Assembly (NCBI GenBank): GCA_944382965.1
Contig: CALWOA010000001.1
Location: 159,943-223,942 of the forward strand
Length of the DNA: 64,000 nucleotides
Reading direction: 5' to 3'
DNA from: an uncultured Oscillospiraceae bacterium
GTDB lineage: Bacteria > Bacillota > Clostridia > Oscillospirales > Oscillospiraceae
Part shown: positions 1 to 64,000 of the stretch, in pieces
Layout: the number at the start of each line of letters is the position of its first letter
Numbering within the stretch: the stretch's first letter is position 1
Translations under genes and position numbers: made by a program
Notes under the pieces: model-generated
What the model was told of the DNA's origin: nothing
Seen by the model: the letters and a program-made list of their open reading frames with translations, nothing else
The model's database searches: none

Positions 1-49
1 CTAAGTATTTGCATTATAGCAAAGCCAAACAAGCGTGTCAAGAGAAAAC

Positions 50-77
50 TTGACGGCGTAAAAAACCATGTTATAAT
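50..77 (+). promoter_or_regulatory. Vegetative promoter of the YjdF-like gene
   Basis: TTGACG at 50-55 and TATAAT at 72-77 with a 16-base spacer, followed by a GGAGGAAAGAAT ribosome-binding site directly before the ATG at 142. Confidence 0.75.
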
Positions 78-141
78 GAAAACAAAGTAGCCTTGGACAT
101 TGCGATTCCAGGAGTAATATCATCATTATGGAGGAAAGAAT

Positions 142-963
142 ATGGGCAGAAAAGAAAAAAAGGGCAAGCCGGAAATTTATAAAAACAAAACTACACTGAC
201 TGTCTACCTGATTTTGCGAGGGCTGATTATCATTGCCATGGTCCGTGCCATTTTCCGGCAGGAATATCAGAATGTCTTTTTCTGTGCCCTATCGCTGTTT
301 TTGCTGATTATGCCCAGCATCATTTCCCGAAAGCTGGAGATCATGCTGCCCAGCACTTTGGAGATTATCATTTTGCTGTTTATCTTTGCAGCAGAAATCC
401 TGGGAGAAATGAATAGCTTCTATGTCCGGGTTCCCCATTGGGATACAATGCTGCATACCATTAACGGTTTCCTTTGCGCTGCCATTGGATTTGCATTGGT
501 GGATATGCTCAACCGGGATGACCGATTCTCCTTCAAGCTGTCTCCGGTGTACCTGGCAATGGTTGCCTTCTGTTTTTCCATGACGGTTGGTGTGCTGTGG
601 GAGTTCTTTGAATTCAGCGGAGATTACCTGCTTGGAATGGATATGCAGAAAGACACGGTGGTCAATGCAATTCACACGGTAAATCTGGACAAGACCATGA
701 CCAATACCGTTGTGCATGTGAAGGATATCGTGGATGTGATTGTGGTTCACTCCGACGGCAGCCAGGAGGCACTGGGGCTGGGTGGATACCTGGATGTGGG
801 TATTCAGGACACCATGAAGGACCTGTTTGTGAATCTCATCGGTGCTGTAGTATTCTCAATCATTGGTTTCTTCTTCGTAAAGGAAAAGGGGAAAGGAAAG
901 GTAGCGTCCCGATTCATTCCCCAGGTCGTGTCACCGGAGGAAACCAATAAGCCAACGGAATAA
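142..963 (+). CDS. YjdF/DUF2238-like integral membrane protein
   Basis: A 273-residue membrane protein of unknown function. A lysine-rich N-terminus is followed by about six hydrophobic segments. The HWDTMLH motif (near residue 100) and GVLWEFFEFSGDYLLG (near residue 150), together with a late DTMKDLFVNLIGA segment, are the pattern of the YjdF/DUF2238 family, which is distantly VanZ-like. A soluble loop of about 50 residues separates the last two conserved blocks. The gene is transcribed alone: it has its own promoter at 50-77 and a hairpin terminator right after the stop. No substrate or partner can be named from the sequence. Confidence 0.75.
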   Translation: MGRKEKKGKPEIYKNKTTLTVYLILRGLIIIAMVRAIFRQEYQNVFFCALSLFLLIMPSIISRKLEIMLPSTLEIIILLFIFAAEILGEMNSFYVRVPHWDTMLHTINGFLCAAIGFALVDMLNRDDRFSFKLSPVYLAMVAFCFSMTVGVLWEFFEFSGDYLLGMDMQKDTVVNAIHTVNLDKTMTNTVVHVKDIVDVIVVHSDGSQEALGLGGYLDVGIQDTMKDLFVNLIGAVVFSIIGFFFVKEKGKGKVASRFIPQVVSPEETNKPTE

Positions 964-970
964 GAAAAAA

Positions 971-1003
971 CCTTCGTGCAGTCACCTGCACGAAGGTTTT
1001 TTT
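971..1003. terminator. Bidirectional intrinsic terminator
   Basis: An 11-bp perfect stem (971-981 with 986-996) has a 4-base loop, seven T on the + side and six A before it, so it can end both the YjdF-like gene and the convergent LRR gene. A second GC-rich hairpin (1004-1014 with 1019-1029, loop TGAA) lies between it and the LRR stop codon. Confidence 0.9.
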
Positions 1004-1038
1004 GTCCGGTGCCCTGAAGGGCACCGGACAGGTCTGCA

Positions 1039-2760
1039 TTATTCTACGGTAGGATCGTAATTGACGATGATGTCATGATCTCGCAGGCTGGATACATCAC
1101 TGATTTGATTGCCAAAAACATTTACTTGAACCAAACGGTAGCAGTCCGCCAGAGCGTCGATATTGGTCAGAAGGTTGTAATCCATATAAACATATGTCAG
1201 GCTTTCCATTTTCTGAAGGCTATCAATGTTGGTCAGTGCATTGTAAGAGCCGTCAATTTTCTGCAGGGGGCAGCCGTCAGGCCATTGCGGAAGTTCCGCA
1301 ACTTGGTTGGCGGAGAAGTTGAAAACTTCCAGCTTGGACAGGGTGCTCAGAGAGGAGATATCCGTAATATCGTTGCTGGAAATATCCAGTTCCGTCAGCT
1401 GTGTGCAGTTGGCGATGGCAGAAATATCTGTCAGAGAGTTGTAGCTGACGGACAGGTAAGTCAGAGCAGGCAGACTGGAAATACCATTGAGCTGAGACAG
1501 CTGATTGTTGCCCACATCCAGCCAGCTCAACTGCGTGCAGTTGGCAAGAGGGGACAGATCCGTAACAGCATTGTATTCCAGATTCAGCTTTTGCAGATTC
1601 GCCAGACTGCTCAGATTCTCCAGACTTGTTACTGCATTGTGCTGCAAATTCAACTCCGTCAGGTAGGGCATAGTGGTTAGCGCTTCCAGATTCCGGACAG
1701 TATTGTTGCTCAAATCCAGATAAGTCAATGCCTGAGCACCGGAGAGGTTGGCGATGGTACTCAAACTGCAGTTTGCCAAAGTCAGCCGGGACAGTACCGG
1801 AAGGGATGCCAAAATGGTCAAATCCTCAGAAGGGAAGTTGCAGTTGGTTAAGTCCAGCGTGGTCAGGCTGGTCAGAGAAGAAAACACTTCCAAAGAATCC
1901 AGCGTATGGTTCTGCAGGGTCAGCGTTTGTAAGTATGGCATCAGACTCAGATCTCCAAAGGTGGAAGCGGATTCCGGAACAGTGAATTCTGTAATGGACC
2001 AAAGATCGTTGGTAAAGACTGTGTCATCCTCGTCGACGCCAATAAGGGAGCGGATGGCAGCCTCCATGGCAGGATCCGTGAAGGTAACCTCTTCAATCAC
2101 ACCGGTGATGGTGTAGTCCAAGGTAGTCAAGGGGCTCACCAGTCCGTCTTCGTTAACGCTGACCGCCAGAATAACGGTTTCGCCGGTGGGAAGGGTAATG
2201 CTTTCACCATAAGCAGGACCTGCGGTGGTGGGATAAGTGTTGTCCATTGTGTAGTAAATCGTACCGGCGGAGGAGGTCAGGTGAATATCCATATACTGAC
2301 TGTAGTAGCCGCTGGCATAGTCGGCAGTAGGTGCGGTAGGACGCAGTGCATCTATTTCCGCTTTCACCTGGGGATCGCTGATTCCATCGAGCAGACTGAT
2401 GGCGTCCAGAAGCTTATCTTGCTCCACAAAGGTCCGACACAGGGCGGTATACAACTCTGCGGTGGGGCCGCTGCTGATGGCACGGGTAAGCGTCAGTTCC
2501 GCTTTGGTGTAGTTGCCGGTCTTCTTGTACTGATTGGCAAGTTCAATGGCAACGCCTTCGTCATGGTCAGAGAAATTGTATGCCATATCATAGAACCAAG
2601 AGGACATCCGGGAATTGCCGTGCAGGTCGTGAAAGCGGGCCTGACTGATCAGGGTGTCCCGGGTAAACGCGCGGTCATACACAAACAAATACCACACCAC
2701 GCTTGTGCAGATCAAAACCGCCAGCAGGGTGGTAATCAGTATTCTGATCGTTTTTTTCAT
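1039..2760 (-). CDS. Membrane-anchored leucine-rich repeat protein with TPR-like and chitobiase-C-like domains
   Basis: A 573-residue protein probably displayed outside the membrane. Residues 7-28 form one membrane anchor. Residues about 35-135 look like short TPR helices (for example YKKTGNYTKAELTLTRAI). Residues about 148-220 resemble the CHB_HEX_C_1 domain (the AGTIYYTMDNTYPT start). Residues about 270-570 are roughly twelve 22-residue leucine-rich repeats of the internalin-like type (LxxLxxLxLxxNxLxx). Such LRRs usually bind proteins or carbohydrates, but no ligand can be inferred. No LPXTG or other sorting signal is seen. The gene is monocistronic, with a consensus promoter at 2795-2823. 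Confidence 0.85.
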   Translation of the reverse strand: MKKTIRILITTLLAVLICTSVVWYLFVYDRAFTRDTLISQARFHDLHGNSRMSSWFYDMAYNFSDHDEGVAIELANQYKKTGNYTKAELTLTRAISSGPTAELYTALCRTFVEQDKLLDAISLLDGISDPQVKAEIDALRPTAPTADYASGYYSQYMDIHLTSSAGTIYYTMDNTYPTTAGPAYGESITLPTGETVILAVSVNEDGLVSPLTTLDYTITGVIEEVTFTDPAMEAAIRSLIGVDEDDTVFTNDLWSITEFTVPESASTFGDLSLMPYLQTLTLQNHTLDSLEVFSSLTSLTTLDLTNCNFPSEDLTILASLPVLSRLTLANCSLSTIANLSGAQALTYLDLSNNTVRNLEALTTMPYLTELNLQHNAVTSLENLSSLANLQKLNLEYNAVTDLSPLANCTQLSWLDVGNNQLSQLNGISSLPALTYLSVSYNSLTDISAIANCTQLTELDISSNDITDISSLSTLSKLEVFNFSANQVAELPQWPDGCPLQKIDGSYNALTNIDSLQKMESLTYVYMDYNLLTNIDALADCYRLVQVNVFGNQISDVSSLRDHDIIVNYDPTVE

Positions 2761-2794
2761 AGAAAAGTACTCCGTTTCGCGAGAATCTCACTGA

Positions 2795-2823
2795 ATTATA
2801 CAACATATCCCTTATAAAGTCAA
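2795..2823 (-). promoter_or_regulatory. Promoter of the LRR gene
   Basis: On the minus strand, TTGACT and TATAAT with a 17-base spacer, about 35 bases before the start codon. Confidence 0.75.
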
Positions 2824-2892
2824 GTCCGCACAAAACCCGGGAAATAGTGGCGGGGAGGCAGGGCTTTATTTGTAAACAATCTGTGTCCTACC

Positions 2893-2921
2893 TTGCAATT
2901 GTGGTAAAATCATGGTAAACT
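2893..2921 (+). promoter_or_regulatory. Promoter of the PrsA-like gene
   Basis: TTGCAA, a 17-base spacer and TAAACT with an extended -10 TGG; it lies 46 bases before the chosen ATG. Confidence 0.6.
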
Positions 2922-2967
2922 GTTTCGGAATCACTGCCCAATTATGGGAGAAATGAGGAAGAAAGTA

Positions 2968-4494
2968 ATGGAAAAATGCAAATTCTGCCAAGCGGAATTG
3001 GCGGAGAACGATACGGTCTGCCCCAACTGCGGCAAGGACAACGCAACGGAGCAGGCGGAGTCTGCACCTGAGGCTGTACAGTCCGTTGCAGCGGAAGAAG
3101 CGCAGGCTCAGGAAGTGACCTCCGACAGCGCTGGTGCAAATGAGGAATCGGAAGCCACTGCTGCTCCCGTTGAGGATGCACAGCAGGATTCTCAGGAACC
3201 TCAGATCCAGGAAGGTTTGAAGGCAACACCTGGTAAGATTGCACTGATGGCCGCTGCGGTTGTGGTGCTGCTGGCAGTGCTGATTGCACTGATTGTAGCT
3301 GGCTTGGGGCAGAAGGAACCTGCCGACTCTGCCGAAACCGGCGCAACCGGTGCAACTACGGCAGAGACAGTACCGGCTACGGTGCCCGCTGACGGAAATC
3401 CGGAGGATGTAACCTGCAAGGGAACTTACACCGTTACCGACGCGGAAGCGAAAGACAACCAGCAGACTGTGGTAGCCACCATTGGAGAGCGCCAGCTGAC
3501 CAACGGCCAGCTCCAGGTGTACTACTGGATGGAGGTACAGAGCTTCCTGAACACCTATGGTGCCTATGCTCCGTATTTCGGACTGGATTACACAAAGCCC
3601 CTGGACACCCAGATTTCTATGGAAGATGAAAATCTGACTTGGCAGCAGTTCTTCCTGCAAAGAGCGCTGAATAATTGGCAGCAGGTTCAGGCTATGTCCA
3701 TGGAAGCCGCCATCAACGGCGTACAGATCAATCCGGAAGACCAGGAATATCTGGATACCCTGCAGCAGCAGATGGAAGAGGTTGCGAAAGGCTATGATAT
3801 GACTTTGGATGAACTGCTGCTGACCAATCTTGGCCCCGGCGCTGGTATGGAAGAATACCACTATTTCCAGGAGCAGTATTTAAGAGGTCTGCCTTACTTC
3901 CAGCAGGAGACGGCGAAAATGGTTCCCACCGAGGCGGATCTGGAAGCATTCTTTACAGAGCATGAGCAGGATTATGCCAACAACGGCATTACCAAAGACA
4001 GCATGTTTGTGGATGTGCGGCATATTCTGGTGCAGATTACCGGCGGTACAACCGATGAAGAGGGCAATACCACCTACACCGATGAAGAGTGGGCGGCTTG
4101 TGAAGAAAAAGCCCAGGCTATTCTGGACGAGTGGCTGGCAGGAGATAAAACGGAAGATTCCTTTGCTGCGCTGGCTACAGAAAAGTCGGAAGACCCCGGC
4201 TCTCAGGCCAATGGCGGTCTGTATGAGCGGGTAACGGAAGGTCAGATGGTGGCTCCGTTCAATGACTGGTGTTTCGATACCAGCCGGAAAACCGGTGACT
4301 ATGGCCTGGTGAAGACCGACTACGGCTACCATGTGATGTACTTTGTGGATACCCAGCCGCAGTGGAAATACTATGCGGAAAACGCTTGGGTTACGGAACA
4401 GACCAACAACCTGATTGACAATCTGGTAGAAAAGAATCCCATGGAAGTTGTCTACGAGAATATTACGCTGGGCAACGTTAATCTGGGCGCATAA
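2968..4494 (+). CDS. Zinc-ribbon, membrane-anchored parvulin-type peptidyl-prolyl isomerase (PrsA/SurA-like foldase)
   Basis: A 508-residue protein. The start at 2968 (MEKCKFC) is preferred over the upstream in-frame ATG at 2944 because GAGGAAG sits 6 bases before it. Residues 3-23 form a four-cysteine zinc ribbon (CKFC...CPNCG) that would lie in the cytoplasm. After an acidic Ala/Glu linker comes one membrane helix near residues 89-113, then an extracellular part with a SurA/PrsA N-domain and a rotamase core (VRHILVQI, the SEDPGSQANGGLYE block, DYGYHVMYF) near residues 350-465. The family assists folding of exported proteins. An anchor by zinc ribbon and membrane helix instead of a PrsA lipobox is the variant seen here. 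Confidence 0.88.
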   Translation: MEKCKFCQAELAENDTVCPNCGKDNATEQAESAPEAVQSVAAEEAQAQEVTSDSAGANEESEATAAPVEDAQQDSQEPQIQEGLKATPGKIALMAAAVVVLLAVLIALIVAGLGQKEPADSAETGATGATTAETVPATVPADGNPEDVTCKGTYTVTDAEAKDNQQTVVATIGERQLTNGQLQVYYWMEVQSFLNTYGAYAPYFGLDYTKPLDTQISMEDENLTWQQFFLQRALNNWQQVQAMSMEAAINGVQINPEDQEYLDTLQQQMEEVAKGYDMTLDELLLTNLGPGAGMEEYHYFQEQYLRGLPYFQQETAKMVPTEADLEAFFTEHEQDYANNGITKDSMFVDVRHILVQITGGTTDEEGNTTYTDEEWAACEEKAQAILDEWLAGDKTEDSFAALATEKSEDPGSQANGGLYERVTEGQMVAPFNDWCFDTSRKTGDYGLVKTDYGYHVMYFVDTQPQWKYYAENAWVTEQTNNLIDNLVEKNPMEVVYENITLGNVNLGA

Positions 4495-4510
4495 CCCCAT
4501 GTAGCAGAAG

Positions 4511-4548
4511 AACCCGCCTCGGAACCAGATGTTCCGGGGCGGGTTTTT
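4511..4548 (+). terminator. Intrinsic terminator after the foldase gene
   Basis: A 15-bp near-perfect stem (4511-4525 with 4531-4545) is followed by a short T run. Confidence 0.85.
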
Positions 4549-4563
4549 GCGGTAGTCGAGAGA

Positions 4564-5553
4564 TTATTTGTGATAGCAAACTTCTGTAGAGGTATCCGGA
4601 TTGCCGTTGAAGAAGGATACCAGATTGTTTATGGTGGTGGCGGCAATGTTGTCCAGGGCTTCGTTGGTCAGGAAAGCCTGGTGAGAGGTGACGATAACAT
4701 TGGGCATAGCAATCAAGCGAACCAGCTTGTCGTCCTGCACGATGTGGCCGGAGAAGTCCTCATAGAACAGGTCGCCTTCCTCCTCGTAAACGTCCAGGCA
4801 GGCAGCGCCTACTTTTTTCTCCTTGATCCCGTTGATCAGATCTTCCGTATTGATCAGGCTGCCCCGGGAGGTGTTGATAATGGTGACGCCTTTTTTCATT
4901 CGGGCGATGGACTCCGCGTTGATGATGTGCTTGGTATCCTCGGTCAGAGGGCAGTGCAGAGAAATAATGTCGGATTTTTCAAACAGCTCCGGAAGGTCCA
5001 CGTAGTGCAGCCCGGAGTTGGGGGCGGGGAATTTGTCATAGGCCAGAATGTTCATGCCGAAGCCTTTGCAGATATCGGCAAATACCCGGCCGATTTTACC
5101 GGTGCCGATAATACCCACAGTCTTGCCATACAGGTCAAATCCTGCCAGACCCTGAAGGCTGAAATTAAACTCCCGGGTGCGGTTGTAGGCTTTATGGGTG
5201 CGCCGGTTGATGGTCAGCAGCAGCGCCATGGCGTGCTCGGCAACAGCGTGGGGAGAGTAGGCGGGCACCCGGAATACCCGGAGTTTGCCCTGGCAGGCCT
5301 TGATATCCACGTTGTTGAAGCCGGCGCAGCGCAGGACAATGGCCTTCACGCCCATCTCGTAAAGCTTCTCAACCACAGCGGCATTCACGGTATCATTGAC
5401 AAAGACACATACCGCATCGAAGCCTGCGGCCAGAGATACGGTATCTTCATTGAGGTTAGGCTCAAAGTATTTGATTTCCACACCGGCGGGAACGCCGTAA
5501 CGGTCAAAGCCGGGAACATCGTAGGATTTTGTATCAAAGAAAGCAAGTTTCAT
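4564..5553 (-). CDS. ldhA: D-lactate dehydrogenase (D-2-hydroxyacid dehydrogenase family)
   Basis: A 329-residue cytoplasmic NAD-dependent enzyme that reduces pyruvate to D-lactate and recycles NADH in fermentation. The nucleotide-binding GIIGTGKIGRVFADI is near residue 147. The active-site arginine is in INTSRGSLINT, the glutamate in DVYEEEGDLF, and the histidine in the SHQAFLTNEAL block typical of D-LDH. The length is normal for the family. It is monocistronic, with an almost perfect consensus promoter (5583-5611) and an AAAGGAGG site, which suggests strong expression. Related 2-hydroxyacid dehydrogenases are possible, but the SHQAFLT block favours LdhA. Confidence 0.9.
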   Translation of the reverse strand: MKLAFFDTKSYDVPGFDRYGVPAGVEIKYFEPNLNEDTVSLAAGFDAVCVFVNDTVNAAVVEKLYEMGVKAIVLRCAGFNNVDIKACQGKLRVFRVPAYSPHAVAEHAMALLLTINRRTHKAYNRTREFNFSLQGLAGFDLYGKTVGIIGTGKIGRVFADICKGFGMNILAYDKFPAPNSGLHYVDLPELFEKSDIISLHCPLTEDTKHIINAESIARMKKGVTIINTSRGSLINTEDLINGIKEKKVGAACLDVYEEEGDLFYEDFSGHIVQDDKLVRLIAMPNVIVTSHQAFLTNEALDNIAATTINNLVSFFNGNPDTSTEVCYHK

Positions 5554-5582
5554 GTTTTATTCCTCCTTTTTGTATCGATAAT

Positions 5583-5611
5583 ATTATAGCGATATAGAAT
5601 CGGATTGTCAA
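5583..5611 (-). promoter_or_regulatory. Consensus promoter of ldhA
   Basis: On the minus strand, TTGACA and TATAAT with a 17-base spacer, both hexamers matching consensus. Confidence 0.85.
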
Positions 5612-5653
5612 GAGCATTTTATCAATAGAATGCCCAGTGTGAGAAAAATATTC

Positions 5654-5683
5654 TTGCGAAAAACGTGGTATTTGTGCTATAGT
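5654..5683 (+). promoter_or_regulatory. Promoter of the GtrA gene
   Basis: TTGCGA, an 18-base spacer and TATAGT with an extended -10 TGC. Confidence 0.6.
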
Positions 5684-5710
5684 GTGGAAAATACCATAGG
5701 AGGAAAAGTA

Positions 5711-6124
5711 ATGCTGGAAAAAATCAAAAACCTGGTGTTGACACACTGGGACATTATAACCTATCTGATATTTGGAGTGCTGACCACGGTGGTCAACTAT
5801 CTGGTATATCTTCCGCTGTACAATTTGCTGCACATACCTGCTTCCGTGTGCAACATCGTGGCTTGGGTAGTGGCAGTGGCGTTTGCCTTCCTGACCAACA
5901 AACCTTTTGTATTCAAGAGCCACGATTGGTCCGCAAAAACAGTACTTCCCGAACTGAGTAAGTTTGTCAGCTGCCGTTTGGTATCGGGGGTAATGGAGAC
6001 GGCGATTATTTTCCTGACAGTGGATCTGATGCACTGGAACGGAAATATCTGGAAATTGTTTACCCAAATTCTTGTTGTTGTGATGAACTATTTTGCCAGC
6101 AAAATGCTGGTATTTCGGAAATAA
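5711..6124 (+). CDS. GtrA family membrane protein
   Basis: A 137-residue protein with four membrane helices. The start at 5711 follows AGGAGGAAAAGTA. The family signature is visible: YLIFGVLTTVVNYLVY at the N-terminus, FLTNKPFVFKS in the middle loop and the C-terminal FASKMLVFRK. GtrA proteins are associated with polyprenyl-linked sugar transfer across the membrane and modification of cell-surface polysaccharides. No glycosyltransferase partner lies next to it, so its role in this strain is open. It is single-gene with its own promoter and terminator. Confidence 0.88.
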   Translation: MLEKIKNLVLTHWDIITYLIFGVLTTVVNYLVYLPLYNLLHIPASVCNIVAWVVAVAFAFLTNKPFVFKSHDWSAKTVLPELSKFVSCRLVSGVMETAIIFLTVDLMHWNGNIWKLFTQILVVVMNYFASKMLVFRK

Positions 6125-6130
6125 TACAAA

Positions 6131-6160
6131 AAACCAGGAACTGCAAAGTTCCTGGTTTTT
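6131..6160. terminator. Bidirectional terminator
   Basis: A 12-bp stem (6131-6142 with 6147-6158) closes on a GCAA tetraloop, with A and T runs on both sides. It serves the GtrA gene and the converging ABC permease gene. Confidence 0.85.
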
Positions 6161-6166
6161 GCATGT

Positions 6167-9100
6167 TCATTCCACCGACTTCAGTGCTTCTGCCATGTTG
6201 ATTTTCTCCAGCCTGAAGTAGAAGATAAAGTCTACAACCACAGCAGACAGAAGGGTCAGAGACAGCGCCCAGACATAGGAAATAGGATTGGCGATGGCCT
6301 TGAACCAAACGAAATCAATTTTAATCTGGCTCATGACAAACAGCAGAAGCAATCTGCCGAAAGCCAGTCCCAGCAGCGAACCAATCACGGTCAATGCCAT
6401 GTTCTCCTTAAACACGTAAGCTGCTGTTTCGCTGGCGTTGAAACCCAGTACCTTGATGGTAGCGATTTCCCGGATGCGTTCGGTAATGTTGATGTTGGTC
6501 AGATTATACAGAACGATGATAGCCAGCAGTCCTGCACAGAATACCACCACGCCTACCACAAGATCCAGCGCATCCATCATGCCCTGAACCATGTCGCTCA
6601 GATCCTCACTGACCGATACATTCATCACATTGTCTAACGAAGAAACTGCCGCGCTGATAATATGAACTTCCTGGTCCGGAGAAACTTTCACAAAGGCCAT
6701 CTGCTGCTCTGGCAGGGTTCCCCACTGCTGCTGGATGGTTTCCGGAAGGACAATGGCGTAATTATCCACATGGTTGTCATAGATGCCGGAAACGGTCAGT
6801 TCCAAAGTCTGCAAATCGCCATTGCGCAGAATCACGGTGTCTCCCACATCGATTTTCATATTTTCCGCCACACCGGAGGACAGCACCACTTCACCAATGT
6901 CAGGCATGGACACAGGCTGATTGCTGCTGTGCAGGTCAATGAAATCGGTTAGTTCCTTACCGCTGCTGATCATGTATAGCTCTTTGACTTTGTTGCCAAA
7001 ATCCAGTTCTACGCTGCTCTGATGATACAGTAGAGAACCCTCGCAGTCCTGAACCGCTTCGGAAAAATCCGCCAACTGCCCCGGGGTGTTCTCTTCCCGG
7101 AAATAGACCGCCATATCGTAAAGAGTGACTTCCTCAAACTGATAATTCGCCACGTTAACAATGGAATCCCGCAGACCAAAGCCCGTCAGCAGCAGAGCCG
7201 TGCATCCGCCGATACCCATCAGCATCATGGCAAGTCTCTGGCGATAACGGAAGATATTGCGTATGGTTACCTTATCCAGGAAACTGATCTTGGACCAGAA
7301 GGGCAGATATTCCAGGAGAATCTTTTTGCCGGAACTGGGGGCTTTGGGCCGAATCAGTTCAGCCGGCTCCTCTTCCAATGTTCTGCGGCAGACGTACCAG
7401 GTGACGAGCAGCATGACGCCGGTGTACATCAAAACCACAGCGATGCATAGAGGCCAATCAATGGTCAGCACCATTTTCGGCTGGATATAGAGCATGATAC
7501 AGTAAGCCTCCCAGATGATCTGGGGGAAGATGGTGGAGCCTGCCCAAATGCCGACGCTGCATCCCAGCAAAGCACCGCTGCCGGAATAGAACAGGTATTT
7601 TCCAATGATACTGCGGTTGCTGTATCCCAGCGCTTTCAACGTACCGATCTGGGTCCGTTCTTCCTCAATCATGCGGGTCATGGTAGTGATGCATACCAGA
7701 GAAGCCACCAACAGGAAGAACACCGGGAATACCCGGGAAACACCGGATACAATGTCGGAACTGCTGTCCAGATTCACATAGCCCACATTGCTGTTGCGAT
7801 CGAGCACATACACATCGGCCTTCTCCATCGCGTCAATATCCGCCCGGGCTTCGTCCAGTTCTTCCTTGGCGTCTTTCAGTTCGGCTTCCGCATCGGCAAG
7901 TTCCTGTTCGGCTTCTGCCTTGGCATCTTCGTATTCTTCCCAGCCCTCGGCCAGTTCTGCTTCCCCTTCGTGGAACAGTCCCCAGTTGACCATGAGGGCA
8001 TCGTAGGCGTCGTTGAGTTTGGTTTCATTTGCCCACATTTCTACCTCTGCGGCGGTCAACTGAGCTTCCGCATCGGCCAGTTGCTGTTCCTGATTTTCCA
8101 GAGCCTGGTATCTTGCCTGAATCTGATCCATGGCAGACAGCACGCCTTGAATCTGGGTCATCATTGTTTGTAATGAGGCCAACTGCTGCTGTAGCTGGGG
8201 AAGATCAGGATCGTCCTCCGGAAGCGCTTCAATCCGCGCCTGAAGGTCATCAATCTGACCTTGAAGCACCGGCTGATTGGCTGAAGCCTCATCGTAAGCA
8301 GGTTTCAGTTGGGCGTACTCCTGATCCAGTTTTTCCCTGGCAGCGGCAATTTGCGGTTCTGCTTCTGCTTTTTTCTCTTCCATTTCTTCCTTTGCGGCGG
8401 AAATTTGTCCTCGGGCAATTTCAATCTGTTCCCGGCCTTCTTCGATCTCTCTTCCGCCGTCGATCAGCTTTTGACGATTCTCTTTCAGTTCTTGCTCTGC
8501 ATCGTCGAGTTCCTGCTTAGCGTCAGCCAGTTCCTGTTCAGCTTCCGCCTTGCCGTCTTCATATTCTTTCAAGCCGTCCAGATATTCCTGGTAGCCCTCA
8601 TCGTACTCTTCCTCGGCTTCGGATTTTACATCGGCAAAACGTTCTTCCGCCAGCCGCTCGGCTTCCGGCTCAATGGCATCCACCGCATCATCCAGAGCAT
8701 CATTATATTGGTCAGAGTAGATTGCATAGTCACCGGGGATAGTCAGGTTGATTTCCGTAAAGTAGTCCACATCGAAGGCGCTCTGAGGAATGTAATAGTA
8801 GTTTTCCAGACTGCCGCTGCCGATTGTGGTGGTACCCCGGTTCATGTCCATGTACAAAGGCGTTGCCACACAGCCGACGATGGTGAAGGTCTGATAGCGT
8901 AAACTGTCCAGGGAATCTTCCTCGTTATCGGAAGAGATGGTGACAGTCTGCCCCAGCATGTCCTCCGTCCAGTGGAATCCATCCGCCAGGCATTCGTTGT
9001 CCGCCTCCGGCATTCGTCCGCTGCGCAGGGCAACCTGGTTGATCTCCTGGGGAAGGGAGTAAAAGCGGTATACGCAATCCTCACCATCCTCTCCGGTTCG

Positions 9101-9388
9101 TGCAATGAAATCCATCCAGATGGAGCCTTCTGCCTGGGCGACACCATCCAGCTGCTGCACCTTGTCCACATATTCCTGGGTCCAGCCGTAGCTGTTTACC
9201 AGGCGGATGTCGAACATATTCTGCTGGTCAGTAAAATACTGCCCCGTGGCTACCATGTCGGTCTTTGCCATTAAAAGACCGACAAACAGCCCCGCGCCCA
9301 AAGCAATGATCGCAGCAATGGCCGTATATCGTCCGAAGGACTTTACAATGGATTGGCGCAGGTTTCTGCGCATGGCATTTCGTTTCAT
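6167..9388 (-). CDS. FtsX-like ABC transporter permease with a long extracytoplasmic coiled coil
   Basis: A 1,073-residue permease of the MacB/FtsX superfamily, partner of the ATPase just upstream. The start ATG overlaps the ATPase stop codon (TAATG), so the two are translationally coupled. There is an N-terminal membrane helix (about residues 15-38), a MacB-like periplasmic-type domain to about 225, then about 280 residues of Glu/Ala/Gln-rich heptads (about 230-505), one FtsX domain with three helices (about 545-690), a second extracellular domain, and a final FtsX domain (about 950-1073). This architecture matches permeases implicated in exporting lipoproteins or peptides or in mechanotransmission, but the substrate is unknown. 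Confidence 0.88.
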   Translation of the reverse strand: MKRNAMRRNLRQSIVKSFGRYTAIAAIIALGAGLFVGLLMAKTDMVATGQYFTDQQNMFDIRLVNSYGWTQEYVDKVQQLDGVAQAEGSIWMDFIARTGEDGEDCVYRFYSLPQEINQVALRSGRMPEADNECLADGFHWTEDMLGQTVTISSDNEEDSLDSLRYQTFTIVGCVATPLYMDMNRGTTTIGSGSLENYYYIPQSAFDVDYFTEINLTIPGDYAIYSDQYNDALDDAVDAIEPEAERLAEERFADVKSEAEEEYDEGYQEYLDGLKEYEDGKAEAEQELADAKQELDDAEQELKENRQKLIDGGREIEEGREQIEIARGQISAAKEEMEEKKAEAEPQIAAAREKLDQEYAQLKPAYDEASANQPVLQGQIDDLQARIEALPEDDPDLPQLQQQLASLQTMMTQIQGVLSAMDQIQARYQALENQEQQLADAEAQLTAAEVEMWANETKLNDAYDALMVNWGLFHEGEAELAEGWEEYEDAKAEAEQELADAEAELKDAKEELDEARADIDAMEKADVYVLDRNSNVGYVNLDSSSDIVSGVSRVFPVFFLLVASLVCITTMTRMIEEERTQIGTLKALGYSNRSIIGKYLFYSGSGALLGCSVGIWAGSTIFPQIIWEAYCIMLYIQPKMVLTIDWPLCIAVVLMYTGVMLLVTWYVCRRTLEEEPAELIRPKAPSSGKKILLEYLPFWSKISFLDKVTIRNIFRYRQRLAMMLMGIGGCTALLLTGFGLRDSIVNVANYQFEEVTLYDMAVYFREENTPGQLADFSEAVQDCEGSLLYHQSSVELDFGNKVKELYMISSGKELTDFIDLHSSNQPVSMPDIGEVVLSSGVAENMKIDVGDTVILRNGDLQTLELTVSGIYDNHVDNYAIVLPETIQQQWGTLPEQQMAFVKVSPDQEVHIISAAVSSLDNVMNVSVSEDLSDMVQGMMDALDLVVGVVVFCAGLLAIIVLYNLTNINITERIREIATIKVLGFNASETAAYVFKENMALTVIGSLLGLAFGRLLLLFVMSQIKIDFVWFKAIANPISYVWALSLTLLSAVVVDFIFYFRLEKINMAEALKSVE

Positions 9389-10089
9389 TACCATTCAATC
9401 TCCGCAATGTTCTGTGGGTGTTCATTTCGTGTAACTGAGGAAACTGTGCCGTTTTTTACCCGGATCACCCGGTCGGCCATGGCGGTTAAGGCGCTGTTGT
9501 GGGTAATGATGATAACAGTCATACCGGTTTTGCGTCCAGTGTCCTGCAATAGCTGCAAGATAGCCTTGCCGGTCTGATAATCCAGAGCACCGGTAGGCTC
9601 GTCACATAGCAACAGCTTGGGATTTTTTGCCAGTGCCCGGGCAATGGCAACACGTTGCTGTTCACCGCCGGAAAGCTGACTGGGGAAATTCTTCATCCGT
9701 TCCTCCAGACCCACTTCTTTCAGCACTTCGGCGGCATCCAACGGATCTTTGCAGATCTGGTTGGCCAGTTCTACGTTCTCCAAAGCGGTCAGATTGCCGA
9801 TCAGGTTGTAGAACTGAAAGACAAATCCGACATCATAGCGGCGATACTGGGTCAGCTGTTTTTTGTTCAAAGCGGATACTTCTTGTCCATCCAGCGTGAC
9901 TTTTCCGGTGGTCAGGGTGTCCATGCCGCCGAGAATGTTCAGCAAAGTGGTTTTACCGGCACCGGAGGGGCCGACGATGACCACCAGTTCTCCTTTTTCC
10001 ACTTCAAAGGAAACATCGTGCAAGGCTTCAATTTCCACCTCGCCCATATGATAGGTTTTTCCTACATTCTGAAATTCTACAAACGCCAT
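9388..10089 (-). CDS. ABC transporter ATP-binding protein (MacB/LolD type)
   Basis: A 233-residue cytoplasmic ATPase. The start at 10089 is preferred over in-frame upstream codons because conserved sequence begins at [16 protein letters not shown]. Walker [10 protein letters not shown] is near residue 38, the Q-loop [12 protein letters not shown] near 90, the signature [15 protein letters not shown] near 142, Walker [13 protein letters not shown] near 162 and the H-loop ITHNS near 197. It powers the coupled FtsX-like permease. The pair forms a two-gene operon behind the promoter at 10123-10151. Confidence 0.93.
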
Positions 10090-10122
10090 AGTATGCACCT
10101 CGCGTATATAATTTCTAATATC

Positions 10123-10151
10123 ATTATACCACGGCGAATGTTGATTGTCGA
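10123..10151 (-). promoter_or_regulatory. Promoter of the ABC exporter operon
   Basis: On the minus strand, TCGACA and TATAAT with a 17-base spacer, 33 bases before the ATPase start. Confidence 0.65.
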
Positions 10152-10210
10152 AACTTTCTGTAAACTTCTGTCCATCCTGTGCCTTAAAAATCAGATAAGA
10201 TTTGCGCAGG

Positions 10211-10240
10211 AAAAAACGGGGAGGGTAATCCCTCCCCGTT
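10211..10240 (-). terminator. Terminator downstream of the C-terminal half-gene
   Basis: An 11-bp perfect GC-rich stem (10215-10225 with 10230-10240) is followed on the minus strand by six T. It lies just after the stop of the C-terminal half of the interrupted gene, where a full-length transcript would end. Confidence 0.9.
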
Positions 10241-10247
10241 GCGCTTG

Positions 10248-10631
10248 TCAGCAGGTTTGATAGCAATTATCCCCGTCGCGCTTGTCGTCGCAGCATCTGG
10301 GTGCGAACTGGGTGGCGGGGAAGGGAATCCGACTGAACATTTCGCAGGGATCTTCTCCGCTGCCGGGTGCCTCGCAGCATTCCTTGCAGGGAATGGCGTA
10401 GTCCAGAACCGGAACAATCAGTTGAGCTTCCCGCTCCAGCCGGACGATGGAGAATTGTCCCAGGGTAACAAAGAGCCGACGGCGGTCACCGGAGAGTACC
10501 AGCTCTTCGTCGAACTGTCCCCGAATTGCGGCGGGAACCTGGCAGGGGCAGTCGTTGCAGGTGCATTCGCAGATATCTTTGACTTTGGAGCTGAGTACCA
10601 TGGGGTCCAGTACCTCTACTGCCGCCACCAA
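10248..10631 (-). CDS. C-terminal half of an interrupted cysteine-rich conserved protein
   Basis: An open frame of 127 codons that reads directly out of the recombinase stop codon. It has no ribosome-binding site and only a TTG as first possible start, so it is probably not translated by itself. It is cysteine-rich (CECTCNDCPC, CKECC, RCCDD and a C-terminal NCYQTC). Its first residues (AAVEVLDPMVL) continue where the protein at 16204-16680 breaks off (TAVVEV). Joining the two at the shared 9-bp repeat gives an in-frame product of 274 residues. I recall full-length clostridial homologues of unknown function that carry both parts; this is memory, not a search. Function unknown; a spore-surface role is only a guess from the cysteine content and the skin-like arrangement. 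Confidence 0.75.
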   Translation of the reverse strand: MVAAVEVLDPMVLSSKVKDICECTCNDCPCQVPAAIRGQFDEELVLSGDRRRLFVTLGQFSIVRLEREAQLIVPVLDYAIPCKECCEAPGSGEDPCEMFSRIPFPATQFAPRCCDDKRDGDNCYQTC

Positions 10632-10640
10632 TTAGGCAGG
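10612..10640 (-). repeat. Attachment site at the recombinase end (core repeat plus element arm)
   Basis: On the minus strand, the element arm CCTGCCTAATTGGTGGCGGC is followed by the core AGTAGAGGT and then by the C-terminal half-gene. The recombinase stop codon TAA is inside the arm. The matching junction is at 16200-16228. Confidence 0.7.
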
Positions 10641-12119
10641 CGGAAGCTTTTTCAAAACAATTTTTACCTCCGCGTCTTTACTGACCGATATGTGATCCAG
10701 AATTTCCCGAAGATCTCGATTGGTAAACGACTGAAGATGTAAAAAGCGCTGAATTTCCTCCCGCAATCCCTGGGATGTGTCCAGCCTTTCCTGGAATTTC
10801 AGAGAAGGGGAGGGAAGCTGCTCGCTTTTTTGAGAGATTCGGCTTAGTTCCTGCTGTATGGGCAGCAGCTTTGCATTGAGTGCCTCCAGGGAGATCAGAC
10901 CGTTGACATATAGTTCCTGGTAGCGCTCCATTTTTGCCAGAAGTTTTTCCTGTTTCACTTGTTGGCGGATGTGGTGGTTTTCTGCTGGGACTGTCCGGGA
11001 AGAAAGCTGAGTTGGCACACGGGAAGCAAACTGCTCCGGATCGCCGATCTGAGAGAGAATGAAGCGGCTTAGCGTTTCCATTAGTTCCGCTTCGTCCAGG
11101 CTGACCCGGTTTTCGCATCTTTGGATGCCGTGCTGATCGTTGGTAACGCAGTGCCAATACACCCGGGTGTTGACATAGGTGTATGTTTTCCGGCAGAAGG
11201 AGCGGCCGCAGTGGGCGCATTGAATCAAGGTGGAAAACAGGTGTTTGCCGCTGTAACGTTCTGTCTTACCGGGCAATGGATCTGATTTCCTTCGCTCCTG
11301 TCGGAGCTGCTGGGCCTTCTGAAAGGTATCCGCTGTGACAATGGCCCATTCGGGCCGATTGTGGCAGAAATGATCTTCTTCCGGCAGTGTAATCTGTTTC
11401 CCGGTGAGAAAGTCCTGGACTTCATACTTGTGGTTGACCAAGGTGCCGCAATAGATGGGATTCAGGAGAACCCGGCGAACACCACGGGCATTCCAATTCC
11501 CGCCGAATTTTGTTTTGTCCCCGTTTTGGTTCAGAATCTGGCTGATGCATCGGCACCCCAGCCCTTGCCGGGTGTATAGAGAAAAGATCCTGCGTACCAC
11601 ATCCGCTTCGATGGGGTTGATTTCCAGTGTGAAATTGTCAATTCGATCATAGCCGAATAGCTCCCGGGGGACACGGCCTTTTTCTGCGTTGATTCGCTTG
11701 CCCCATTTGACACGCTTGGAAAGATTATTGCTCTCCTCCTGGGCCATGGCGCTGAACAGGGTCAGTACAAACTCGCTGTCTCCCATGGAATCCATATTCG
11801 CCGTTAAAAACAGGGTGCGAATCCCCAGGGCCTTCAGGGTCCGGATACTTTGCAGAGCATCCACAGTATTTCTGGCAAAGCGGCTGATGTCCTTCACCAC
11901 CACCATCTGAAAAGCGCCGGTTTCGGCGTCCCGCATCAGCTGCTGGAAGGCTTCCCGCCGTTTGACGGAAGTTCCGCTGATCCCTTCGTCAGCGTACAGC
12001 CGGTATAGTTCATGCCCATTTCGCTGGGCATAGGTCAGAAAGAATTCCTTTTGGTGGTTCAGACTATCGAGCTGTTCTTCTTTTTCCGTGGAAACCCGGC
12101 AGTAGGCGGCAATCTTCAT
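10632..12119 (-). CDS. Large serine recombinase of the intervening element
   Basis: A 495-residue site-specific recombinase predicted to excise or integrate the surrounding element. The resolvase domain starts at residue 3 with catalytic Ser10 in YCRVST. The DEGISGTSV, DISRFARNT and LTLFSAMAQEES blocks follow, then the recombinase domain (about 165-290), a zinc ribbon (CAHCGRSFC...C...C, about 298-340) and a coiled-coil C-terminus (about 375-470). Size and order match SpoIVCA/TnpX/phage large serine integrases. The start overlaps the stop of a 51-codon ORF (ATGA). Its end falls in the element's attachment arm, the usual place for an integrase next to its attP. Confidence 0.95.
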   Translation of the reverse strand: MKIAAYCRVSTEKEEQLDSLNHQKEFFLTYAQRNGHELYRLYADEGISGTSVKRREAFQQLMRDAETGAFQMVVVKDISRFARNTVDALQSIRTLKALGIRTLFLTANMDSMGDSEFVLTLFSAMAQEESNNLSKRVKWGKRINAEKGRVPRELFGYDRIDNFTLEINPIEADVVRRIFSLYTRQGLGCRCISQILNQNGDKTKFGGNWNARGVRRVLLNPIYCGTLVNHKYEVQDFLTGKQITLPEEDHFCHNRPEWAIVTADTFQKAQQLRQERRKSDPLPGKTERYSGKHLFSTLIQCAHCGRSFCRKTYTYVNTRVYWHCVTNDQHGIQRCENRVSLDEAELMETLSRFILSQIGDPEQFASRVPTQLSSRTVPAENHHIRQQVKQEKLLAKMERYQELYVNGLISLEALNAKLLPIQQELSRISQKSEQLPSPSLKFQERLDTSQGLREEIQRFLHLQSFTNRDLREILDHISVSKDAEVKIVLKKLPPA

Positions 12120-12271
12120 GGCTGGGCACTTCCTTCTGCGATGCCGGGTTCTAAGCTGTCCGGCATTTCGGTAATCTTTTCCAGCAGTAATTTTAGCAAA
12201 GCTTCTGTGAGGGCATCCGCTGTGTTGGGATTGACGATGGTATAAACTGGCTGAACAGACTTTTTTGCCAT
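12116..12271 (-). CDS. 51-residue protein coupled to the recombinase (candidate directionality factor)
   Basis: A short ORF starting MAKKSVQPVYTIVNPNTADA, with a good GGGAGGGATCATCT site and a stop overlapping the recombinase ATG (ATGA). A basic N-terminus is followed by a predicted helix (ALTEALLKLLLEKI) and an acidic tail. I recognise no family. Position and size recall small accessory proteins encoded beside serine recombinases; SprB, the excision factor of SprA, is similarly small. It could instead be a leader needed only for translational coupling. Its ribosome-binding site is part of an inverted repeat (12279-12330). Confidence 0.65.
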   Translation of the reverse strand: MAKKSVQPVYTIVNPNTADALTEALLKLLLEKITEMPDSLEPGIAEGSAQP

Positions 12272-12278
12272 AGATGAT

Positions 12279-12330
12279 CCCTCCCTGGCATAGTCTATTG
12301 ACGCAATCCCAGTGGCATTACCAGGGAGGG
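12279..12330 (-). promoter_or_regulatory. Inverted repeat that can sequester the ribosome-binding site
   Basis: CCAGGGAGGG at 12321-12330 and CCCTCCCTGG at 12279-12288 form perfect 10-bp arms 32 bases apart. In the minus-strand transcript the second arm is the Shine-Dalgarno of the 51-codon ORF, so pairing would block translation of it and, through coupling, of the recombinase. It could also be a DNA operator. Confidence 0.5.
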
Positions 12331-12486
12331 AGAAGAACTAAATGTGAACATTTTGTAAATTATTGTAAACAAGTGAAACATTCTGGTAGAAAAAATCGTC
12401 TATATAGTAAAGAAGATTTTGTACCGACACCCCTAGAAAAAGAAAAAAGGAGGACTTGGTCCTCTTCGGAAAGCTGTTGGATCGAT

Positions 12487-12909
12487 ATGAGTATGTTGGA
12501 TCGTGTAAAAAACATATGCGGAGCGGAAACGGCACTGGGCATCCGGTTTTGTTCCCCGGAAGCTGCCCGCTCTTACTTACCCCAGGGCAGCAGAATTTTC
12601 GGCGCGGCAGGGGAGAGCCTGTTCTTCTTTGCGGAAGGATATCAGGAGACGGTTTTCGCATTGGACAAGTACACCGGAGATATCCATCCCCTGGCCTACG
12701 ATTTTTCGGAATTTCTTCGCCTGATTTTGGCCTGCGGGTCAGCGGAATCCGTTGCCGGTACCGACCGGAAAGATTCCGCAGAATTGGAAACTCCCCAGCC
12801 GGGGCTGCGGGAGCTTCAGGAGGTTCTGAACCTGACCCCCATCCGAAATCCGGGAGAATATGTGCGTACCATTGGACAAGTGATTGACTGCAGCAGAATC
12901 CGGCAGTAA
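12487..12909 (+). CDS. Small protein, possibly SMI1/KNR4-like
   Basis: A 140-residue soluble protein starting MSMLDRVKNICGAETALG; an in-frame ATG 6 bases further is an alternative. The GESLFFFAEGYQETVFALDKYTGDIHPLAYDFSEFLRLIL stretch (shown in part: DIHPLAYDFSEFLRLIL) resembles the end of SMI1/KNR4 (SUKH) folds, found in immunity proteins and cell-wall regulators. The similarity is weak and judged by eye. The initiation region is unclear: the strongest purine-rich site (12448-12454) lies about 33 bases upstream and faces another frame. It lies inside the intervening element, upstream of and on the same strand as the next gene. Confidence 0.55.
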   Translation: MSMLDRVKNICGAETALGIRFCSPEAARSYLPQGSRIFGAAGESLFFFAEGYQETVFALDKYTGDIHPLAYDFSEFLRLILACGSAESVAGTDRKDSAELETPQPGLRELQEVLNLTPIRNPGEYVRTIGQVIDCSRIRQ

Positions 12910-12965
12910 TTTGTTTATCAAATCCAAACGGCGATGCAGCTGTGTGTTAAAGAGAGGTGTACCAT

Positions 12966-13394
12966 ATGAGCAGCTACATACTGATTGACACAACGGTAGA
13001 AGACAACACTTGGTGGAAAGATCTGATTCAGGCCTGTGCAGTTCTGGGGGATGTGTTCGAAATCCATTGCTGGTCTGACGAAAGTGATGCGGCAAAGCTT
13101 GCCCTGCGGTACGGGCGGAAGGTCGCCTCCACCTGGCGGGACGGAACGGTAATTCTGGGAACCATCACCAAAGAGTTCCTTTCCTATCTGACCCGGATGC
13201 CCAAACCCTCGGATACGGAAATCTATAACAAGATGACGCCGTTTTTCACCATCCGTCTGGGAGGCAGGCTCTACAGTGAGCATTACGGGACGGAAGTCAT
13301 CATTTCCAAGGTGCCGGAAAAGCAGGAACCCTGTGTTGACCGGATCTTAAGCAGGGTGGAGCGCTGCGGAACCGTCCATCGCAATGTCCAATAA
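12966..13394 (+). CDS. Conserved hypothetical protein
   Basis: A 142-residue soluble protein (MSSYILIDTTVEDNTWWKDL) with no family I can name and no signal peptide or membrane segment. The ATG at 12966 follows AGAGAGG by 8 bases. It is probably cotranscribed with the gene at 12487-12909 (56-base gap) and ends at a strong terminator. The two-gene set is the only plus-strand unit inside the intervening element. Confidence 0.6.
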   Translation: MSSYILIDTTVEDNTWWKDLIQACAVLGDVFEIHCWSDESDAAKLALRYGRKVASTWRDGTVILGTITKEFLSYLTRMPKPSDTEIYNKMTPFFTIRLGGRLYSEHYGTEVIISKVPEKQEPCVDRILSRVERCGTVHRNVQ

Positions 13395-13402
13395 CTGCCC
13401 AA

Positions 13403-13441
13403 ACGGCACACCGGAAAATGCTCCCGGTGTGCCGTGTTTTT
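13403..13441 (+). terminator. Terminator of the small plus-strand gene pair
   Basis: A 12-bp perfect stem (13403-13414 with 13424-13435) is followed by GTTTTTG. Confidence 0.85.
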
Positions 13442-13480
13442 GATATCCAACAATTTCAGATTTACCCGTTGATTCTCACA

Positions 13481-13512
13481 AGGAAATCCGGCACGCAAAA
13501 ACTGCGTGCCGG
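13481..13512 (-). terminator. Probable terminator of the sigma/anti-sigma/lipoprotein operon
   Basis: A 10-bp stem (13488-13497 with 13503-13512) lies just after the lipoprotein stop on the minus strand, but the T run is weak. Confidence 0.45.
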
Positions 13513-13527
13513 GCGTTTCTATGGGGT

Positions 13528-14520
13528 TTAGCGGAAGCATTCCAGTGTGCCGGTTTCCATGAGATAGGCAAAGAACAGATCATCGACGAAACCGTTTCGC
13601 TCTGTCCGGCAGGTAAATACCCAAGCCGGACGCAGATGGCAAATGTTGTCAATGTCAAATTCCGCAAAGTACTGAATGTCGACGCTGATGACCTCCATTG
13701 TTTTGTCATCGCCGTACATGCGGAAAAGAAAATCGGTCTTGAGCTTCTCCGCTGCTTCTTCCAGGGTGCAACTGGGGACGATGGGCTCCCGGCTGAGTTC
13801 CTTCAACAGGAAAGTCCCTTGGAAAGAAAACATCCCTTCTTCGGAAATATGAGCGGAAATACTGCGAAAGGGAACGTAACCAGTCACCGGCAATCCCTCA
13901 AAATAGGGTTGCAACTTTGCATAGTAAGCGCCTTTTCCGTCCTCAGTGACATTCGCTGTGACATTCCAGGGCGCAAGGGAAAAACAAGAATACCTTGCAA
14001 TTTCCTCTCCGGCAGCAGCCGCCGCCTCAGCGGCGGTAGTGGTGAGATCGCCGGGAATCTGATCGGTGATATATCCCTGCTCGAATGCGTGCCCTTCATC
14101 CAAATCCTTCCCATTCAAATCCCGGGTGACATCCAAATAGCGCCCGTCTCCTGTGATGTCCTGGGAGAAAGACAGGAAAAGCCGGTCTCCTTCTTGCTTC
14201 CACCAGTGCATTCTTCCGTCTTCCTGTACTCCCTTTTCTGCATCCGGGCAGGCGGAATAAATATAATCCTGCACAAATCGCTCCAGGGCTTCCTCATCCA
14301 GTGCCAGCTGGATGTGATACAGCGTTTCTGGTTCCGGCAGCTCCAGGGAGCCCTTCAGAATCAGGGTACGGCCTTCTTCCGTCACGGTTTGGGACAGTTC
14401 GGTTACGCTGCCGGCTTCCCAGAGGGCAGTCTGGGTGGGCTGGGTTTCTGCCTGGGGAGCGGCGCAGCCGGTCAGACAGAAAATGGCCAGCAGCAGAGCA
14501 AACCAATTTGTTTTTTTCAT
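13528..14520 (-). CDS. Exported lipoprotein of unknown function
   Basis: A 330-residue protein with a lipoprotein signal peptide (MKKTNWFALLLAIFCLTGCAA, shown as the LTGC lipobox with Cys near residue 19). Three in-frame ATGs lie at 14529, 14526 and 14520; the last has the best spacing from GGAGG. The mature part has no transmembrane segment and contains a repeated pattern of beta-strands; I cannot name the family. It is the third gene of a cluster with the ECF sigma factor and its probable anti-sigma factor (18-base gap), which suggests a surface protein under that sigma factor or a part of its signal sensing. Confidence 0.7.
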   Translation of the reverse strand: MKKTNWFALLLAIFCLTGCAAPQAETQPTQTALWEAGSVTELSQTVTEEGRTLILKGSLELPEPETLYHIQLALDEEALERFVQDYIYSACPDAEKGVQEDGRMHWWKQEGDRLFLSFSQDITGDGRYLDVTRDLNGKDLDEGHAFEQGYITDQIPGDLTTTAAEAAAAAGEEIARYSCFSLAPWNVTANVTEDGKGAYYAKLQPYFEGLPVTGYVPFRSISAHISEEGMFSFQGTFLLKELSREPIVPSCTLEEAAEKLKTDFLFRMYGDDKTMEVISVDIQYFAEFDIDNICHLRPAWVFTCRTERNGFVDDLFFAYLMETGTLECFR

Positions 14521-14538
14521 AATCATCATGCCTCCTTT

Positions 14539-15492
14539 TTACTTTGAAGAAGCATTCTGGACATTATCCAGCGTAAAGGACACAATCTGCTCCTGATCGG
14601 GGGCATAGGCTCTGTAGGCGTGTCCTTCCAGTTCCAGATACCAGTATTCAAATCCGGATCTTACCTTCAGTTCTACAGTAACAGAGGATTGGTTCTGTGC
14701 TGCTGCCGGTAGAGGATTCAGATAAAGGCAAGTTCCTGCTTCTGTCTGAATATCGGTCATTCCGATTGCGCCGGGATTGTCAGCCATGGCGGTGATGGTA
14801 TCTACCCCGTTAACCAGTACATGATCCCCCAGGTGAAGTTCTTGGGTGACCACGCAGACGTAGCCATTTTGCACAAGCAGCTGCCACATTTTCTCATAAG
14901 CTTCCGGGGACAGCATCTGCCGGAGTTCTCCTTCCATGGCCAGAGTATCCCGTTTCATGGAATGCTCTTGAACGTATTCCGGCAGGGGGCCGTACTGGGC
15001 TTCGTAGGTCTTTCGATCAATGCTGCCGGAAGACATCGAATTCGTACCTTTGAGCTGCCGCAGAAGAGCCTCGTCCACCTGATATCCCACCACCGGCTCC
15101 GGCAGTACTTCTTCCAGATTGTACCCCAGCAGAATGGTTTCTCCGTCATAGTAGCTCTGAGAGAGGACAAACTTGGATGCGTCCATCTTGGGCAGTTCCA
15201 CCACTTCCGGAATCTGGGTTTGACTTGCCTGCTCTGCCTGAGCGTATATGGTCTCCTGGGGGAACTGCTCCTTCAGCAGTTCAAAAATGGAAGGAACCCA
15301 TCCGGCAGCCACGGCGGTTACCGCCAGCAGGCTTACGCAAATTGCAGCCGCCAGGGCAACCACAATCGCCCTGCGCAGAGAACGGGTGTGTCCCGTGTCT
15401 TTCTGGCTCGTCTGCCGGGCCTGGCTGTCCACCAAATCCAGGAAACGATCGTCCACATATTCCATGGCGTCAAACAGCTTTTTGCTTCTCAT
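14539..15492 (-). CDS. Membrane-spanning anti-sigma factor (DUF4179-like)
   Basis: A 317-residue protein starting MRSKKLFDAMEYVDDRFLDLV; the start overlaps the sigma-factor stop (ATGA), so translation is coupled. A cytoplasmic N-terminus of about 42 residues, one membrane helix (about 43-66) and a long extracellular domain make the topology of anti-sigma factors that hold an ECF sigma factor at the membrane. No zinc-binding HxxxCxxC motif is seen, as in DUF4179-type proteins. A signal outside would release the sigma factor. Confidence 0.75.
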   Translation of the reverse strand: MRSKKLFDAMEYVDDRFLDLVDSQARQTSQKDTGHTRSLRRAIVVALAAAICVSLLAVTAVAAGWVPSIFELLKEQFPQETIYAQAEQASQTQIPEVVELPKMDASKFVLSQSYYDGETILLGYNLEEVLPEPVVGYQVDEALLRQLKGTNSMSSGSIDRKTYEAQYGPLPEYVQEHSMKRDTLAMEGELRQMLSPEAYEKMWQLLVQNGYVCVVTQELHLGDHVLVNGVDTITAMADNPGAIGMTDIQTEAGTCLYLNPLPAAAQNQSSVTVELKVRSGFEYWYLELEGHAYRAYAPDQEQIVSFTLDNVQNASSK

Positions 15493-16049
15493 AGTACCAC
15501 TCCTTCCTGCTGCAAATGGCTGCGCAGCTGCTGCCGCAGGCGGCTTAACCGGTATTTGACTTTGCGCTGGGGCAGATGATATCGCTGGCTGATGTCCGGA
15601 ACGGACATGGCGTAATAATACCGGCTCAGAAAAATGGCGCAGTCCTCCGCCGTCACACTCCCGAGAAACCGATTCAGGCTGACGCCGATTTGTTTTGCCT
15701 CCCACAGTTTCTCTGTATTGTTCCTTCTGTCCGGCAGACATTCATCCAATTCGGAAAACAGAACCGTCATATGGGGATTGCGCCGCTTTGCGGTATTGTA
15801 ATCCATCCGGTCATAGGATAGATTTCGGGTAATCCGGGACAGGAAATGCTTCAGCACATTCGGCTTGGTAGGCGGAATGGCGTTCCACGCTGCCCAGTAT
15901 GTATCGCCTACTACTTCTTCGGTATCTTCCTGGCAGTGCAGGATGTTAAATGCCACTTGGCTCAGGTAATGACCGTATTTCTTCTGTGTCTGCGCAATGG
16001 CGTCTTCACTGCGCTGAAAATACAGACGGACAATTTCGGTATCTTCCAC
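15489..16049 (-). CDS. ECF-type sigma-70 family RNA polymerase sigma factor
   Basis: A 186-residue sigma factor. GTG at 16049 is chosen because a GGAGG site lies 7 bases before it. Region 2 runs from about residue 8 to 75 (EDTEEVVGDTYWAAWNAI, FLSRITRNLSYDRMDY) and region 4 from about 120 to 180, with the DNA-reading helix in VPDISQRYHLPQRKVKYRLSRLRQQL. It should direct RNA polymerase to a small regulon. Its gene leads the operon with the anti-sigma and lipoprotein genes. The operon sits inside the intervening element, so it could be lost from a cell in which the element has been excised. Confidence 0.88.
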   Translation of the reverse strand: MEDTEIVRLYFQRSEDAIAQTQKKYGHYLSQVAFNILHCQEDTEEVVGDTYWAAWNAIPPTKPNVLKHFLSRITRNLSYDRMDYNTAKRRNPHMTVLFSELDECLPDRRNNTEKLWEAKQIGVSLNRFLGSVTAEDCAIFLSRYYYAMSVPDISQRYHLPQRKVKYRLSRLRQQLRSHLQQEGVVL

Positions 16050-16088
16050 TGTGACACCTCCTTTTGTTTTATAAGGCCTTACACCTAT

Positions 16089-16117
16089 ATAGTAGGAGAT
16101 TCCCGGGAAAAGGACAA
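16089..16117 (-). promoter_or_regulatory. Promoter of the ECF sigma operon
   Basis: On the minus strand, TTGTCC and TACTAT with a 17-base spacer, about 40 bases before the GTG. An autoregulated ECF-type promoter was not recognised. Confidence 0.5.
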
Positions 16118-16150
16118 GCTTCTGTAAAAAGCACACGCAATTTTTATCAC

Positions 16151-16181
16151 AAAAAAACGGAGCCACATCAAAATGGCTCCG
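16151..16181 (-). terminator. Terminator after the N-terminal half-gene, inside the element
   Basis: An 8-bp GC-rich stem (16158-16165 with 16174-16181) is followed on the minus strand by seven T. While the element is present it would stop transcription from the N-terminal half before the sigma operon. Confidence 0.8.
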
Positions 16182-16199
16182 GATAAGGGATCTATATAC

Positions 16200-16228
16200 C
16201 TGCCTATTTGTGGGCAATGACCTCTACT
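16200..16228 (-). repeat. Attachment site at the N-terminal-half end (core repeat plus element arm)
   Basis: On the minus strand, the N-terminal half-gene runs into the core AGTAGAGGT (16220-16228), then the element arm CATTGCCCACAAATAGGCAG. Its reverse complement matches the other element arm at 13 of the first 16 positions, starting with CCTGCCTA. Confidence 0.7.
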
Positions 16229-16680
16229 ACGGCAGTAGGCAGGTTGGCGCACAAACGGGTCACGCCGTCAGCCTCGCCGATGCGGGTATCGCTGCGGTAG
16301 ATGTGGGAGTGGCTGTCTTCGCCGCACAGAACGGCCCGCTTGGAGAACACGGCAAGACCGTACAGAGTGGCAGGACGGGAAACGCCTACCACGGCGTCTG
16401 CCAAAATCCGATAGTAGAACGTGATGTCGATGCAGTAATGGTTGCGGTTAAAGGCCAAAGGCTCTACATCAATGTAGGTGCACAGCAGTTCGGCGCAGCG
16501 CACCCGGGCGTTGGTGGCTTTGTCCAGAATGGCTTGGGAACTGGTGGTCAGATATACCCGAAGGTCTTCGATACAGTCCTTATCCCGACAGGAGTCGGTG
16601 ATCTTCCGTGTGTGGATGGACATTGCCTGGCGCAGATCCTGAGGATCACAGCACACAGTGTCCTTTTTTTGCTCTGACAT
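16204..16680 (-). CDS. N-terminal half of an interrupted conserved protein
   Basis: A 158-residue frame starting MSEQKKDTVCCDPQDLRQAM, with a good GGGAGGTAATTCCA site. The body (SCRDKDCIEDLRVYL, FNRNHYCIDITFYYRI, GLAVFSKRAVLCGE) is cytoplasmic-looking with several cysteines and no signal peptide. The reading frame follows the family up to TAVVEV and then continues only four codons (IAHK) of element DNA before a stop. The missing remainder is at 10248-10631 in the same orientation and phase. Removing 5,608 bp would produce a 274-residue protein. Whether the truncated form is functional is unknown. No confident sporulation-type promoter was found upstream; a TGCATA box near 16730 is suggestive only. 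Confidence 0.78.
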   Translation of the reverse strand: MSEQKKDTVCCDPQDLRQAMSIHTRKITDSCRDKDCIEDLRVYLTTSSQAILDKATNARVRCAELLCTYIDVEPLAFNRNHYCIDITFYYRILADAVVGVSRPATLYGLAVFSKRAVLCGEDSHSHIYRSDTRIGEADGVTRLCANLPTAVVEVIAHK

Positions 16681-16781
16681 TGGAATTACCTCCCGAATTG
16701 AGAATAAGCATAGCGCTTATAGGACAGTTTATGCAGAGATTTTCGGGAAGTGCAGACATTTCTGCGGGAGCTTCCGGACAG

Positions 16782-16816
16782 AAAAATTGGGAAGTCCCCT
16801 TCGAGACTTCCCAATT
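16782..16816 (-). terminator. Terminator of galM
   Basis: A 12-bp perfect stem (16785-16796 with 16805-16816) is followed by a short T run on the minus strand. Confidence 0.8.
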
Positions 16817-16823
16817 CTGAAAT

Positions 16824-17840
16824 TTACCAGGAGAATTGATAGGTGGTTACGCTGCGATAGGTTTCCCCGGCCTTGGTAATGGGCTGGGGCCACTGGGGAT
16901 GGTGCAGAGCGTCGGGATAGAAATGAGTTTCCAGAGCCACACCGCTGCGCTTGCCGTAGTACACGCCATCCTTGCCCTGCTCGTCCAGGAAGTTGCCGGC
17001 ATAGAACTGAATACCCGGGCAGTCGGTGCTGATGGCCAGACTCCGGCCGGAAATCGGATCGGACAGAATCGCGCAGGGATTACAGAATACTTCCCAGTTG
17101 TGGTCATAGCCGCCCTGCAAGTGCAAAGGCTCATAATCCGCGCCGATATCCTGACCGATTGCCTTGGGGGTGCGGAAATCCATGGGAGTGCCTGCTACAT
17201 CCCGCAGTTCTCCGGTGGGGATGCTTTCTGCATCGTCGGGATTGAAGAAACGGCCCGGCAGAGTCAGCAGCTGACTCATGGCGGCATCGGTCTTGTCATG
17301 GCCGGCCAGATTGAAGTAGCTGTGGTTGGTCATATTGAACACGGTATCCCGGTCGCAAATGCCCTTGTAGGAAATCCGCAGTGCACCCACCCCTTCCAGG
17401 GAGTAGGTGACCTGAATTTCGGCCTTTCCGGGGAAACCTTGATCGCCGTGGGGGCTGGTAAGACCCAGGGTAATGGCACTGTCGGTATGGGACAGAACCT
17501 TCCACATCCGCTTGTAATAGTAGTCCGGGCCGGAGTGAAGGTTGTTTTTTCCCTCGTTGGGGGTCATGACATAGACCTTGCCGCCCAGAGCGAAGGTACC
17601 ATTCTGGATGCGGTTGGCATTGCGGCCTACGGTTGCGCCCAGACAGGCGTTACCCAGCCGGTAGCCATTACAGTCGTCGTGCCCCAGAACCACATCCGCC
17701 ATGCTGCCATTGTGGTCGGGAACCATCAGCCGAACCAGTGTGGCACCGTAGTCACTGACCGCAGCGGTCATGCCGCCACCGGATATGGTGTACAGTGACG
17801 CAATTTCTCCCGAGGGCAATGTGCCGAAAGATTCTTTCAT
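16824..17840 (-). CDS. galM: Aldose 1-epimerase (mutarotase)
   Basis: A 338-residue cytoplasmic enzyme interconverting alpha and beta anomers of hexoses, chiefly for galactose use. The start at 17840 follows AAAGGAGTTATTTTC. Family blocks are present: GNACLGATVGRNANRI near residue 65, HSGPDYYYKRMW (first catalytic His), FNMTNHSYFNLAGH with the second catalytic His near 175, and the GVALETHFYPDALHHPQW block with the catalytic Glu near 302. The length is normal. No other galactose gene is adjacent. Confidence 0.95.
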   Translation of the reverse strand: MKESFGTLPSGEIASLYTISGGGMTAAVSDYGATLVRLMVPDHNGSMADVVLGHDDCNGYRLGNACLGATVGRNANRIQNGTFALGGKVYVMTPNEGKNNLHSGPDYYYKRMWKVLSHTDSAITLGLTSPHGDQGFPGKAEIQVTYSLEGVGALRISYKGICDRDTVFNMTNHSYFNLAGHDKTDAAMSQLLTLPGRFFNPDDAESIPTGELRDVAGTPMDFRTPKAIGQDIGADYEPLHLQGGYDHNWEVFCNPCAILSDPISGRSLAISTDCPGIQFYAGNFLDEQGKDGVYYGKRSGVALETHFYPDALHHPQWPQPITKAGETYRSVTTYQFSW

Positions 17841-17904
17841 GAAAATAACTCCTTTCATTTTTTGACCCGGAATACCGGAGATTATGTAAAGAAGGGTTTC
17901 TGTG

Positions 17905-17933
17905 ATTATACTATAATCCTCGACGGATTTCAA
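17905..17933 (-). promoter_or_regulatory. Promoter of galM
   Basis: On the minus strand, TTGAAA and TATAAT with a 17-base spacer, about 65 bases before the start. Confidence 0.75.
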
Positions 17934-18035
17934 ACACTTCTTTGGACCATCGGGAAGAAAATCCCACTTTCCGATGCCTCGCTGCCGGGGCGGGATAACC
18001 GGAAAAACGGGAACTTTTTCCCGCTGAAAACGCAA

Positions 18036-18083
18036 CTACTACATTTTGTATATTCTTCTTGACAAAAACACAAGATATAGTAT
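18036..18083 (+). promoter_or_regulatory. Tandem NrdR boxes
   Basis: ACACAAGATATAGTAT at 18068-18083 matches the NrdR box consensus at 14 of 16 positions. A weaker copy, CTACTACATTTTGTAT at 18036-18051, matches 11 of 16. Their starts are 32 bp apart, about three helical turns, the usual NrdR arrangement. The strong box overlaps the promoter spacer and -10. Confidence 0.75.
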
Positions 18084-18086
18084 AAT
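18059..18086 (+). promoter_or_regulatory. Promoter of nrdD
   Basis: TTGACA at 18059-18064 and TATAAT at 18081-18086 with a 16-base spacer. Confidence 0.85.
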
Positions 18087-18138
18087 AAGCCCTGCATGTA
18101 GAAAGTCAAATGGAGAATGTACCCAAGGAGGAACCCCC

Positions 18139-20316
18139 ATGAAGATTATCAAGCGCAATGGCGCAGAAGTTGTTTTTGATATTGACAAGATTCTGATGGC
18201 TGTGACCAAGGCCAATAACGCCGTGGAAGAGAAGGTGCGCCTGACTCCGCTGCAGATTGAGCGGATCGGTCAGAGCGTCCAGATTTCCTGTGAGGAAATG
18301 GGCCACAGCCCCTCGGTGGAGGAAATTCAGGACTTGGTGGAAAAGGCGATCATGGCCCACGGTGCCTTTGAAGTTGCCAAGGAATATATCACCTATCGTT
18401 ACATCCGCAGCCTGGCCCGTCAGGCCAATACCACCGATGACCGGATTCTCAGCCTGATTGAATGCAACAACGAAGAAGTCAAGCAGGAGAACGCAAACAA
18501 GAACCCCACCATCAACGCCGTTCAGCGTGACTATATGGCAGGCGAGGTCAGTAAGGACATTACCCGCCGGATTTTGCTGCCCCAGGACATTGTGGCGGCC
18601 CACGAGGCTGGCATTATCCATTTCCACGACTCTGACTATTATGCCCAGCACATGCACAACTGCGATCTGGTGAACCTGGAGGATATGCTCCAGAACGGCA
18701 CGGTGATTTCCGGCACGCTGATTGAGAAGCCCCATTCTTTCTCCACCGCCTGCAACATCGCTACCCAGATTATTGCCCAGGTTGCATCCAACCAGTACGG
18801 CGGTCAGTCCATTTCTCTGACCCATCTGGCTCCCTTTGTCCAGATCAGCCGGGACAAGATTCGCAAGACCGTGGAAAAAGAGATGGAGCTGTTCGGCATT
18901 GCCCCCAGCGAAGAGACCGTTACCCGGGTGGTGGAAGACCGGCTCCGGGAAGAGGTGCGCCGGGGCGTTCAGACCATCCAGTACCAGGTAGTCACGCTGA
19001 TGACTACCAATGGTCAGGCTCCTTTTATCACCGTGTTCATGTACCTGAATGAGGCCAGATCCGAGCAGGAGAAGAAAGACCTGGCTATGATTATCGAGGA
19101 AACCCTGCGCCAGCGCTATGAGGGCGTTAAGAATGAGAAGGGCGTATGGATTACCCCCGCTTTCCCCAAGCTGATCTATGTTCTGGAAGAGGACAATGTC
19201 CGGGAGGGCACCCCCTATTTCTACCTGACCCGTCTGGCCGCCCAGTGTACCGCCAAGCGGATGGTTCCGGACTATATCTCCGAGAAGAAGATGCTGGAGC
19301 TGAAGGTGGACAAGAATGGCGAAGGCCACTGCTATACCTGCATGGGCTGCCGCTCCTTCCTGACGCCTTATGTGGACCCGGAAACCAACCAGCCGAAGTA
19401 CTATGGGCGGTTCAATCAGGGCGTGGTTACCATCAATCTGGTGGACGTGGCGCTGTCCTCCGGCAAGGATATGGACAAGTTCTGGCAGATTTTTGACGAA
19501 CGGCTGGAACTGTGCCACCGGGCGCTGATGTGCCGTCATGAGCGGCTGAAGGGTACTCTGTCCGATGCAGCTCCCATTTTGTGGCAGTACGGCGCTCTTG
19601 CCCGTCTGGAAAAGGGAGAGCCTATCGACAAGCTGCTCTACGGCGGCTACTCCACCATTTCCCTGGGTTATGCAGGCCTTTACGAGTGCGTCAAGTACAT
19701 GACCGGAAGATCCCATACCGACGAAGAGGCCAAGCCCTTCGCATTGCACGTCATGCAGCACATGAACGATGCCTGCAAGCAGTGGAAAGCCATGCATAAC
19801 ATTGACTTCTCCCTGTATGGCACGCCTCTGGAGTCCACCACCTATAAGTTTGCCAAGTGCCTGCAAAGCCGATTCGGCATCATCCCCGGCATCACGGACA
19901 AGAGCTATATCACCAACTCCTACCACGTCCATGTCTCCGAGGAGATCGATGCCTTCACCAAGCTGGCCTTTGAGGCGGAGTTCCAGCAGTTGTCTCCCGG
20001 CGGTGCCATCAGCTATGTGGAAGTGCCCAATATGCAGAACAATATTGACGCAGTTCTGGAGTTGATGCAGTTTATCTATGACAACATCATGTACGCCGAG
20101 CTGAACACCAAGTCAGACTACTGCCAGGAATGCGGCTTCGATGGAGAAATCAGCATTCAGGAGGACGATGGCAAACTGATTTGGGTATGCCCCCAGTGCG
20201 GCAACAAGGATCAGAGCAAGATGAATGTTGCCCGCCGTACCTGCGGCTACATAGGCACCCAGTTCTGGAACCAGGGCAGAACCCAGGAAATCAAGGATCG
20301 GGTTTTGCATCTGTAA
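18139..20316 (+). CDS. nrdD: Anaerobic (class III) ribonucleoside-triphosphate reductase
   Basis: A 725-residue glycyl-radical enzyme that makes deoxyribonucleoside triphosphates without oxygen. The start at 18139 follows AAGGAGGAACCCCC. An ATP-cone domain occupies residues 1-90 (MKIIKRNGAEVVFDIDKI). An active-site cysteine region CMGCRSFLTPY is near residue 400. The C-terminal zinc site CQEC...CPQC is near 660-680, and the glycyl radical loop RRTCGYIGTQF near 700. The activating enzyme NrdG, often adjacent, is not encoded next to it and must be elsewhere. NrdR boxes overlap the promoter, so expression should fall when dNTP/ATP is high. Confidence 0.97.
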   Translation: MKIIKRNGAEVVFDIDKILMAVTKANNAVEEKVRLTPLQIERIGQSVQISCEEMGHSPSVEEIQDLVEKAIMAHGAFEVAKEYITYRYIRSLARQANTTDDRILSLIECNNEEVKQENANKNPTINAVQRDYMAGEVSKDITRRILLPQDIVAAHEAGIIHFHDSDYYAQHMHNCDLVNLEDMLQNGTVISGTLIEKPHSFSTACNIATQIIAQVASNQYGGQSISLTHLAPFVQISRDKIRKTVEKEMELFGIAPSEETVTRVVEDRLREEVRRGVQTIQYQVVTLMTTNGQAPFITVFMYLNEARSEQEKKDLAMIIEETLRQRYEGVKNEKGVWITPAFPKLIYVLEEDNVREGTPYFYLTRLAAQCTAKRMVPDYISEKKMLELKVDKNGEGHCYTCMGCRSFLTPYVDPETNQPKYYGRFNQGVVTINLVDVALSSGKDMDKFWQIFDERLELCHRALMCRHERLKGTLSDAAPILWQYGALARLEKGEPIDKLLYGGYSTISLGYAGLYECVKYMTGRSHTDEEAKPFALHVMQHMNDACKQWKAMHNIDFSLYGTPLESTTYKFAKCLQSRFGIIPGITDKSYITNSYHVHVSEEIDAFTKLAFEAEFQQLSPGGAISYVEVPNMQNNIDAVLELMQFIYDNIMYAELNTKSDYCQECGFDGEISIQEDDGKLIWVCPQCGNKDQSKMNVARRTCGYIGTQFWNQGRTQEIKDRVLHL

Positions 20317-20327
20317 GCAAAATAATA

Positions 20328-20360
20328 AAAGCGCAGAGGAAATAACCTCTGCGCTTTTTC
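20328..20360. terminator. Bidirectional terminator between nrdD and the aromatic operon
   Basis: A 12-bp stem (20328-20339 with 20346-20357) is flanked by A and T runs. Confidence 0.88.
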
Positions 20361-20803
20361 TATGCGATTTTTCCGCCCAGCAGGGCTTTTAAGTAGAGAA
20401 TGGCTTCCCGGTATCCTTCCAGCCCGTGACCTTTGATGGTTTTGCAGCAGGCAAGACCGGCGTAGGAAATCTGCCGGAAGCTTTCCCGGGAATCTACATC
20501 GGAGATGTGGACTTCCACAGCGGGGATGGATACGGCTTTCAGGGCATCCAGAATGGCTACGGAAGTGTGGGTGTAGGCGGCCGGGTTAATGACAATGCCA
20601 TCGAAGACTCCGTAAGCGCGCTGGATTTCGTCCACAATGGCACCTTCGTGATTGGACTGGAACTGTTCAATCTCCAGATTTTCCGCCTGAGCAGTCTCTT
20701 CCAGCAGCCTCAGCAAATCCGAAAAGCTGCTTTTACCGTAGATTCCCGGCTCCCGAATCCCCAACATGTTGATATTGGGGCCATTGATAACCAGAATTTT
20801 CAT
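20360..20803 (-). CDS. aroQ: 3-dehydroquinate dehydratase, type II
   Basis: A 147-residue enzyme, step three of the shikimate pathway (3-dehydroquinate to 3-dehydroshikimate). The ATG at 20803 overlaps the stop of aroEK (ATGA) and has GGGAGG upstream. The family blocks NGPNINMLGIREPGIYG with the catalytic Tyr, NPAAYTHTSVAI, and EVHISDVDSRESFRQIS with the catalytic His are all present. It is the last gene of the operon. Confidence 0.96.
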   Translation of the reverse strand: MKILVINGPNINMLGIREPGIYGKSSFSDLLRLLEETAQAENLEIEQFQSNHEGAIVDEIQRAYGVFDGIVINPAAYTHTSVAILDALKAVSIPAVEVHISDVDSRESFRQISYAGLACCKTIKGHGLEGYREAILYLKALLGGKIA

Positions 20804-22026
20804 ATTATATCCTCCCAATGGGACAAAATAGCAGCGACAGTTTCCTCGGTGCTTTCGTTGTTGTCGATGACAAAATCCGCAAATGCCTGGTATTGACCCT
20901 TCCTTGCTTCATACAGATCAGCAAGCCGGTTGCTCTGAGAAAGGGGTCGTCCATCTGTGGGCAGTACCTCCAAATCCCGCTTCAGCCAGAAAATCTGCCC
21001 ATTCTGGTGCAGCAGATTGTAGTTGCGCTCCTGGGTGACACACCCGCCGCCGGTGGCGATAATCAAGCCGGATTGCTTTCCAAACTCCGAAAGAACCTGG
21101 GTTTCCCATTTTCGGAAGGTTTCTTCTCCATCCTGAGCAAAAATTACCGGAATGGATTTTTCGGCCAATTCCGGAATTTGCGCATCGGCATCCACAAATA
21201 CCCGTCCCAATCGTTGAGCGAGCAGGCTTCCAACGGTGCTTTTTCCGCATCCGGGCATCCCAATCAGTATGATGTTCTGCATCTGAGCGGAAAGCCTGCG
21301 GTGAATGGTTTCGATAACGGTATCGGAAATCTTCGTTCCGGTAAAATACTCTGCTGCTTCCTTCGCCTGAGCCACCAGCATCCACAGACCGTTTTCGTTG
21401 GGCAGCCCCAGTTTTTCTGCATCCAGCAGAAGCTGTGTCCGGGCGGGATTGTACACCACATCCAGCACCCCTTCCAACCGGGGAAACTGCTGCAGATCCA
21501 GAGGGCTGACCCCGGTCAGGGGATACATTCCCACCGGCGTTGTGTTTACGATTACGGCAGCGTCGGCATTACGGGAAAGATTTTGATAGTTGTTTTCTCC
21601 GCTGCGGGAAATGACCACCGGCTGTGCGCCCAAATCCGTCAGGACGTGAACAACCGTATTGGAAGCGCCGCCGCTGCCCAGAACCAGCACCTTTTTCCCG
21701 GCAACCGGGATGCAGCTGTGGTGAACCAGGGACACAAAACCAAAATAATCCGTATTATGCCCATACAGGCTGCCGTCATTCCGACGGACAATAGTGTTGA
21801 CACACCCCATTTTCCGGGCAACGGGGGAGAGTTCATCCAAATAGGGAAGAACAGTTTTTTTGTAGGGCATAGTTACGTTTATCCCGGTAAAATCCCCACT
21901 TCGCAGAAAATCTTCCACATCCTCCGGCTCTTTTTCAAAAAGAGAGTAGGTGTATGACCCGAGAAACCCATGGATTTGGGGAGAATAGCTGTGGCCCAGT
22001 TTTCTGCCCAGCAATCCGCACTTCAT
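20800..22026 (-). CDS. aroE-aroK: Fused shikimate dehydrogenase-shikimate kinase
   Basis: A 408-residue bifunctional protein. Residues 1-245 are AroE: GRKLGHSYSPQIH (shikimate binding), NVTMPYKK with the catalytic Lys, GHNTDYFG with the catalytic Asp, and the NADP loop GSGGASNTV. Residues 250-408 are AroK: Walker A GMPGCGKST near 256, VDADAQIPEL, ATGGGC, and the lid GRPLSQ. It turns 3-dehydroshikimate into shikimate 3-phosphate in two consecutive steps. The start overlaps the pheA stop (TGATG). The order AroE then AroK in one chain is seen in some Clostridia; here there is no stop between them. Confidence 0.95.
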   Translation of the reverse strand: MKCGLLGRKLGHSYSPQIHGFLGSYTYSLFEKEPEDVEDFLRSGDFTGINVTMPYKKTVLPYLDELSPVARKMGCVNTIVRRNDGSLYGHNTDYFGFVSLVHHSCIPVAGKKVLVLGSGGASNTVVHVLTDLGAQPVVISRSGENNYQNLSRNADAAVIVNTTPVGMYPLTGVSPLDLQQFPRLEGVLDVVYNPARTQLLLDAEKLGLPNENGLWMLVAQAKEAAEYFTGTKISDTVIETIHRRLSAQMQNIILIGMPGCGKSTVGSLLAQRLGRVFVDADAQIPELAEKSIPVIFAQDGEETFRKWETQVLSEFGKQSGLIIATGGGCVTQERNYNLLHQNGQIFWLKRDLEVLPTDGRPLSQSNRLADLYEARKGQYQAFADFVIDNNESTEETVAAILSHWEDII

Positions 22027-23168
22027 CAGACCACCTCGGTGTAGCTACCCAGATACTTGAATTCCTCACACAGTTCATCCAGTTCGCACATCAGCTGGAC
22101 AAATTCTTCGGAATAAATGGAGGTTTCCAGGTCAAAGTAGAACATGAACTCAAATTCCCGGTCAGGAATGGGGCGGGATTCCAGTTTGGTAACGTTAATG
22201 CCCAGGGTGTAGAGCCGGGCTAGAACTTTGTACAGAGCACCGGGCTTGTGATTCAGAATCATCATGATGCTGGTCTTGTCGGAACCGGGGTAAATTTCCA
22301 GATTTTTGCTGATACAGATGAACCGGGTCCGGTTGTTGCCCTTGTCCTGAACAGAGGAAGCCAGGCATTCCAGACCGTAAAGCTCGGCACAGGCCCGACT
22401 GGACAGGGCGGCTACGTCCTTGCGCCCGGATTGGGCCACCATTTCCGCTGCCAACGCCGTATTGGCTACAGGAATCACGTTGACGCCGGTAAGACTTTGC
22501 AGGAAATCGCCGCACTGGCTGATGGCCTGCTCGTGGGAGTAGATCTCTTTGATATCAGACAGGGAAGTGCCGGGATTGACCAGCAGGTTGTGGTCCACTT
22601 TCAGTCGGAAGGTACGCACGATGGAGAAATTGTGCTGGATCATCAGATCGTAAACCTTCTTTACCGAACCGGCAGTGGAATTTTCAATGGGCAGGATGCC
22701 GTACTGACACATACCCTGGTCGATGGCGTTGAATACCGCCTCGAAGTTCTTGAAGTAGAAGATAAAGGGGTTTTTGAATATCTTCTCGCAGGCAATCTGA
22801 GAGTAAGCCCCCTCTACACCCTGACAGGCCACCATGGGAGCCTGGGGGAAGAGCTTGGGGGTCTGCTCAATGGAGCGGGTAATGGCATCGTACAGCGGGC
22901 TGACGGAGCCGCTGCGCTTGCTTTGATAGCTGCGGCTCAGCTCAAAGAGCATGGAATACAGTACCCGGGTATAATTTGCCATTTCCGGCCCTGCCTTTTG
23001 GGCCACATCCTGCAATTTTTCCCGTTCCCGGGCGGGAACCAGAATGGGAATGCCCTCTTCTTTTTTGCAGTCGGCAATTTTTGCGGCTACTTCCATTCGG
23101 GCTCGGAAAAGCTCTACCAGAGAGTCGTCAATCTTGTCAATTTCCTGCCGTAATTCCTTCAGTTCCAT
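22026..23168 (-). CDS. pheA: Bifunctional chorismate mutase/prephenate dehydratase (P-protein)
   Basis: A 380-residue enzyme making phenylpyruvate from chorismate. Residues 1-90 are an AroQ-type chorismate mutase (LRQEIDKIDDSLVELFRARM). The prephenate dehydratase domain, about 105-285, has GVEGAYSQIAC, LPIENSTAGSV and NRTRFICIS (TRF motif). The ACT domain, about 295-378, has HKPGALYKVLARL and ESRPIPDREFEFMFY, the two blocks that bind phenylalanine, so feedback inhibition by Phe is expected. The Shine-Dalgarno overlaps the aroC stop region. Confidence 0.96.
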   Translation of the reverse strand: MELKELRQEIDKIDDSLVELFRARMEVAAKIADCKKEEGIPILVPAREREKLQDVAQKAGPEMANYTRVLYSMLFELSRSYQSKRSGSVSPLYDAITRSIEQTPKLFPQAPMVACQGVEGAYSQIACEKIFKNPFIFYFKNFEAVFNAIDQGMCQYGILPIENSTAGSVKKVYDLMIQHNFSIVRTFRLKVDHNLLVNPGTSLSDIKEIYSHEQAISQCGDFLQSLTGVNVIPVANTALAAEMVAQSGRKDVAALSSRACAELYGLECLASSVQDKGNNRTRFICISKNLEIYPGSDKTSIMMILNHKPGALYKVLARLYTLGINVTKLESRPIPDREFEFMFYFDLETSIYSEEFVQLMCELDELCEEFKYLGSYTEVV

Positions 23169-23171
23169 GGA

Positions 23172-24260
23172 TTATTTCCTCCTGTCTGTCTGGGTATTGC
23201 CCAATATCATATCAAAAATTGCAATGGCAGCCGCCGCTTCCACAACCGGAACGGCGCGTGGGACAATGCAGGGGTCGTGTCTGCCCTGAATGTTCAGCTG
23301 CTGATTTGTCATTTGACTCAAATTTACGCTTTGCTGCGGCGCGGCAATGGAAGGGGTAGGCTTTATCGCTACCCGGAAGGTTAGCGGCATGCCGTTGGTG
23401 ATGCCACCTAAGATACCGCCGCAGTGATTTGTAATGGTTTGGATTGTACCATGCTCGGCGGTAAAGGGGTCATTGCACTGGCTTCCCCGCATCCGGGCCG
23501 CCGCAAAACCAGCGCCGAATTCCAACCCCTTTACAGCGGGGATACCGTAAACAATCTGGGCAATCCGACTTTCTACACCGCCAAACATAGGCTCTCCGAT
23601 TCCCACTGGCAGCCCGGTAACCATGCAGTCGATTTCTCCGCCAACACTGTCAGCATCTTTCCGGGCCTGTTCAATGCTTTGCCGCATGGCCAAGCCAGCT
23701 TCCGGGTTGACCACTGGGAAGTCATCGCAGATTGGAGGGATTTCATGCAGCGAAAGCGGATCATCCTCCCGGCAGCTGCCAGCGATGCGGAAAATCCGGG
23801 CGCCAATCTGAATGCCCCGCTCTTCCAGCCACTGTTTGCACAGGCCACCGGCAATACATAAAGGGGCGGTGAGCCGACCAGAGAAGTGCCCCCCTCCGGC
23901 TGCATCCTGGAAGCCTCCATATTTTACCTGGGCAGTATAATCGGCATGTCCGGGCCGGGGACAGTCTTTCAGATTGGCGTAGTCTCCGGAACGGGTATTT
24001 CTGTTGTAGATTACCGCAGCAATGGGAGCGCCGCAGGTATAGCCGTCCAGAATTCCGGACAAAAATTCCGGCCGGTCTGCTTCCTTCCGGGGGGTGGACC
24101 AGGAATTCTGTCCCGGCGCCCGGCGGTTGAGAAATGCCTGAAGCTTGTCAAAATCTATGCTCAGACCCGCCGGAATTCCGTCCAATGTCATCCCGATGGC
24201 GGGACCGTGGGACTGACCGAAAATAGACAATTTTAGATTTTCACCGTAGGTACTGCTCAT
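23172..24260 (-). CDS. aroC: Chorismate synthase
   Basis: A 362-residue FMN-dependent enzyme converting EPSP to chorismate. Conserved blocks are YGENLKLSIFGQSHGPAIG at the start, the GRLTAPLCIAGG region, GGVESRIAQIVYGIPAVKGLEFG (seen as two blocks) and the late SVNLSQMTNQQLNIQGRHDPC region with the conserved GRHDPC. The length is normal. It overlaps aroA by 20 bases. Confidence 0.96.
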   Translation of the reverse strand: MSSTYGENLKLSIFGQSHGPAIGMTLDGIPAGLSIDFDKLQAFLNRRAPGQNSWSTPRKEADRPEFLSGILDGYTCGAPIAAVIYNRNTRSGDYANLKDCPRPGHADYTAQVKYGGFQDAAGGGHFSGRLTAPLCIAGGLCKQWLEERGIQIGARIFRIAGSCREDDPLSLHEIPPICDDFPVVNPEAGLAMRQSIEQARKDADSVGGEIDCMVTGLPVGIGEPMFGGVESRIAQIVYGIPAVKGLEFGAGFAAARMRGSQCNDPFTAEHGTIQTITNHCGGILGGITNGMPLTFRVAIKPTPSIAAPQQSVNLSQMTNQQLNIQGRHDPCIVPRAVPVVEAAAAIAIFDMILGNTQTDRRK

Positions 24261-25437
24261 AACTTCCTCCTAACCGGCGATATTCGTCAAAAAATTGGGG
24301 ATAAGATTTTTCTACGCACTCTGCCCCTAGAATGGTAACCGGCTGCTTGCAGACCGTGGCGGCGATGGCTGCGGACATGGCAATGCGATGGTCATTGCAG
24401 CTGTCCACAATACCTCCTGTCAATCCGGTACCATAAACAGTGAGGGTGTCCTCTGCAGCCTCGGCCTTTCCGCCCAAGGCGGTGAGCATGGCAATCACGG
24501 ACGCCACCCGGTCGGATTCCTTCAGCCGCAGCCTCCGAATGCCGGTAAACGCGGCACCCTGATTACAAGCGGCAACCACCGCCAGAATGGGAACCAAATC
24601 GGGGGTATCTGCGGCATTTATGACGGTGTTTTCCTTCAACGCTGGAAGCAGCTGCTGAACGGTCCGGTCACCTTGTGCAGAACGGATATTCAGGTTCTGC
24701 ACAGTCACATAATTTCCCAGTGCCTGCGCCGCCAAGAAGAATGCGGCATTGCTCCAGTCACCTTCCACCTGCACACGTCCTGGAGAATGAAAAGGAACGC
24801 CACCTGTAATATGATACTCCTGACTGTAACAGCCGAATAATGCCATTGCTTCCTGGGTCATGGCAATATAAGGCCGGGATTCCACCTTACCTGTCAGGTG
24901 TAGCTGGCTGACGCCGGACATCCGGGTTGCTGCCAGCAGCAGCCCCGTGATAAACTGACTGGAAACGCCGCCGTCGATAACGTAATCTCCGGCACGCAGC
25001 CTGCCCTGACAACGGATGGTCTCGGCAGTAGGCCGGGACAGCCGGCATCCCATCCGCTCCATTTCTTCCCAGAGAGGGGACAGTGGGCGCTGGGGAAGCC
25101 TGCCTTCCAGAACGAAGGTGGCATCTACCCCCAAGGCTCCGGCTACAGGCAGCAGAAACCGCAGGGTTGAGCCGCTGTCATGACAACGCAGCTGTGCCGT
25201 TTTGGGAATCTGTAGGAGAGGAGTGACCTGATAACCGGAAGAAGTACGGATGATTTTTGCGCCCAAGGCATTGAGACAATCCGCAGTGGCATCCATATCC
25301 CGGTTGGTTTGGGAGCAGAGAAGCTCTGTAGGGTTATCGGCAAAGGCGGCGCAGATCAGCAGACGATGGGCCTGGGACTTGGAAGCGATTGCCTTTACGC
25401 TTCCCGATAATCCACTTGGTGTGATGGTGATATCCAT
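24241..25437 (-). CDS. aroA: 3-phosphoshikimate 1-carboxyvinyltransferase (EPSP synthase)
   Basis: A 398-residue enzyme joining PEP to shikimate 3-phosphate. The ATG at 25437 (MDITITPSGLSGSV) lies one base after the aroB stop. Motifs: SKSQAHR near residue 19, HDSGSTLRFLLPVAGAL near 82, GDWSNAAFFLAA near 225, RLRLKESDRV near 320 and DHRIAMSAAIAA near 355. It is somewhat shorter than the usual 425-430 residues. Glyphosate class was not judged. Confidence 0.95.
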   Translation of the reverse strand: MDITITPSGLSGSVKAIASKSQAHRLLICAAFADNPTELLCSQTNRDMDATADCLNALGAKIIRTSSGYQVTPLLQIPKTAQLRCHDSGSTLRFLLPVAGALGVDATFVLEGRLPQRPLSPLWEEMERMGCRLSRPTAETIRCQGRLRAGDYVIDGGVSSQFITGLLLAATRMSGVSQLHLTGKVESRPYIAMTQEAMALFGCYSQEYHITGGVPFHSPGRVQVEGDWSNAAFFLAAQALGNYVTVQNLNIRSAQGDRTVQQLLPALKENTVINAADTPDLVPILAVVAACNQGAAFTGIRRLRLKESDRVASVIAMLTALGGKAEAAEDTLTVYGTGLTGGIVDSCNDHRIAMSAAIAATVCKQPVTILGAECVEKSYPQFFDEYRRLGGSYEQYLR

Positions 25438-25438
25438 A

Positions 25439-26491
25439 TCAAAGACCTGCCTGTATCCAGGATTCCAGCTGCTGCACCGGAGTGGGAACGATGGCACAGT
25501 CGCCGATGGCGTGGGGGAGAATCAGATTGACGCTACCGCCGGAGCGCTTCTTGTCGGACAGAGCATATGTGAACAAGTCCGATGCACTGTACTCGGTGGC
25601 AACGGGAAGGCCGAACTGCTGCAAAAGAGAAACAATTCTCCTGCAGTCCGCTTCCGGGCACATCCCCATGGCAGCGGCGGCTCTGGTGACGATGGCTGTT
25701 CCCATAGCCACGGCTTTTCCGTGGGAAAGGGAGAACTGACTTTTCGCTTCGATACCATGGCCGACGGTGTGCCCCAGATTCAGCTTCATCCGGGCACCGG
25801 TATCAAACTCATCCACTATAACCACATCCCGCTTCAGTTGGACACAGCGGGTAATGATTTGTTCCCGGTCAAAGTCCAATTCTGTCTGTTCCAGGCTGGA
25901 AAACATGGCTGCATCGTAAAGAATGGCATATTTTATGACTTCTGCGCAGCCATCCCGGAATACATCCTCCGGCAGGGAGGATAGTACATCCGTATCGCAC
26001 AGCACCAGACTGGGCTGGTAAAAGGCTCCTGCCAGATTCTTTCCGGCGGGCAGGTCAATAGCGGTCTTTCCGCCAACGGAGGAATCCACCGCAGCCAAAA
26101 GGGTGGTGGGAACCTGAACAAAGGGAATCCCCCGCAGATAAGTGGCAGCGGCAAAACCTGCCAGATCGCCTACCACACCGCCCCCCAATGCCACAATCCA
26201 GTCGGACCGGGTCAGCTGGTTCTGCGCCAGAAAATTTAAAAGCTCCAGAAAAGTTGCACCGTTTTTGCTCTCTTCTCCGGCAGGAAACACAAAGGAAACT
26301 ACGCGAAAACCGGCGTTTTCCAGACTTTTTTTCGCTGCCTCTCCATACAGGGGAAACACCGTACTTTCGCTGACCAGGCAGACGGTTTTTGGCGCAGCCA
26401 GAGAGCGGATGGCACTGCCCAGGCTGGAGAGCAGTCCGCTGCCAATGCGGATTTCATATTGCTTTGAGGCGCTCACTGTGACGGTATTCAT
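25439..26491 (-). CDS. aroB: 3-dehydroquinate synthase
   Basis: A 350-residue NAD- and zinc-dependent enzyme converting DAHP to 3-dehydroquinate. The NAD-binding GGGVVGDLAGFAAATYLRG is near residue 103, the VPTTLLAAVDSSVGGKTAID block near 125, and the metal ligands include the His residues of LNLGHTVGHGIEA near 245. The start overlaps the tyrA stop (ATGA). Confidence 0.96.
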   Translation of the reverse strand: MNTVTVSASKQYEIRIGSGLLSSLGSAIRSLAAPKTVCLVSESTVFPLYGEAAKKSLENAGFRVVSFVFPAGEESKNGATFLELLNFLAQNQLTRSDWIVALGGGVVGDLAGFAAATYLRGIPFVQVPTTLLAAVDSSVGGKTAIDLPAGKNLAGAFYQPSLVLCDTDVLSSLPEDVFRDGCAEVIKYAILYDAAMFSSLEQTELDFDREQIITRCVQLKRDVVIVDEFDTGARMKLNLGHTVGHGIEAKSQFSLSHGKAVAMGTAIVTRAAAAMGMCPEADCRRIVSLLQQFGLPVATEYSASDLFTYALSDKKRSGGSVNLILPHAIGDCAIVPTPVQQLESWIQAGL

Positions 26492-27318
26492 CCGTCCACC
26501 TCCTCTTTCCGTTTCTTCCCTTCTTCCAGCAGGGATATCAAAGCTTCGGAGTTCCCGGAAGCGATGGCCTGCCGGTATTCTTGCAGACTATGGATATAGC
26601 AGTCCAGTTCAAACAACACATTTTCCTTGTTCTCCAGGAACAGTTCCGCCCACATCTGGGGATTCAGCCAGGCGACTCTTGTCAGATCCTTGTAGCTTCC
26701 GGCGGAGAAACCCTTGTGACTTCGGGCGGTGGGGGATTTGATAAAGGCGTTGCTCAGAATATGAGGCATTTGAGAAGTAAAGGCAATCAGTTTGTCGTGT
26801 TCCTGTGCAGTGGTTACAGAGAAAGAACCAAACCGGCAGGGACGCAGGGCTCCCTTCACCCGATCCAGCAGCGCAATGTCATCAAACACAGGGGGAACCA
26901 GCACCATAGGAGCACCCGCAAAGAGATTGGCACGGCTGTACTTAAAGCCGGAGAACTGAGAACCGGCCATAGGATGACCGCCCACAAAGGTAAAACCGTA
27001 TTGCTTTGCCAGGGGAAAACATTTCTGGCAAATTTCCTGTTTGATGCCGCAGCAGTCCAGAACCAAAGCATCCTTGGAAATCAGAGGGGCATTTTCTTCC
27101 AGCCATGCGGCGCAGCCGCCGGGATAGATTGCCAGCAGAATCAGATCGCACTGGAGAACCGTAGCTTCCTCCAACCGTCCATGAACGGCACCGGCCAGTA
27201 TGGCAAAGGAGAGCATACCTTCGTCTTTCTCAGCGGCATAGACGGTGTGCCCTTCCAGGGCATAGGCCCTGGCCAGGGAACCGCCAATCAATCCCAAACC
27301 CAGAATACCAACTGTCAT
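26488..27318 (-). CDS. tyrA: Prephenate dehydrogenase
   Basis: A 276-residue NAD-dependent enzyme making 4-hydroxyphenylpyruvate for tyrosine. The Rossmann start is MTVGILGLGLIGGSLARAY; DCCGIKQEIC and GGHPMAGSQFSGF are the substrate-binding and catalytic blocks. There is no C-terminal ACT domain, so Tyr feedback may act through the leader attenuator or by another route. The start overlaps the aroF stop. Confidence 0.95.
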   Translation of the reverse strand: MTVGILGLGLIGGSLARAYALEGHTVYAAEKDEGMLSFAILAGAVHGRLEEATVLQCDLILLAIYPGGCAAWLEENAPLISKDALVLDCCGIKQEICQKCFPLAKQYGFTFVGGHPMAGSQFSGFKYSRANLFAGAPMVLVPPVFDDIALLDRVKGALRPCRFGSFSVTTAQEHDKLIAFTSQMPHILSNAFIKSPTARSHKGFSAGSYKDLTRVAWLNPQMWAELFLENKENVLFELDCYIHSLQEYRQAIASGNSEALISLLEEGKKRKEEVDG

Positions 27319-28316
27319 ACAATAGCCTCACGAATCTTGACGACCTTCCGATTCAGCTCGTCAAACTGCTGGGGTGTCAGGGACTGGGCACCGTCGCACA
27401 GAGCACAGGAAGGATTGTTGTGTACTTCGATCATAATGGCATCGGCGCCACAGGCAGCTGCAGCGTAGGCCATGGGGGCAACCAGGTTGGCCTTGCCGGT
27501 GGCGTGGCTGGGGTCAACCACCACAGGCAGGTGGGTCAGGTTGTGCAGGACGGTAACAGCGGACAGGTCCAGGGTGTTCCGGGTAGCGGTTTCAAAGGTA
27601 CGGATTCCCCGCTCACAGAGGATGACCTGCTCGTTGCCTTCGCTCATAATATACTCGGCGCTCATCAGTAGCTCCTGCAGCGTATTGGCCAGGCCACGTT
27701 TTAAGAGAATAGGCTTGCGGGTTTTGCCCAGTTCCTTCAGAAGATCGAAGTTCTGCATATTCCGGGCACCCACCTGAATAATATCCACATCCGCAAACAG
27801 ATCCAGGGAAGAGATATTCATAATTTCCGTAACAATGGGCAGTCCGGTAGCTTCCTTGGCTTTCAGCAGCAGCTTGATGCCTTCGCCCTTCATGCCCTGG
27901 AAGGCATAGGGGGAGGTACGGGGCTTGAAAGCGCCGCCCCGGAGAATGTTGGCGCCGGATGCTTTGACCGCCTGGGCAACCTGGATGATCTGCTCCTCAG
28001 ACTCCACGGAGCAGGGACCGGCAATCATGGCAAAATATCCGCCGCCGATGCGCACCCCACCGGCTTCTACAATGGTATCCTGGGGGTGAAATTTCCGGTT
28101 CGCCTGCTTGAACGGCTCGGAAACCCGTTTGACGGTTTCCACCATGTCCAGGCTTTTCAGCAGTTCCATGTCCACCCGGCTGGTGTCGCCGATGAGGCCC
28201 AGGACAGTTACCTCAGCACCCTGAGAAATATGGACATCCAGATTCATGTGTTTCAGCCAATCCACCAGATGCTGGGTCTGTTCCGGGGTGGTGCCGTGTT
28301 TCAGAATTGCGATCAT
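27315..28316 (-). CDS. aroF: 3-deoxy-7-phosphoheptulonate synthase (DAHP synthase)
   Basis: A 333-residue first enzyme of the shikimate pathway, joining PEP and erythrose 4-phosphate. ATG at 28316 follows GGAGATGTTTCT. Residues 1-75 form a ferredoxin-like/ACT-like regulatory domain of the Thermotoga type. The catalytic barrel has AGPCSVESEEQI, GGAFKPRTSPYAFQG, QVGARNMQNFDLLKELG, LKRGLANT, and VVDPSHATGKANLV. It is the first enzyme gene of the operon and is preceded by the Phe/Tyr leader and attenuator. Confidence 0.96.
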   Translation of the reverse strand: MIAILKHGTTPEQTQHLVDWLKHMNLDVHISQGAEVTVLGLIGDTSRVDMELLKSLDMVETVKRVSEPFKQANRKFHPQDTIVEAGGVRIGGGYFAMIAGPCSVESEEQIIQVAQAVKASGANILRGGAFKPRTSPYAFQGMKGEGIKLLLKAKEATGLPIVTEIMNISSLDLFADVDIIQVGARNMQNFDLLKELGKTRKPILLKRGLANTLQELLMSAEYIMSEGNEQVILCERGIRTFETATRNTLDLSAVTVLHNLTHLPVVVDPSHATGKANLVAPMAYAAAACGADAIMIEVHNNPSCALCDGAQSLTPQQFDELNRKVVKIREAIV

Positions 28317-28341
28317 AGAAACATCTCCTAAAAACAAGAAT

Positions 28342-28369
28342 AACGCCGCACGGCAATTCGTGCGGCGTT
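28342..28369 (-). terminator. Transcription attenuator of the aromatic operon
   Basis: A 10-bp perfect GC-rich stem (28360-28369 with 28342-28351 in transcript order) is followed by ATTCTTGTTTTT on the minus strand, between the leader peptide and aroF. Confidence 0.8.
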
Positions 28370-28415
28370 TTAAAGAACGGTTTCAGCTTCTGAAAATCCA
28401 TTGCAGCACAAATCG

Positions 28416-28446
28416 CTATTACTTTTTCTTGGTAAAAAAGTAATAG
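28416..28446 (-). promoter_or_regulatory. Leader hairpin overlapping the Tyr/Phe codons
   Basis: CTATTACTTTTT and AAAAAGTAATAG pair over 12 bp and include the tyrosine and phenylalanine codons and the stop of the leader. A ribosome stalled or released here would change which downstream hairpin forms. Confidence 0.65.
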
Positions 28447-28487
28447 TAACCAAAGAAAAACTGTGCAGCAGCGATGGTAGAAGTCAT
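28419..28487 (-). CDS. Phe/Tyr-rich leader peptide
   Basis: A 22-residue ORF with an AAGGAGAGCATCCTT site. It contains the run FFFGYYYFF: eight of nine consecutive codons specify Phe or Tyr. It is followed by hairpins and an attenuator before aroF. As in pheL-type leaders, scarcity of charged tRNA-Phe or tRNA-Tyr would stall the ribosome and favour readthrough into the operon. The mixed Phe and Tyr run fits an operon making both amino acids. Confidence 0.88.
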   Translation of the reverse strand: MTSTIAAAQFFFGYYYFFTKKK

Positions 28488-28519
28488 AAGGATGCTCTCC
28501 TTGTTCAGTAGCTGCGGAC

Positions 28520-28548
28520 ATTATACCACGGGCGGTGGAATAATGCAA
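28520..28548 (-). promoter_or_regulatory. Promoter of the aromatic amino acid operon
   Basis: On the minus strand, TTGCAT and TATAAT with a 17-base spacer, 33 bases before the leader ATG. Confidence 0.8.
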
Positions 28549-28593
28549 GAGGAAATCGCGAAACCGGAAGAATTTTTAAAAAGACAGAAAAAA

Positions 28594-28632
28594 GACCGGC
28601 TCGCTCCGGCGAAACACGGGAGAGAACCGATC
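28594..28632 (-). terminator. Terminator after the VanZ gene
   Basis: A 9-bp stem with G-U pairs (28624-28632 with 28594-28602 in transcript order) is followed by TTTTTTCTG. It overlaps the VanZ stop codon. Confidence 0.65.
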
Positions 28633-29218
28633 AAATAGGAATTCCCAGCGTCCTTGCCAGGAACGGCTGTAGGAAAAACATCACGCCCAGGGTCAGAAAA
28701 CAGACCAGAAACACCTCCCGCAAACTCCACTTTGGAGTGATACCGGGGAAGAGCCAGAATACAACCCGGGCGGCGCACCAGCCCAGTATGGTTCCAACGG
28801 TGTTCGTAATCAGGTCATTGACATCGGTGGCCCGGAAGGTAAAAATTTGCAGCAGTTCAATCAGCAGGGAAGCGCAGAAGCCGAACAGAACCGTCCAATG
28901 CAGTTTCCGGAACTTCTGGCAAAGGATGGGAAGCAAAAAGCCCAACGGCAGAAAAAGCGCCACATTCAGCAGGCTGGTAGTAGCGTCCGAAAACATATAG
29001 GCAAACGGCATGAGGTTCAGATTCAAATCAAAACGGACATAGGTGACGTTGGGAAGCCCCACCACTGCGTCCACTGCTGCCAGGTAGACAGAAAACACGA
29101 CACACTCTGCCGTCCGCCGTAAGCAGCACGCCTTCCGCCAATTCAGAGCCAAAAAAATGGGAAACAGAATCAGAGCGGCAACACCGGCTTCCAGGCACAT
29201 GGAAGAAATTCTGTGCAT
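28631..29218 (-). CDS. VanZ family membrane protein
   Basis: A 195-residue protein with five or six membrane helices. The family pattern is clear: NLMPFAYMFSD, LLNVALFLPLGFLLPIL, LIELLQIFTFRATDVNDLITNTVGTILGW. VanZ itself gives low-level teicoplanin resistance, but most family members have no known role and there is no van cluster here. It lies 15 bases downstream of the zinc phospholipase-like gene and is probably cotranscribed with it. Confidence 0.9.
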   Translation of the reverse strand: MHRISSMCLEAGVAALILFPIFLALNWRKACCLRRTAECVVFSVYLAAVDAVVGLPNVTYVRFDLNLNLMPFAYMFSDATTSLLNVALFLPLGFLLPILCQKFRKLHWTVLFGFCASLLIELLQIFTFRATDVNDLITNTVGTILGWCAARVVFWLFPGITPKWSLREVFLVCFLTLGVMFFLQPFLARTLGIPI

Positions 29219-29233
29219 TCCAGACCTCCGACC

Positions 29234-29785
29234 TTAGACCGCTGGCCTCGGCAGCAGTAAACCCACAACGCTGCAGCAGGCATTCAGCGCAAACCGGGTA
29301 TCGGTGTGGATGCTGGCTTCCAGCTTCTCATATTCCTTATGGAAGCTGTAAATTGCCTCCATCACGCTGCGGGCAACTCTGGGATTGACCTGAGGGTCGT
29401 CCTGCATGTACTGCAGGAAGTGCTCCTGAAGCTCCACCTCATAAACCCGATGATCCAGCAGATTGGTGGTAAAGGCGTCGTTATGGGCATAGGTAAATGC
29501 GTCAGTGACGTAATGAATCAGCTTGCCCAGAGTATAGTAGTCAAACAGGTTCAAAGAACGCTTGTTTTCCAGACGAGTAGAAATGCGGCGCATAAACCGG
29601 CGGGCATTGCGGTAATTGTGACCACGGAGCCACTGGAAATGCAAAGATCCCTTCAGATATGTAATCGGGTTACGGTCCGGTTCCACACAGCCTACCAGAA
29701 AGGCTTTCACACAACGCTTCGGCGCGTCCTGCATATAACGCTCCGTCAGATACTGCCCCAGGCAGAGGTGGCTTTTTCCACGCAT
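29234..29785 (-). CDS. Zinc-dependent phospholipase C-like protein
   Basis: A 183-residue protein starting MRGKSHLCLGQYLTERY after AAAGGGG. Conserved His and Asp residues typical of the Zn-dependent PLC/S1-P1 nuclease fold are spread along it: H6, the GCVEPDRN block, LHFQWLRGHNYRNA, HYVTDAFTYAHND and VELQEHFLQYM. No signal peptide is seen, so a cytoplasmic or non-classically located protein is likely. Substrate unknown. Confidence 0.82.
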   Translation of the reverse strand: MRGKSHLCLGQYLTERYMQDAPKRCVKAFLVGCVEPDRNPITYLKGSLHFQWLRGHNYRNARRFMRRISTRLENKRSLNLFDYYTLGKLIHYVTDAFTYAHNDAFTTNLLDHRVYEVELQEHFLQYMQDDPQVNPRVARSVMEAIYSFHKEYEKLEASIHTDTRFALNACCSVVGLLLPRPAV

Positions 29786-29816
29786 GAGGGTGCCCCTTTC
29801 ACACAGATTTGAGCCA

Positions 29817-29822
29817 ATTATA
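29817..29822 (-). promoter_or_regulatory. Extended -10 promoter of the PLC-like/VanZ pair
   Basis: On the minus strand, TGCTATAAT lies about 35 bases before the start of the PLC-like gene; no good -35 is visible. Confidence 0.5.
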
Positions 29823-29910
29823 GCACATCGTTTCTGAAAATGTGTGAACAACACAATAAATCAGAGATACAAATAACTTTACACTTGCTTGACCTGCTGT
29901 TTTTGTAGAA

Positions 29911-29944
29911 AATAACGAAGCCGCCTGAATTTCAGGCGGCTTCG
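29911..29944 (-). terminator. Terminator of the kinase-like gene
   Basis: A 13-bp perfect stem (29916-29928 with 29932-29944) is followed on the minus strand by TTATTTTCT. Confidence 0.8.
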
Positions 29945-29949
29945 CAGGC

Positions 29950-32901
29950 TCAATCGGTAATGGTAAAGGGAACTTCTGCCACAGACATACCGTTGAAGTA
30001 CAGATGCAGTACATAATCTCCGGAGTTTTCCGGGATTTTCGGTACGGTCAATTCGCTGTAGTGATAATCGCCAGCGTACCACAGGTCTTTCCAGTAATGT
30101 TTTTCCAGGGTAACCAAATCCGGAACAATATTGCCATAAGCGTCCTCAATCACATACAGCACGTCCAAAGCTGAACCCGGAAGGTAAAAGTCCGTAGTGC
30201 CATGCAGAACCAGGGAAATGCCTTCTCCCGGGGCAAACTGGTCGGTGTAAACATCGCTGTCCAGATCTTCATATCGCCAGTTTGTCTTTTCCGGTGTTTT
30301 CAGCAGCTGCACTTCGATTTTATCAGCGGTAAGCGCATTTTCCGAGAACGGTTCCGCTTCCGCTGTGGTGTAAGAATACACATTGCTGAACACGGAGGTG
30401 CCGTCGGCGGCCTGCACTGTAAAGACATATTTGGCATTTGGTACGATGGGCCCAATCTCGGCAGATGCATCGCTGCACTTGACCGTATCGGAAACGCTGC
30501 CGCCGTCAATGCTGTACGTCAGCAGCCAGCCTCCCTCCGGTTCCGAGCCGGTGTATTCCCAGCTAAGTTTCAGCACCTCCAACTCCGGGTCTTCCTCATT
30601 TGCCATAGTGAACTGGGTGATGTTGATAGGGTTGGCAGTAATGCTGGTTTTGGCTGGCTGGGTCATGCCGGAGGCCGTGACTTCCACGGTATAGCTGAGT
30701 GTGGGATCAATGTCAGTGAAGCTTATCTGGGTTTCTGTAGTCGTCAGCTGATTGTCATAGCCGCTTTCGTTATAGCAGCGTACGGTCCAACTGTCTACCA
30801 CTACGTCACCGGACACATTCCAATGCACAGTCATGTCATTGTTGCCGGTAGAGGTAATGGTCAGATCCTTGGCAAGAATCAAACGGGAAGGCATATACTC
30901 CAGAACGGTCTCGCCGCTAAGGGACAGACTGTCACCGGCATCCAGTGTAAAGGTGTACATCTTTCCAATGGACAAACCGGAAATGGAAACAGAATGTCCG
31001 GAGAAGGTATGTACCTGCTCTTCTTCGCCTTCTGCCATATAACTCAGGGTCCAGGTTTCCGGCTCCTCTCCTTCTACGGTAAAGGTCAGAACCACAGAAC
31101 CATCCTCTTCGCCGGCGGCGGGAGTGAAGCTTAAAATCGTGGTGGTGGTGTCGGTAGTGAAGATATCAGAAGTCTGGCCTACCAGTTCATGGAATCCTTC
31201 GATACTCAACTCGATGGAGTACAGTGTATCCGGGGTCAGACCGGTAAAGGTTGCCTGACCATTGATCACGCCCTGGGTCATGGTGTTGCCCTGGCTATCC
31301 GAACAGGTGACCTGAAGCAGGGCATCGTCCACATCCGAGTCAATGTTGACGGTCAAATCGTGTTTGGTTCCGTCAATATCGATGCTGCGAATGGTTTGCA
31401 GGTAAATATTCTGGTAATACCAGTATCCAGCGAAGCCGAGCCCAGCCAGAATTAAAAGGACAATTGCGGTAGTCAGCAGCTTTTTGGCCAGACGTTTTCC
31501 GCTTTGGTCGGCAAACTTTCGGGTGACTTTCCGGGGCTGGGTATCAGACTCATCCTCCATCAAAGGATCCCGAGGAATGCCGCTGTCATCAATCTCATCG
31601 GAATCTTCCTTTGCAAAAGCGAAGGGGTCCGGCGGATCGGGAATTTCCGGCAGAACCACGCCTTCCGGCGTTTCGTGGGCGATCAGATCATCCGCTTTTT
31701 CCAAGATCCGGGACAGTTCATCCGACATTTCATGGGGCAGTAGGGGATCCGTTTCCTCCAAATCCTCGGAATCCGGATGTTCCTGTGCATCTTCGCCAGC
31801 GTCGGGGGAAGAATCCGTCTTTTCTGGTGGGCTTTCCTCCTCAGATACCTCTTCGGCTGCATCAGACACCTCTTCCGGCGGCGGACTTCCTTCGGATTCT
31901 GGCTGCTCCGGCGGGGAATCTGCGGATTCAGAGTCGGCGGGTACATCCTCCGACAGCTTCTCTTTCTCCTGAGCTTCCTCAAATTCCAAGGGAAGATACG
32001 GAGTGATGGGCACGTCATTGACAGCATTTCTCTGCATGTAGGAAACCAGAGCCTGTCCCATATCCTTGGGGTCAGTCCATCGCTTTTCCGGGTCAGGATG
32101 GATGGCCTTCAAAATGATTTCCGCCAATTCATAATCCGCATTGATTGGTGCGGCAATGGCCTCTTCCGAATCAGCCGGGGGAATGACGGGCAGCTGTCCT
32201 TCATTATACAGCTGGTAGAGAATCATACCCACAGCAAAGGTATCGATGGTTAAACTCAGCGGCACCATGGGATCGGAAAGTTCCGGCGGCGTATAGGCGC
32301 TTCGGTACCGATCAGGTATCGTGGCAAAACTCAGTTCACCAATGGGAATGAAGCCAACGTCACCAATCCGGTACTCCTTTTTTTCGGAGATAAAAATATT
32401 TGTGGGTTTCAAATCCACATACAAATACCCGGCTTGGCGGCACACGGACAAGGCCGAACACAGATCCAGACCCAAATTTATCGCTTCCAGGTGGGTAACC
32501 TGATTGCGTTTGACGTATTTGTCCAGGGAACGTTTATAACTGCCCAGCAGATATACTTCGTATCCCAACCTGCGCCGGGTGATGGGCTCCATCTGCCAGC
32601 CTTCGTAGGGAAGAAAGCCTTCCAGTTTGGAAAGAGTGGTCAGGGTTTTGGCTTCCTCCAGGATAGCCTCGCCGGTTTTGCGGAAATATTCCATCACATC
32701 CGCAGGATCTTTGTAGGCGCCTGCCAGCAGAAGGGCATCCATCTGTGCCTGGGTGGCAGGGATGGAGATAATCTTGACTATGTACTTTTGATCCGTATTC
32801 TCCTTGATGGCGGGACAGCAGATGGTGCCATCATGACCGCTCATGGGACTGCCCATGAGGAAGCCGTCCAGTAATGGAGAAATGGACTTCGGTTCCGACA
32901 A
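29950..32901 (-). CDS. Membrane-bound Ser/Thr protein kinase-like protein with Fn3-like ectodomain
   Basis: A 983-residue protein; a TTG start at 32901 is chosen because GGAGG lies 7 bases before it. Residues about 25-310 are a kinase fold: IVKIISIP (beta-3 Lys), YLYVDLKPTNIFI (catalytic loop, with YVD replacing HRD), GDVGF replacing DFG, and YTPPEL (APE-like). An acidic Pro/Glu/Ser linker follows, then one membrane helix near 475-497 and about 480 extracellular residues forming several fibronectin-III-like beta domains. The altered HRD and DFG suggest a divergent kinase or pseudokinase. PASTA repeats are absent, so it is not a standard PrkC/PknB. Next to it, divergent, is a zinc-ribbon/Big-2 membrane protein. 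Confidence 0.82.
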   Translation of the reverse strand: MSEPKSISPLLDGFLMGSPMSGHDGTICCPAIKENTDQKYIVKIISIPATQAQMDALLLAGAYKDPADVMEYFRKTGEAILEEAKTLTTLSKLEGFLPYEGWQMEPITRRRLGYEVYLLGSYKRSLDKYVKRNQVTHLEAINLGLDLCSALSVCRQAGYLYVDLKPTNIFISEKKEYRIGDVGFIPIGELSFATIPDRYRSAYTPPELSDPMVPLSLTIDTFAVGMILYQLYNEGQLPVIPPADSEEAIAAPINADYELAEIILKAIHPDPEKRWTDPKDMGQALVSYMQRNAVNDVPITPYLPLEFEEAQEKEKLSEDVPADSESADSPPEQPESEGSPPPEEVSDAAEEVSEEESPPEKTDSSPDAGEDAQEHPDSEDLEETDPLLPHEMSDELSRILEKADDLIAHETPEGVVLPEIPDPPDPFAFAKEDSDEIDDSGIPRDPLMEDESDTQPRKVTRKFADQSGKRLAKKLLTTAIVLLILAGLGFAGYWYYQNIYLQTIRSIDIDGTKHDLTVNIDSDVDDALLQVTCSDSQGNTMTQGVINGQATFTGLTPDTLYSIELSIEGFHELVGQTSDIFTTDTTTTILSFTPAAGEEDGSVVLTFTVEGEEPETWTLSYMAEGEEEQVHTFSGHSVSISGLSIGKMYTFTLDAGDSLSLSGETVLEYMPSRLILAKDLTITSTGNNDMTVHWNVSGDVVVDSWTVRCYNESGYDNQLTTTETQISFTDIDPTLSYTVEVTASGMTQPAKTSITANPINITQFTMANEEDPELEVLKLSWEYTGSEPEGGWLLTYSIDGGSVSDTVKCSDASAEIGPIVPNAKYVFTVQAADGTSVFSNVYSYTTAEAEPFSENALTADKIEVQLLKTPEKTNWRYEDLDSDVYTDQFAPGEGISLVLHGTTDFYLPGSALDVLYVIEDAYGNIVPDLVTLEKHYWKDLWYAGDYHYSELTVPKIPENSGDYVLHLYFNGMSVAEVPFTITD

Positions 32902-32966
32902 ACAGATCGCCTCCTTTAACCAAACTATCATAAAATAAAATGACAAAAAAAGCAATACTTTTGTAG

Positions 32967-32995
32967 TTGTATTCTGGGGAATTTTGTGTTATAAT
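32967..32995 (+). promoter_or_regulatory. Promoter of the zinc-ribbon/Big-2 gene
   Basis: TTGTAT and TATAAT with a 17-base spacer, 43 bases before the ATG, in the divergent region shared with the kinase-like gene. Confidence 0.7.
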
Positions 32996-33038
32996 GTCGA
33001 GCAACAATGGTACAGTAGTGTGTACTGGAGGGATCCTG

Positions 33039-34073
33039 ATGAGTAAGATTATTTGTGATGTTTGCGGAACCAGTTATCCGGATACTGCGGAACAGTGCCC
33101 GATTTGTGGATGTTCCCGGGATTCTGCGGCAGATTTGCTGGAAGATGAACTGCTGATGGATGACTTCGATTCGCCCAAAGCCAAAGGCGGCCGTGCCCCA
33201 TCCAGAAAGAAAAAAGAAATTTTTGATTTCGATGAGGTCAACAGTGCCCCACGGCGGGAGCCGGAGGATGATTCCCTGTTTGATGAGGAAGAGGAAGAAA
33301 CCTATCAGTCCAATACCTTTGTGGTGATTTTGCTGACGGTTTTGATTGCGGCTTTGCTTCTAGCGGCGGGTTTCCTGTTCTTCCGCTATTTCCTGCCGAA
33401 TATGAATCAGCAGGAGCCGGAGGCAACCACACTGCCCCAGTTTATGCAGACTACGGCTGCTACCGACAGTACAGCCATCCCCTGTGAAAATCTGGTTATG
33501 ACCAGCGAGCGGGAAGCAGTGCTGAATGAAGTCGGTGCCCGGTTCCTCCTGCATGTAATTCCCAAGCCTGGCGATACTACGGATGCGCTGGTATTTACCT
33601 CAGCCGATGAAAGCATTGCTACCGTTACCGATGATGGTCGGATTGAAGCGGTGGCAGAGGGCGAGACCGTGGTGACCATTACCTGTGGTGAGCAGAAAAT
33701 TGAAGTCCCTGTGAAGGTCTCTTTTGAAGAGCCGACGGAGGCACCCACAACCGCAGCAACGGAGGCACCGGATGCGGAGGAAACCACTCCGGCAACCACA
33801 GCCGAAACAGTAGCGCAGGGCCAAGGTGATTCTGGGCAGAAGGATGTTACCTTGAAGCTCAAGAGAACTGACATCATGTTGGGCGTCTACTATGAATTCC
33901 AGCTGCTGCTGGACTGCGATTTGGAGCAGAATGAAGTGGAGTGGTCTTCGGAACATCCGCATATTGCAACGGTGGATGAAGAGGGCTGGGTCAAGGCAAT
34001 CAAGGCCGGCACTACTTCCATTACTGCCAAATACGGCGACCAGGAAGTCAGCTGCATTGTCCGCTGCGGTTAA
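33039..34073 (+). CDS. Zinc-ribbon membrane protein with Big-2 (Ig-like) ectodomain
   Basis: A 344-residue protein starting MSKIICDVCGTSYPDTAEQC after GGAGGGATCCTG. Residues 6-30 form a four-cysteine zinc ribbon (CDVCG...CPICG). An acidic linker follows, then one membrane helix near residues 93-117 (VVILLTVLIAALLLAAGFLF). Outside lie two Big-2-type domains with the ESIATVTDDGRIEAVAEG and HPHIATVDEEGWVKAIKAG repeats, joined by a Thr/Ala-rich linker. Big-2 domains are common in surface adhesins. The arrangement (cytoplasmic zinc ribbon, one helix, extracellular domain) is the same as in the PrsA-like protein at 2968-4494. Confidence 0.82.
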   Translation: MSKIICDVCGTSYPDTAEQCPICGCSRDSAADLLEDELLMDDFDSPKAKGGRAPSRKKKEIFDFDEVNSAPRREPEDDSLFDEEEEETYQSNTFVVILLTVLIAALLLAAGFLFFRYFLPNMNQQEPEATTLPQFMQTTAATDSTAIPCENLVMTSEREAVLNEVGARFLLHVIPKPGDTTDALVFTSADESIATVTDDGRIEAVAEGETVVTITCGEQKIEVPVKVSFEEPTEAPTTAATEAPDAEETTPATTAETVAQGQGDSGQKDVTLKLKRTDIMLGVYYEFQLLLDCDLEQNEVEWSSEHPHIATVDEEGWVKAIKAGTTSITAKYGDQEVSCIVRCG

Positions 34074-34096
34074 TCCAGAGTAAACCAGAAAAATAT

Positions 34097-34133
34097 TGCG
34101 GCTGCTTCCGTGTCGGAGCAGCCGCACTTTTTT
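34097..34133 (+). terminator. Terminator of the Big-2 gene
   Basis: A 12-13 bp stem (34097-34110 with 34114-34126) is followed by TTTTTT. Confidence 0.85.
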
Positions 34134-34335
34134 ATTCGTTACCGGTAATGGCATTCCTGCGGAACAGGAAGGAAATGCACCACAGGCCGGACAGGGCTAC
34201 AACCGTGTAGACCAGACGGCTGAACAGGGAGCCTGCGCCGCCAAAGAGCCAGGCAACCAGATCAAATTGGAAAATTCCCACCAGTCCCCAGTTGACACAA
34301 CCGACGATAGACAGGATCAGTGCGATGGTATCCAT
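34132..34335 (-). CDS. DUF378 family small membrane protein (YuzA-like)
   Basis: A 67-residue protein with two membrane helices, starting MDTIALILSIVGCVNWGLVG after GGAGGTTAAAACT. The CVNWGLVGIFQFDLVA block is the DUF378 signature. Function unknown. It is a single gene converging on the Big-2 gene. Confidence 0.9.
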   Translation of the reverse strand: MDTIALILSIVGCVNWGLVGIFQFDLVAWLFGGAGSLFSRLVYTVVALSGLWCISFLFRRNAITGNE

Positions 34336-34408
34336 AGTTTTAACCTCCATTTCAACTTCCGGATGCCATTAGGATGCACAGGTTTTTCAATTTTATCAGG
34401 GATGATGA

Positions 34409-34437
34409 TTGCAAAAAATGTTTTTTCAGGATATAAT
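34409..34437 (+). promoter_or_regulatory. Promoter of ispE
   Basis: TTGCAA and TATAAT with a 17-base spacer, 32 bases before the ATG. Confidence 0.75.
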
Positions 34438-34469
34438 ACAGAAAATGTGCGCAAAGGACGGTACGATCT

Positions 34470-35327
34470 ATGACAACACTTTATGAAGGCGCGTTTGCAA
34501 AGCTGAATCTGACGCTGGATGTGCTGGGCAAACGGGAAGACGGTTACCATGATCTGCAAAGCGTGATGCAGACCATCTCTATTCGCGACGATGTGGAAAT
34601 TGACATCGGCACGGGAAAGCCCTGGAAGCTGCTGTGCTCCGTGGAAGGTATTCCTACGGATGAGACCAATCTGGCATGGAAGGCCGCAAAGGTATACTGC
34701 CAGGCCATGAACGTAGATCCGGACGGCATCGAGATCCGGATTGTCAAGCGGATTCCCTCCGGCGCGGGGATGGGCGGCGGAAGCGCCGATGCCGCAGCAG
34801 TGCTGCGGGCGCTGAACCGTCACTACGGCGAGCCGCTGTCCATTCTGGCATTGGCAGAGCTGGGCGCTCAGGTGGGAAGCGATGTTCCATTTTGCACCCT
34901 CTGCGGAACTGCCATGGTAGAAGGAAGAGGAGAGCGGCTGCGCAAGCTGCCGGATATGCCGGACTGCGTGTTTGTGATCTGCAAGCCGGATTTCTCCGTA
35001 TCTACACCGGAGCTGTATCAGAAAATTGACCAGGTTGCCATAGCCCGCCGGCCGGACAACCGGGCCATGGAGAGCGCCCTGCTGGCAGGTGACCTGGGAG
35101 CCGTTGCGGAAAATCTTTGCAATGTATTCGACCCGGTGGTTACATCCGATCACCTGGAACTGAATTATATCAAATCCATCTGCAACAGTTACGGCGCGCT
35201 GAACCAGCAGATGACCGGCTCCGGTTCCGCTGTGTTTGCCATTATGCCAAGCTTTGAATATGCGGCAGTGGTGTGCAATATGCTCAAGGAGAATTATCCC
35301 CAGATTTTTATTGCCAAACCGGTATAA
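34470..35327 (+). CDS. ispE: 4-diphosphocytidyl-2-C-methyl-D-erythritol kinase
   Basis: A 285-residue GHMP-family kinase of the MEP pathway for isoprenoid precursors. AFAKLNLTLDVLGKREDGYHDL is the substrate-binding N-terminus with the catalytic Lys (family knowledge). The ATP loop IPSGAGMGGGSADAAA is near residue 92, and the C-terminal MTGSGSAVFAI near 248. The length is normal. It is followed by a terminator whose T run touches the spoIIR start codon. Confidence 0.96.
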   Translation: MTTLYEGAFAKLNLTLDVLGKREDGYHDLQSVMQTISIRDDVEIDIGTGKPWKLLCSVEGIPTDETNLAWKAAKVYCQAMNVDPDGIEIRIVKRIPSGAGMGGGSADAAAVLRALNRHYGEPLSILALAELGAQVGSDVPFCTLCGTAMVEGRGERLRKLPDMPDCVFVICKPDFSVSTPELYQKIDQVAIARRPDNRAMESALLAGDLGAVAENLCNVFDPVVTSDHLELNYIKSICNSYGALNQQMTGSGSAVFAIMPSFEYAAVVCNMLKENYPQIFIAKPV

Positions 35328-35339
35328 TTTTTGCGAATG

Positions 35340-35380
35340 CCGTCCATACTGGAAGTATTTCCGTATGGACGGTGTTTTTT
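35340..35380 (+). terminator. Terminator of ispE abutting the spoIIR start
   Basis: A 10-bp perfect stem (35340-35349 with 35363-35372) is followed by TGTTTTTT, and the ATG of spoIIR begins at the next base. Confidence 0.8.
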
Positions 35381-35992
35381 ATGGTAAAACTGGTAAAACG
35401 AGTCATGATCTGCTTTGCGGTGGCGGCTTTGGTTTGGGCAGGCACTTTGATTGCCGACCGCCAGCAGCTGCACGAGGAACTGATCCGGCTGCATGTGGTT
35501 GCCAATTCCGACAGTGAGGCGGATCAGGCTGTAAAACTGCAAGTTCGGGATGCCGTGATCAAAAGTTTGCAAGCAGAACTGGAAAATGTAGCCGACGTGG
35601 AGCAGGCAAAAGCATACATCCGGGAAAACCTTCCCAAAATCCAGCAAATCGCAAATCAAACCCTGGAGGCCGCAGGATTTGACACGCAGGCGATGGTCAG
35701 CCTGTGCCAAGAGGCTTTTGACACCCGGGATTATGATACCTTTTCCCTGCCTGCGGGAGTGTATGAATCTCTGCGCATTGTCATTGGAGAAGGCCAGGGA
35801 CATAATTGGTGGTGTGTGGTATTCCCGTCGCTGTGTCTGCCTGCTACTACGGAAGGATTTTCCGAAGCTGCACAAACGGCAGGCTTCCCGGACAGCCTCA
35901 ATAGCGCTCTGACCGGGGAAGAAGGGTATGAACTCCGCTTTTACTTGCTGGACGCCATGGGTCGTCTGGAAAATATCCTGTTTCAGGGGTGA
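35381..35992 (+). CDS. spoIIR: Stage II sporulation protein R
   Basis: A 203-residue secreted or anchored protein. In B. subtilis SpoIIR is made in the forespore under sigma-F and triggers SpoIIGA to process pro-sigma-E in the mother cell. Residues 8-25 are a signal/anchor helix. The family blocks are LIRLHVVANSDSEADQAVKLQVRDAV, the LPAGVYESLRIVIGEGQGHNWWCVVFPSLC region with the WWCVVFPSLC hallmark, and a C-terminal YELRFYLLD. The start was chosen so that positive residues precede the helix. Only a weak GGACGG precedes it, within the upstream hairpin. Confidence 0.92.
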   Translation: MVKLVKRVMICFAVAALVWAGTLIADRQQLHEELIRLHVVANSDSEADQAVKLQVRDAVIKSLQAELENVADVEQAKAYIRENLPKIQQIANQTLEAAGFDTQAMVSLCQEAFDTRDYDTFSLPAGVYESLRIVIGEGQGHNWWCVVFPSLCLPATTEGFSEAAQTAGFPDSLNSALTGEEGYELRFYLLDAMGRLENILFQG

Positions 35993-36009
35993 AATATCCC
36001 CTGTTTTTT
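35984..36009 (+). terminator. Terminator of spoIIR
   Basis: A 6-bp stem CAGGGG/CCCCTG (35984-35989 with 35998-36003) contains the stop codon in its loop and is followed by six T. Confidence 0.7.
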
Positions 36010-36067
36010 GGACAGATTTTGTGGTATCCTGTTAGATAAAGAAACCGAGATGGAAAAGGAGTCGCTT

Positions 36068-39000
36068 ATGCTGCACCTGCTGCTGGGCCGTGACTGGACG
36101 GCCAACCGGGATGAAATTTTACGGCGCATTGCCGCGGATGTGAAGGAGCGAAAGGGTAATCGAATTTTAATGGTACCCGAACTCATCAGCCATGAAACGG
36201 AGCGCAGACTTTGCGCGGCGGCAGGGGACACCGCCAGCCGCTATGCGGAAGTACTGTCCTTTACCCGGCTGGTTCGCCGGGTGGCGGATGCGATGGGGAG
36301 TGCCGCACTGGAATGTCTGGACGATGGGGGCCGCGTGGTGGCAATGGCCGCCGCCGCCCGGCAGCTCAGCAGCCGACTGAAAGCCTATGCCGCCGTAGAA
36401 ACCAAACCGGAATTTTTAACCGGGCTGATTGATGGCGTGGATGAATTCAAGCGCTGCTGTATTACGCCCCAAGATCTGCGAAACGCTTCCGAAGGTACCA
36501 CCGGAAGCCTTGCCCAAAAGCTGGAAGAACTGTCATTGCTGATGGAAGGCTACGACAGCCTGTGCAGCCGGGGCAAGCGGGACCCACGAGACCAGATGAC
36601 CTGGCTGCTGGAACAGCTGGAACAGGGAACTTTTGGAGAAGAACATGTATTTTACATAGACGGTTTCCCGGATTTCACTCGGCAGAATCTGGAAATTCTG
36701 GAACATTTGATTCGGGTCAGCCCCAGTGTAACGGTGAGCCTGAACTGCGACCAAATTGACTCTACTCTGCTGGCATTTGAAAAAGCAGGAGATACTGCCC
36801 AGGAACTGTATCGCTGTGCCAGCCGGGCAGGTGTGCAGGTGCAGATCGAGTATGTTCAGCCCCATACAACTCCGCTGCAGATTGTTCGGGAACGACTGTT
36901 CCAGAGCCCCATTTCCTGGGGAGCGGCTCAGGATTGTTTGCATACCTGCCGGGCAGAATCGCCTTATCAGGCATGTCTGGATGCGGCAAACCAAGTGCTA
37001 AGGTGGGTATCCCAGGGCTGCCGGTATCGGGATATTACCCTGGTTTGCACCGATATGGCGGCATACCAGCCATTGGTGGATTTGGTTTTCCATCGCTTCC
37101 ACATTCCGGTCTACCGCTCGGGAACAGAGGAAATTCTGCAAAAAAGTGTGATATCCACGGTGCTGACGGGTTTGGAAGCGGCTCTGGGCGGCTTTGACCA
37201 GCGGGCAACGCTGCGCTATCTTCGTTCTGCTTTGTCACCACTGGAACCAGATGTTTGTGATTTGGTGGAAAATTATGCCATTGTCTGGGGAATCCGAGGG
37301 AAAAAGTGGACATCGGATTGGGAATATCACCCGGATGGTTTGGGCGGAATTTGGGATGAAAAATCCTATCAGCTGCTGAACCTGCTCAATGATGCAAGAA
37401 GCGCAACCATTGACCCGCTGGAAGCGCTGCATCGGGGATTCCGGGATGCGGTGGATTTACAGGGGCAGGTGCGTGCCTTATATCAATTTCTGGAAGCAAT
37501 TCATCTGGAGCAGCGTCTTTCCCAGATGGCCCAGGAAATGGATGATGCCGGGGATAATCGCAGCGCCCAGATACTCAATCAGCTGTGGGAAATCCTGATT
37601 TCTGCCCTGGAACAGCTGTATGATGTTTTGGGTCAGACCCACTGGGAGCCGGAGCATTTTACCCGGCTGCTGCGACTGCTGCTGAGCCAGTATAGTGTAG
37701 GCACCATTCCGCCGGTTTTGGATGCGGTGCAGATGGGCCCGGTAACGGCTATGCGCTGTCACCAGCAAAAGCACTTGATCGTGCTGGGAGCGGAGGAAGG
37801 GAACCTGCCCGGCTATTCCGGTTCCCAGGGCTTGCTTACCGACCAGGAGCGTGTTACCCTGCGGCAAATGGGTGTCCCGCTGACCGGCGGCGCTATGGAG
37901 GGTATTCAGGCGGAATTTGCGGAAATTTATGGAGTATTCTGCGGCGCAACCGAAAGCATCCGAGTGTACTGCGCCGGAGAGCAGCCCTCCTTTGTATTTC
38001 GTCGCCTGTCGGAATTAGCTGGCGGGGAGCAGAGCGTGACGGATGATTTGGGCTATGGCCCGGCGGATGGCTGGGAAGCGGGAGCCTGCCTTTCTCGCTG
38101 GAATGCCCAGGATGCTGCCCAGCGGCTTGGGGTGCAGGAAGGGTATCAGGACGCTGCCCGCAGTCGGGATTTCACCCTGGGAACCGTTTCCAAAGATGGA
38201 ATTCAGGGCCTTTACGGTACCACACTAAATCTGTCCGCATCCCAGGTTGACCGACAGGCGGAGTGCCGCATGTCCTATTTCCTGAAATACGGCATGCGGG
38301 CGAAAGAGCGGAAAGAAGCCAAAATTGACCCGGCGGAGTTTGGTACTTATGTACATGCGGTGCTGGAGCATACAGCCCGATGTGTCCGGGATTTGGGAGG
38401 ATTCCACCAGGTTTCTCAGGAAGAAACCTTGGAGATTGCCCACCGGTATAGCCAGGAATACGCCAAAGAGCGATTTTCTCAGGTAGAATCGGAACGCCTG
38501 ACCTACCTGTTCCAGCGAAATATCCAGGAACTGGATATGGTGGTGCGGGAACTGTGGCAGGAATTACAGCAAGCGCAGTTTGCGCCCAAGGATTTCGAGG
38601 TGGGATTCGGCAGTCCGGAGGGCCTGCCTGCTATTGCCATTCCCAACGGCAGTATGCAGGCTCTGCTGCGGGGCTTTGTGGACCGGGTAGATACCTGGGA
38701 CACGGCTGGGTGTACTTATTACCGGGTTGTGGATTATAAGACCGGAAAAAAGGACTTTGACTATTGCGACATCTTTAATGGTGTCGGACTTCAGATGCTT
38801 CTGTACCTGTTTGCCCTTCGGGAATCCGGGGCAGAACTGCTGGGAGAGCATCCCATTCCCGCAGGCGTGCAGTATTTTCCTGCCCGGGCGCCGTATTTGT
38901 CTGTGGACGGGAAACTGGAGCCCGAGGAAGCGCAGAAAGAACGAAAACCTGCCTGGAAGCGCAAAGGCTTGCTCCTGTCCGACGAGACGGTGCTGCAGGC

Positions 39001-39328
39001 CATGGAGCCAGGGGAGTCTCCCCAGCGCATGAGCTATACCATCAAAAAAGACGGTTCCCTTTCCGGTGACCTGGCGGACCGGGAGCAGCTGAAACTGCTG
39101 AAAGCGTACGTATTTCATATTCTATCCGCCATGGTTACGGAGATTGCTTCCGGAAATGTGGAGCCGAACCCCTATACCCGAGGCACCAGCCATAATGCCT
39201 GTGCCTTTTGTCCCTATGGGAGCATCTGCCACAAAGACCAGGTGCCGGGACGGCGGAATTATCAGGCAATGTCGCCCCAGCGATTCTGGGAGGAAGTCGA
39301 GAAGGAGATGAAGCGTCATGGCAGATAA
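36068..39328 (+). CDS. addB: ATP-dependent helicase/nuclease subunit B
   Basis: A 1,086-residue subunit of AddAB, which resects double-strand breaks for recombination. ATG at 36068 follows AAAGGAGTCGCTT. The N-terminal helicase-like part has lost the Walker A motif (GRDWTANRDEI where GxxGxGKS would be), as in RexB-type subunits. The C-terminal nuclease has YYRVVDYKTGKKDFDY with the catalytic Asp/Lys near residue 905. Four cysteines for an iron-sulfur cluster are visible: one in ECRMSYFLKYG near 735 and three in CAFCPYGSIC near 1041. It overlaps addA by 11 bases. Confidence 0.94.
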   Translation: MLHLLLGRDWTANRDEILRRIAADVKERKGNRILMVPELISHETERRLCAAAGDTASRYAEVLSFTRLVRRVADAMGSAALECLDDGGRVVAMAAAARQLSSRLKAYAAVETKPEFLTGLIDGVDEFKRCCITPQDLRNASEGTTGSLAQKLEELSLLMEGYDSLCSRGKRDPRDQMTWLLEQLEQGTFGEEHVFYIDGFPDFTRQNLEILEHLIRVSPSVTVSLNCDQIDSTLLAFEKAGDTAQELYRCASRAGVQVQIEYVQPHTTPLQIVRERLFQSPISWGAAQDCLHTCRAESPYQACLDAANQVLRWVSQGCRYRDITLVCTDMAAYQPLVDLVFHRFHIPVYRSGTEEILQKSVISTVLTGLEAALGGFDQRATLRYLRSALSPLEPDVCDLVENYAIVWGIRGKKWTSDWEYHPDGLGGIWDEKSYQLLNLLNDARSATIDPLEALHRGFRDAVDLQGQVRALYQFLEAIHLEQRLSQMAQEMDDAGDNRSAQILNQLWEILISALEQLYDVLGQTHWEPEHFTRLLRLLLSQYSVGTIPPVLDAVQMGPVTAMRCHQQKHLIVLGAEEGNLPGYSGSQGLLTDQERVTLRQMGVPLTGGAMEGIQAEFAEIYGVFCGATESIRVYCAGEQPSFVFRRLSELAGGEQSVTDDLGYGPADGWEAGACLSRWNAQDAAQRLGVQEGYQDAARSRDFTLGTVSKDGIQGLYGTTLNLSASQVDRQAECRMSYFLKYGMRAKERKEAKIDPAEFGTYVHAVLEHTARCVRDLGGFHQVSQEETLEIAHRYSQEYAKERFSQVESERLTYLFQRNIQELDMVVRELWQELQQAQFAPKDFEVGFGSPEGLPAIAIPNGSMQALLRGFVDRVDTWDTAGCTYYRVVDYKTGKKDFDYCDIFNGVGLQMLLYLFALRESGAELLGEHPIPAGVQYFPARAPYLSVDGKLEPEEAQKERKPAWKRKGLLLSDETVLQAMEPGESPQRMSYTIKKDGSLSGDLADREQLKLLKAYVFHILSAMVTEIASGNVEPNPYTRGTSHNACAFCPYGSICHKDQVPGRRNYQAMSPQRFWEEVEKEMKRHGR

Positions 39329-42300
39329 ATTGACCCGGGAACAGGCCCAGGCGGTGGAAAACCGGGGTGGTCGTCTGTTGGTTTCCGCTGCTGCCGGTTC
39401 CGGAAAAACCAAGGTGCTGGTGGACCGGTTGCTGACGTATCTGACGGACCCGGATGATCCTGCCAATCTGGACGAATTTCTGATCATTACATATACCAAG
39501 GCCGCCGCATCGGAACTGCGGGGAAAAATTGCGGCCAAACTGACAGAGCGCATCGCTCAGGAACCGGAAAACCGCCACCTGCAAAAGCAGATGCAGCGGC
39601 TGTTCCTGACGAAGATTTCCACTGTCCACGGCTTTTGCAGCGATTTGCTGCGGGAGTATGCCTACCGGCTGGATGTTGCCCCGGACTTCCGGGTGGCAGA
39701 CGAAAGCGAATGCCGGGAAATTCGTTCCCAGGTTCTGGAAGACTTGCTGGACAGCGCCTATGCAAATGCAGAAAACAGGGAAGATTTCTTGGCTTTCACG
39801 GATACTCAAGGCTTGGGTCGAGATGACCGCCTGGTGCCGGAAATCATCGAAAAGGTCTACGACAGCGCCCGGTGTCATCTGAATCCCGACGGCTGGCTGG
39901 AAGCCTGTTTGAAAGCTACCGAAACCGAAGCGATCACAGGTGCTGGGGAAACGGTCTGGGGCAAGTATCTGATGGATGACCTTTTTGACTATCTGGATTG
40001 TCAGATTCGGGTGCTGGAGCGGTGCTGCCAAGACTTGGAAGCTGTGGAAGGCATGGAAAAGCCTGCCGCCAATCTGGGCCAGACCCTGGATCAGCTGAAA
40101 ACCCTTCGTGCATCCCAAACCTGGGATGCAATCGTCCGCCAGGGAAAAATTGATTATGGCCGATTGACCTTTCCCAGAAAGCAGACGGACCCGGAACTGA
40201 GCGAACGGATAAAGGCTGCCCGCAGTGCCTGCAAGGAAGGTCTGGAACGGAAGCTGCGCAGTTTCTCGGATTTGTCAGAGGGAATCCTTCAGGACCTTTC
40301 CCAATGCGCCGCAGGAGCCAGGGGGCTGGTGTCCTTGGTCCGGCAGTTTGACCGGGACTATTCGGCAGCCAAGCGCAGCCGCCGGGTACTGGATTTTGGA
40401 GATTTGGAGCATAGAACTCTGGATCTGCTGCTGGGGAAAAACCGTACCAGCCCAACCGGAGTATCTGAGGAGATTGCCAATCACTTCCGGGAAATCTTAG
40501 TGGACGAGTACCAGGACTCCAACGGTGTTCAGGATGCGATTTTTACCGTTTTGTCGGAAAAACGGCAGAATGCATTTTTGGTGGGAGACGTAAAGCAGTC
40601 TATTTATCAGTTCCGTCTGGCGGACCCGGGGATTTTCCTGGAAAAATACCGGGAATTTCTCCCTGTGGAACAGGCCCAGCCCAAACAAGGACGGAAAGTG
40701 CTGCTCAGCCACAATTTCCGCTCCGGTGCTGAGGTGATCGAAGGTGTCAATGCGGTATTCGGCGCCTGTATGCGCCCAAAAGTTGGCGGCCTGACATATG
40801 GCGAAGCGGAACAACTCCGGGAAGGAATTCCGCACATTTCTCTGGGAGAACCGGGTGTAGAACTGTACGCCTTGGAAGTCCGGGAGGATGCTTACTCGGA
40901 AGAGGCAGACTTTGTGGCCCAGAAAATCCAATCCATGCTCCGGGAGGGAACAACCATCCGTAAGAATGGGCAGCTCAGCCCGGTGATGCCGGAGGATATC
41001 GTGATTTTGCTTCGTTCTCCCGGAAGCGCCGGCGGATATTTCCAGCGTGCGCTGGAGAAATTGGGAATCCGCTGCACCTCCGGCGGCGGAACGGATCTTT
41101 TGCAGACGGAGGAAATTGCCACATTCCGGGCACTGCTGCAGACCATCCAGAATCCTCGCCAGGATATCCCTCTGATTACCGTATTGGCAAGCCCGATTTT
41201 CGGTTTTACCGCAGATGATTTGGCTCGGTTTCGGAGCCAGCAGAAAAAGGGCAGCATTTATGATGCACTGCTGCAAAGCGACGCCCCCAAGAGCCGGGAG
41301 TTTCTGAAAATCTTGGGCAAACTTCGCCAGGAGGCCCGGCACAGTACGCTGACTGCCTTGCTGGAAAGCTGCTTCTGCCTGACCCGGATGGACAGCCTTT
41401 ATGCAGCGACGCCAGGGGGAGAAGCCAAGCGGGCCAATCTTCAGACGTTTTTTCAGCTGGCGGCGGATTATGAGCAGGGAAATCTGCGGGATCTTTCTCA
41501 GTTCCTGGATTATCTGGAATCCCTGGAAGACCGTGGCCTGGTAATGCCTGGGGCCGCCAACTCCGGATGCGTTAGCATTATGAGTATCCACAAATCCAAA
41601 GGACTGGAATTTCCGTTGGTGTTCTTATGCAATTTGTCCCGGAAATTCAACCAGGAAAGCCTTCGGGCCCAGATTCTCTGTGATAAAAATCTGGGATTGG
41701 GGCTGTCGGTGGCGGATACGGAAAAGCGGATACGCTACCCGTCCATTGCCAAACGGGCCATCGCAGTAAAAATGGAAGCAGAAAGCGTGTCCGAAGAATT
41801 GCGGGTTCTGTATGTGGCCATGACCCGTGCCAAGGACCGGCTGATTATGACCTACGCGGCAAAGAGCCTGGAAAAGGACTTGCAGCAGATTGCCCTGCGC
41901 CAGGACTTTGACGGCGGCGAGCTGCTGTGCCGGGATGCCATTTGTTTGGGTGACTGGGTGCTGCTGGCTGCTATGAGCCGCCGGGAAGCCGGAGAACTTC
42001 ACAATCTGGGAGGCAGGCCCAATTACACGCAGCTGCATGATCAGTTGTGGAAAATTGCTGTCTGCCAGTCTCCGGAGCCAATGCAGGAAAACGGGGCAGC
42101 GCCCCAGCAGAGCAGAACCCTGCCGGATGGGGTGGAAGCCCGGCTGGAACAGGCACTGGCATTTCACTATCCTCATATTGCTGCTACCTTGGCACCCTCC
42201 AAACAGACAGCTACTGGCAGAAAAGGACGTCTCAAGGACGCAGAAGCGGCAGAAGATACTCAGGAACCAAAGCCTGCCCAGCGGAGTTGGCGGCGGCCGA

Positions 42301-42827
42301 CGTTTCAGAACAGAAAAACCGATGCCCGGGCTTATGGCGTTGCGATGCATGCGGCGCTGCAGTACATGGATTTTCAGACAGGCACCACGGCTGATTCAGT
42401 AGCACAGGAGATTCAGCGATTGGTACAATCCGGTGTTCTTACCCAGGAACAGGGGCAGCTGGTAAACTGTCGGCAATTGGCGGAATTCTTTGCAACGGAA
42501 ATTGGAAGAAAGCTTGCTGCCGGAGCGGACTGTCTGCGGGAATTTAAGTTTTCCATTCTGGACGACGGCCGCCATTATGGGGAAGGCCTGGAAGGGGAAC
42601 AGGTCCTGCTGCAAGGTGTGGTGGACTGCGCTTTGCTGGAGGAGAAGGGGATTACCATCGTGGACTTCAAAACTGACGCGGTGACGGAGCAAACCCTTCC
42701 CACTGCTGTGCAGCGTTACCGCTCTCAGGTGCAGACCTATGCGGAAGCTCTGAGCCGGATCTATGAACAGCCGATTATCGGTAAATATTTATATTTCTTC
42801 CACCGAGGCCAGCTGGTTTCCCTGTGA
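39318..42827 (+). CDS. addA: ATP-dependent helicase/nuclease subunit A
   Basis: A 1,169-residue UvrD-family helicase with a C-terminal nuclease. Walker A SAAAGSGKTKVLV is near residue 23, ISTVHGFCSDLLREY (motif Ic) near 98, VDEYQDSN (motif II) near 396, DVKQSIYQFRLADP (motif III) near 424, SIHKSKGLEFP (motif V) near 755 and LYVAMTRAKDRL (motif VI) near 830. The nuclease motif EKGITIVDFKTDAV is near 1110. With AddB it forms the break-processing nuclease that in Firmicutes is controlled by a Chi-like sequence. Confidence 0.96.
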   Translation: MADKLTREQAQAVENRGGRLLVSAAAGSGKTKVLVDRLLTYLTDPDDPANLDEFLIITYTKAAASELRGKIAAKLTERIAQEPENRHLQKQMQRLFLTKISTVHGFCSDLLREYAYRLDVAPDFRVADESECREIRSQVLEDLLDSAYANAENREDFLAFTDTQGLGRDDRLVPEIIEKVYDSARCHLNPDGWLEACLKATETEAITGAGETVWGKYLMDDLFDYLDCQIRVLERCCQDLEAVEGMEKPAANLGQTLDQLKTLRASQTWDAIVRQGKIDYGRLTFPRKQTDPELSERIKAARSACKEGLERKLRSFSDLSEGILQDLSQCAAGARGLVSLVRQFDRDYSAAKRSRRVLDFGDLEHRTLDLLLGKNRTSPTGVSEEIANHFREILVDEYQDSNGVQDAIFTVLSEKRQNAFLVGDVKQSIYQFRLADPGIFLEKYREFLPVEQAQPKQGRKVLLSHNFRSGAEVIEGVNAVFGACMRPKVGGLTYGEAEQLREGIPHISLGEPGVELYALEVREDAYSEEADFVAQKIQSMLREGTTIRKNGQLSPVMPEDIVILLRSPGSAGGYFQRALEKLGIRCTSGGGTDLLQTEEIATFRALLQTIQNPRQDIPLITVLASPIFGFTADDLARFRSQQKKGSIYDALLQSDAPKSREFLKILGKLRQEARHSTLTALLESCFCLTRMDSLYAATPGGEAKRANLQTFFQLAADYEQGNLRDLSQFLDYLESLEDRGLVMPGAANSGCVSIMSIHKSKGLEFPLVFLCNLSRKFNQESLRAQILCDKNLGLGLSVADTEKRIRYPSIAKRAIAVKMEAESVSEELRVLYVAMTRAKDRLIMTYAAKSLEKDLQQIALRQDFDGGELLCRDAICLGDWVLLAAMSRREAGELHNLGGRPNYTQLHDQLWKIAVCQSPEPMQENGAAPQQSRTLPDGVEARLEQALAFHYPHIAATLAPSKQTATGRKGRLKDAEAAEDTQEPKPAQRSWRRPTFQNRKTDARAYGVAMHAALQYMDFQTGTTADSVAQEIQRLVQSGVLTQEQGQLVNCRQLAEFFATEIGRKLAAGADCLREFKFSILDDGRHYGEGLEGEQVLLQGVVDCALLEEKGITIVDFKTDAVTEQTLPTAVQRYRSQVQTYAEALSRIYEQPIIGKYLYFFHRGQLVSL

Positions 42828-42849
42828 CAAGGACAAAGGCGTAAGTATG

Positions 42850-42880
42850 ACATTGGGGCACCCGGCAGGGTGCCCCAATG
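42850..42880 (-). terminator. Hairpin ending the spoVA-linked operon
   Basis: A 13-bp perfect stem (42850-42862 with about 42868-42880) lies just after the small N/Q-rich gene. It also lies downstream of addA. T runs are poor on both sides. Confidence 0.6.
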
Positions 42881-42886
42881 TGCCGT

Positions 42887-43006
42887 TTAGCGGCAGTTCT
42901 TTTCCTGAGTCTGGTTGGTGTTCTGGTCCTGACGCTCGTTGTTGGTATAGGTCTGACGCTCGTTCTGGGTCTGGTTCTTCTTCTGCATGTTATTCTGCTT
43001 ATTCAT
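42887..43006 (-). CDS. 39-residue N/Q-rich peptide linked to spoVA genes
   Basis: A small ORF with a perfect GGAGGATACGAAGT ribosome-binding site, 58 bases downstream of spoVAE. More than half of its residues are Asn, Gln, Lys or Thr. It has an internal repeat (NERQTYTNNERQDQN), no hydrophobic stretch and one Cys near its end. Composition and location behind forespore genes suggest a small spore protein, possibly akin to minor or gamma-type SASPs, but I do not recognise the family. Confidence 0.7.
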   Translation of the reverse strand: MNKQNNMQKKNQTQNERQTYTNNERQDQNTNQTQEKNCR

Positions 43007-43064
43007 ACTTCGTATCCTCCGTTTTTGATCACGGCTTTGCCGCAACCCTATCATGCCCAGCTTT

Positions 43065-43421
43065 TCAAGATTTATCCTTAGCTTTGAAAAGAAGACTTGC
43101 GATTAGTCCTGCCAGAATGGCAGCAGTGATTCCCCCGGCGGATGCCTTCAAACCGCCGGTGAAGATGCCAAGGAATCCATCTTCCTGTACCGCTTCCCGG
43201 ACACCTTTGGCCAGGGTGTTTCCAAATCCGGTTAACGGCACCGATGCTCCGGCACCGGCAAAGTCCACCAGAGGTTGGTACAGCCCGACAGCACCCAGCA
43301 AAACACCGATCACCACATAGCTGACCAGAATCCGCGCCGGTGTCAATTTGGTTTTATCAATCAAAATCTGTCCGATCAGACACAAAAGCCCGCCCACCAG
43401 GAACGCTTTTACATAATCCAT
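43065..43421 (-). CDS. spoVAE: Stage V sporulation protein AE
   Basis: A 118-residue protein with about four membrane helices. Conserved blocks are FLVGGLLCLIGQILIDKTKLTPARILVSYV, LGLYQPLVDFAGAGASVPLTGFGNTLAKG and ITAAILAGLIASLLFKAK (each recognisable in SpoVAEb/SpoVAC-type proteins). It is part of the channel that imports dipicolinic acid into the forespore and releases it in germination. It begins one base after the spoVAD stop. Confidence 0.93.
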   Translation of the reverse strand: MDYVKAFLVGGLLCLIGQILIDKTKLTPARILVSYVVIGVLLGAVGLYQPLVDFAGAGASVPLTGFGNTLAKGVREAVQEDGFLGIFTGGLKASAGGITAAILAGLIASLLFKAKDKS

Positions 43422-43422
43422 G

Positions 43423-44439
43423 TTACCTGCCTCCTACAATGCACACTGCATGGCAGACACCGGGAATGGGCAGTCCCTGTTGGGTAGAGGTAGGGGAGAG
43501 CAGCGCTCCGGTGCCGCAAAACAGAATTTTCTTTAGTTTCCCACTTTGCAGCTGCCCCAAAAGATACCCGCACAGGGTAATGGCGCTGCATCCGCAGCCG
43601 GAACCGCCGGCGTGTACATCCTGCTTGGTGTTGTCAAACACCAGATTGCCGCAGTCAGTCAGCTTTCCACCCAGACTGATCCCGTCTTTCCGTGCCAGCT
43701 CCAGCAGCATCTCTTTGCCGATTTGTGCCAGATCGCCGGTGACAATCAGGTCAAAGTCTTCCGGCCCTGTTTTCAGGTCATCAAAGTGAGAGCGGATGGT
43801 GGCATAGGCGGCAGGGGCCATGGCTGCGCCCATGTTGTTTGCGTCTTTGATGCCCAGGTCAGTGACGGTGCCGATGGTACAGGCTGTGATTTTGGGACCT
43901 TTCCCCTGACGGCAGACCAAAGCCGCACCAGAGCCGGTGACCGTCCATTGGGAGGTGGGGGTTCGCTGTCCGCCGTAACCCAGTGGGAAACGGTACTGCC
44001 GTTCAGAGGAGGCAAAATGGGAGGAAGTCATGGCCACTACCTTGTCCGCAAATCCGCCGCCTACTGCCATGGAGGCCATCAAAAGGCTTTCCGACATGGT
44101 AGAACAGGCCCCATAAAGCCCCAGATGGGGAATCCCGGTATTTCGCAGACTGAAAGAAGAACCAATGCATTGGTTCAGAAGATCCCCGGAAAACACCAGG
44201 TCAAATTCTCTCTGGTGCATACCAGCCTTTTCTGCGAGTTTCCGCAGAGCCTGCTGCTGCATGTATTTTTCTGCTTGTTCCCAGGTTTTCTGACCAAAAT
44301 AGGTATCCCGGCATTTGATATCAAAGGTATGGGCCAGGGGGCCTTCCGCTTCTTTTTTTCCCGCCACACTGGCCCAGTGGGTGATGACCGGAGGTTCCGG
44401 CAGGGCAAAGCTTTGTCTGCCCCGTTTCAGATTTGCCAT
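43423..44439 (-). CDS. spoVAD: Stage V sporulation protein AD
   Basis: A 338-residue thiolase-like protein that binds dipicolinic acid in the B. subtilis SpoVA system. Diagnostic blocks are KTWEQAEKYMQQQAL, GDLLNQCIGSSFSLR, LGLYGACSTMSESLLMAS, MTSSHFASSERQYRFPLGYGGQRTPTSQWTVTGSGA (in part) and HAGGSGCGCSAITLCGYLL. The length is normal. In many Clostridia spoVAC precedes spoVAD, but here the next gene upstream is a divergent acetyltransferase. A sigma-G-like promoter precedes it. Confidence 0.95.
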   Translation of the reverse strand: MANLKRGRQSFALPEPPVITHWASVAGKKEAEGPLAHTFDIKCRDTYFGQKTWEQAEKYMQQQALRKLAEKAGMHQREFDLVFSGDLLNQCIGSSFSLRNTGIPHLGLYGACSTMSESLLMASMAVGGGFADKVVAMTSSHFASSERQYRFPLGYGGQRTPTSQWTVTGSGAALVCRQGKGPKITACTIGTVTDLGIKDANNMGAAMAPAAYATIRSHFDDLKTGPEDFDLIVTGDLAQIGKEMLLELARKDGISLGGKLTDCGNLVFDNTKQDVHAGGSGCGCSAITLCGYLLGQLQSGKLKKILFCGTGALLSPTSTQQGLPIPGVCHAVCIVGGR

Positions 44440-44464
44440 AAACGCACCTTCCTTTGTTTTCCCT

Positions 44465-44494
44465 TATTATGTCCAGGGGTTGCAATGGCAATGC
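44465..44494 (-). promoter_or_regulatory. Sigma-G-like promoter of spoVAD-spoVAE
   Basis: On the minus strand, GCATT, an 18-base spacer and CATAATA. The -10 matches the B. subtilis sigma-G consensus fully and the -35 at 4 of 5 positions. It lies 26 bases before the spoVAD start; spoVA is a sigma-G operon in B. subtilis. Confidence 0.65.
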
Positions 44495-44508
44495 AAGTTG
44501 CGTATAAT
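44480..44508 (+). promoter_or_regulatory. Vegetative promoter of the GNAT gene
   Basis: TTGCAA and TATAAT with a 17-base spacer, overlapping the divergent sigma-G-like promoter. Confidence 0.75.
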
Positions 44509-44535
44509 GAGACAAACATTCAGGAGGAAACGATT

Positions 44536-45045
44536 ATGCAAAGAAATGTCCGAACAGCCCGGGAAGAAGATCTGCCCCGGATTCTGGAAATCTATGCCTA
44601 TGCCAGGGATTTTATGGCAAAAACAGGAAACCCAAACCAGTGGGGCAATCACAATCCGCCCAAACACCAGCTTCAGCAGGACATCCGGGAGGGGAAGTTA
44701 TTTGTAGTCACGGAAGATGAGGAGATTCACGGAGTATTCTTCTTCTACATTGGAGAGGACCCAACTTACCGGGTAATCTTCGGCGGAAGCTGGCATTCCA
44801 ACCGCCCCTATGGAACCATTCACCGCATTGCTTCCGACGGTGCGGGAGGAATCTTACGCGCCGCCGTTGCGTATGGGGCAGAGCACATTGATTACCTGCG
44901 CATCGATACCCATGAAGATAATAAGGTGATGCAGCGGGCGGTGGAGAAGCAGGGGTTCCGCCGCTGCGGAATCATTCATATTGCCGACGGTACCGAACGC
45001 ATTGCCTACGACCGGATCGGGCAGGATACTTCGTCACAATTATAA
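44536..45045 (+). CDS. GNAT family N-acetyltransferase
   Basis: A 169-residue cytoplasmic enzyme starting MQRNVRTAREEDLPRILEIY after CAGGAGGAAACGATT. The GNAT fold is seen from that N-terminal strand-helix, the central RIASDGAGGILRAAVAYG (acetyl-CoA loop in degenerate form) and YLRIDTHEDNKVMQRAVEKQGFRRCG at the end. The substrate is unknown. Confidence 0.88.
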   Translation: MQRNVRTAREEDLPRILEIYAYARDFMAKTGNPNQWGNHNPPKHQLQQDIREGKLFVVTEDEEIHGVFFFYIGEDPTYRVIFGGSWHSNRPYGTIHRIASDGAGGILRAAVAYGAEHIDYLRIDTHEDNKVMQRAVEKQGFRRCGIIHIADGTERIAYDRIGQDTSSQL

Positions 45046-45126
45046 CACGATTTGTTCATAATTTCTGAGAAATCCTGGAAAAACGTAAGAAACCATTAAC
45101 TGTAGATTAAGAAATTCTTATCCTTG

Positions 45127-45155
45127 TTGCATATTGGCCGCCCCTGTGCTATGGT
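45127..45155 (+). promoter_or_regulatory. Promoter of the small lipoprotein gene
   Basis: TTGCAT and TATGGT with a 17-base spacer and an extended -10 TGC. Confidence 0.55.
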
Positions 45156-45208
45156 ATACCCAGCCGCGGGAATCGGGACGCGGCAGAACAAAAAAGGAAG
45201 TGTTTATC

Positions 45209-45580
45209 ATGAGATGCAATAGAAAAGGATGGGCAGTGGCCGCCGCATGTCTGGCAGCAGCCCTGGCGCTGACTGCTTGCGCAGCGTCTTCCCAACAGAA
45301 TCAGCAGGAGCAGACTCCCACCACGGTGGTTTCTTCTACGCTTACACAGCCGAATGACGCGGAAACCAAAACCATGAAGGGTGTGGTCAATACGGTTGAC
45401 ACCGGCCTGGACATACTGATTCTGATTGTGGATGATGCCTATTACAAGTTCGAAATCGGCGATGTAGATCTGACCGGTTTGGAACCGGGTGACACAGTCA
45501 CGGTTACCTATACCGGTGAAGCACAGCCGGATTCGGAAACTGTGGAAGCAGCACTGGTATCCGTTGAAAAAGCGGAATAA
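45209..45580 (+). CDS. Small exported lipoprotein
   Basis: A 123-residue protein with a lipoprotein signal peptide (lipobox LTAC, Cys near residue 24) starting at 45209 after AAAGGAAGTGTTTATC. A Gln/Thr/Ser linker is followed by a single small beta-barrel-like domain (MKGVVNTVDTGLDILIL, YYKFEIGD, LEPGDTVTVTYTG), similar in feel to an OB-type or DUF-type domain. Function unknown. Confidence 0.75.
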   Translation: MRCNRKGWAVAAACLAAALALTACAASSQQNQQEQTPTTVVSSTLTQPNDAETKTMKGVVNTVDTGLDILILIVDDAYYKFEIGDVDLTGLEPGDTVTVTYTGEAQPDSETVEAALVSVEKAE

Positions 45581-45590
45581 ACAACAAAAC

Positions 45591-45632
45591 GCAGCCCCAC
45601 TGGAAGCAATTTTCCAGTGGGGCTGTTATATC
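45591..45632 (+). terminator. Terminator of the lipoprotein gene
   Basis: A 14-bp perfect stem (45592-45605 with 45612-45625) carries a modest T-rich tail and lies between two converging genes. Confidence 0.75.
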
Positions 45633-45638
45633 GTATTT

Positions 45639-46091
45639 TTAGTACAGCTTTGCGCCGGCGGGAATGTGATCGTCCACCATCAGGCAGTGGAGCTTCTCCA
45701 CACCTTCTTCGTGGTGAATGGCGGAGATAATCATACCGCAGGAATCAATGCCCATCATCTTCCGGGGAGGCAGGTTGGTAATGGCAATCAGGGTTTTGCC
45801 AATCAGCTCTTCCGGCTCGTAGGTGTCGTGGATACCGCTGAGGATCACCCGATCCTCACCGCTGCCATCGTCCAGGGTAAACTTCAGCAGCTTCTTGCTC
45901 TTCTTCACAGCTTCGCAGGCCTTAACCTTCACGGCCCGGAAATCGGACTTGGCAAAGGTTTCAAAGTCCACATAATCTGCAAACAGAGGTTCCACCTCAA
46001 CCTTGGAGAAGTCGATGACCTCTTCCTTCTTAACGACAGGAGCAGCAGCTTCCTCTTTCTTCTCGCTCTTGGGCATATCCAGAGGCTTCAT
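45639..46091 (-). CDS. metG: C-terminal tRNA-binding domain of methionyl-tRNA synthetase, probable 3' gene fragment
   Basis: 150 residues that match the C-terminal end of clostridial MetRS: a Lys/Glu linker (SEKKEEAAAPVVKKEE), then the OB-fold tRNA-binding domain (FETFAKSDFRAVKVKACEAVKKSKKLLKF, ITNLPPRKMMGIDSCGMIISA and the terminal LMVDDHIPAGAKLY). No ribosome-binding site precedes the ATG at 46091, and the catalytic domain is absent upstream, where integrase-element DNA begins. The simplest reading is that an integrative element has entered metG and separated this end. A free-standing tRNA-binding protein is the alternative. Confidence 0.72.
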   Translation of the reverse strand: MKPLDMPKSEKKEEAAAPVVKKEEVIDFSKVEVEPLFADYVDFETFAKSDFRAVKVKACEAVKKSKKLLKFTLDDGSGEDRVILSGIHDTYEPEELIGKTLIAITNLPPRKMMGIDSCGMIISAIHHEEGVEKLHCLMVDDHIPAGAKLY

Positions 46092-46115
46092 TGTGGGGAT
46101 TATTGATGAGACCCC

Positions 46116-46188
46116 TTCACCATGCTTCGTGATGCGTCGCGGTACTGTTTTTGCTGGGAATCCACCGATTCACCATGCTTCGTGACGC
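46116..46188. repeat. Pair of 20-bp direct repeats at the element end
   Basis: TTCACCATGCTTCGTGAYGC occurs at 46116-46135 and 46169-46188, differing at one base, with starts 53 bp apart. Each has TCAC/GTGA arms. Position between the integrase and the junction suggests integrase arm-type binding sites. Confidence 0.65.
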
Positions 46189-46254
46189 ACCATTATCCTC
46201 GCGCATTTGATGTCAATTTGCTGTCCTTTGAAGAATTTTGCTGTCAGGCAAAAC

Positions 46255-46267
46255 GGCTCATTGAGCC
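46255..46267 (-). terminator. Possible terminator of the integrase gene
   Basis: A small GGCTCA/TGAGCC hairpin on the minus strand is followed by GTTTTGCC. Confidence 0.4.
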
Positions 46268-46271
46268 CTTC

Positions 46272-47507
46272 TTAAAATACATTCAATGTCGCAGCCAGAC
46301 GTTCAAATGATTCCTGTTTTTTCTCCTCGGTCGCTTCGGCATAAATGTCCATCGTTGTCTTGATGTCCTTATGCCCCATAATGGACTGGATGACCTTCAG
46401 GTTGGTCTCCTGTTCGCAAAGCCTTGTGCAGAACGTGTGACGCAGATGGTGCGCTGAAAAGTCAGGCAGCATGACTGCTTCCCGGTGTTCCTTCTTGGCG
46501 TTGACTTCCTCACTGGCATTGTAATCGGCAACAATCCGCTTGATTGCCCGGTTTACAGATTGGGGATTCGGGACATTCCCGAAACGGTTGCAGAAGATAA
46601 ATCCGTGCATACCGTCAATCTCCACGTCGTTCCAGCCGTTCTCCTGCTGCTCCTCCCACAGCATCTCAAAGGCGTCCTTCACAGAGTCGAGCATCGGGAT
46701 TGTGCGTTCACCGGCCTTTGTCTTTGGCTTCGAGATATGCTGCACAGAGGTGCGGCTATCGCCTACCGGGTAATACACCAGGCTATGATTGATGCTGATT
46801 GCACGGTTCTCATAGTCCAGGTCTTCCCAGCGAAGTCCCAATGCTTCCCCAATGCGGCAGCCTGTCCCCAAAAGGATGGTAAACATCGCCCACCAGTGAC
46901 AGTAAACCGGGTGATTGGCGATATGCTCCATAAACGCCCGCTGCTGCGGAATGGTCAGCGCGTGTCGAACACCGGTGTTATGGTCGGAATTCTTCTTGAT
47001 CTCTGCCATAACGCCATCGGTTGGATTGTTGCGGATGATGTCATCACGAACCGCCAGCTGAAATGTCGGATGCAGAAGCGTGTGAATGCTTTCCAGCGTA
47101 TTGATCTGGATTTCCTGTTCCTCCAACAAACAGTTATAGAATTGAAGCACATCCGAGAACTTGATATCCGCTATCTTCTTGTTGCCAAAGGTGTCACGAA
47201 CAAAGCGGTCATACATGTACAGGTAATTGCTTCTGGTGGTCTGTCTGAGATTGGTTTTCAGGCTCATGTACCGGTCGAACACGAAATTCACCGTTGCTTT
47301 TCCGGCAACATAAATATCCAAACCGTCCAACTGATTTTTGGTTAACTCTGCTTCCTTCTGCCTGAGGGTCACAAGGTCATTTGCATAGAGATACTTGCGC
47401 CGTCCAAGTGGGTCCGTATAGCTGTATACATACCGCTTGTCGGAGCTTCGCTGCATCTCTCCTTTTCGCAGGGCTCTTCCCCGCAAATCTTTTCTTGCCT
47501 TTGCCAT
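46272..47507 (-). CDS. Tn916-type tyrosine recombinase (integrase)
   Basis: A 411-residue integrase starting MAKARKDLRGRALRKGEMQR after GGAGGAATTGAT. Residues about 5-55 are the AP2-like arm-binding domain of Tn916 Int (YVYSYTDPLGRRKYLYANDL). Residues about 75-175 are the core-binding SAM-like domain. The catalytic domain shows Arg in TGCRIGEALGLRWEDL, HHLRHTFCTRL with His and Arg, His in MGHKDIKTT and the nucleophile in MDIYAEAT. It should integrate and excise the element. Two direct repeats downstream are likely arm sites. Confidence 0.95.
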   Translation of the reverse strand: MAKARKDLRGRALRKGEMQRSSDKRYVYSYTDPLGRRKYLYANDLVTLRQKEAELTKNQLDGLDIYVAGKATVNFVFDRYMSLKTNLRQTTRSNYLYMYDRFVRDTFGNKKIADIKFSDVLQFYNCLLEEQEIQINTLESIHTLLHPTFQLAVRDDIIRNNPTDGVMAEIKKNSDHNTGVRHALTIPQQRAFMEHIANHPVYCHWWAMFTILLGTGCRIGEALGLRWEDLDYENRAISINHSLVYYPVGDSRTSVQHISKPKTKAGERTIPMLDSVKDAFEMLWEEQQENGWNDVEIDGMHGFIFCNRFGNVPNPQSVNRAIKRIVADYNASEEVNAKKEHREAVMLPDFSAHHLRHTFCTRLCEQETNLKVIQSIMGHKDIKTTMDIYAEATEEKKQESFERLAATLNVF

Positions 47508-47544
47508 ATCAATTCCTCCTCCAAAAATGAAGAAGGGCTCGATA

Positions 47545-47715
47545 TTATTCAGGTTTGGATAAGAATTTCTCCAATGCCTGCAAGACAACTTCTGTCACAC
47601 TCGTATTGTGTTGTTCGGCGTAAGAACAAATCTGCTGATACAAGGCGTCCCCAATGCGAACACTCAGTATTTTTCTCTTTGAATGTTCTGACTTCGGTCT
47701 TCCCATATCTGCCAT
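47545..47715 (-). CDS. Ribbon-helix-helix DNA-binding protein
   Basis: A 56-residue CopG/Arc-like regulator starting MADMGRPKSEHSKRKILSVRI; GAGG lies 6 bases before the ATG. The strand KILSVRIGDALYQQI and helix-turn-helix NTSVTEVVLQALEKFL fit the fold. It is just upstream of the integrase (37-base gap), so it may control integrase or excision. Its own promoter contains a TGAC/GTCA palindrome. Confidence 0.8.
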   Translation of the reverse strand: MADMGRPKSEHSKRKILSVRIGDALYQQICSYAEQHNTSVTEVVLQALEKFLSKPE

Positions 47716-47741
47716 AGCTGTCCTCACACCTCCACGACAAC

Positions 47742-47770
47742 ATTATACTTATTGTATGACAAAAAGTCAA
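47742..47770 (-). promoter_or_regulatory. Promoter and candidate operator of the RHH-integrase unit
   Basis: On the minus strand, TTGACT and TATAAT with a 17-base spacer. A palindrome TGACTTTTTGTCA overlaps the -35 and spacer (47757-47769), a likely repressor site. Confidence 0.75.
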
Positions 47771-47826
47771 CACTGTACCGAGCCCTTCGATGAAAAAATC
47801 TGTTCTGTTAAATTTTGTTCCGCAGA

Positions 47827-48036
47827 TTATGCAACACGGAATGTTTCAAGGTACTGATCCAATATTTCGCAGTTCACAAGCACAACCTTGTCGATTTTAT
47901 AAACCGCTTTCGCCTCCTTTGCCAGTTCCTGAAATTTCGTCAGTCCCAAGCTGTACAGCTCGGCACCCTCTTGATATCGGACAAATTTCTTTGCCATCTT
48001 CTTCGTTGCTTCTACATCCTTGCGGCTATATCCCAT
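47827..48036 (-). CDS. DUF6462-like excisionase-type protein
   Basis: A 69-residue protein starting MGYSRKDVEATKKMAKKFVRYQ after GGAGATTTGCCT. The pattern of a winged HTH resembling excisionases (YQEGAELYSLGLTKFQELAKEAKAVYKIDKVVLVN) fits the DUF6462 family from memory. Together with the integrase it may govern excision. Confidence 0.75.
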   Translation of the reverse strand: MGYSRKDVEATKKMAKKFVRYQEGAELYSLGLTKFQELAKEAKAVYKIDKVVLVNCEILDQYLETFRVA

Positions 48037-48058
48037 AGGCAAATCTCCTTTTCCCCAA

Positions 48059-49042
48059 TTATCGATTGTGTTTCTTTTCGTTTTTTTGCGGCTGCGGTCT
48101 GTGCGCGTACTCCGCCAGCACCTCTTTCGGAATCCGGTCAAGCAGTACCAGAGCGTCCTCATAATCCCGATGCAGCTTGGCAGCCGCCAGCTTCTTCAAA
48201 GTGCTTTCCTGCCTGGCTTCATCCAGAGACTGCTCCAACTGTTCATTTTCCTTTTTCAGCTTTTTGTTCTCAGCAGTCGTGGTTGTGAAGGCCACATTGT
48301 ATTTTTTCAGAGTGGTGTGCATCTGCTCCACAGCGGGAATGTACTTGTCCAGCAGCACGCCAATCTCTGATGCCTTGCCTTTGGCGTTGAACGCATTGAC
48401 ATCAGCAAGCAATTCTTCCAGCTTGGCTTTCTGCTTGGTCAGACGGGTCATCTCCTTGAACACCCTCGGTGGAATATGGTCACGCCCGGATTCACTAGCA
48501 GATTCTCCACGCTCGAAATCCGGATACTTCTTGACCATGTGCTTCCAGAACTCATCCTGCCATTGGGTCAGCTTCTTTTTATTGCCGATGATATCCTTGG
48601 CAGAAAGTCGCCCATCTGGGGTCAGCGGGACAAAGCAAAGGTGCATATGGGGCGTTTTCTCGTCCACATGCACCACGGCGGATATGATTGTTTCGGGAGA
48701 TTGTTTTTCCTGGATGAAGGCAAGGGCATATTCAAAGAACTCTTTGACCTCCCGAGGCTTTTTGTCCTGGAAGAACTCCGGACTGGCGGTAATCAAGGTT
48801 TCCACCACCCGGACACTATCCTTTCTGGCTTTGCACCCAGCCTCAGAAATCTGTTTTTCCGCCTCCGCCCGGTAGGAGCGGTGGGACTTCACCAGATGGA
48901 AATTCAGCCTGCTGCGGCTGGTGTCCACATCCGGGTTGCTGGCGTACTTCTCCTTGGTACGCTCATCGTGGGCTTCGATTCTGCCAATCTCTGGCCCCTT
49001 ATACTTGGCGAAACGCAGAATTGCATACTGAGGTTTCTCCAT
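48059..49042 (-). CDS. mob: MobV/Pre-type relaxase
   Basis: A 327-residue mobilization protein. The N-terminal relaxase domain contains HVDEKTPHMHLCFVP (HxDEx4HxH metal site) near residues 122-136 and RSRLNFHLV near 43. A coiled-coil C-terminus runs from about 195 to 290. It would nick the element at an oriT and start conjugal transfer with a helper apparatus. The start overlaps the stop of the HTH gene. Confidence 0.93.
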   Translation of the reverse strand: MEKPQYAILRFAKYKGPEIGRIEAHDERTKEKYASNPDVDTSRSRLNFHLVKSHRSYRAEAEKQISEAGCKARKDSVRVVETLITASPEFFQDKKPREVKEFFEYALAFIQEKQSPETIISAVVHVDEKTPHMHLCFVPLTPDGRLSAKDIIGNKKKLTQWQDEFWKHMVKKYPDFERGESASESGRDHIPPRVFKEMTRLTKQKAKLEELLADVNAFNAKGKASEIGVLLDKYIPAVEQMHTTLKKYNVAFTTTTAENKKLKKENEQLEQSLDEARQESTLKKLAAAKLHRDYEDALVLLDRIPKEVLAEYAHRPQPQKNEKKHNR

Positions 49043-49257
49043 CAGGAATCCCTCCGTTTCTGCCAGATGAGGTCATACCCCATCACATCTGCAAGCTGAA
49101 TAGCCTCCCGGTAACGCAGGGAACCACGGCTCAGTTTGTTGGAGAAGTTGGAAATACTGTCGCTCCATCCGTACTCGTCAGACAGCAGGTCAACCACCTG
49201 CTGCATGGTCATGCCGGAACGGACGATGATGCTTTTAATTTCATTTTTCACATTCAT
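49042..49257 (-). CDS. Small HTH protein (DUF6471-like)
   Basis: A 71-residue protein with a helix-turn-helix pattern (SGMTMQQVVDLLSDEYGWSD, LSRGSLRYREAIQLADVMGY). It is similar to phage and plasmid DUF6471-like repressors. It precedes and is translationally coupled to the relaxase. Confidence 0.75.
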   Translation of the reverse strand: MNVKNEIKSIIVRSGMTMQQVVDLLSDEYGWSDSISNFSNKLSRGSLRYREAIQLADVMGYDLIWQKRRDS

Positions 49258-49384
49258 AGAAATACCTCTTTCATTGTAAATTCGGATTTGGAGCCAATGG
49301 AAATGGCTCCCATGATGTCTGCATCAATGATGCCTTGTTTGCTTTTTCTGTTTCGGAAAGGATTCTTTGAAACGGCATAGAAAA

Positions 49385-49455
49385 ACACGAAACCGTGTAG
49401 CTGATTCACCCTTCTCACCAGCGCGATTGGGTGAAAATCTCCTACGGTTTCGTGT
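49385..49455. repeat. Nested inverted repeats, candidate oriT or regulatory structure
   Basis: Outer 12-bp perfect arms ACACGAAACCGT and ACGGTTTCGTGT (49385-49396 and 49444-49455) enclose inner arms TTCACCC and GGGTGAA (49405-49411 and 49429-49435). They lie just upstream of the HTH and relaxase genes. On the minus strand the last arm is followed by TTTTTCT, so it could also be a terminator. Confidence 0.55.
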
Positions 49456-49456
49456 A

Positions 49457-49669
49457 TCATTTTCCCGTTTCCACAAGCCTTGGGAAATCCGTTCCGTTTT
49501 CCTGTGTTTTCCGCGGCTGTTTTCTGCTTTCATATCGCCGGCAAGAAACTAGCTCTGCCCGGAAGCTCTGCTTGCAGCGGTTTCGGCAGCTGCGGCATAC
49601 GGAATTGAACTGGACGCGCCCCGCCCGGTTGCGGAAGAACGCCCACTCCTGTCCTGTGTACTTTTTCAT
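49457..49669 (-). CDS. Small cysteine-containing basic protein
   Basis: A 70-residue ORF with a strong GGAGAAAGAAA ribosome-binding site. CRSCRNRC and two further Cys residues suggest a small zinc-binding protein; the C-terminus is very basic. I recognise no family. It lies between the helicase and HTH genes of the element. Confidence 0.5.
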   Translation of the reverse strand: MKKYTGQEWAFFRNRAGRVQFNSVCRSCRNRCKQSFRAELVSCRRYESRKQPRKTQENGTDFPRLVETGK

Positions 49670-49773
49670 TTTCTTTCTCCTTCATTTTTCTGTTGAATCC
49701 CGAATCCTCTATCCCCATCCATCCCATCTATCCCCGGGATGCTTGGGATGGATCGGGATGGATGTTTTTCACA

Positions 49774-51075
49774 TCAGAGAATAATTGGAGCGGTCAGCGC
49801 CTGAATGCCCCAGAAGCCGTTGACCTGCTTGCCCGACTTGTTGATGATCTTGTTGCTGGCTTCCAGATTGTAGTCCTCCAGATGGCTTTTCAGGTAGCTG
49901 CTCACTGACCGCTGGGCGATGGGACGATAGCCGTTATCTTCGCACCACAGCTGGTAGATGGCGTACAAATCCCGGGAGGTGATGGTGCTGTCTGCTTTCA
50001 GCTGGATGTACCCCTCGGACTGTAGAAACTCCACCAGATTGTTGGCATTCCGCTTGGCGTGCTCCTTGTTTTCCGCTGCCCGCTGGCTCACCGTGAATCG
50101 GTAGTTGTTGGCCTGCAAGCGTTTCAAGCCATCCAGACACCAGAGGAAAATGCCCTCCGCCTCCTGTTTCAGCTTGTCGGAAAGAAAGGGGTCGTCCACT
50201 CTGCCCGGCGGCTTCCGCCTAGTCTGCAAAATCAACTGCCGCCGGAAAAAGCCCTCGGACTTATCATACAGGGCTTCCAGATTGCCGTTGGAGAACGCCA
50301 TGAAGCGGACATACATATCCCCCTGAAAGCTCTGTTCCTTCTTCCGCTCCAAGTCCATGGGCGTTTCCGCTGTGATGATGGATTTTACATAGTGGGTAGA
50401 TGAAAGAGCCTCCATTTTGGTGTCATCGTCTACCATCACCAGCACATGCTGCAAATCCGCCCGGGCGAAGGCACTGTTTTCCACCTTGTCGATGCTGCCG
50501 TTCTTGGCATTGGCACCGAACAGGGTGTGCATCACCACACCAATCCGGGACTTGCCCTCGCCGCCGTTGCCCTTGATGAGCAGCATCACCTGTCCCCGAG
50601 TACAGGGAATCAGGCAGTAGCCCATATATTCCTGCAAGGTCAGAATGTCCTCCGGCTCCAGAAGCTCAGACAAAAACCGCAGCCAGATCTCCGGCTGCGG
50701 TGCATTAGGATTGTAGCGAATGGGCAGGCGGTTCAGGCAGAAGCCTTTTTCCTCCACGAAGCTGCCATCCAGAAAGAGCGTCCCGTTGGCGAGGAAAATT
50801 CGATCCTGATACTTTTCCAGCGCTCCCCGGTCGTAGCACTCCATGCGGATGGCTTCCAGAAGGTTTTTGGCTTTCGTCACCAGCCCGCCGGTCAGGTGTT
50901 CCTTGATGTCATCGAACACATCCCGCAGAAGCCGGTCTTTGTCGGTAACAACGCCCTCCGTGGTGAAGAAGTCCTCTCCCTTGCTGAGCAGGGGGTGCTG
51001 TTCCAGAAAGCACTGGCAGTATTTGTGCTCAATGATCTTCCCCTTGTCATCCAGCCATTCCGGCGTACCGCTCAT
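49774..51075 (-). CDS. P4-type primase/D5-like helicase subunit
   Basis: A 433-residue ATPase. The N-terminal part matches D5/P4 primase linkers (EKYQDRIFLANGTLFLDG), then Walker A LLIKGNGGEGKSRIG near residue 167, Walker B VLVMVDDDTK near 213 and the FRRQLILQTRRKPP region. The C-terminal winged helix covers about residues 340-430. Together with the upstream CHC2 primase it would replicate the element after excision. The start overlaps that gene's stop (ATGA). Confidence 0.9.
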   Translation of the reverse strand: MSGTPEWLDDKGKIIEHKYCQCFLEQHPLLSKGEDFFTTEGVVTDKDRLLRDVFDDIKEHLTGGLVTKAKNLLEAIRMECYDRGALEKYQDRIFLANGTLFLDGSFVEEKGFCLNRLPIRYNPNAPQPEIWLRFLSELLEPEDILTLQEYMGYCLIPCTRGQVMLLIKGNGGEGKSRIGVVMHTLFGANAKNGSIDKVENSAFARADLQHVLVMVDDDTKMEALSSTHYVKSIITAETPMDLERKKEQSFQGDMYVRFMAFSNGNLEALYDKSEGFFRRQLILQTRRKPPGRVDDPFLSDKLKQEAEGIFLWCLDGLKRLQANNYRFTVSQRAAENKEHAKRNANNLVEFLQSEGYIQLKADSTITSRDLYAIYQLWCEDNGYRPIAQRSVSSYLKSHLEDYNLEASNKIINKSGKQVNGFWGIQALTAPIIL

Positions 51076-51665
51076 GCGCAGTCCCCCTCTTTCTCAGATA
51101 GTGTCCCGAGATATTCGGACAGCCGCCGGGTGTATCCCTCCTCGCAGAGCATTTCCGCCGTCTTTTCTGCCAGAAGCAGATCATTTCCCAGCAGGCAGTC
51201 GAGAAGATGGTTTACCGTGGGCAGTGCCTTCATCGCCTCGGCAAAGCGGGGATGAATGGGGTAACCCGGCTTCTCAGGACGATACCGCAGCTGCCAGATA
51301 CGAAGGTGCCGGAGATATTCCTGCAAAACGCAAACACAGAGCCGCTCCCTGTCCCGGGTTGGCTCTGCATGGCAGTTGGGAATCTCCGATTGTTCTGGCG
51401 GTCTGGGATTGATGCTAAAATCAGCGGCGAGTTTTTCTGCGGCATCCTTAAGGCTGATGCCGAATAGCCTTGCGGTGAAGTCTATGACATCCCCGCTGGC
51501 TCCGCAGCCGAAGCAGAAGAAGTAATCTTTGTTCAGCTTCATGCTGGGGTGCCGATCCTTGTGGAATGGGCAGCAGGTCATGCCGTTTGGCAGAACCCGC
51601 AGCCCATAGTGTTCGGCAGCTTGCATCGGTGTGACAGCTGCCTTGATGGTTTCAAATACGCGCAT
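51072..51665 (-). CDS. DnaG-type zinc-finger primase fragment protein
   Basis: A 197-residue protein starting MRVFETIKAAVTPMQAAEHYG after GGAGGCAAGATA. The CHC2 zinc finger CCPFHKDRHPSMKLN...FFCFGCGASGD spans about residues 32-61. No TOPRIM domain follows, so this is the template-recognition half of a split primase working with the D5-like helicase. It is the first gene of the minus-strand element operon. Confidence 0.9.
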   Translation of the reverse strand: MRVFETIKAAVTPMQAAEHYGLRVLPNGMTCCPFHKDRHPSMKLNKDYFFCFGCGASGDVIDFTARLFGISLKDAAEKLAADFSINPRPPEQSEIPNCHAEPTRDRERLCVCVLQEYLRHLRIWQLRYRPEKPGYPIHPRFAEAMKALPTVNHLLDCLLGNDLLLAEKTAEMLCEEGYTRRLSEYLGTLSEKEGDCA

Positions 51666-51752
51666 TATCTTGCCTCCATAAAAATATTGGGAAGAAAAAT
51701 ACCCGCTGGGGTTGGCAGGCATCTTACCTCCTCACTATGGTTATGGGGAAAT

Positions 51753-51800
51753 TTTCAAAAAACAGGCTAATCGCAGGACAAGCCCATTTCAAAAAACAGG
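51753..51800. repeat. Direct repeat pair between primase and DUF6076 genes
   Basis: TTTCAAAAAACAGG occurs at 51753-51766 and 51787-51800, 34 bp apart, in the divergent region. It could be an iteron-like replication site or operator. Confidence 0.5.
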
Positions 51801-51810
51801 ACAAACCCTC

Positions 51811-51839
51811 TTCCAATTATAGAACATATGTGCTATAAT
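51811..51839 (+). promoter_or_regulatory. Promoter of the DUF6076-like/sigma-like pair
   Basis: TTCCAA and TATAAT with a 17-base spacer; the -35 is weak. Confidence 0.55.
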
Positions 51840-51868
51840 GAGCGAAAACAATTTTGGAGGGTTGGATG

Positions 51869-52975
51869 ATGAATACAAACGATGCGGTATCTCTTGACTT
51901 CTGGAACGGATTGGCTTTCTACTCCGGGAAAAGCTTCCCTTGCGGAACCATTGGCTGTGACGCCCTGAATATCCCAGCCGAAGTGATCGAGAAACTGAAA
52001 GAACTATGTACGGTGCAGTATGCGCTGATAAACTCTCTTACTTTCGGTCCCGGGAATCCTGCATTGCTTTCGGCGGCGCGGGAAAGCGCCCAGCAGATTG
52101 CGAAACTCCTGAAAAATGTGAAACCCTTTTCCTATATGGATGTGCCCGATGTGGAAGGTCGGATTGAGCGGATTTTCTCGGAAGCATATCTGAACAACGC
52201 AATCGAATACAGCACTGTCTTTGGCGGCAGCACTCTGGACATTCTGTCGGATCCAAAATATGAACAGGGCAAAACCCTGCTTCGGACGCTGCCGGTGCTG
52301 GCGCAGTTGGGATATTCTTTGGAGCAATATCAGCAAACCATGCTTTCCTTTGCGGAGAAGCTGAACGATCCCGGATTCAAGCGAACGCCCCAGAACATTG
52401 CCACTCTCTTTGGGGAGTGCTTCCCGAAGATTGAAAAATTCGAGAACAATGCCGCCTGGATGGCAATGACCAATGCCACCACCCAATACACGACGCTGCT
52501 GCGGCCCGACAGCAAGACGCCGGTAATCGCAAAGCACATGATCTATGTTTCTTTCGTGGGAATGTTCCGTTCCGATCTGTACGAAGGCTTGTGTGTAGGA
52601 CACGCTCCTAAGAAGTGCCGAACCTGCGGACGTTGGTTTCTGACCATCAATGCCAGACCAACAAAATACTGCAACGGCTATGCTCCCGGAGATAAGCGGC
52701 ACAGAAGCTGCAGACAGGTTGGGAATCTGAAAGGCCGAAAGGAACGGGAGAGTGCTAAGGATCATCCCTATATCGCGCTTTATAAAAAACGCATGAACTC
52801 CATTAATCGTCGGATAAAAAGAAATCGTATCGATCCAGAGCTTGCAAAGCTGATGAAGAAGCTGGCGAAAGATAAAATGCAGAGGGCTGAGCATAGTGTC
52901 CGTTACGCCAATGGGAAATACATTCAGGAGATGGAGCTGGATGCCTTGGAGGCGGAAGCCAAAGCTCTCCTGTGA
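51869..52975 (+). CDS. DUF6076-like protein
   Basis: A 368-residue protein, starting at the second of two adjacent ATGs after GGAGGGTTGG. The C-terminal zinc-finger-like block CRTCGRWFLTINARPTKYC followed by basic helices (KKRMNSINRRIKRNR) resembles the DUF6076 family found in clostridial mobile elements. The assignment is from memory and moderate. It is probably cotranscribed with the sigma-like gene 28 bases downstream. Confidence 0.7.
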   Translation: MNTNDAVSLDFWNGLAFYSGKSFPCGTIGCDALNIPAEVIEKLKELCTVQYALINSLTFGPGNPALLSAARESAQQIAKLLKNVKPFSYMDVPDVEGRIERIFSEAYLNNAIEYSTVFGGSTLDILSDPKYEQGKTLLRTLPVLAQLGYSLEQYQQTMLSFAEKLNDPGFKRTPQNIATLFGECFPKIEKFENNAAWMAMTNATTQYTTLLRPDSKTPVIAKHMIYVSFVGMFRSDLYEGLCVGHAPKKCRTCGRWFLTINARPTKYCNGYAPGDKRHRSCRQVGNLKGRKERESAKDHPYIALYKKRMNSINRRIKRNRIDPELAKLMKKLAKDKMQRAEHSVRYANGKYIQEMELDALEAEAKALL

Positions 52976-53002
52976 TTCTGAAACAGAGGAAGGAGGTGTC
53001 CC

Positions 53003-54220
53003 ATGCCCAAGTTAGCAGAAAGGTACACCACCAAATATGGTTTCCAGTGTCTGGAAAAGAACGTGACCCGGTTTGAGGCAGAGCACGCCTTTCAGATATC
53101 TCCGGAGCCGCTGGCTGTGGAGGATATCAATCAATACATCGTCATGGCAAACCGGGAGCACAATCTTCTGTATGTCTGCTTTTATCTCCACCACATTGAG
53201 AAAATACTGAATGGTCGCATCTACCGCTTCTTCCACCGTGAGGGACTGTACGCTTATGACCCGGTTCGTCTGCTGGATTACAAACTGAACTGCGTGTCCG
53301 CGATTGTGGATTGCTGTCCGGGATACGATCCCGACAGGGGTGCGGATTTTCTGACCTACGCTTACTATGATATCGGCAACGCCATTCTCAACTGCCGCCG
53401 CTATGAGGAATCCGGCTCCTTCAAAAATCTGGACGAGTACAAAACCGTCCGGGGCATCGCGTGGCTCTATAATAAGGCGAGGGATTCCCGGAGGAAAACC
53501 ATTGCGGCTTTCATGGGGAAAACCGGCTGCACCAAAAAGACGGCGGAGGATTACCTCACCGCAGCCCGCAAGAATCGGGGCAACGTTTCTATCTATGATA
53601 CCATTCTCCGTGAGCGCGACAGGGAATTCAGCGAGGATTTTGATGAGGATATCACCGAGGACGATGGTGAGGATTTGAGCCGGGATGCCGGTGGCGTGTA
53701 CAACGCCATGCTCTGGGACAGCTCCTGGGGTGGTGCTGTCCAGCGCGCGCACAGCAAACTGGATTACCGTTCTCAGATTCTGATTGAGCGGCACATGGCA
53801 GTTTGCATGGACTGCCGCTGTGTGCTGCCCCTGGGCCGCCGTCCCACATGGGAGGATCTGGCAGCGATGTTTGAAGGCTCCACAGCCAGCGGTGCAGAAC
53901 GGGCATACAAGAAAGCGGTACAGAAGCTGGCGCAGCTGCTGATTGAGGATGGCCTCTTTCATACAATCGTTTTGAAATGCAAGCGCCAGAAAAAGCGAAA
54001 AGAAAAAATCACCGCCGCGACCTACCTGTATCAGGCAGACAGCGACGGCGAATGGGGTGAGATTCAGTTTGACTTTGAAAACAAAACGGCAGAAATCATC
54101 CGACTGGCAGACTGGGACAAAATGAATTCACAGCCTTTTGCCAAGTACGCAATCTCCTATCTTTTGAATTGTCAGAATGAGAAGCTGCCGAAAGAAACGG
54201 TGATTTCATTTGAGGAGTAG
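53003..54220 (+). CDS. Sigma-70-like protein of the element
   Basis: A 405-residue protein starting MPKLAERYTTKYGFQCLEKN after GGAGGTGTCCC. The YDPDRGADFLTYAYYDIGNAILNCRRY block (about residues 112-138) resembles sigma region 2.4. The KTGCTKKTAEDYLTAARKNRG and TWEDLAAMFEGSTASGAERAYKKAVQKLAQLL blocks look like regions 3 and 4 (helix-turn-helix). It may direct RNA polymerase to element genes. The acidic linker EDFDEDITEDDGED is unusual. Confidence 0.72.
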   Translation: MPKLAERYTTKYGFQCLEKNVTRFEAEHAFQISPEPLAVEDINQYIVMANREHNLLYVCFYLHHIEKILNGRIYRFFHREGLYAYDPVRLLDYKLNCVSAIVDCCPGYDPDRGADFLTYAYYDIGNAILNCRRYEESGSFKNLDEYKTVRGIAWLYNKARDSRRKTIAAFMGKTGCTKKTAEDYLTAARKNRGNVSIYDTILRERDREFSEDFDEDITEDDGEDLSRDAGGVYNAMLWDSSWGGAVQRAHSKLDYRSQILIERHMAVCMDCRCVLPLGRRPTWEDLAAMFEGSTASGAERAYKKAVQKLAQLLIEDGLFHTIVLKCKRQKKRKEKITAATYLYQADSDGEWGEIQFDFENKTAEIIRLADWDKMNSQPFAKYAISYLLNCQNEKLPKETVISFEE

Positions 54221-54344
54221 CGAGAGAGAGCAGTGTCGCTGCGGCGGGACGGGGGATGATATCCCTTTGGCTCCCCCGGTGATGCTGCTGCGCTCCAAGA
54301 ATTTCTTCCGAAATTCTCTCCGCTCCGCTGTACCACCTATACCC

Positions 54345-54413
54345 GAACAGGCGGATTCTGCTATCGCAAACTCCTGGGCTTCTCGTCCGGGAGGACGCAG
54401 AATCCGCCTGTTC
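54345..54413. repeat. 17-bp perfect inverted repeat
   Basis: GAACAGGCGGATTCTGC and its complement flank 35 bp. No T run follows, so it is not an ordinary terminator. It lies 125 bases after the sigma-like gene. Confidence 0.75.
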
Positions 54414-54561
54414 TGTGGCTGGCTGAAATTGCTTGTTCCTCCCCCGAACAACCCCTTTCCGCCACCCACGGTCTCCAAAGGTATAACACACTAGACTTTG
54501 CGCACAAAGTCGTGTGCCACGAAACCGCCGGTTTCATTGGATTCTTCCTGCCAAGGCAGCG

Positions 54562-54749
54562 CCGCCGCCTTTGGAAACCACTGCCAAGGGAACGCTGTCC
54601 CCTTTGGAATCCTCAGCCAACAGGGTGCTCTCGCCCCTATTGGAAACCCAGAGCCAAAGGAATTTGCCATCCCTTTGGAATCCCAGATGCGTTTTGGAAT
54701 GCGTACCCACAAAGAAAAAATGAATTGTGGGCATTCATTCCAAAACGCA
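54562..54749. repeat. Array of 33-36 bp imperfect repeats, each a small hairpin
   Basis: TTGGAA recurs at 54571, 54604, 54640, 54675 and 54694. Three units read CCTNTTGG, about ten bases, CCAANAGG (or close), so each can fold on itself. The last runs into a larger inverted repeat with a 14-bp arm (TGCGTTTTGGAATG). Confidence 0.6.
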
Positions 54750-54817
54750 CCCCTGGGTCGATCATCTGCTATGGTGATCTCCAGAGGGTTTGCCGCAATC
54801 AGATGACAGATATATTG

Positions 54818-54847
54818 AGGCGGCGGAAGGAAATCCTTCCGCCGCCT
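54818..54847 (-). terminator. Hairpin terminator of the sugar transport operon
   Basis: A 13-bp perfect GC-rich stem (54818-54830 with 54835-54847) lies just after the stop of the binding-protein gene; the T run is poor. Confidence 0.65.
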
Positions 54848-54868
54848 TGTCATGTTTTGATACGGTTC

Positions 54869-56002
54869 TTACTTCAGCAGTGCCAGACGGCCGGGATCGT
54901 TGGCAAAGACTTCCTTAGCATTGTCCTTGGTGACCACGACGGGGGGCAGCTCGTAGACGAGAACATCGATCTTGCCATTTTTCACCTGAACATCGGTAGC
55001 GGGCATGCCGTTGCCTGCCTGCAGGGACTTGATGATCTCGATAGTCTGAGCAACCAGAGCATCGGTGGGCTTTGCAATGGTGGAGTACTGACGACCGGAC
55101 CAGACCCACTCAACGGACTCGTTCTCAGCGTCCAGACCGGAGATAGCGGGAATCTCCTGACCGGCCTGCTCGCAGGAGGTGATGATCGCACGGGCGATGC
55201 CGTCGTTGGGAGACAGGACACCGTGAATTTCCTTGTCAGAGTAGAAGCCGGACAGCAGGGAGTCCATTCTTGCCTGTGCCTTGGAGTTGTCCCAGTCCAT
55301 GGTAGCGCACTGGGTGAAGTCAGTCTGGCCGGAAACAACGGTCAGCGTGCCGTCGTCGATCAGGGGCTGCAGAACGCTCATAGCGCCCTTGAAGAAGTTG
55401 GGAGCATTGGGGTCAGCGGGGCCGCCGCCGAACAGCTCGATGTTCCAGGGACCCTCACCCTTCATTGCCTTCAGACCATCCAGCAGAGCCTGGGCCTGCA
55501 GTTCACCGGTCTTGACGCTGCCGAACTGAACAACACCGTCAACGCCGGTGGTATTCTCCAGGAGGCGGTCATAACCAATGACATAAACGCCGGCAGCCTT
55601 GGCCTCTTCCAGGACAGCGCCCAGCTGGGTGCCATCGATGGGGCCAACAACGATAACCTTGGCGCCGTTCTGAATCATGGATTCGATCTGCTGCTGCTGC
55701 GTGGGAACCTTATTGTCAGCAGCCTGGATGATGGGCTTGAAGCCGGCAGCTTCCAGCTCAGATTTGAACATTTCTTCGGCCTCTTTCCAGTTCTGGGTGC
55801 CCAGCCAGGGCAGGGAGACACCGATGGTGGCGTCGGCCTCAAAGCCGCCGGCTGCAGCGGGAGCCTCAGTGCTGCTGTTGGCCTCAGCGGGCTTTGCAGC
55901 GGGGGTAGTCGCTGCGGGAGCAGGTTCGGTACGACCGCCGCCGCAGGCAGTCATGGACAGAACCATAACCAGCGCCAAGAGCAATGCGAACAGTTTTTTC
56001 AT
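54869..56002 (-). CDS. chvE: Sugar-binding lipoprotein of a multiple-monosaccharide ABC transporter
   Basis: A 377-residue protein with a lipoprotein signal (MKKLFALLLALVMVLSMTAC, Cys20) and an Ala/Pro linker. Its mature part is a class I sugar-binding fold like ChvE/XylF: IGVSLPWLGTQNWKEAEEMF near residue 62, QQQQIESMIQNGAKVIVVGPIDG near 103 and GFYSDKEIHGVLSPNDGIARAII near 248. It collects monosaccharides such as xylose, arabinose, galactose or glucose for the MmsA/MmsB transporter. Exact specificity cannot be read. It is the last gene of the operon. Confidence 0.88.
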   Translation of the reverse strand: MKKLFALLLALVMVLSMTACGGGRTEPAPAATTPAAKPAEANSSTEAPAAAGGFEADATIGVSLPWLGTQNWKEAEEMFKSELEAAGFKPIIQAADNKVPTQQQQIESMIQNGAKVIVVGPIDGTQLGAVLEEAKAAGVYVIGYDRLLENTTGVDGVVQFGSVKTGELQAQALLDGLKAMKGEGPWNIELFGGGPADPNAPNFFKGAMSVLQPLIDDGTLTVVSGQTDFTQCATMDWDNSKAQARMDSLLSGFYSDKEIHGVLSPNDGIARAIITSCEQAGQEIPAISGLDAENESVEWVWSGRQYSTIAKPTDALVAQTIEIIKSLQAGNGMPATDVQVKNGKIDVLVYELPPVVVTKDNAKEVFANDPGRLALLK

Positions 56003-56063
56003 TGTTTTTTCCTCCTACTATTGTGTATTTGGTTTTTTATTAAGGCCCGGCTGCAAAAAAACC

Positions 56064-57311
56064 TCAGGATTTTTTGTCAGCAGGGGAACCTTCTTTGTTT
56101 TCGGCACTGTTCCTGTTAAACAGGCGCTTCGTAATGGAGACGTGTCCGGGACGCTTATTGTACACGTCGAAGGCAACTGCTGCCATCAGAACCAAGCCCT
56201 TGATAACCTGGGTCTTGTCGGCACCCACACCCAGCAGCATCAGGCCGGAGTTCAGAACTGCCATCATCATACCGCCGACCATGGTAGCCATAATGGTACC
56301 CACACCGCCGGATACGGCTGCACCGCCAATGTAGACAGATGCAATGGCATCCATCTCCCAGCTGGTACCATCGGAGGGGCCTGCCGCAGTGGATCGTCCC
56401 ACAAACATAATGCCAGCCAGTGCAGCCAGGAAGGACATATTCAGCATAGTCAGGAAATAGGTCTTCTGCACGTTGACGCCGGACAGGGCCGCAGCGTTCT
56501 TATTACCGCCCACTGCGTAGATATGGCGTCCAAATCTGGTTTTCTGGGTGATGGTGTGATAGATCATCACCAGAACCACCAGAATCAGGCCGGGGATTGG
56601 GAAGGAGGTACCGGGACGTCCGGTGCCAAACAGCCAGGTCAGATAACCGATTACACCCGTACCCAGTACGATTCGGATTACAACAGGCCACAGGGGCTCC
56701 TTATTTGTATGCAGTTCATTTACACGAGCGTGCTGGCGAAGCTGTGCGTAGATGACAAATGCGATGGCGAAGATGCCCAGCAGCAGCGTGGAGTTGTTCA
56801 TTCCCGTAAAGGCAGGACCCCACTCAGGCAGATGACCGGCACCGAACCATTTCAGTTCCGAAGGAGCGGGGACGGAGATAGAGTGGGAAATCCAGATGAC
56901 CGCACCGCGGAAAATCATCATGCTGCCCAAGGTAGTGATAAAACCGGGAATACCCATCTTTGCCACCCAGAAGCCGTTCCATGCGCCAATCAGCACACCG
57001 ATTCCCATGCCCAGCAGCACCGCTGCCCACCAGGGGAAATTCCATTTCTGGAATGCGATGGCCATGACCATTCCGCAGAAACCGGCAACGGAACCAACGG
57101 ACAAGTCGATCTGGCCGATGACGATGACCATCAGCATACCGATGGCCAGAATCAGCACATACGCATTACCAGACAAAAGATTCTGGAAATTGGAGGGGGT
57201 AATCATTTTTCCGCCCGAGGCAATATTGAAGAAAACGATCAGTGCAATCAACGCGATTACCATCGTGTATTTATGCAGGTCGTCTCCCAACACTTTTTTG
57301 ATTTTGTTCAT
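56064..57311 (-). CDS. mmsB: Multiple-monosaccharide ABC transporter permease
   Basis: A 415-residue permease with about ten membrane helices of the BPD_transp_2 family. GKMITPSNFQNLL, IGQIDLSVGSVAGF and the EAA-like VGGNKNAAALSGVNVQ loop plus the late DAIASVYIGGAAVSGGVGT are typical of XylH/GguB/MmsB. It is preceded by the ATPase gene (24-base gap) and followed by the binding-protein gene. Confidence 0.92.
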   Translation of the reverse strand: MNKIKKVLGDDLHKYTMVIALIALIVFFNIASGGKMITPSNFQNLLSGNAYVLILAIGMLMVIVIGQIDLSVGSVAGFCGMVMAIAFQKWNFPWWAAVLLGMGIGVLIGAWNGFWVAKMGIPGFITTLGSMMIFRGAVIWISHSISVPAPSELKWFGAGHLPEWGPAFTGMNNSTLLLGIFAIAFVIYAQLRQHARVNELHTNKEPLWPVVIRIVLGTGVIGYLTWLFGTGRPGTSFPIPGLILVVLVMIYHTITQKTRFGRHIYAVGGNKNAAALSGVNVQKTYFLTMLNMSFLAALAGIMFVGRSTAAGPSDGTSWEMDAIASVYIGGAAVSGGVGTIMATMVGGMMMAVLNSGLMLLGVGADKTQVIKGLVLMAAVAFDVYNKRPGHVSITKRLFNRNSAENKEGSPADKKS

Positions 57312-57335
57312 AAGACGATTCCATCCTTTCCTTCA

Positions 57336-58877
57336 TTATGATTTTGTGTCAGATGTTGTTGTCATCAACCGCATCAACTTTTCCTGATCTGCGTCCTTGC
57401 TGTCTATCACACCCGTGATGCTTCCTTCACAGATGGTATAGATGCGATCCGACATACCCAGCAGTTCCGGCAGCTCCGAAGAGACCAGGATCACGGCCTT
57501 GCCCTGATCCGCCATCTCATGGATCAGGCGGTAAATCTCGTACTTGGCACCGACATCGATGCCCCGGGTAGGTTCATCAAGAATCAGAACCTCCGGCTCC
57601 GTAAACATCCACTTACCCAGAACCACTTTCTGCTGGTTGCCGCCGGACAGAGTTGTCACACCGGCATCCACGGAGCTTGTTTTGACCCGGAGGGCTTTTC
57701 TGCTCTGCTCAGCTGCCTGCAGTTCCTTGTCAGAATCCAGAAGTCTGCCTCTTAAGATTGCCTTCAGGTTTGCTGATACAATCGTCATCCGGATGCTGTC
57801 CAGCAGATTGAGTCCCAAGTTCTTCCGGTCTTCGGGAACATAGGCGATGCCTGCTTCAATGGCAGCGGAAACGGAAGGGAGAGCTAGCTCCTGACCTTTC
57901 ATTTTCACGGTACCGCCGTGGAAAACGCCGTAATTGTGTCCGAAGATGGAGCGCATCAGTTCAGTCCGTCCTGCGCCCATCAGGCCGGCAAAACCCACGA
58001 CCTCGCCGGCACGGACATGGAATTCGGAGTTTTTACAGACCATTCTGCCCGGGACATTGGGATCCTCCACGCACCAGTCGGATACCTCAAAGATAATCTC
58101 GCCGGGGTGGGACTCATGGGGCGGATAGCGGTTCTCGATAGCGCGGCCTACCATGGAACTGATGATCCGGTCCTCATCCACATGGCCTGCTTCCACCGGG
58201 TAGGTCTCCACGGTGCGTCCGTCTCGAATGACGGTAACGGCATCCGAGATCGCCGCGATTTCATTGAGCTTGTGGGAGATCATGATACAGGTGATGCCCT
58301 TGCTCTTCAGGCCCCGCATCAGCTCCAGAAGATTGGCAGAATCAGCCTCATTCAGAGCAGAAGTGGGCTCATCCAGGATCAACAGCTTGACATTCTTGGA
58401 CAATGCCTTTGCAATTTCCACCAGCTGCTGCTGGCCCACACCCAGATTTTTGATGAGGGTATTGGGATTCAGATTCAGACCCACACGCTCCATCAATTCC
58501 ATGGTCCGCTGACGGGCTTCCTCCCAGTCAATGAGGCCGTGCTTTACGATCTCATTGCCCATAAAAATATTCTCGGTAATGGAAAGTTCGGGGATCATGG
58601 TCAGCTCCTGATGGATGATGACGATTCCGGCGTTTTCCGATTCCTTGATGTTTTTGAACTTGGCTTCTTCTCCCATGTAGAAAATCTGGCCCTCGTAAGA
58701 ACCGTATGGGTAGACACCGGACAAGACTTTCATCAGGGTGGATTTTCCTGCGCCATTTTCGCCGCAGATAGAATGGATCTCACCCCGCCGCACTTCCAGC
58801 GTTACGCCGTCCAGTGCGCGAACGCCCGGAAACTCCTTGACGATTTCCCGCATTTGGAGAATGATAGAATCTTCCAT
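57336..58877 (-). CDS. mmsA: Multiple-monosaccharide ABC transporter ATPase (two ABC cassettes)
   Basis: A 513-residue cytoplasmic protein; ATG at 58877 follows GGAGGTTGCAT. The first cassette has Walker A GENGAGKST near residue 38 and LGVGQQQLVEIAKAL, DEPTSALNE. The second has a degenerate Walker A (FAGLMGAGRTELMRSIFG near 290) with TLSGGNQQKVVLGKWM and DEPTRGIDVGAKYEIY. This two-cassette layout is that of XylG/MglA/GguA ATPases. It energises uptake of monosaccharides through MmsB. Confidence 0.94.
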   Translation of the reverse strand: MEDSIILQMREIVKEFPGVRALDGVTLEVRRGEIHSICGENGAGKSTLMKVLSGVYPYGSYEGQIFYMGEEAKFKNIKESENAGIVIIHQELTMIPELSITENIFMGNEIVKHGLIDWEEARQRTMELMERVGLNLNPNTLIKNLGVGQQQLVEIAKALSKNVKLLILDEPTSALNEADSANLLELMRGLKSKGITCIMISHKLNEIAAISDAVTVIRDGRTVETYPVEAGHVDEDRIISSMVGRAIENRYPPHESHPGEIIFEVSDWCVEDPNVPGRMVCKNSEFHVRAGEVVGFAGLMGAGRTELMRSIFGHNYGVFHGGTVKMKGQELALPSVSAAIEAGIAYVPEDRKNLGLNLLDSIRMTIVSANLKAILRGRLLDSDKELQAAEQSRKALRVKTSSVDAGVTTLSGGNQQKVVLGKWMFTEPEVLILDEPTRGIDVGAKYEIYRLIHEMADQGKAVILVSSELPELLGMSDRIYTICEGSITGVIDSKDADQEKLMRLMTTTSDTKS

Positions 58878-58919
58878 ATGCAACCTCCTTTAATTCCTCT
58901 ATTCCAGGGAAAAATATGC

Positions 58920-59762
58920 TCATCGCGCCTTCTCTGGCTTTTTGTCAGTGCCCGGCGCTTTCAGACGCAGACCGTTCAGCGCGATGTAGACACCCTCCTC
59001 GTCATTGGAAGCTGTCACATAATCCGCCGCTTCCTTTACCTGTCTTGGAGCATTTCCCATGGCGATACCCAGCCCGCAGTATTGGAGCATATCGATGTCC
59101 ACATCGTTGTCACCGAATGCCACTGCATCCTCCGCACCCAAACTGTAGTGCGCCAGCAGCACCTGCACCGCGCTGTGCTTGGTGCTTTTCGGGGAGAGAA
59201 TCTCCAGATAGGTGGCTTTCGAGCGCAGGGCCATCAGCTGGGGGAAATACCGTGGAATCTCATTCTGCAAAGCACGTATTTGTGTCGCGTCACCGATACA
59301 CAGCAGTTTGTGGATGTGGGGCGCGGCATCCGCGGCCTTCTCCAGAGCGCTTTTCAGCGGGGTGCACTGGGAAATATCCGCCTCCTGCTGAATCAATGGG
59401 TGCTGGGGATCTTCTGCCAGCCAGACATCGTACAGATAGGCGCTTACCACCAACTCAGGAAACCGTTCTGAGACAAACCGCTGGAACTCCACTGCCAGTT
59501 GGGTGTTGATTCCCACATCCCGCAGTATGGTGCTGTTTTCGTCGTAAACCAGTCCGCCGTTGTAGCAGGCCACCGGGCTGTGCAGGCCTACCTGTTTGGC
59601 TATCAGATTCACACCGCCGGGTGAGCGTGCCGAGCACAGGATGATGGGGACATTTCGCCTGTGCAGATATTGCAGACGATTGAGGGTGCAGGGCATAATC
59701 TGATGCCGGGAGTCCAGCAGGGTTCCATCAATGTCCAGGAAAACGATAGAATAGGTACGCAT
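58920..59762 (-). CDS. HAD-superfamily Cof-type phosphatase
   Basis: A 280-residue cytoplasmic hydrolase with the four HAD motifs: FLDIDGTLLDS (nucleophile Asp11, Asp13), SAR near residue 45, Lys in the LRSKATYLEI/SPKSTKHSAVQ region, and FGDNDVDIDML. Cof-type enzymes dephosphorylate sugar phosphates or related metabolites. It is the first gene of the operon with the MmsA/MmsB/ChvE genes, so a phosphosugar substrate is plausible. Confidence 0.92.
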   Translation of the reverse strand: MRTYSIVFLDIDGTLLDSRHQIMPCTLNRLQYLHRRNVPIILCSARSPGGVNLIAKQVGLHSPVACYNGGLVYDENSTILRDVGINTQLAVEFQRFVSERFPELVVSAYLYDVWLAEDPQHPLIQQEADISQCTPLKSALEKAADAAPHIHKLLCIGDATQIRALQNEIPRYFPQLMALRSKATYLEILSPKSTKHSAVQVLLAHYSLGAEDAVAFGDNDVDIDMLQYCGLGIAMGNAPRQVKEAADYVTASNDEEGVYIALNGLRLKAPGTDKKPEKAR

Positions 59763-59836
59763 CCGATTGCACCGCCCCCCCTTCTATTCGCTCTGTCGCT
59801 TAACAAATATCTGTCTATATGATACAAAAAATGCAG

Positions 59837-59842
59837 ATTATA
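59837..59842 (-). promoter_or_regulatory. -10 element of the HAD-mmsA-mmsB-chvE operon
   Basis: TATAAT on the minus strand, 75 bases before the HAD start. No good -35 is present, which fits a promoter needing an activator. Confidence 0.55.
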
Positions 59843-59894
59843 TACAGTGCCGTTTGTCATAAGTTACAGATTACATTTGTCATGTTTTTTCCGA

Positions 59895-59924
59895 TTTTCC
59901 AAATTGTCTATCGAATTTGGAAAA
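59895..59924. promoter_or_regulatory. Palindromic operator candidate
   Basis: TTTTCCAAATT and AATTTGGAAAA form perfect 11-bp arms around 8 bases. The site is upstream of the -10 element of the HAD-led operon, about 70 bases from it. The adjacent response regulator is a candidate ligand. Confidence 0.65.
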
Positions 59925-59950
59925 ACCAACTCCTGTTTTTTATGCAAAAC

Positions 59951-59997
59951 GCAGAGCAAGGGCCTGCCTGGATTTTTCAGGCAGGCCCTTGCTCTGC
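59951..59997 (-). terminator. Long-stem terminator of the binding-protein/two-component operon
   Basis: A 20-bp perfect stem (59951-59970 with 59978-59997), loop of 7, is followed on the minus strand by GTTTTGC. It lies just after the solute-binding gene. Confidence 0.8.
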
Positions 59998-60005
59998 AAA
60001 AAACG

Positions 60006-61298
60006 CTATGATTTGTTCAGAAAAATGTTGATGTCACTCTGGGCAATGAGCATCCCACTCTGTCCAAGCTGATTGCTTTCTGCCTCCTGTATCGCGCTCT
60101 CCACCATAATCATCGCCTGGCTGTACGCATCGAATCTGGGTGCAACCACGGCGTTGCTCATAATACGGTGAATCATCTCAGGGGAGAAGCCACTGGCTTC
60201 TGGGATGTCATGGTGAATCTGGAGCAGCAGCTCGGGATCCTCCGCAACAGCGGGGAGTGGAGAAATGCCATGAGAATGGGTGTAAAGCTCCCGCTGCACA
60301 TTCTCGTCTATGGACAATAGTTTACATAATTCCCAGGCAAGTTCCTCGTGGCGGGTGCGGGAACTGATGCCCAGCATCATGGTGTGAAGCTCAGAAATAT
60401 TGGAGCCGGAAGGGCCCGCGGGCATACTGACACAGTCCCACTGAAAAGCAGAGTATTTCTTTACCCGCCAGGGATAGGGCTGATAGGCCCGGTATTCCGA
60501 GTAAAGGAGGGGCCGGAAGGCTACCCGTCCCAAATCGAAGTCCCGAACGGAAACACTGTAGCCACCGTTCAGTTCCCCCAGCCGCTTTGTAAATTGAATG
60601 GCCTGCTGGACAGTATCCTCAGCCAGATAGCAGCTTCGCCCGTCTTCAGAAAACAATGATGCACCGTTGGAATACATGGCATCCAGCCAGGAGTAGCCAT
60701 ATACGCCGTACTGGCACTGATCCACATTGGTGATCTGCTGGCAGATGCTGTAAAAATCGTCCCAGGTCCAATCATTGTCCGGCATATCAATACCGTTGGC
60801 TTCCAGCAGCGTCTTATTTACGAACATGATGGTGGGAACGCTCTCGTGGGGCAGGGCGTACTGGCGGCCTTCGGACTGCCCTGAGCGCAGACAGGGCTCA
60901 TAATAGGCAGATGTGTCAAACGCCGGATCGCCGACAATCCGTTCATCCAATTGCGCCAGTGCCCCGGAAGATACCAGAAGATCAAAATCCTCCGGGAGCA
61001 CAAAGTACAAATCCGGTTCTGTCCCCTTCAGAATTTGCCCCGACAGCCACTCGCTGTAATCGTCTGCGGGAATGCCGCTGACATACTCCACTTTCACACC
61101 GGGATGTGACTGCTCAAATAAGGTGATGACATCGTCCAGAATTTGATAGCAATTTCCATTGGGTGTATTCCAGTAGCTTCCCGAATACACGCCGATGGTG
61201 AGTACGGTTTCCTGATTGCCAACGCACCCCGTTAGGCAAAGGCACAGCATCAGGATCAGCAGTGCCGCCGCATATCGTTTTAGAAACCGTTTTTTCAT
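60006..61298 (-). CDS. Extracellular solute-binding lipoprotein (family 1)
   Basis: A 430-residue protein with a lipoprotein signal (LCLTGCVG, Cys near 25). The mature part is a family-1 (maltose-type) binding fold: VITLFEQSHPGVKVEYVS, ILKGTEPDLYFVLPEDFDLLVSSGAL and NGIDMPDNDWTWDDFYSICQQITN. No matching permease is adjacent, so it may be a sensor-associated ligand binder or feed a transporter elsewhere. The start overlaps the regulator stop. Confidence 0.85.
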   Translation of the reverse strand: MKKRFLKRYAAALLILMLCLCLTGCVGNQETVLTIGVYSGSYWNTPNGNCYQILDDVITLFEQSHPGVKVEYVSGIPADDYSEWLSGQILKGTEPDLYFVLPEDFDLLVSSGALAQLDERIVGDPAFDTSAYYEPCLRSGQSEGRQYALPHESVPTIMFVNKTLLEANGIDMPDNDWTWDDFYSICQQITNVDQCQYGVYGYSWLDAMYSNGASLFSEDGRSCYLAEDTVQQAIQFTKRLGELNGGYSVSVRDFDLGRVAFRPLLYSEYRAYQPYPWRVKKYSAFQWDCVSMPAGPSGSNISELHTMMLGISSRTRHEELAWELCKLLSIDENVQRELYTHSHGISPLPAVAEDPELLLQIHHDIPEASGFSPEMIHRIMSNAVVAPRFDAYSQAMIMVESAIQEAESNQLGQSGMLIAQSDINIFLNKS

Positions 61299-61960
61299 AG
61301 CGGTCGATTCACCGCCCCGGTTTGTACGGCCCAGATTGCCAGCTGTGTACGATCCCGCAGACCCAGCTTGAACAGGATGTTGCTGATGGAGTTGCGAACT
61401 GTCCCTTCGGATAGGGAAAGCTCCTGGGCAATCTCTTTATTGGACATTCCGCTCCCCACGGTCTGGATGATCTGCCATTCGCTCCTGCTGATATCCTTGA
61501 CGGCTTCTTTGTCCACCTGGAGTCGGGAGGAGCCTTTTGCCATGTGGGAAAACTGCTGGATCACCTTTGTGGCTACTGTGGGCGTGATAATCGCGCCGTC
61601 CTCATAGGCGATTCGGATGCTCTCAGACAATTTGGCAATGCTGCTTCCTTTCAGAAGGTAACCGCTTGCTCCATTTTTCAGCGCCCCGAATATGTATTCG
61701 TCATCATCAAAGGTGGTAAGGACAATGATCTTCACATCCGGCCGCCGCTTTTTGAACAGCCTGGTTCCCTCCACGCCGTCCATGCCGGGCATACGGATAT
61801 CCATCAGAACCACATCCGGGCGTTCCTGCTCCGCGCTTTTCAGCGCTTGGGATACACCGGATACTGCGTCGGTCACCCGGATATTTTCGCTGACACTCAG
61901 AACTACCTTTAAGCTCTCGCGAAATAACTCTTGATCGTCTACAATCAAAACCTTAATCAC
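61295..61960 (-). CDS. NarL/FixJ-family response regulator
   Basis: A 221-residue regulator. The receiver domain has the acidic pair in LIVDDQELFRESL, the phosphorylation site Asp54 in VVLMDIRMPGMDG, and Lys in KNGASGYLLKG. The C-terminal LuxR-type HTH is in MSNKEIAQELSLSEGTVRNSISNILFKLG. It lies three bases after the sensor kinase stop and is very likely its partner. Its probable targets include the neighbouring sugar operon. Confidence 0.95.
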   Translation of the reverse strand: MIKVLIVDDQELFRESLKVVLSVSENIRVTDAVSGVSQALKSAEQERPDVVLMDIRMPGMDGVEGTRLFKKRRPDVKIIVLTTFDDDEYIFGALKNGASGYLLKGSSIAKLSESIRIAYEDGAIITPTVATKVIQQFSHMAKGSSRLQVDKEAVKDISRSEWQIIQTVGSGMSNKEIAQELSLSEGTVRNSISNILFKLGLRDRTQLAIWAVQTGAVNRPL

Positions 61961-61963
61961 AGA

Positions 61964-63289
61964 TTACTCCCCCTTTTTGTTTCTGATGGGCAAGCCCACA
62001 GTAATGAAAAAGCCTGTGTATCCGTCTTGTGCATCCGAATCCAGATTCCCATAGGACAGGGTGCCGCCCAGCATATTCAGTCGTTCCCGCATGTGGCGCA
62101 GTCCAAAGCCTTCCTCCAGCTTTGCGCAGCCGGTGCCGTTGTCCCGGATGCTGACAGTGACCAAATCCCCGGTTCTCGTGACCCGGACGGAAATGCGGTC
62201 AGCCCTGCCATGACGGACGGCGTTCGTCAGTCCCTCCTGCACAACCCGATACAGCGCGTCCTCTTCGTCCGAATCCAGATTCAGCTTTCCTGCCTCCTGA
62301 TAATAGGCAATTTGTGCGGATGTAGTGAGGCGGAAATTCCCGATCATCCCCTCCAGCGCCTCCGCGAGAGAGGAACGCTCCAACGCGTCAGGCCTCAGTG
62401 CTTTGATGGAGCGGCGCACATCCGTCAGTCCGTCACGGGCGGACTGGGCGACAACCTGTATCCGTTTCCTGGATTCCTCCGGGGCAACATCCATTAGAGC
62501 CAGTCCCGCGTCTGCCCCCATGATGATGCCGGTAAGGGTATGTCCCAGGGTATCGTGAATCTCCCGGGCCAGCCGGTTTCGTTCCCGCATCTGCGTCATG
62601 CGCTCCATGTTTACAGCATAATCCCGAAGCTGGTCGTTGGCCTGATTCAGCTGTTCATTCAGCTTGCGAATGCGGGCGTTTTCTTCTTTCTGGCTGGTAA
62701 ACAGCAGAATCATATAGAGAACAAACAGGATAATGTTCAGACAGACCATCAGACTTTCCAAGCCGGTAAAGCAGCTCTGGATCATCGGGTTATAGTATCC
62801 GAGGTAGGCTCCAAAGGAGATGCTCTTTGTGAACTGTTCCACGATCTCATAGCGGCCAAAGGCAAACATCAGGCTGAGTATGACGATAAAACACAGCCGC
62901 ATCCGATTGCTGCGCATATAGTGAACGAGGTCAGCAAGTACAAGCAGGGCCACACCGCTGTAATAGAAATTCAAAGAGACAATAATTCCAGCGCACAGGG
63001 CGATTTCTGCAGCGCAGACAAAAACCCGCAAGGGAAAATACTCTATAGGACGGAAAATCTTGAAAAAACTCACCCCGAACAGCACAGCATACAAGCCCAG
63101 GGATTGAACCGGCATCTGCCAGGGATAGCGGGGTATTTGCCGCACAGAAGTCAGAAAATCATGTGCACGCAAACTGTCACATATCCGAAAAGTGGTGGTC
63201 ACACAGATCAACGAATAAAAGGAGAGAATCGATAAGTTCAGTGCGAACATCGCCACAGCAAGGTTTGTCAGATTTCGTTCTGTTTTCAT
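61964..63289 (-). CDS. Membrane sensor histidine kinase (HisKA_3 type)
   Basis: A 441-residue kinase; the ATG at 63289 overlaps the stop of the sugar-binding gene (TAATG). Six or so N-terminal membrane helices cover residues about 10-210. A coiled segment (KLNEQLNQANDQLRDYAVN) leads to the phosphorylation motif LAREIHDTLGHTLTG near residue 243 and the ATPase motifs VVQEGLTNAVRHG near 355, IRDNGTG and GFGLRHMRERL. No large external sensor domain is present, so the adjacent exported sugar-binding protein may supply the ligand signal. Confidence 0.93.
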   Translation of the reverse strand: MKTERNLTNLAVAMFALNLSILSFYSLICVTTTFRICDSLRAHDFLTSVRQIPRYPWQMPVQSLGLYAVLFGVSFFKIFRPIEYFPLRVFVCAAEIALCAGIIVSLNFYYSGVALLVLADLVHYMRSNRMRLCFIVILSLMFAFGRYEIVEQFTKSISFGAYLGYYNPMIQSCFTGLESLMVCLNIILFVLYMILLFTSQKEENARIRKLNEQLNQANDQLRDYAVNMERMTQMRERNRLAREIHDTLGHTLTGIIMGADAGLALMDVAPEESRKRIQVVAQSARDGLTDVRRSIKALRPDALERSSLAEALEGMIGNFRLTTSAQIAYYQEAGKLNLDSDEEDALYRVVQEGLTNAVRHGRADRISVRVTRTGDLVTVSIRDNGTGCAKLEEGFGLRHMRERLNMLGGTLSYGNLDSDAQDGYTGFFITVGLPIRNKKGE

Positions 63290-64000
63290 TACTGCCACCC
63301 ATCTATCCCATATTGATCCACATTTTCTTCTGTCAACAGCTCTACCGGGACGATGATCTCACTGCGTTCGCAGCCGCCAGCTATGGCGGCATACGCCTGA
63401 TTCACCGCTTCCTCGGCAATCCGGGAGGGGAACTGGGCGCAGGTTGCCGTGAGGAAGCCACTGCTGACCATGGCCTTTCCTTCCGGGGAGCCATCCACAC
63501 TGTACACCAAAAACCGATCCGACAGGCCTGCTCCCTGAATCGCCGCCAGTCCGCCGAAGACGCTGGGGTCATTCAGTGCCATCAGGACATCGGCATCCGG
63601 ATACTGCCGCAGAAGCTGCTCCATCACCGGCATGGCGTTTTCGATTTGCCCATCCGATTCGCCGGAACCCAGAATGACAAAGCCCTCATGCCCTGCAATG
63701 GTGTCCTTGAAGCCCTGAATGCGATCCGCGCCGGAGCGGGCTGAGATGTGTTCCAGCAGGAGAATGTTGGCACGATCCCGGACAGACAGCAGGTGCTGGG
63801 CGCACAGCACCCCCGCCTGATAGTTATCCGATAACACCGAGCAGGCTGCCAGCTCTGAGTCCTGTATCGGGGCATCCACCACGATAACCGGCACGCCTGC
63901 GGCAGCGGCAATCTGGACGCCAGCTTTTGAGGTGTCCCACTCTACCGGCGTCATGAAAATGGCACAGACACCCGCATCCACCAATTCCTGAATCTCCTGG
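63289..64000 (-). CDS. Periplasmic-type sugar-binding protein, partial (runs off the window)
   Basis: The 237 visible codons are the C-terminal part; the frame is open to the window end. It is a class I sugar-binding fold of the RbsB/LacI type: CAIFMTPVEW, GVPVIVVDAPI, HLLSVRDRANILLLEH, GFKDTIAGHEGFVILG, ALNDPSVFGGLAAI and VDGSPEGKAMVSSGFLTATCAQFP. The stop overlaps the sensor kinase start, so it heads the binding-protein/kinase/regulator/solute-binding operon and probably presents sugar to the kinase. Confidence 0.88.
   Translation of the reverse strand, partial: QEIQELVDAGVCAIFMTPVEWDTSKAGVQIAAAAGVPVIVVDAPIQDSELAACSVLSDNYQAGVLCAQHLLSVRDRANILLLEHISARSGADRIQGFKDTIAGHEGFVILGSGESDGQIENAMPVMEQLLRQYPDADVLMALNDPSVFGGLAAIQGAGLSDRFLVYSVDGSPEGKAMVSSGFLTATCAQFPSRIAEEAVNQAYAAIAGGCERSEIIVPVELLTEENVDQYGIDGWQ

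Follow-up and report, generated by a model that had tools for sequence, protein, structure and literature searches.

A conserved Oscillospirales gene split by a 5.6-kb serine recombinase element: a probable skin-like sporulation system at an undescribed target

In the 64-kb stretch of DNA analysed here (the window), which probably belongs to the genus Faecousia of the Oscillospiraceae, a 5.6-kb element devoid of phage structural genes interrupts a conserved gene whose sequence features point to a role in the mother cell during sporulation. We consider it very probable that this is a skin-like gene-intervening system of sporulation at an undescribed target, and infer the excision and its timing. 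As long as the cell grows, the host gene would stay split and unexpressed. Once a mother cell sporulates, its recombinase would recombine the two junctions, probably assisted by a 51-aa protein as directionality factor, and excision would release a circle and leave one 274-codon gene, to be transcribed by sigma-K RNA polymerase. The spore would retain the unexcised copy, so that the element would be inherited.

The two pieces of the gene share 9 bp in the same codon phase, and this core, AGTAGAGGT on the minus strand, occurs at the two junctions and nowhere else on either strand within the 64 kb (Table 1). The spacing of the two copies is 5,608 bp, and deletion of that length yields a single frame of 274 codons, as the first-pass annotation had claimed. 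Its further statements that the rebuilt gene has its own start site and terminator agree with an ATG at 16680-16678 preceded by GGGAGG and with a terminator folding energy of -25.4 kcal/mol (z -5.0), and its reading of an N-half frame ending in ...VIAHK and of a C half without ribosome-binding site was likewise borne out, the C-half frame starting with a TTG right behind the recombinase stop TAA (10634-10632). The claim that the recombinase gene ends inside a junction holds for the presumed attachment-site arm but not for the 9-bp repeat, as the stop and the TTG lie 11 bp beyond the core. Uninterrupted homologues of about 270-290 residues spanning both halves, the check proposed for the split, were found many times and confirm it; 31 of the 36 other genomes of the same genus have them. 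Intact relatives are uninterrupted across the junction (...PTAVVEVLDPMVL...), and the junction-spanning stretch in the rebuilt protein of a carrier would read ...TAVVEVLDPMVL.... Because intact relatives read through the junction and two further species have the same split and element, the split goes beyond chance.

Table 1. Features of the split gene and of the element within it (positions in the window)
Feature	Position	Strand	Remark
Host gene N half including core repeat, codons 1 to 153/154	16220..16680	-	unexcised: extends to TAG 16206-16204 as ...VIAHK
Host gene C half, core repeat through stop	10248..10620	-	without own ribosome-binding site
9-bp core repeat, N-half junction	16220..16228	.	
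9-bp core repeat, C-half junction	10612..10620	.	
Presumed attP arm AATAGGCAGG, N-half junction	16199..16208	-	element side
Presumed attP arm CCGCCTGCCTAATTGG, C-half junction	10628..10643	-	element side; overlaps recombinase 3' end
Sigma-K-type promoter of host gene	16725..16751	-	AC-N16-CATAAACTG
Shine-Dalgarno of host gene	16688..16694	-	GGGAGGT
Intrinsic terminator 3' of C half	10211..10240	-	
Large serine recombinase, 495 aa	10632..12119	-	
51-aa ORF	12116..12271	-	overlaps recombinase start; candidate directionality factor
Inverted repeat CTCCCTCCCTGG / CCAGGGAGGGATC	12276..12332	-	predicted pairing with Shine-Dalgarno of 51-aa ORF
Cargo ORF, 145 aa	12957..13394	+	no family match
Cargo ORF, 333 aa	13528..14529	-	lipoprotein-like start, from sequence
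Cargo ORF, DUF4179-like	14539..15495	-	22.5 bits, under the 30.1 cut-off; possibly anti-sigma-like, from position
Cargo ORF, ECF-type sigma factor	15489..16058	-	

The two further species carry the element at about 90% DNA identity. Among the three species dN/dS was 0 to 0.04 for the N half (residues 80-155 only in G020) and 0.03 to 0.05 for the C half, and the share of nonsynonymous changes in the host halves was 3 of 30, 2 of 31 and 3 of 22, against an expected share of about 76%. By these ratios (at most 0.05 in the trio) both split halves are under strong purifying selection, which indicates that the rebuilt product is needed. Both halves are similarly constrained in three species of another genus (g25), with dN/dS of 0.02-0.07 at dS 0.56-1.09. 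Between the species of the trio, dS was 0.12-0.33 for most element genes, 0.33-0.47 for the recombinase and 0.03-0.16 for the 51-aa ORF, compared with 0.28-0.62 for the flanking genes, and the element is therefore no recent arrival; as the host halves (synonymous rates 0.10-0.25) and most element genes fall below the flanks, the species may have exchanged these genes or their codons may be constrained. The recombinases of the g25 species (dS 1.8-2.8) are more diverged than the host halves, and elements there may therefore have been replaced.

Members of the host gene family occur in 310 of the 394 Oscillospirales genomes, and among the 342 genomes that hold the gene at least 21 have it split, at three positions and by two recombinase groups. 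This repeated splitting of one gene across the order is, from the genome sequences, a new observation. The smallest elements measure only about 1.5 kb, and others hold chromosomal genes: the three genomes concerned (3 of 3) have their sole nagB match inside the element, and G404 has its sole match to pyruvate kinase there. The apparently sole copies of nagB and pyruvate kinase favour excision in a cell that leaves no progeny. The recombinase does not adjoin the C half in G245 and in the site-B genomes G256, G415 and G037, and in G084 it lies 12.5 kb from the N half on the same contig. The two halves in G037 are 18 kb apart in opposite orientation, for which rebuilding by inversion was considered, and the flanks of two intact relatives failed to map there. 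Besides, two genomes of the same family, G160 and G229, carry a separate split in sigK.

The recombinase carries Resolvase, Recombinase and Zn-ribbon domains, and these together with a palindromic attP and a match to the phrog_95 integrase (E 1.3e-113) place it in the large serine recombinase (integrase) family. Of 13 site-A elements, 9 have a predicted attP whose palindromic symmetry reaches P<0.05 (14 of 22 positions for the window). The junction, taken as the longest common stretch, is possibly out of register for G060, G245, G375 and G387. A small ORF similar, as judged by eye, to the 51-aa ORF lies upstream of most site-A recombinases. When the six element proteins were compared with PHROGs, the recombinase matched families of integrases, invertases and transposases, one further ORF matched a sigma-factor family and four were without a match; no phage structural or replication genes were found in the element. 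Of the 14 site-A elements, 5 have a sigma-E-like pattern 5' of the recombinase, as against 0.8 expected and at most 4 in any of 500 shuffles; the pattern was defined after the sequences had been viewed and is absent from the window trio, itself of site A, and from the site-B elements (0/5).

The element could also be an ordinary integrative element that uses the conserved gene as attB, in which case the gene would be broken in carriers and any excision would serve transfer only. A serine recombinase with palindromic attP and a fixed site, an empty site in most relatives of the same genus, phage integrases as relatives of the recombinase (568 phage records, every one below 60% identity) and no clear sporulation promoter found 5' of the window's own recombinase would all fit such an element. 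We regard it as unlikely, as the strong purifying selection acts on both halves in two separate carrier groups at dS up to about 1, the 12 site-A genomes with both halves read have no stop 5' of the junction (the TAG of G160 lies past it), and elements cut down to about 1.5 kb persist. Moreover, in the 30 genomes searched all 14 recombinase matches above 300 bits are at the host gene, that of G084 at the 12.5 kb given above, a threshold used because one 39% identity match in G381 lies away from it.

The proposed link of the gene to the spore comes from its promoter and its co-occurrence with spoIVA, as the protein has no sequence or significant fold match: Pfam, NCBIfam (searched with the two halves) and PDB sequences gave none, and Foldseek against PDB with the AlphaFold model of the intact L083 homologue (mean pLDDT 74, mostly beta) returned nothing significant. 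SPOCS/DUF3794 was considered as an identity and dropped, as no match backs it. A sigma-K-type promoter, following the general sigma-K consensus, precedes 50 of the 52 homologues in one set, against 0.6 expected; this version of the pattern included a T[AG] ending chosen after the window was viewed. With that ending dropped, the pattern precedes all 73 homologues scored in a second set (expected 1.7). The latter were those among 80 loci that gave full-length proteins (76) and 140 bp of upstream sequence (73); the two sets are different collections that probably have species in common and are thus not independent. At the 52 host promoters sigma-G, sigma-F and strict sigma-E patterns were found in none and a loose sigma-E pattern in three. 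Upstream of spoIVA the sigma-K-like pattern occurred in 0 of 20 and the sigma-E-like in 2 of 20, and the sigma-E pattern is therefore insensitive in this clade; yabG, sought as a sigma-K control, was absent in 30 of 30 genomes, which leaves the sigma-K pattern without a confirmed-target control. Of 394 genomes, 295 have both the host gene and spoIVA and 25 neither (Fisher P 2e-9, without correction for phylogenetic relatedness or incomplete genomes), while 59 with spoIVA only and 15 with the host gene but no spoIVA match count against a spore role. The window genome itself has spoIVA and two near full-length sigma-E/K-like matches. Promoter and association together point to a sporulation gene, likely an undescribed and widely conserved member of the Oscillospirales spore programme whose protein would belong to the spore.

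Less probable again is a reversible phase variation or an active lysogeny, with excision among growing cells rather than in a terminally differentiating mother cell. Empty sites are common, as this reading would have them, and such serine recombinases should integrate too. Excised yin of C. botulinum was, in the cited report, detected at all time points (PMC10747680). However, germline excision would lose the only nagB or pyruvate kinase found in the genomes mentioned above unless the circle were kept, and since the host promoter is of the sigma-K type that acts in the mother cell, a rebuilt gene would be of use there alone. The least probable reading, that the halves act as two polypeptides without excision and the C half is translated by coupling to the recombinase stop (TAATTG), draws on the TTG lying right behind that stop in the window and both sister species, but the window C half has no Shine-Dalgarno, the N-half tails past the junction are short and unlike between lineages, the g117 recombinases (4/4) end in the junction or enter the C half out of frame, and in G025 the recombinase points the opposite way, which makes coupling impossible, and the C half is conserved nonetheless.

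For the excision that the skin-like reading predicts, IMG/VR was scanned with two exact patterns, one for the joined attB and one for the attP, a weak test that gave 0 and 0 hits and thus showed neither an excised junction nor a circle. A recombinase of 43% identity lies on the fecal scaffold MT838016.1, which was considered as a possible circle and rejected, having no exact terminal repeat of more than 10 bases; the scaffold was also not among the matches listed for a host-protein search of the phage collection.

On balance, we lean towards a broader view in which this undescribed mother-cell gene is a standing target of programmed splitting in Oscillospirales, by two recombinase groups at three positions, one group being seemingly dedicated and lineage-sorted, with chromosomal genes (nagB, pyruvate kinase, pilus, Nudix) parked inside. 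If true, spore formation in these gut bacteria would include programmed trimming of the mother-cell genome, and some species would discard there the sole copy of central metabolic genes. The sporulation gene-splitting elements named in the reports cited here are a handful in Bacillus and in a few Clostridium-type species; here, within a common order of gut bacteria, one gene has been split repeatedly by elements as small as about 1.5 kb. Comparison can therefore test whether gene-splitting elements of this kind are parasitic or serve as useful switches, as carriers keep both halves under selection and sister species manage without the element. The carriers also supply a set of recombinases with their natural att sites.

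Skin, SP-beta/spsM, gin, vfbin and yin form the class of sporulation gene-intervening elements used for comparison, and as in that class the gene is intact in relatives and a recombinase is accompanied by a short direct repeat whose recombination would restore the frame. The analogy to skin and SP-beta, drawn in the first-pass annotation, gains support from the purifying selection that acts on each half, from a promoter of mother-cell type, from the spoIVA link and from the palindromic attP junctions. Skin is a prophage-like serine recombinase element that splits sigK, a mother-cell gene, in B. subtilis and C. difficile. The window element resembles it as a serine recombinase element in a putative mother-cell gene, but skin interrupts sigK itself, whereas the gene interrupted here is undescribed and has a promoter of the sigma-K type. 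The 53-aa directionality factor described for C. difficile skin (PMC10747680) is close in size to the 51-aa candidate of the window. SP-beta is described as an active prophage in spsM, a late spore envelope gene rebuilt by excision in sporulation (PMC4191935), whereas the window element has no phage genes beyond the integrase-type and sigma-factor matches. Gin, as its authors describe it, splits the transcription factor gene gerE of Bacillus cereus ATCC10987 and is like the window element in having no phage genes, a serine recombinase (GirC), a 9-bp junction consensus and an inverted repeat at the att site; it also needs a small extra factor (GirX) and rebuilds a sporulation gene on excision, for both of which the window would have counterparts (PMC5595907). 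Gin differs in host gene, in genus, in its three recombinase genes and in an excision demonstrated by experiment, and it is identical in a second strain, read by its authors as recent transfer (PMC5595907), whereas the window element differs by about 10% between species. Yin, in yabG of C. botulinum, resembles the window element in its clostridial host, in its att repeat and in a serine recombinase made up of the same three Pfam domains; its target is sigma-K-regulated, as that of the window may be, and an excised circle is reported for it. Yin is, however, prophage-like and called unique by its authors (PMC10747680), whereas splitting of the type seen in the window recurs over the order.

The first-pass annotation had described a conserved gene cut in two by a recombinase element, and the sequence bears out its account of the two halves, of their 9-bp repeat and of a spacing of 5,608 bp; the uninterrupted homologues that it had called for also exist, as the joined protein of 274 codons can be aligned with intact homologues over its full length. 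The C half occurs in one copy in the genome holding the window (2.63 Mb, 60 contigs, completeness 90.8%), which probably belongs to the genus Faecousia, since its host protein matches the loci of named Candidatus Faecousia records at 64-65%, inside the same-genus range. The host gene was uninterrupted in 31 of 36 other same-genus genomes, including G030 with a TGA close to the gene end. Of the other five, G020 and G025 are split, G031 shows the N half alone, G016 has a gene that meets the end of its contig at residue 147, and in G006 two overlapping pieces probably reflect a frameshift. Among 38 intact same-genus loci taken from the genome_contigs collection, galM lay within the fetched flanks in 21 and nrdD in 17, and the order nrdD-galM-host gene, as in the window, was retained in 15, which therefore represent the empty site at the same locus. 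A second host-gene fragment (residues 1-59) was seen in G014, 6.5 kb from the intact copy.

The same element occupies the same site in two further species, over two contigs in G020 (DNA identity to the window 90.6-91.5%) and whole on one contig in locus L120 (CALXDU010000003.1; 90.7% identity across 16.5 kb). Synonymous divergence among the three was 0.12-0.33 for most element genes, 0.33-0.47 for the recombinase and 0.03-0.16 for a 51-aa ORF preceding it, and in the flanks 0.28-0.62 for the ABC ATPase and, for the window and L120 only, 0.31 for galM and 0.33 for nrdD. As it is shared by three species with such divergence in the element genes, the split is, on these sequence comparisons, old and no artefact, and the somewhat lower synonymous values of the element relative to the flanks leave room for its exchange between species.

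Across these three species dN/dS was 0.03, 0 and 0.04 for the N half (residues 80-155 only in G020) and 0.030, 0.028 and 0.048 for the C half, with nonsynonymous shares of pooled changes of 3/30, 2/31 and 3/22 where about 76% was expected (P 1e-9 to 2e-16). Constraint on the split copies is no weaker than on intact ones, because four intact same-genus pairs more than 85% alike gave 0.06-0.24. In g25, a group of carriers from another genus (G060, G160 and G229), both halves gave 0.02-0.07 at dS 0.56-1.09, and in four species of a further group, g117, the halves gave 0.04-0.23 where dS was computable. The broken gene is thus still under selection, and the recombinases show selection too (0.08-0.26 where computable). 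In g25 the recombinases have diverged further (dS 1.8-2.8) than the host-gene halves, which counts against simple vertical descent of these elements.

Two surveys together covered 426 genomes, and the host-gene family was present in 342 (310/394 of the order draw and 32/32 further same-genus genomes), being split in at least 21 of these, a lower bound among the matches listed, with 26 chosen genomes re-read; the carrier L120 is not included in these figures. Fifteen genomes are split at site A, in the codons for VVE (residue ~153), and the others at sites B1 (~72) or B2 (~77), where the halves share a contig in G071 and G037 only. Four genomes with two matches each (G197, G301, G069 and G289) were rejected as split and read as intact or duplicated. 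In G037 the halves point in opposite directions and are separated by 18 kb, and each junction carries the 12-bp near-palindrome TACATTGATGTA; recombining the two junctions would restore the gene by inversion, not excision, and a later rearrangement or misassembly could also account for the arrangement.

Positions of split genes and associated features (G, genome; L, fetched locus; C, contig)
Feature	Genome or locus	Position
Host gene, N half	window	16680-16220 (-)
Host gene, C half	window	10620-10248 (-)
Hairpin before 51-aa ORF	window	12276-12332 (-)
Site A, both halves, one contig	G000, G060, G160, G229, G072, G245, G375, G218, G404, G387	
Site A, both halves, not on one contig	G020, G025	
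Site A, single half seen	G031, G283, G084	
Site B1	G037, G215	
Site B2	G071, G256, G352, G415	
Site-B halves	G037 (L040/L041)	C2:78604-78756 + 96527-97123
Second host-gene fragment	G014 (L039)	C37:18897-19073
Pyruvate kinase match in element	G404	L051:1975-3447
Recombinase-encoding fecal scaffold	L225 (MT838016.1)	2065-6398
Host gene near spoIVA	G315, G053, G095, G177, G125, G044	C16, C9, C60, C101, C19, C1
sigK parts, 55 kb apart	G160	C102:81549-81728 + 136505-136984
sigK parts, 37 kb apart	G229	C81:112040-112234 + 74758-75255
Serine recombinase by partial sigK	G031	C69:3304-5339

The site-A recombinases formed one group in the tree (88/75, under the usual threshold), within which all family-f1 rows (99/97) and all g117 rows (100/100) came together, and the site-B recombinases formed a separate group (100/100). 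Recombinase matches above 300 bits numbered 14 across 30 chosen genomes, and every one belonged to a split host-gene copy; the remaining 16 genomes had no match above 223 bits. A fecal scaffold deposited as phage (MT838016.1) encodes a 43%-identical recombinase, adjoined by what we take, from sequence, to be sporulation genes yqfC/yqfD and ylbJ.

Site-A elements range in length from ~1.47 kb (G375, G387) to 20 kb (G072), with those of g25 at 3.8 kb and that of the window at 5.6 kb. The shortest hold a ~290-aa recombinase, a gene of Nudix type (checked against Pfam in G404 only) and little else; in G025 the recombinase is reversed. The predicted attachment site attP was significantly palindromic (P<0.05) in 9/13, best in G072 (19/22 positions), and G160, G245, G375 and G404 gave no significant palindrome. 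Inspection by eye showed a small ORF whose core resembles DPN...L..E/D-K upstream of the recombinase gene in G025, G060, G160, G229, G072, G283 and the window trio, and none in g117 elements or G245; this ORF is a candidate directionality factor. In the window a predicted hairpin, present in all three species of the trio, would pair the Shine-Dalgarno of the 51-aa ORF (z -3.1; L120, -3.4), one pair being changed on both sides in G020 and mismatched in L120. The window element also carries an ECF sigma factor and a 145-aa ORF, both strongly conserved (dN/dS <=0.04), a weakly DUF4179-like protein and a lipoprotein-like protein. The g25 elements carry nagB, the sole match in 3/3 genomes (completeness 99-100%), and a gene read as putative nagA; the sole pyruvate kinase match of G404 sits within its element, and a second copy may lie in the missing part of this 94%-complete draft. 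With such sole-copy cargo, germline excision would therefore be costly and excision in the terminal mother cell would not. The G072 element carries type IV pilus genes, with another pilB elsewhere in that genome.

The pattern AC-N15-18-CATAnnnT lies upstream of the host gene in 73/73 homologues, with spacing mostly 16 (shuffles 1.7), and with T[AG] in 50/52 (shuffles 0.6); it fits what we take to be the sigma-K consensus, save that the base after the T is mostly G. Forespore promoter patterns were absent upstream of the host gene, and the sigma-K-type pattern preceded spoIVA in 0/20 upstreams. The family is associated with spoIVA (odds ratio 8.3), and the two genes lie 2-9 kb apart in at least six genomes among the matches listed. 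Both spoIVA and two sigma-E/K-type factors of nearly full length are present in the window genome; the two factors score under the family's curated cut-off, which 0/14 control genomes reach.

In the literature, preprints and most subscription papers aside, we recognised no description of gene splitting in Oscillospirales or of the host gene itself. In G160 and G229, of the same family, sigK looks split at about residue 65 with a serine recombinase adjoining its N part, and in G031 one lies next to a partial sigK; these look like skin-type elements. The window element resembles skin and gin in that it encodes a serine recombinase and sits in what is probably a mother-cell gene, which excision would restore, and we propose its membership among skin/gin-type systems.
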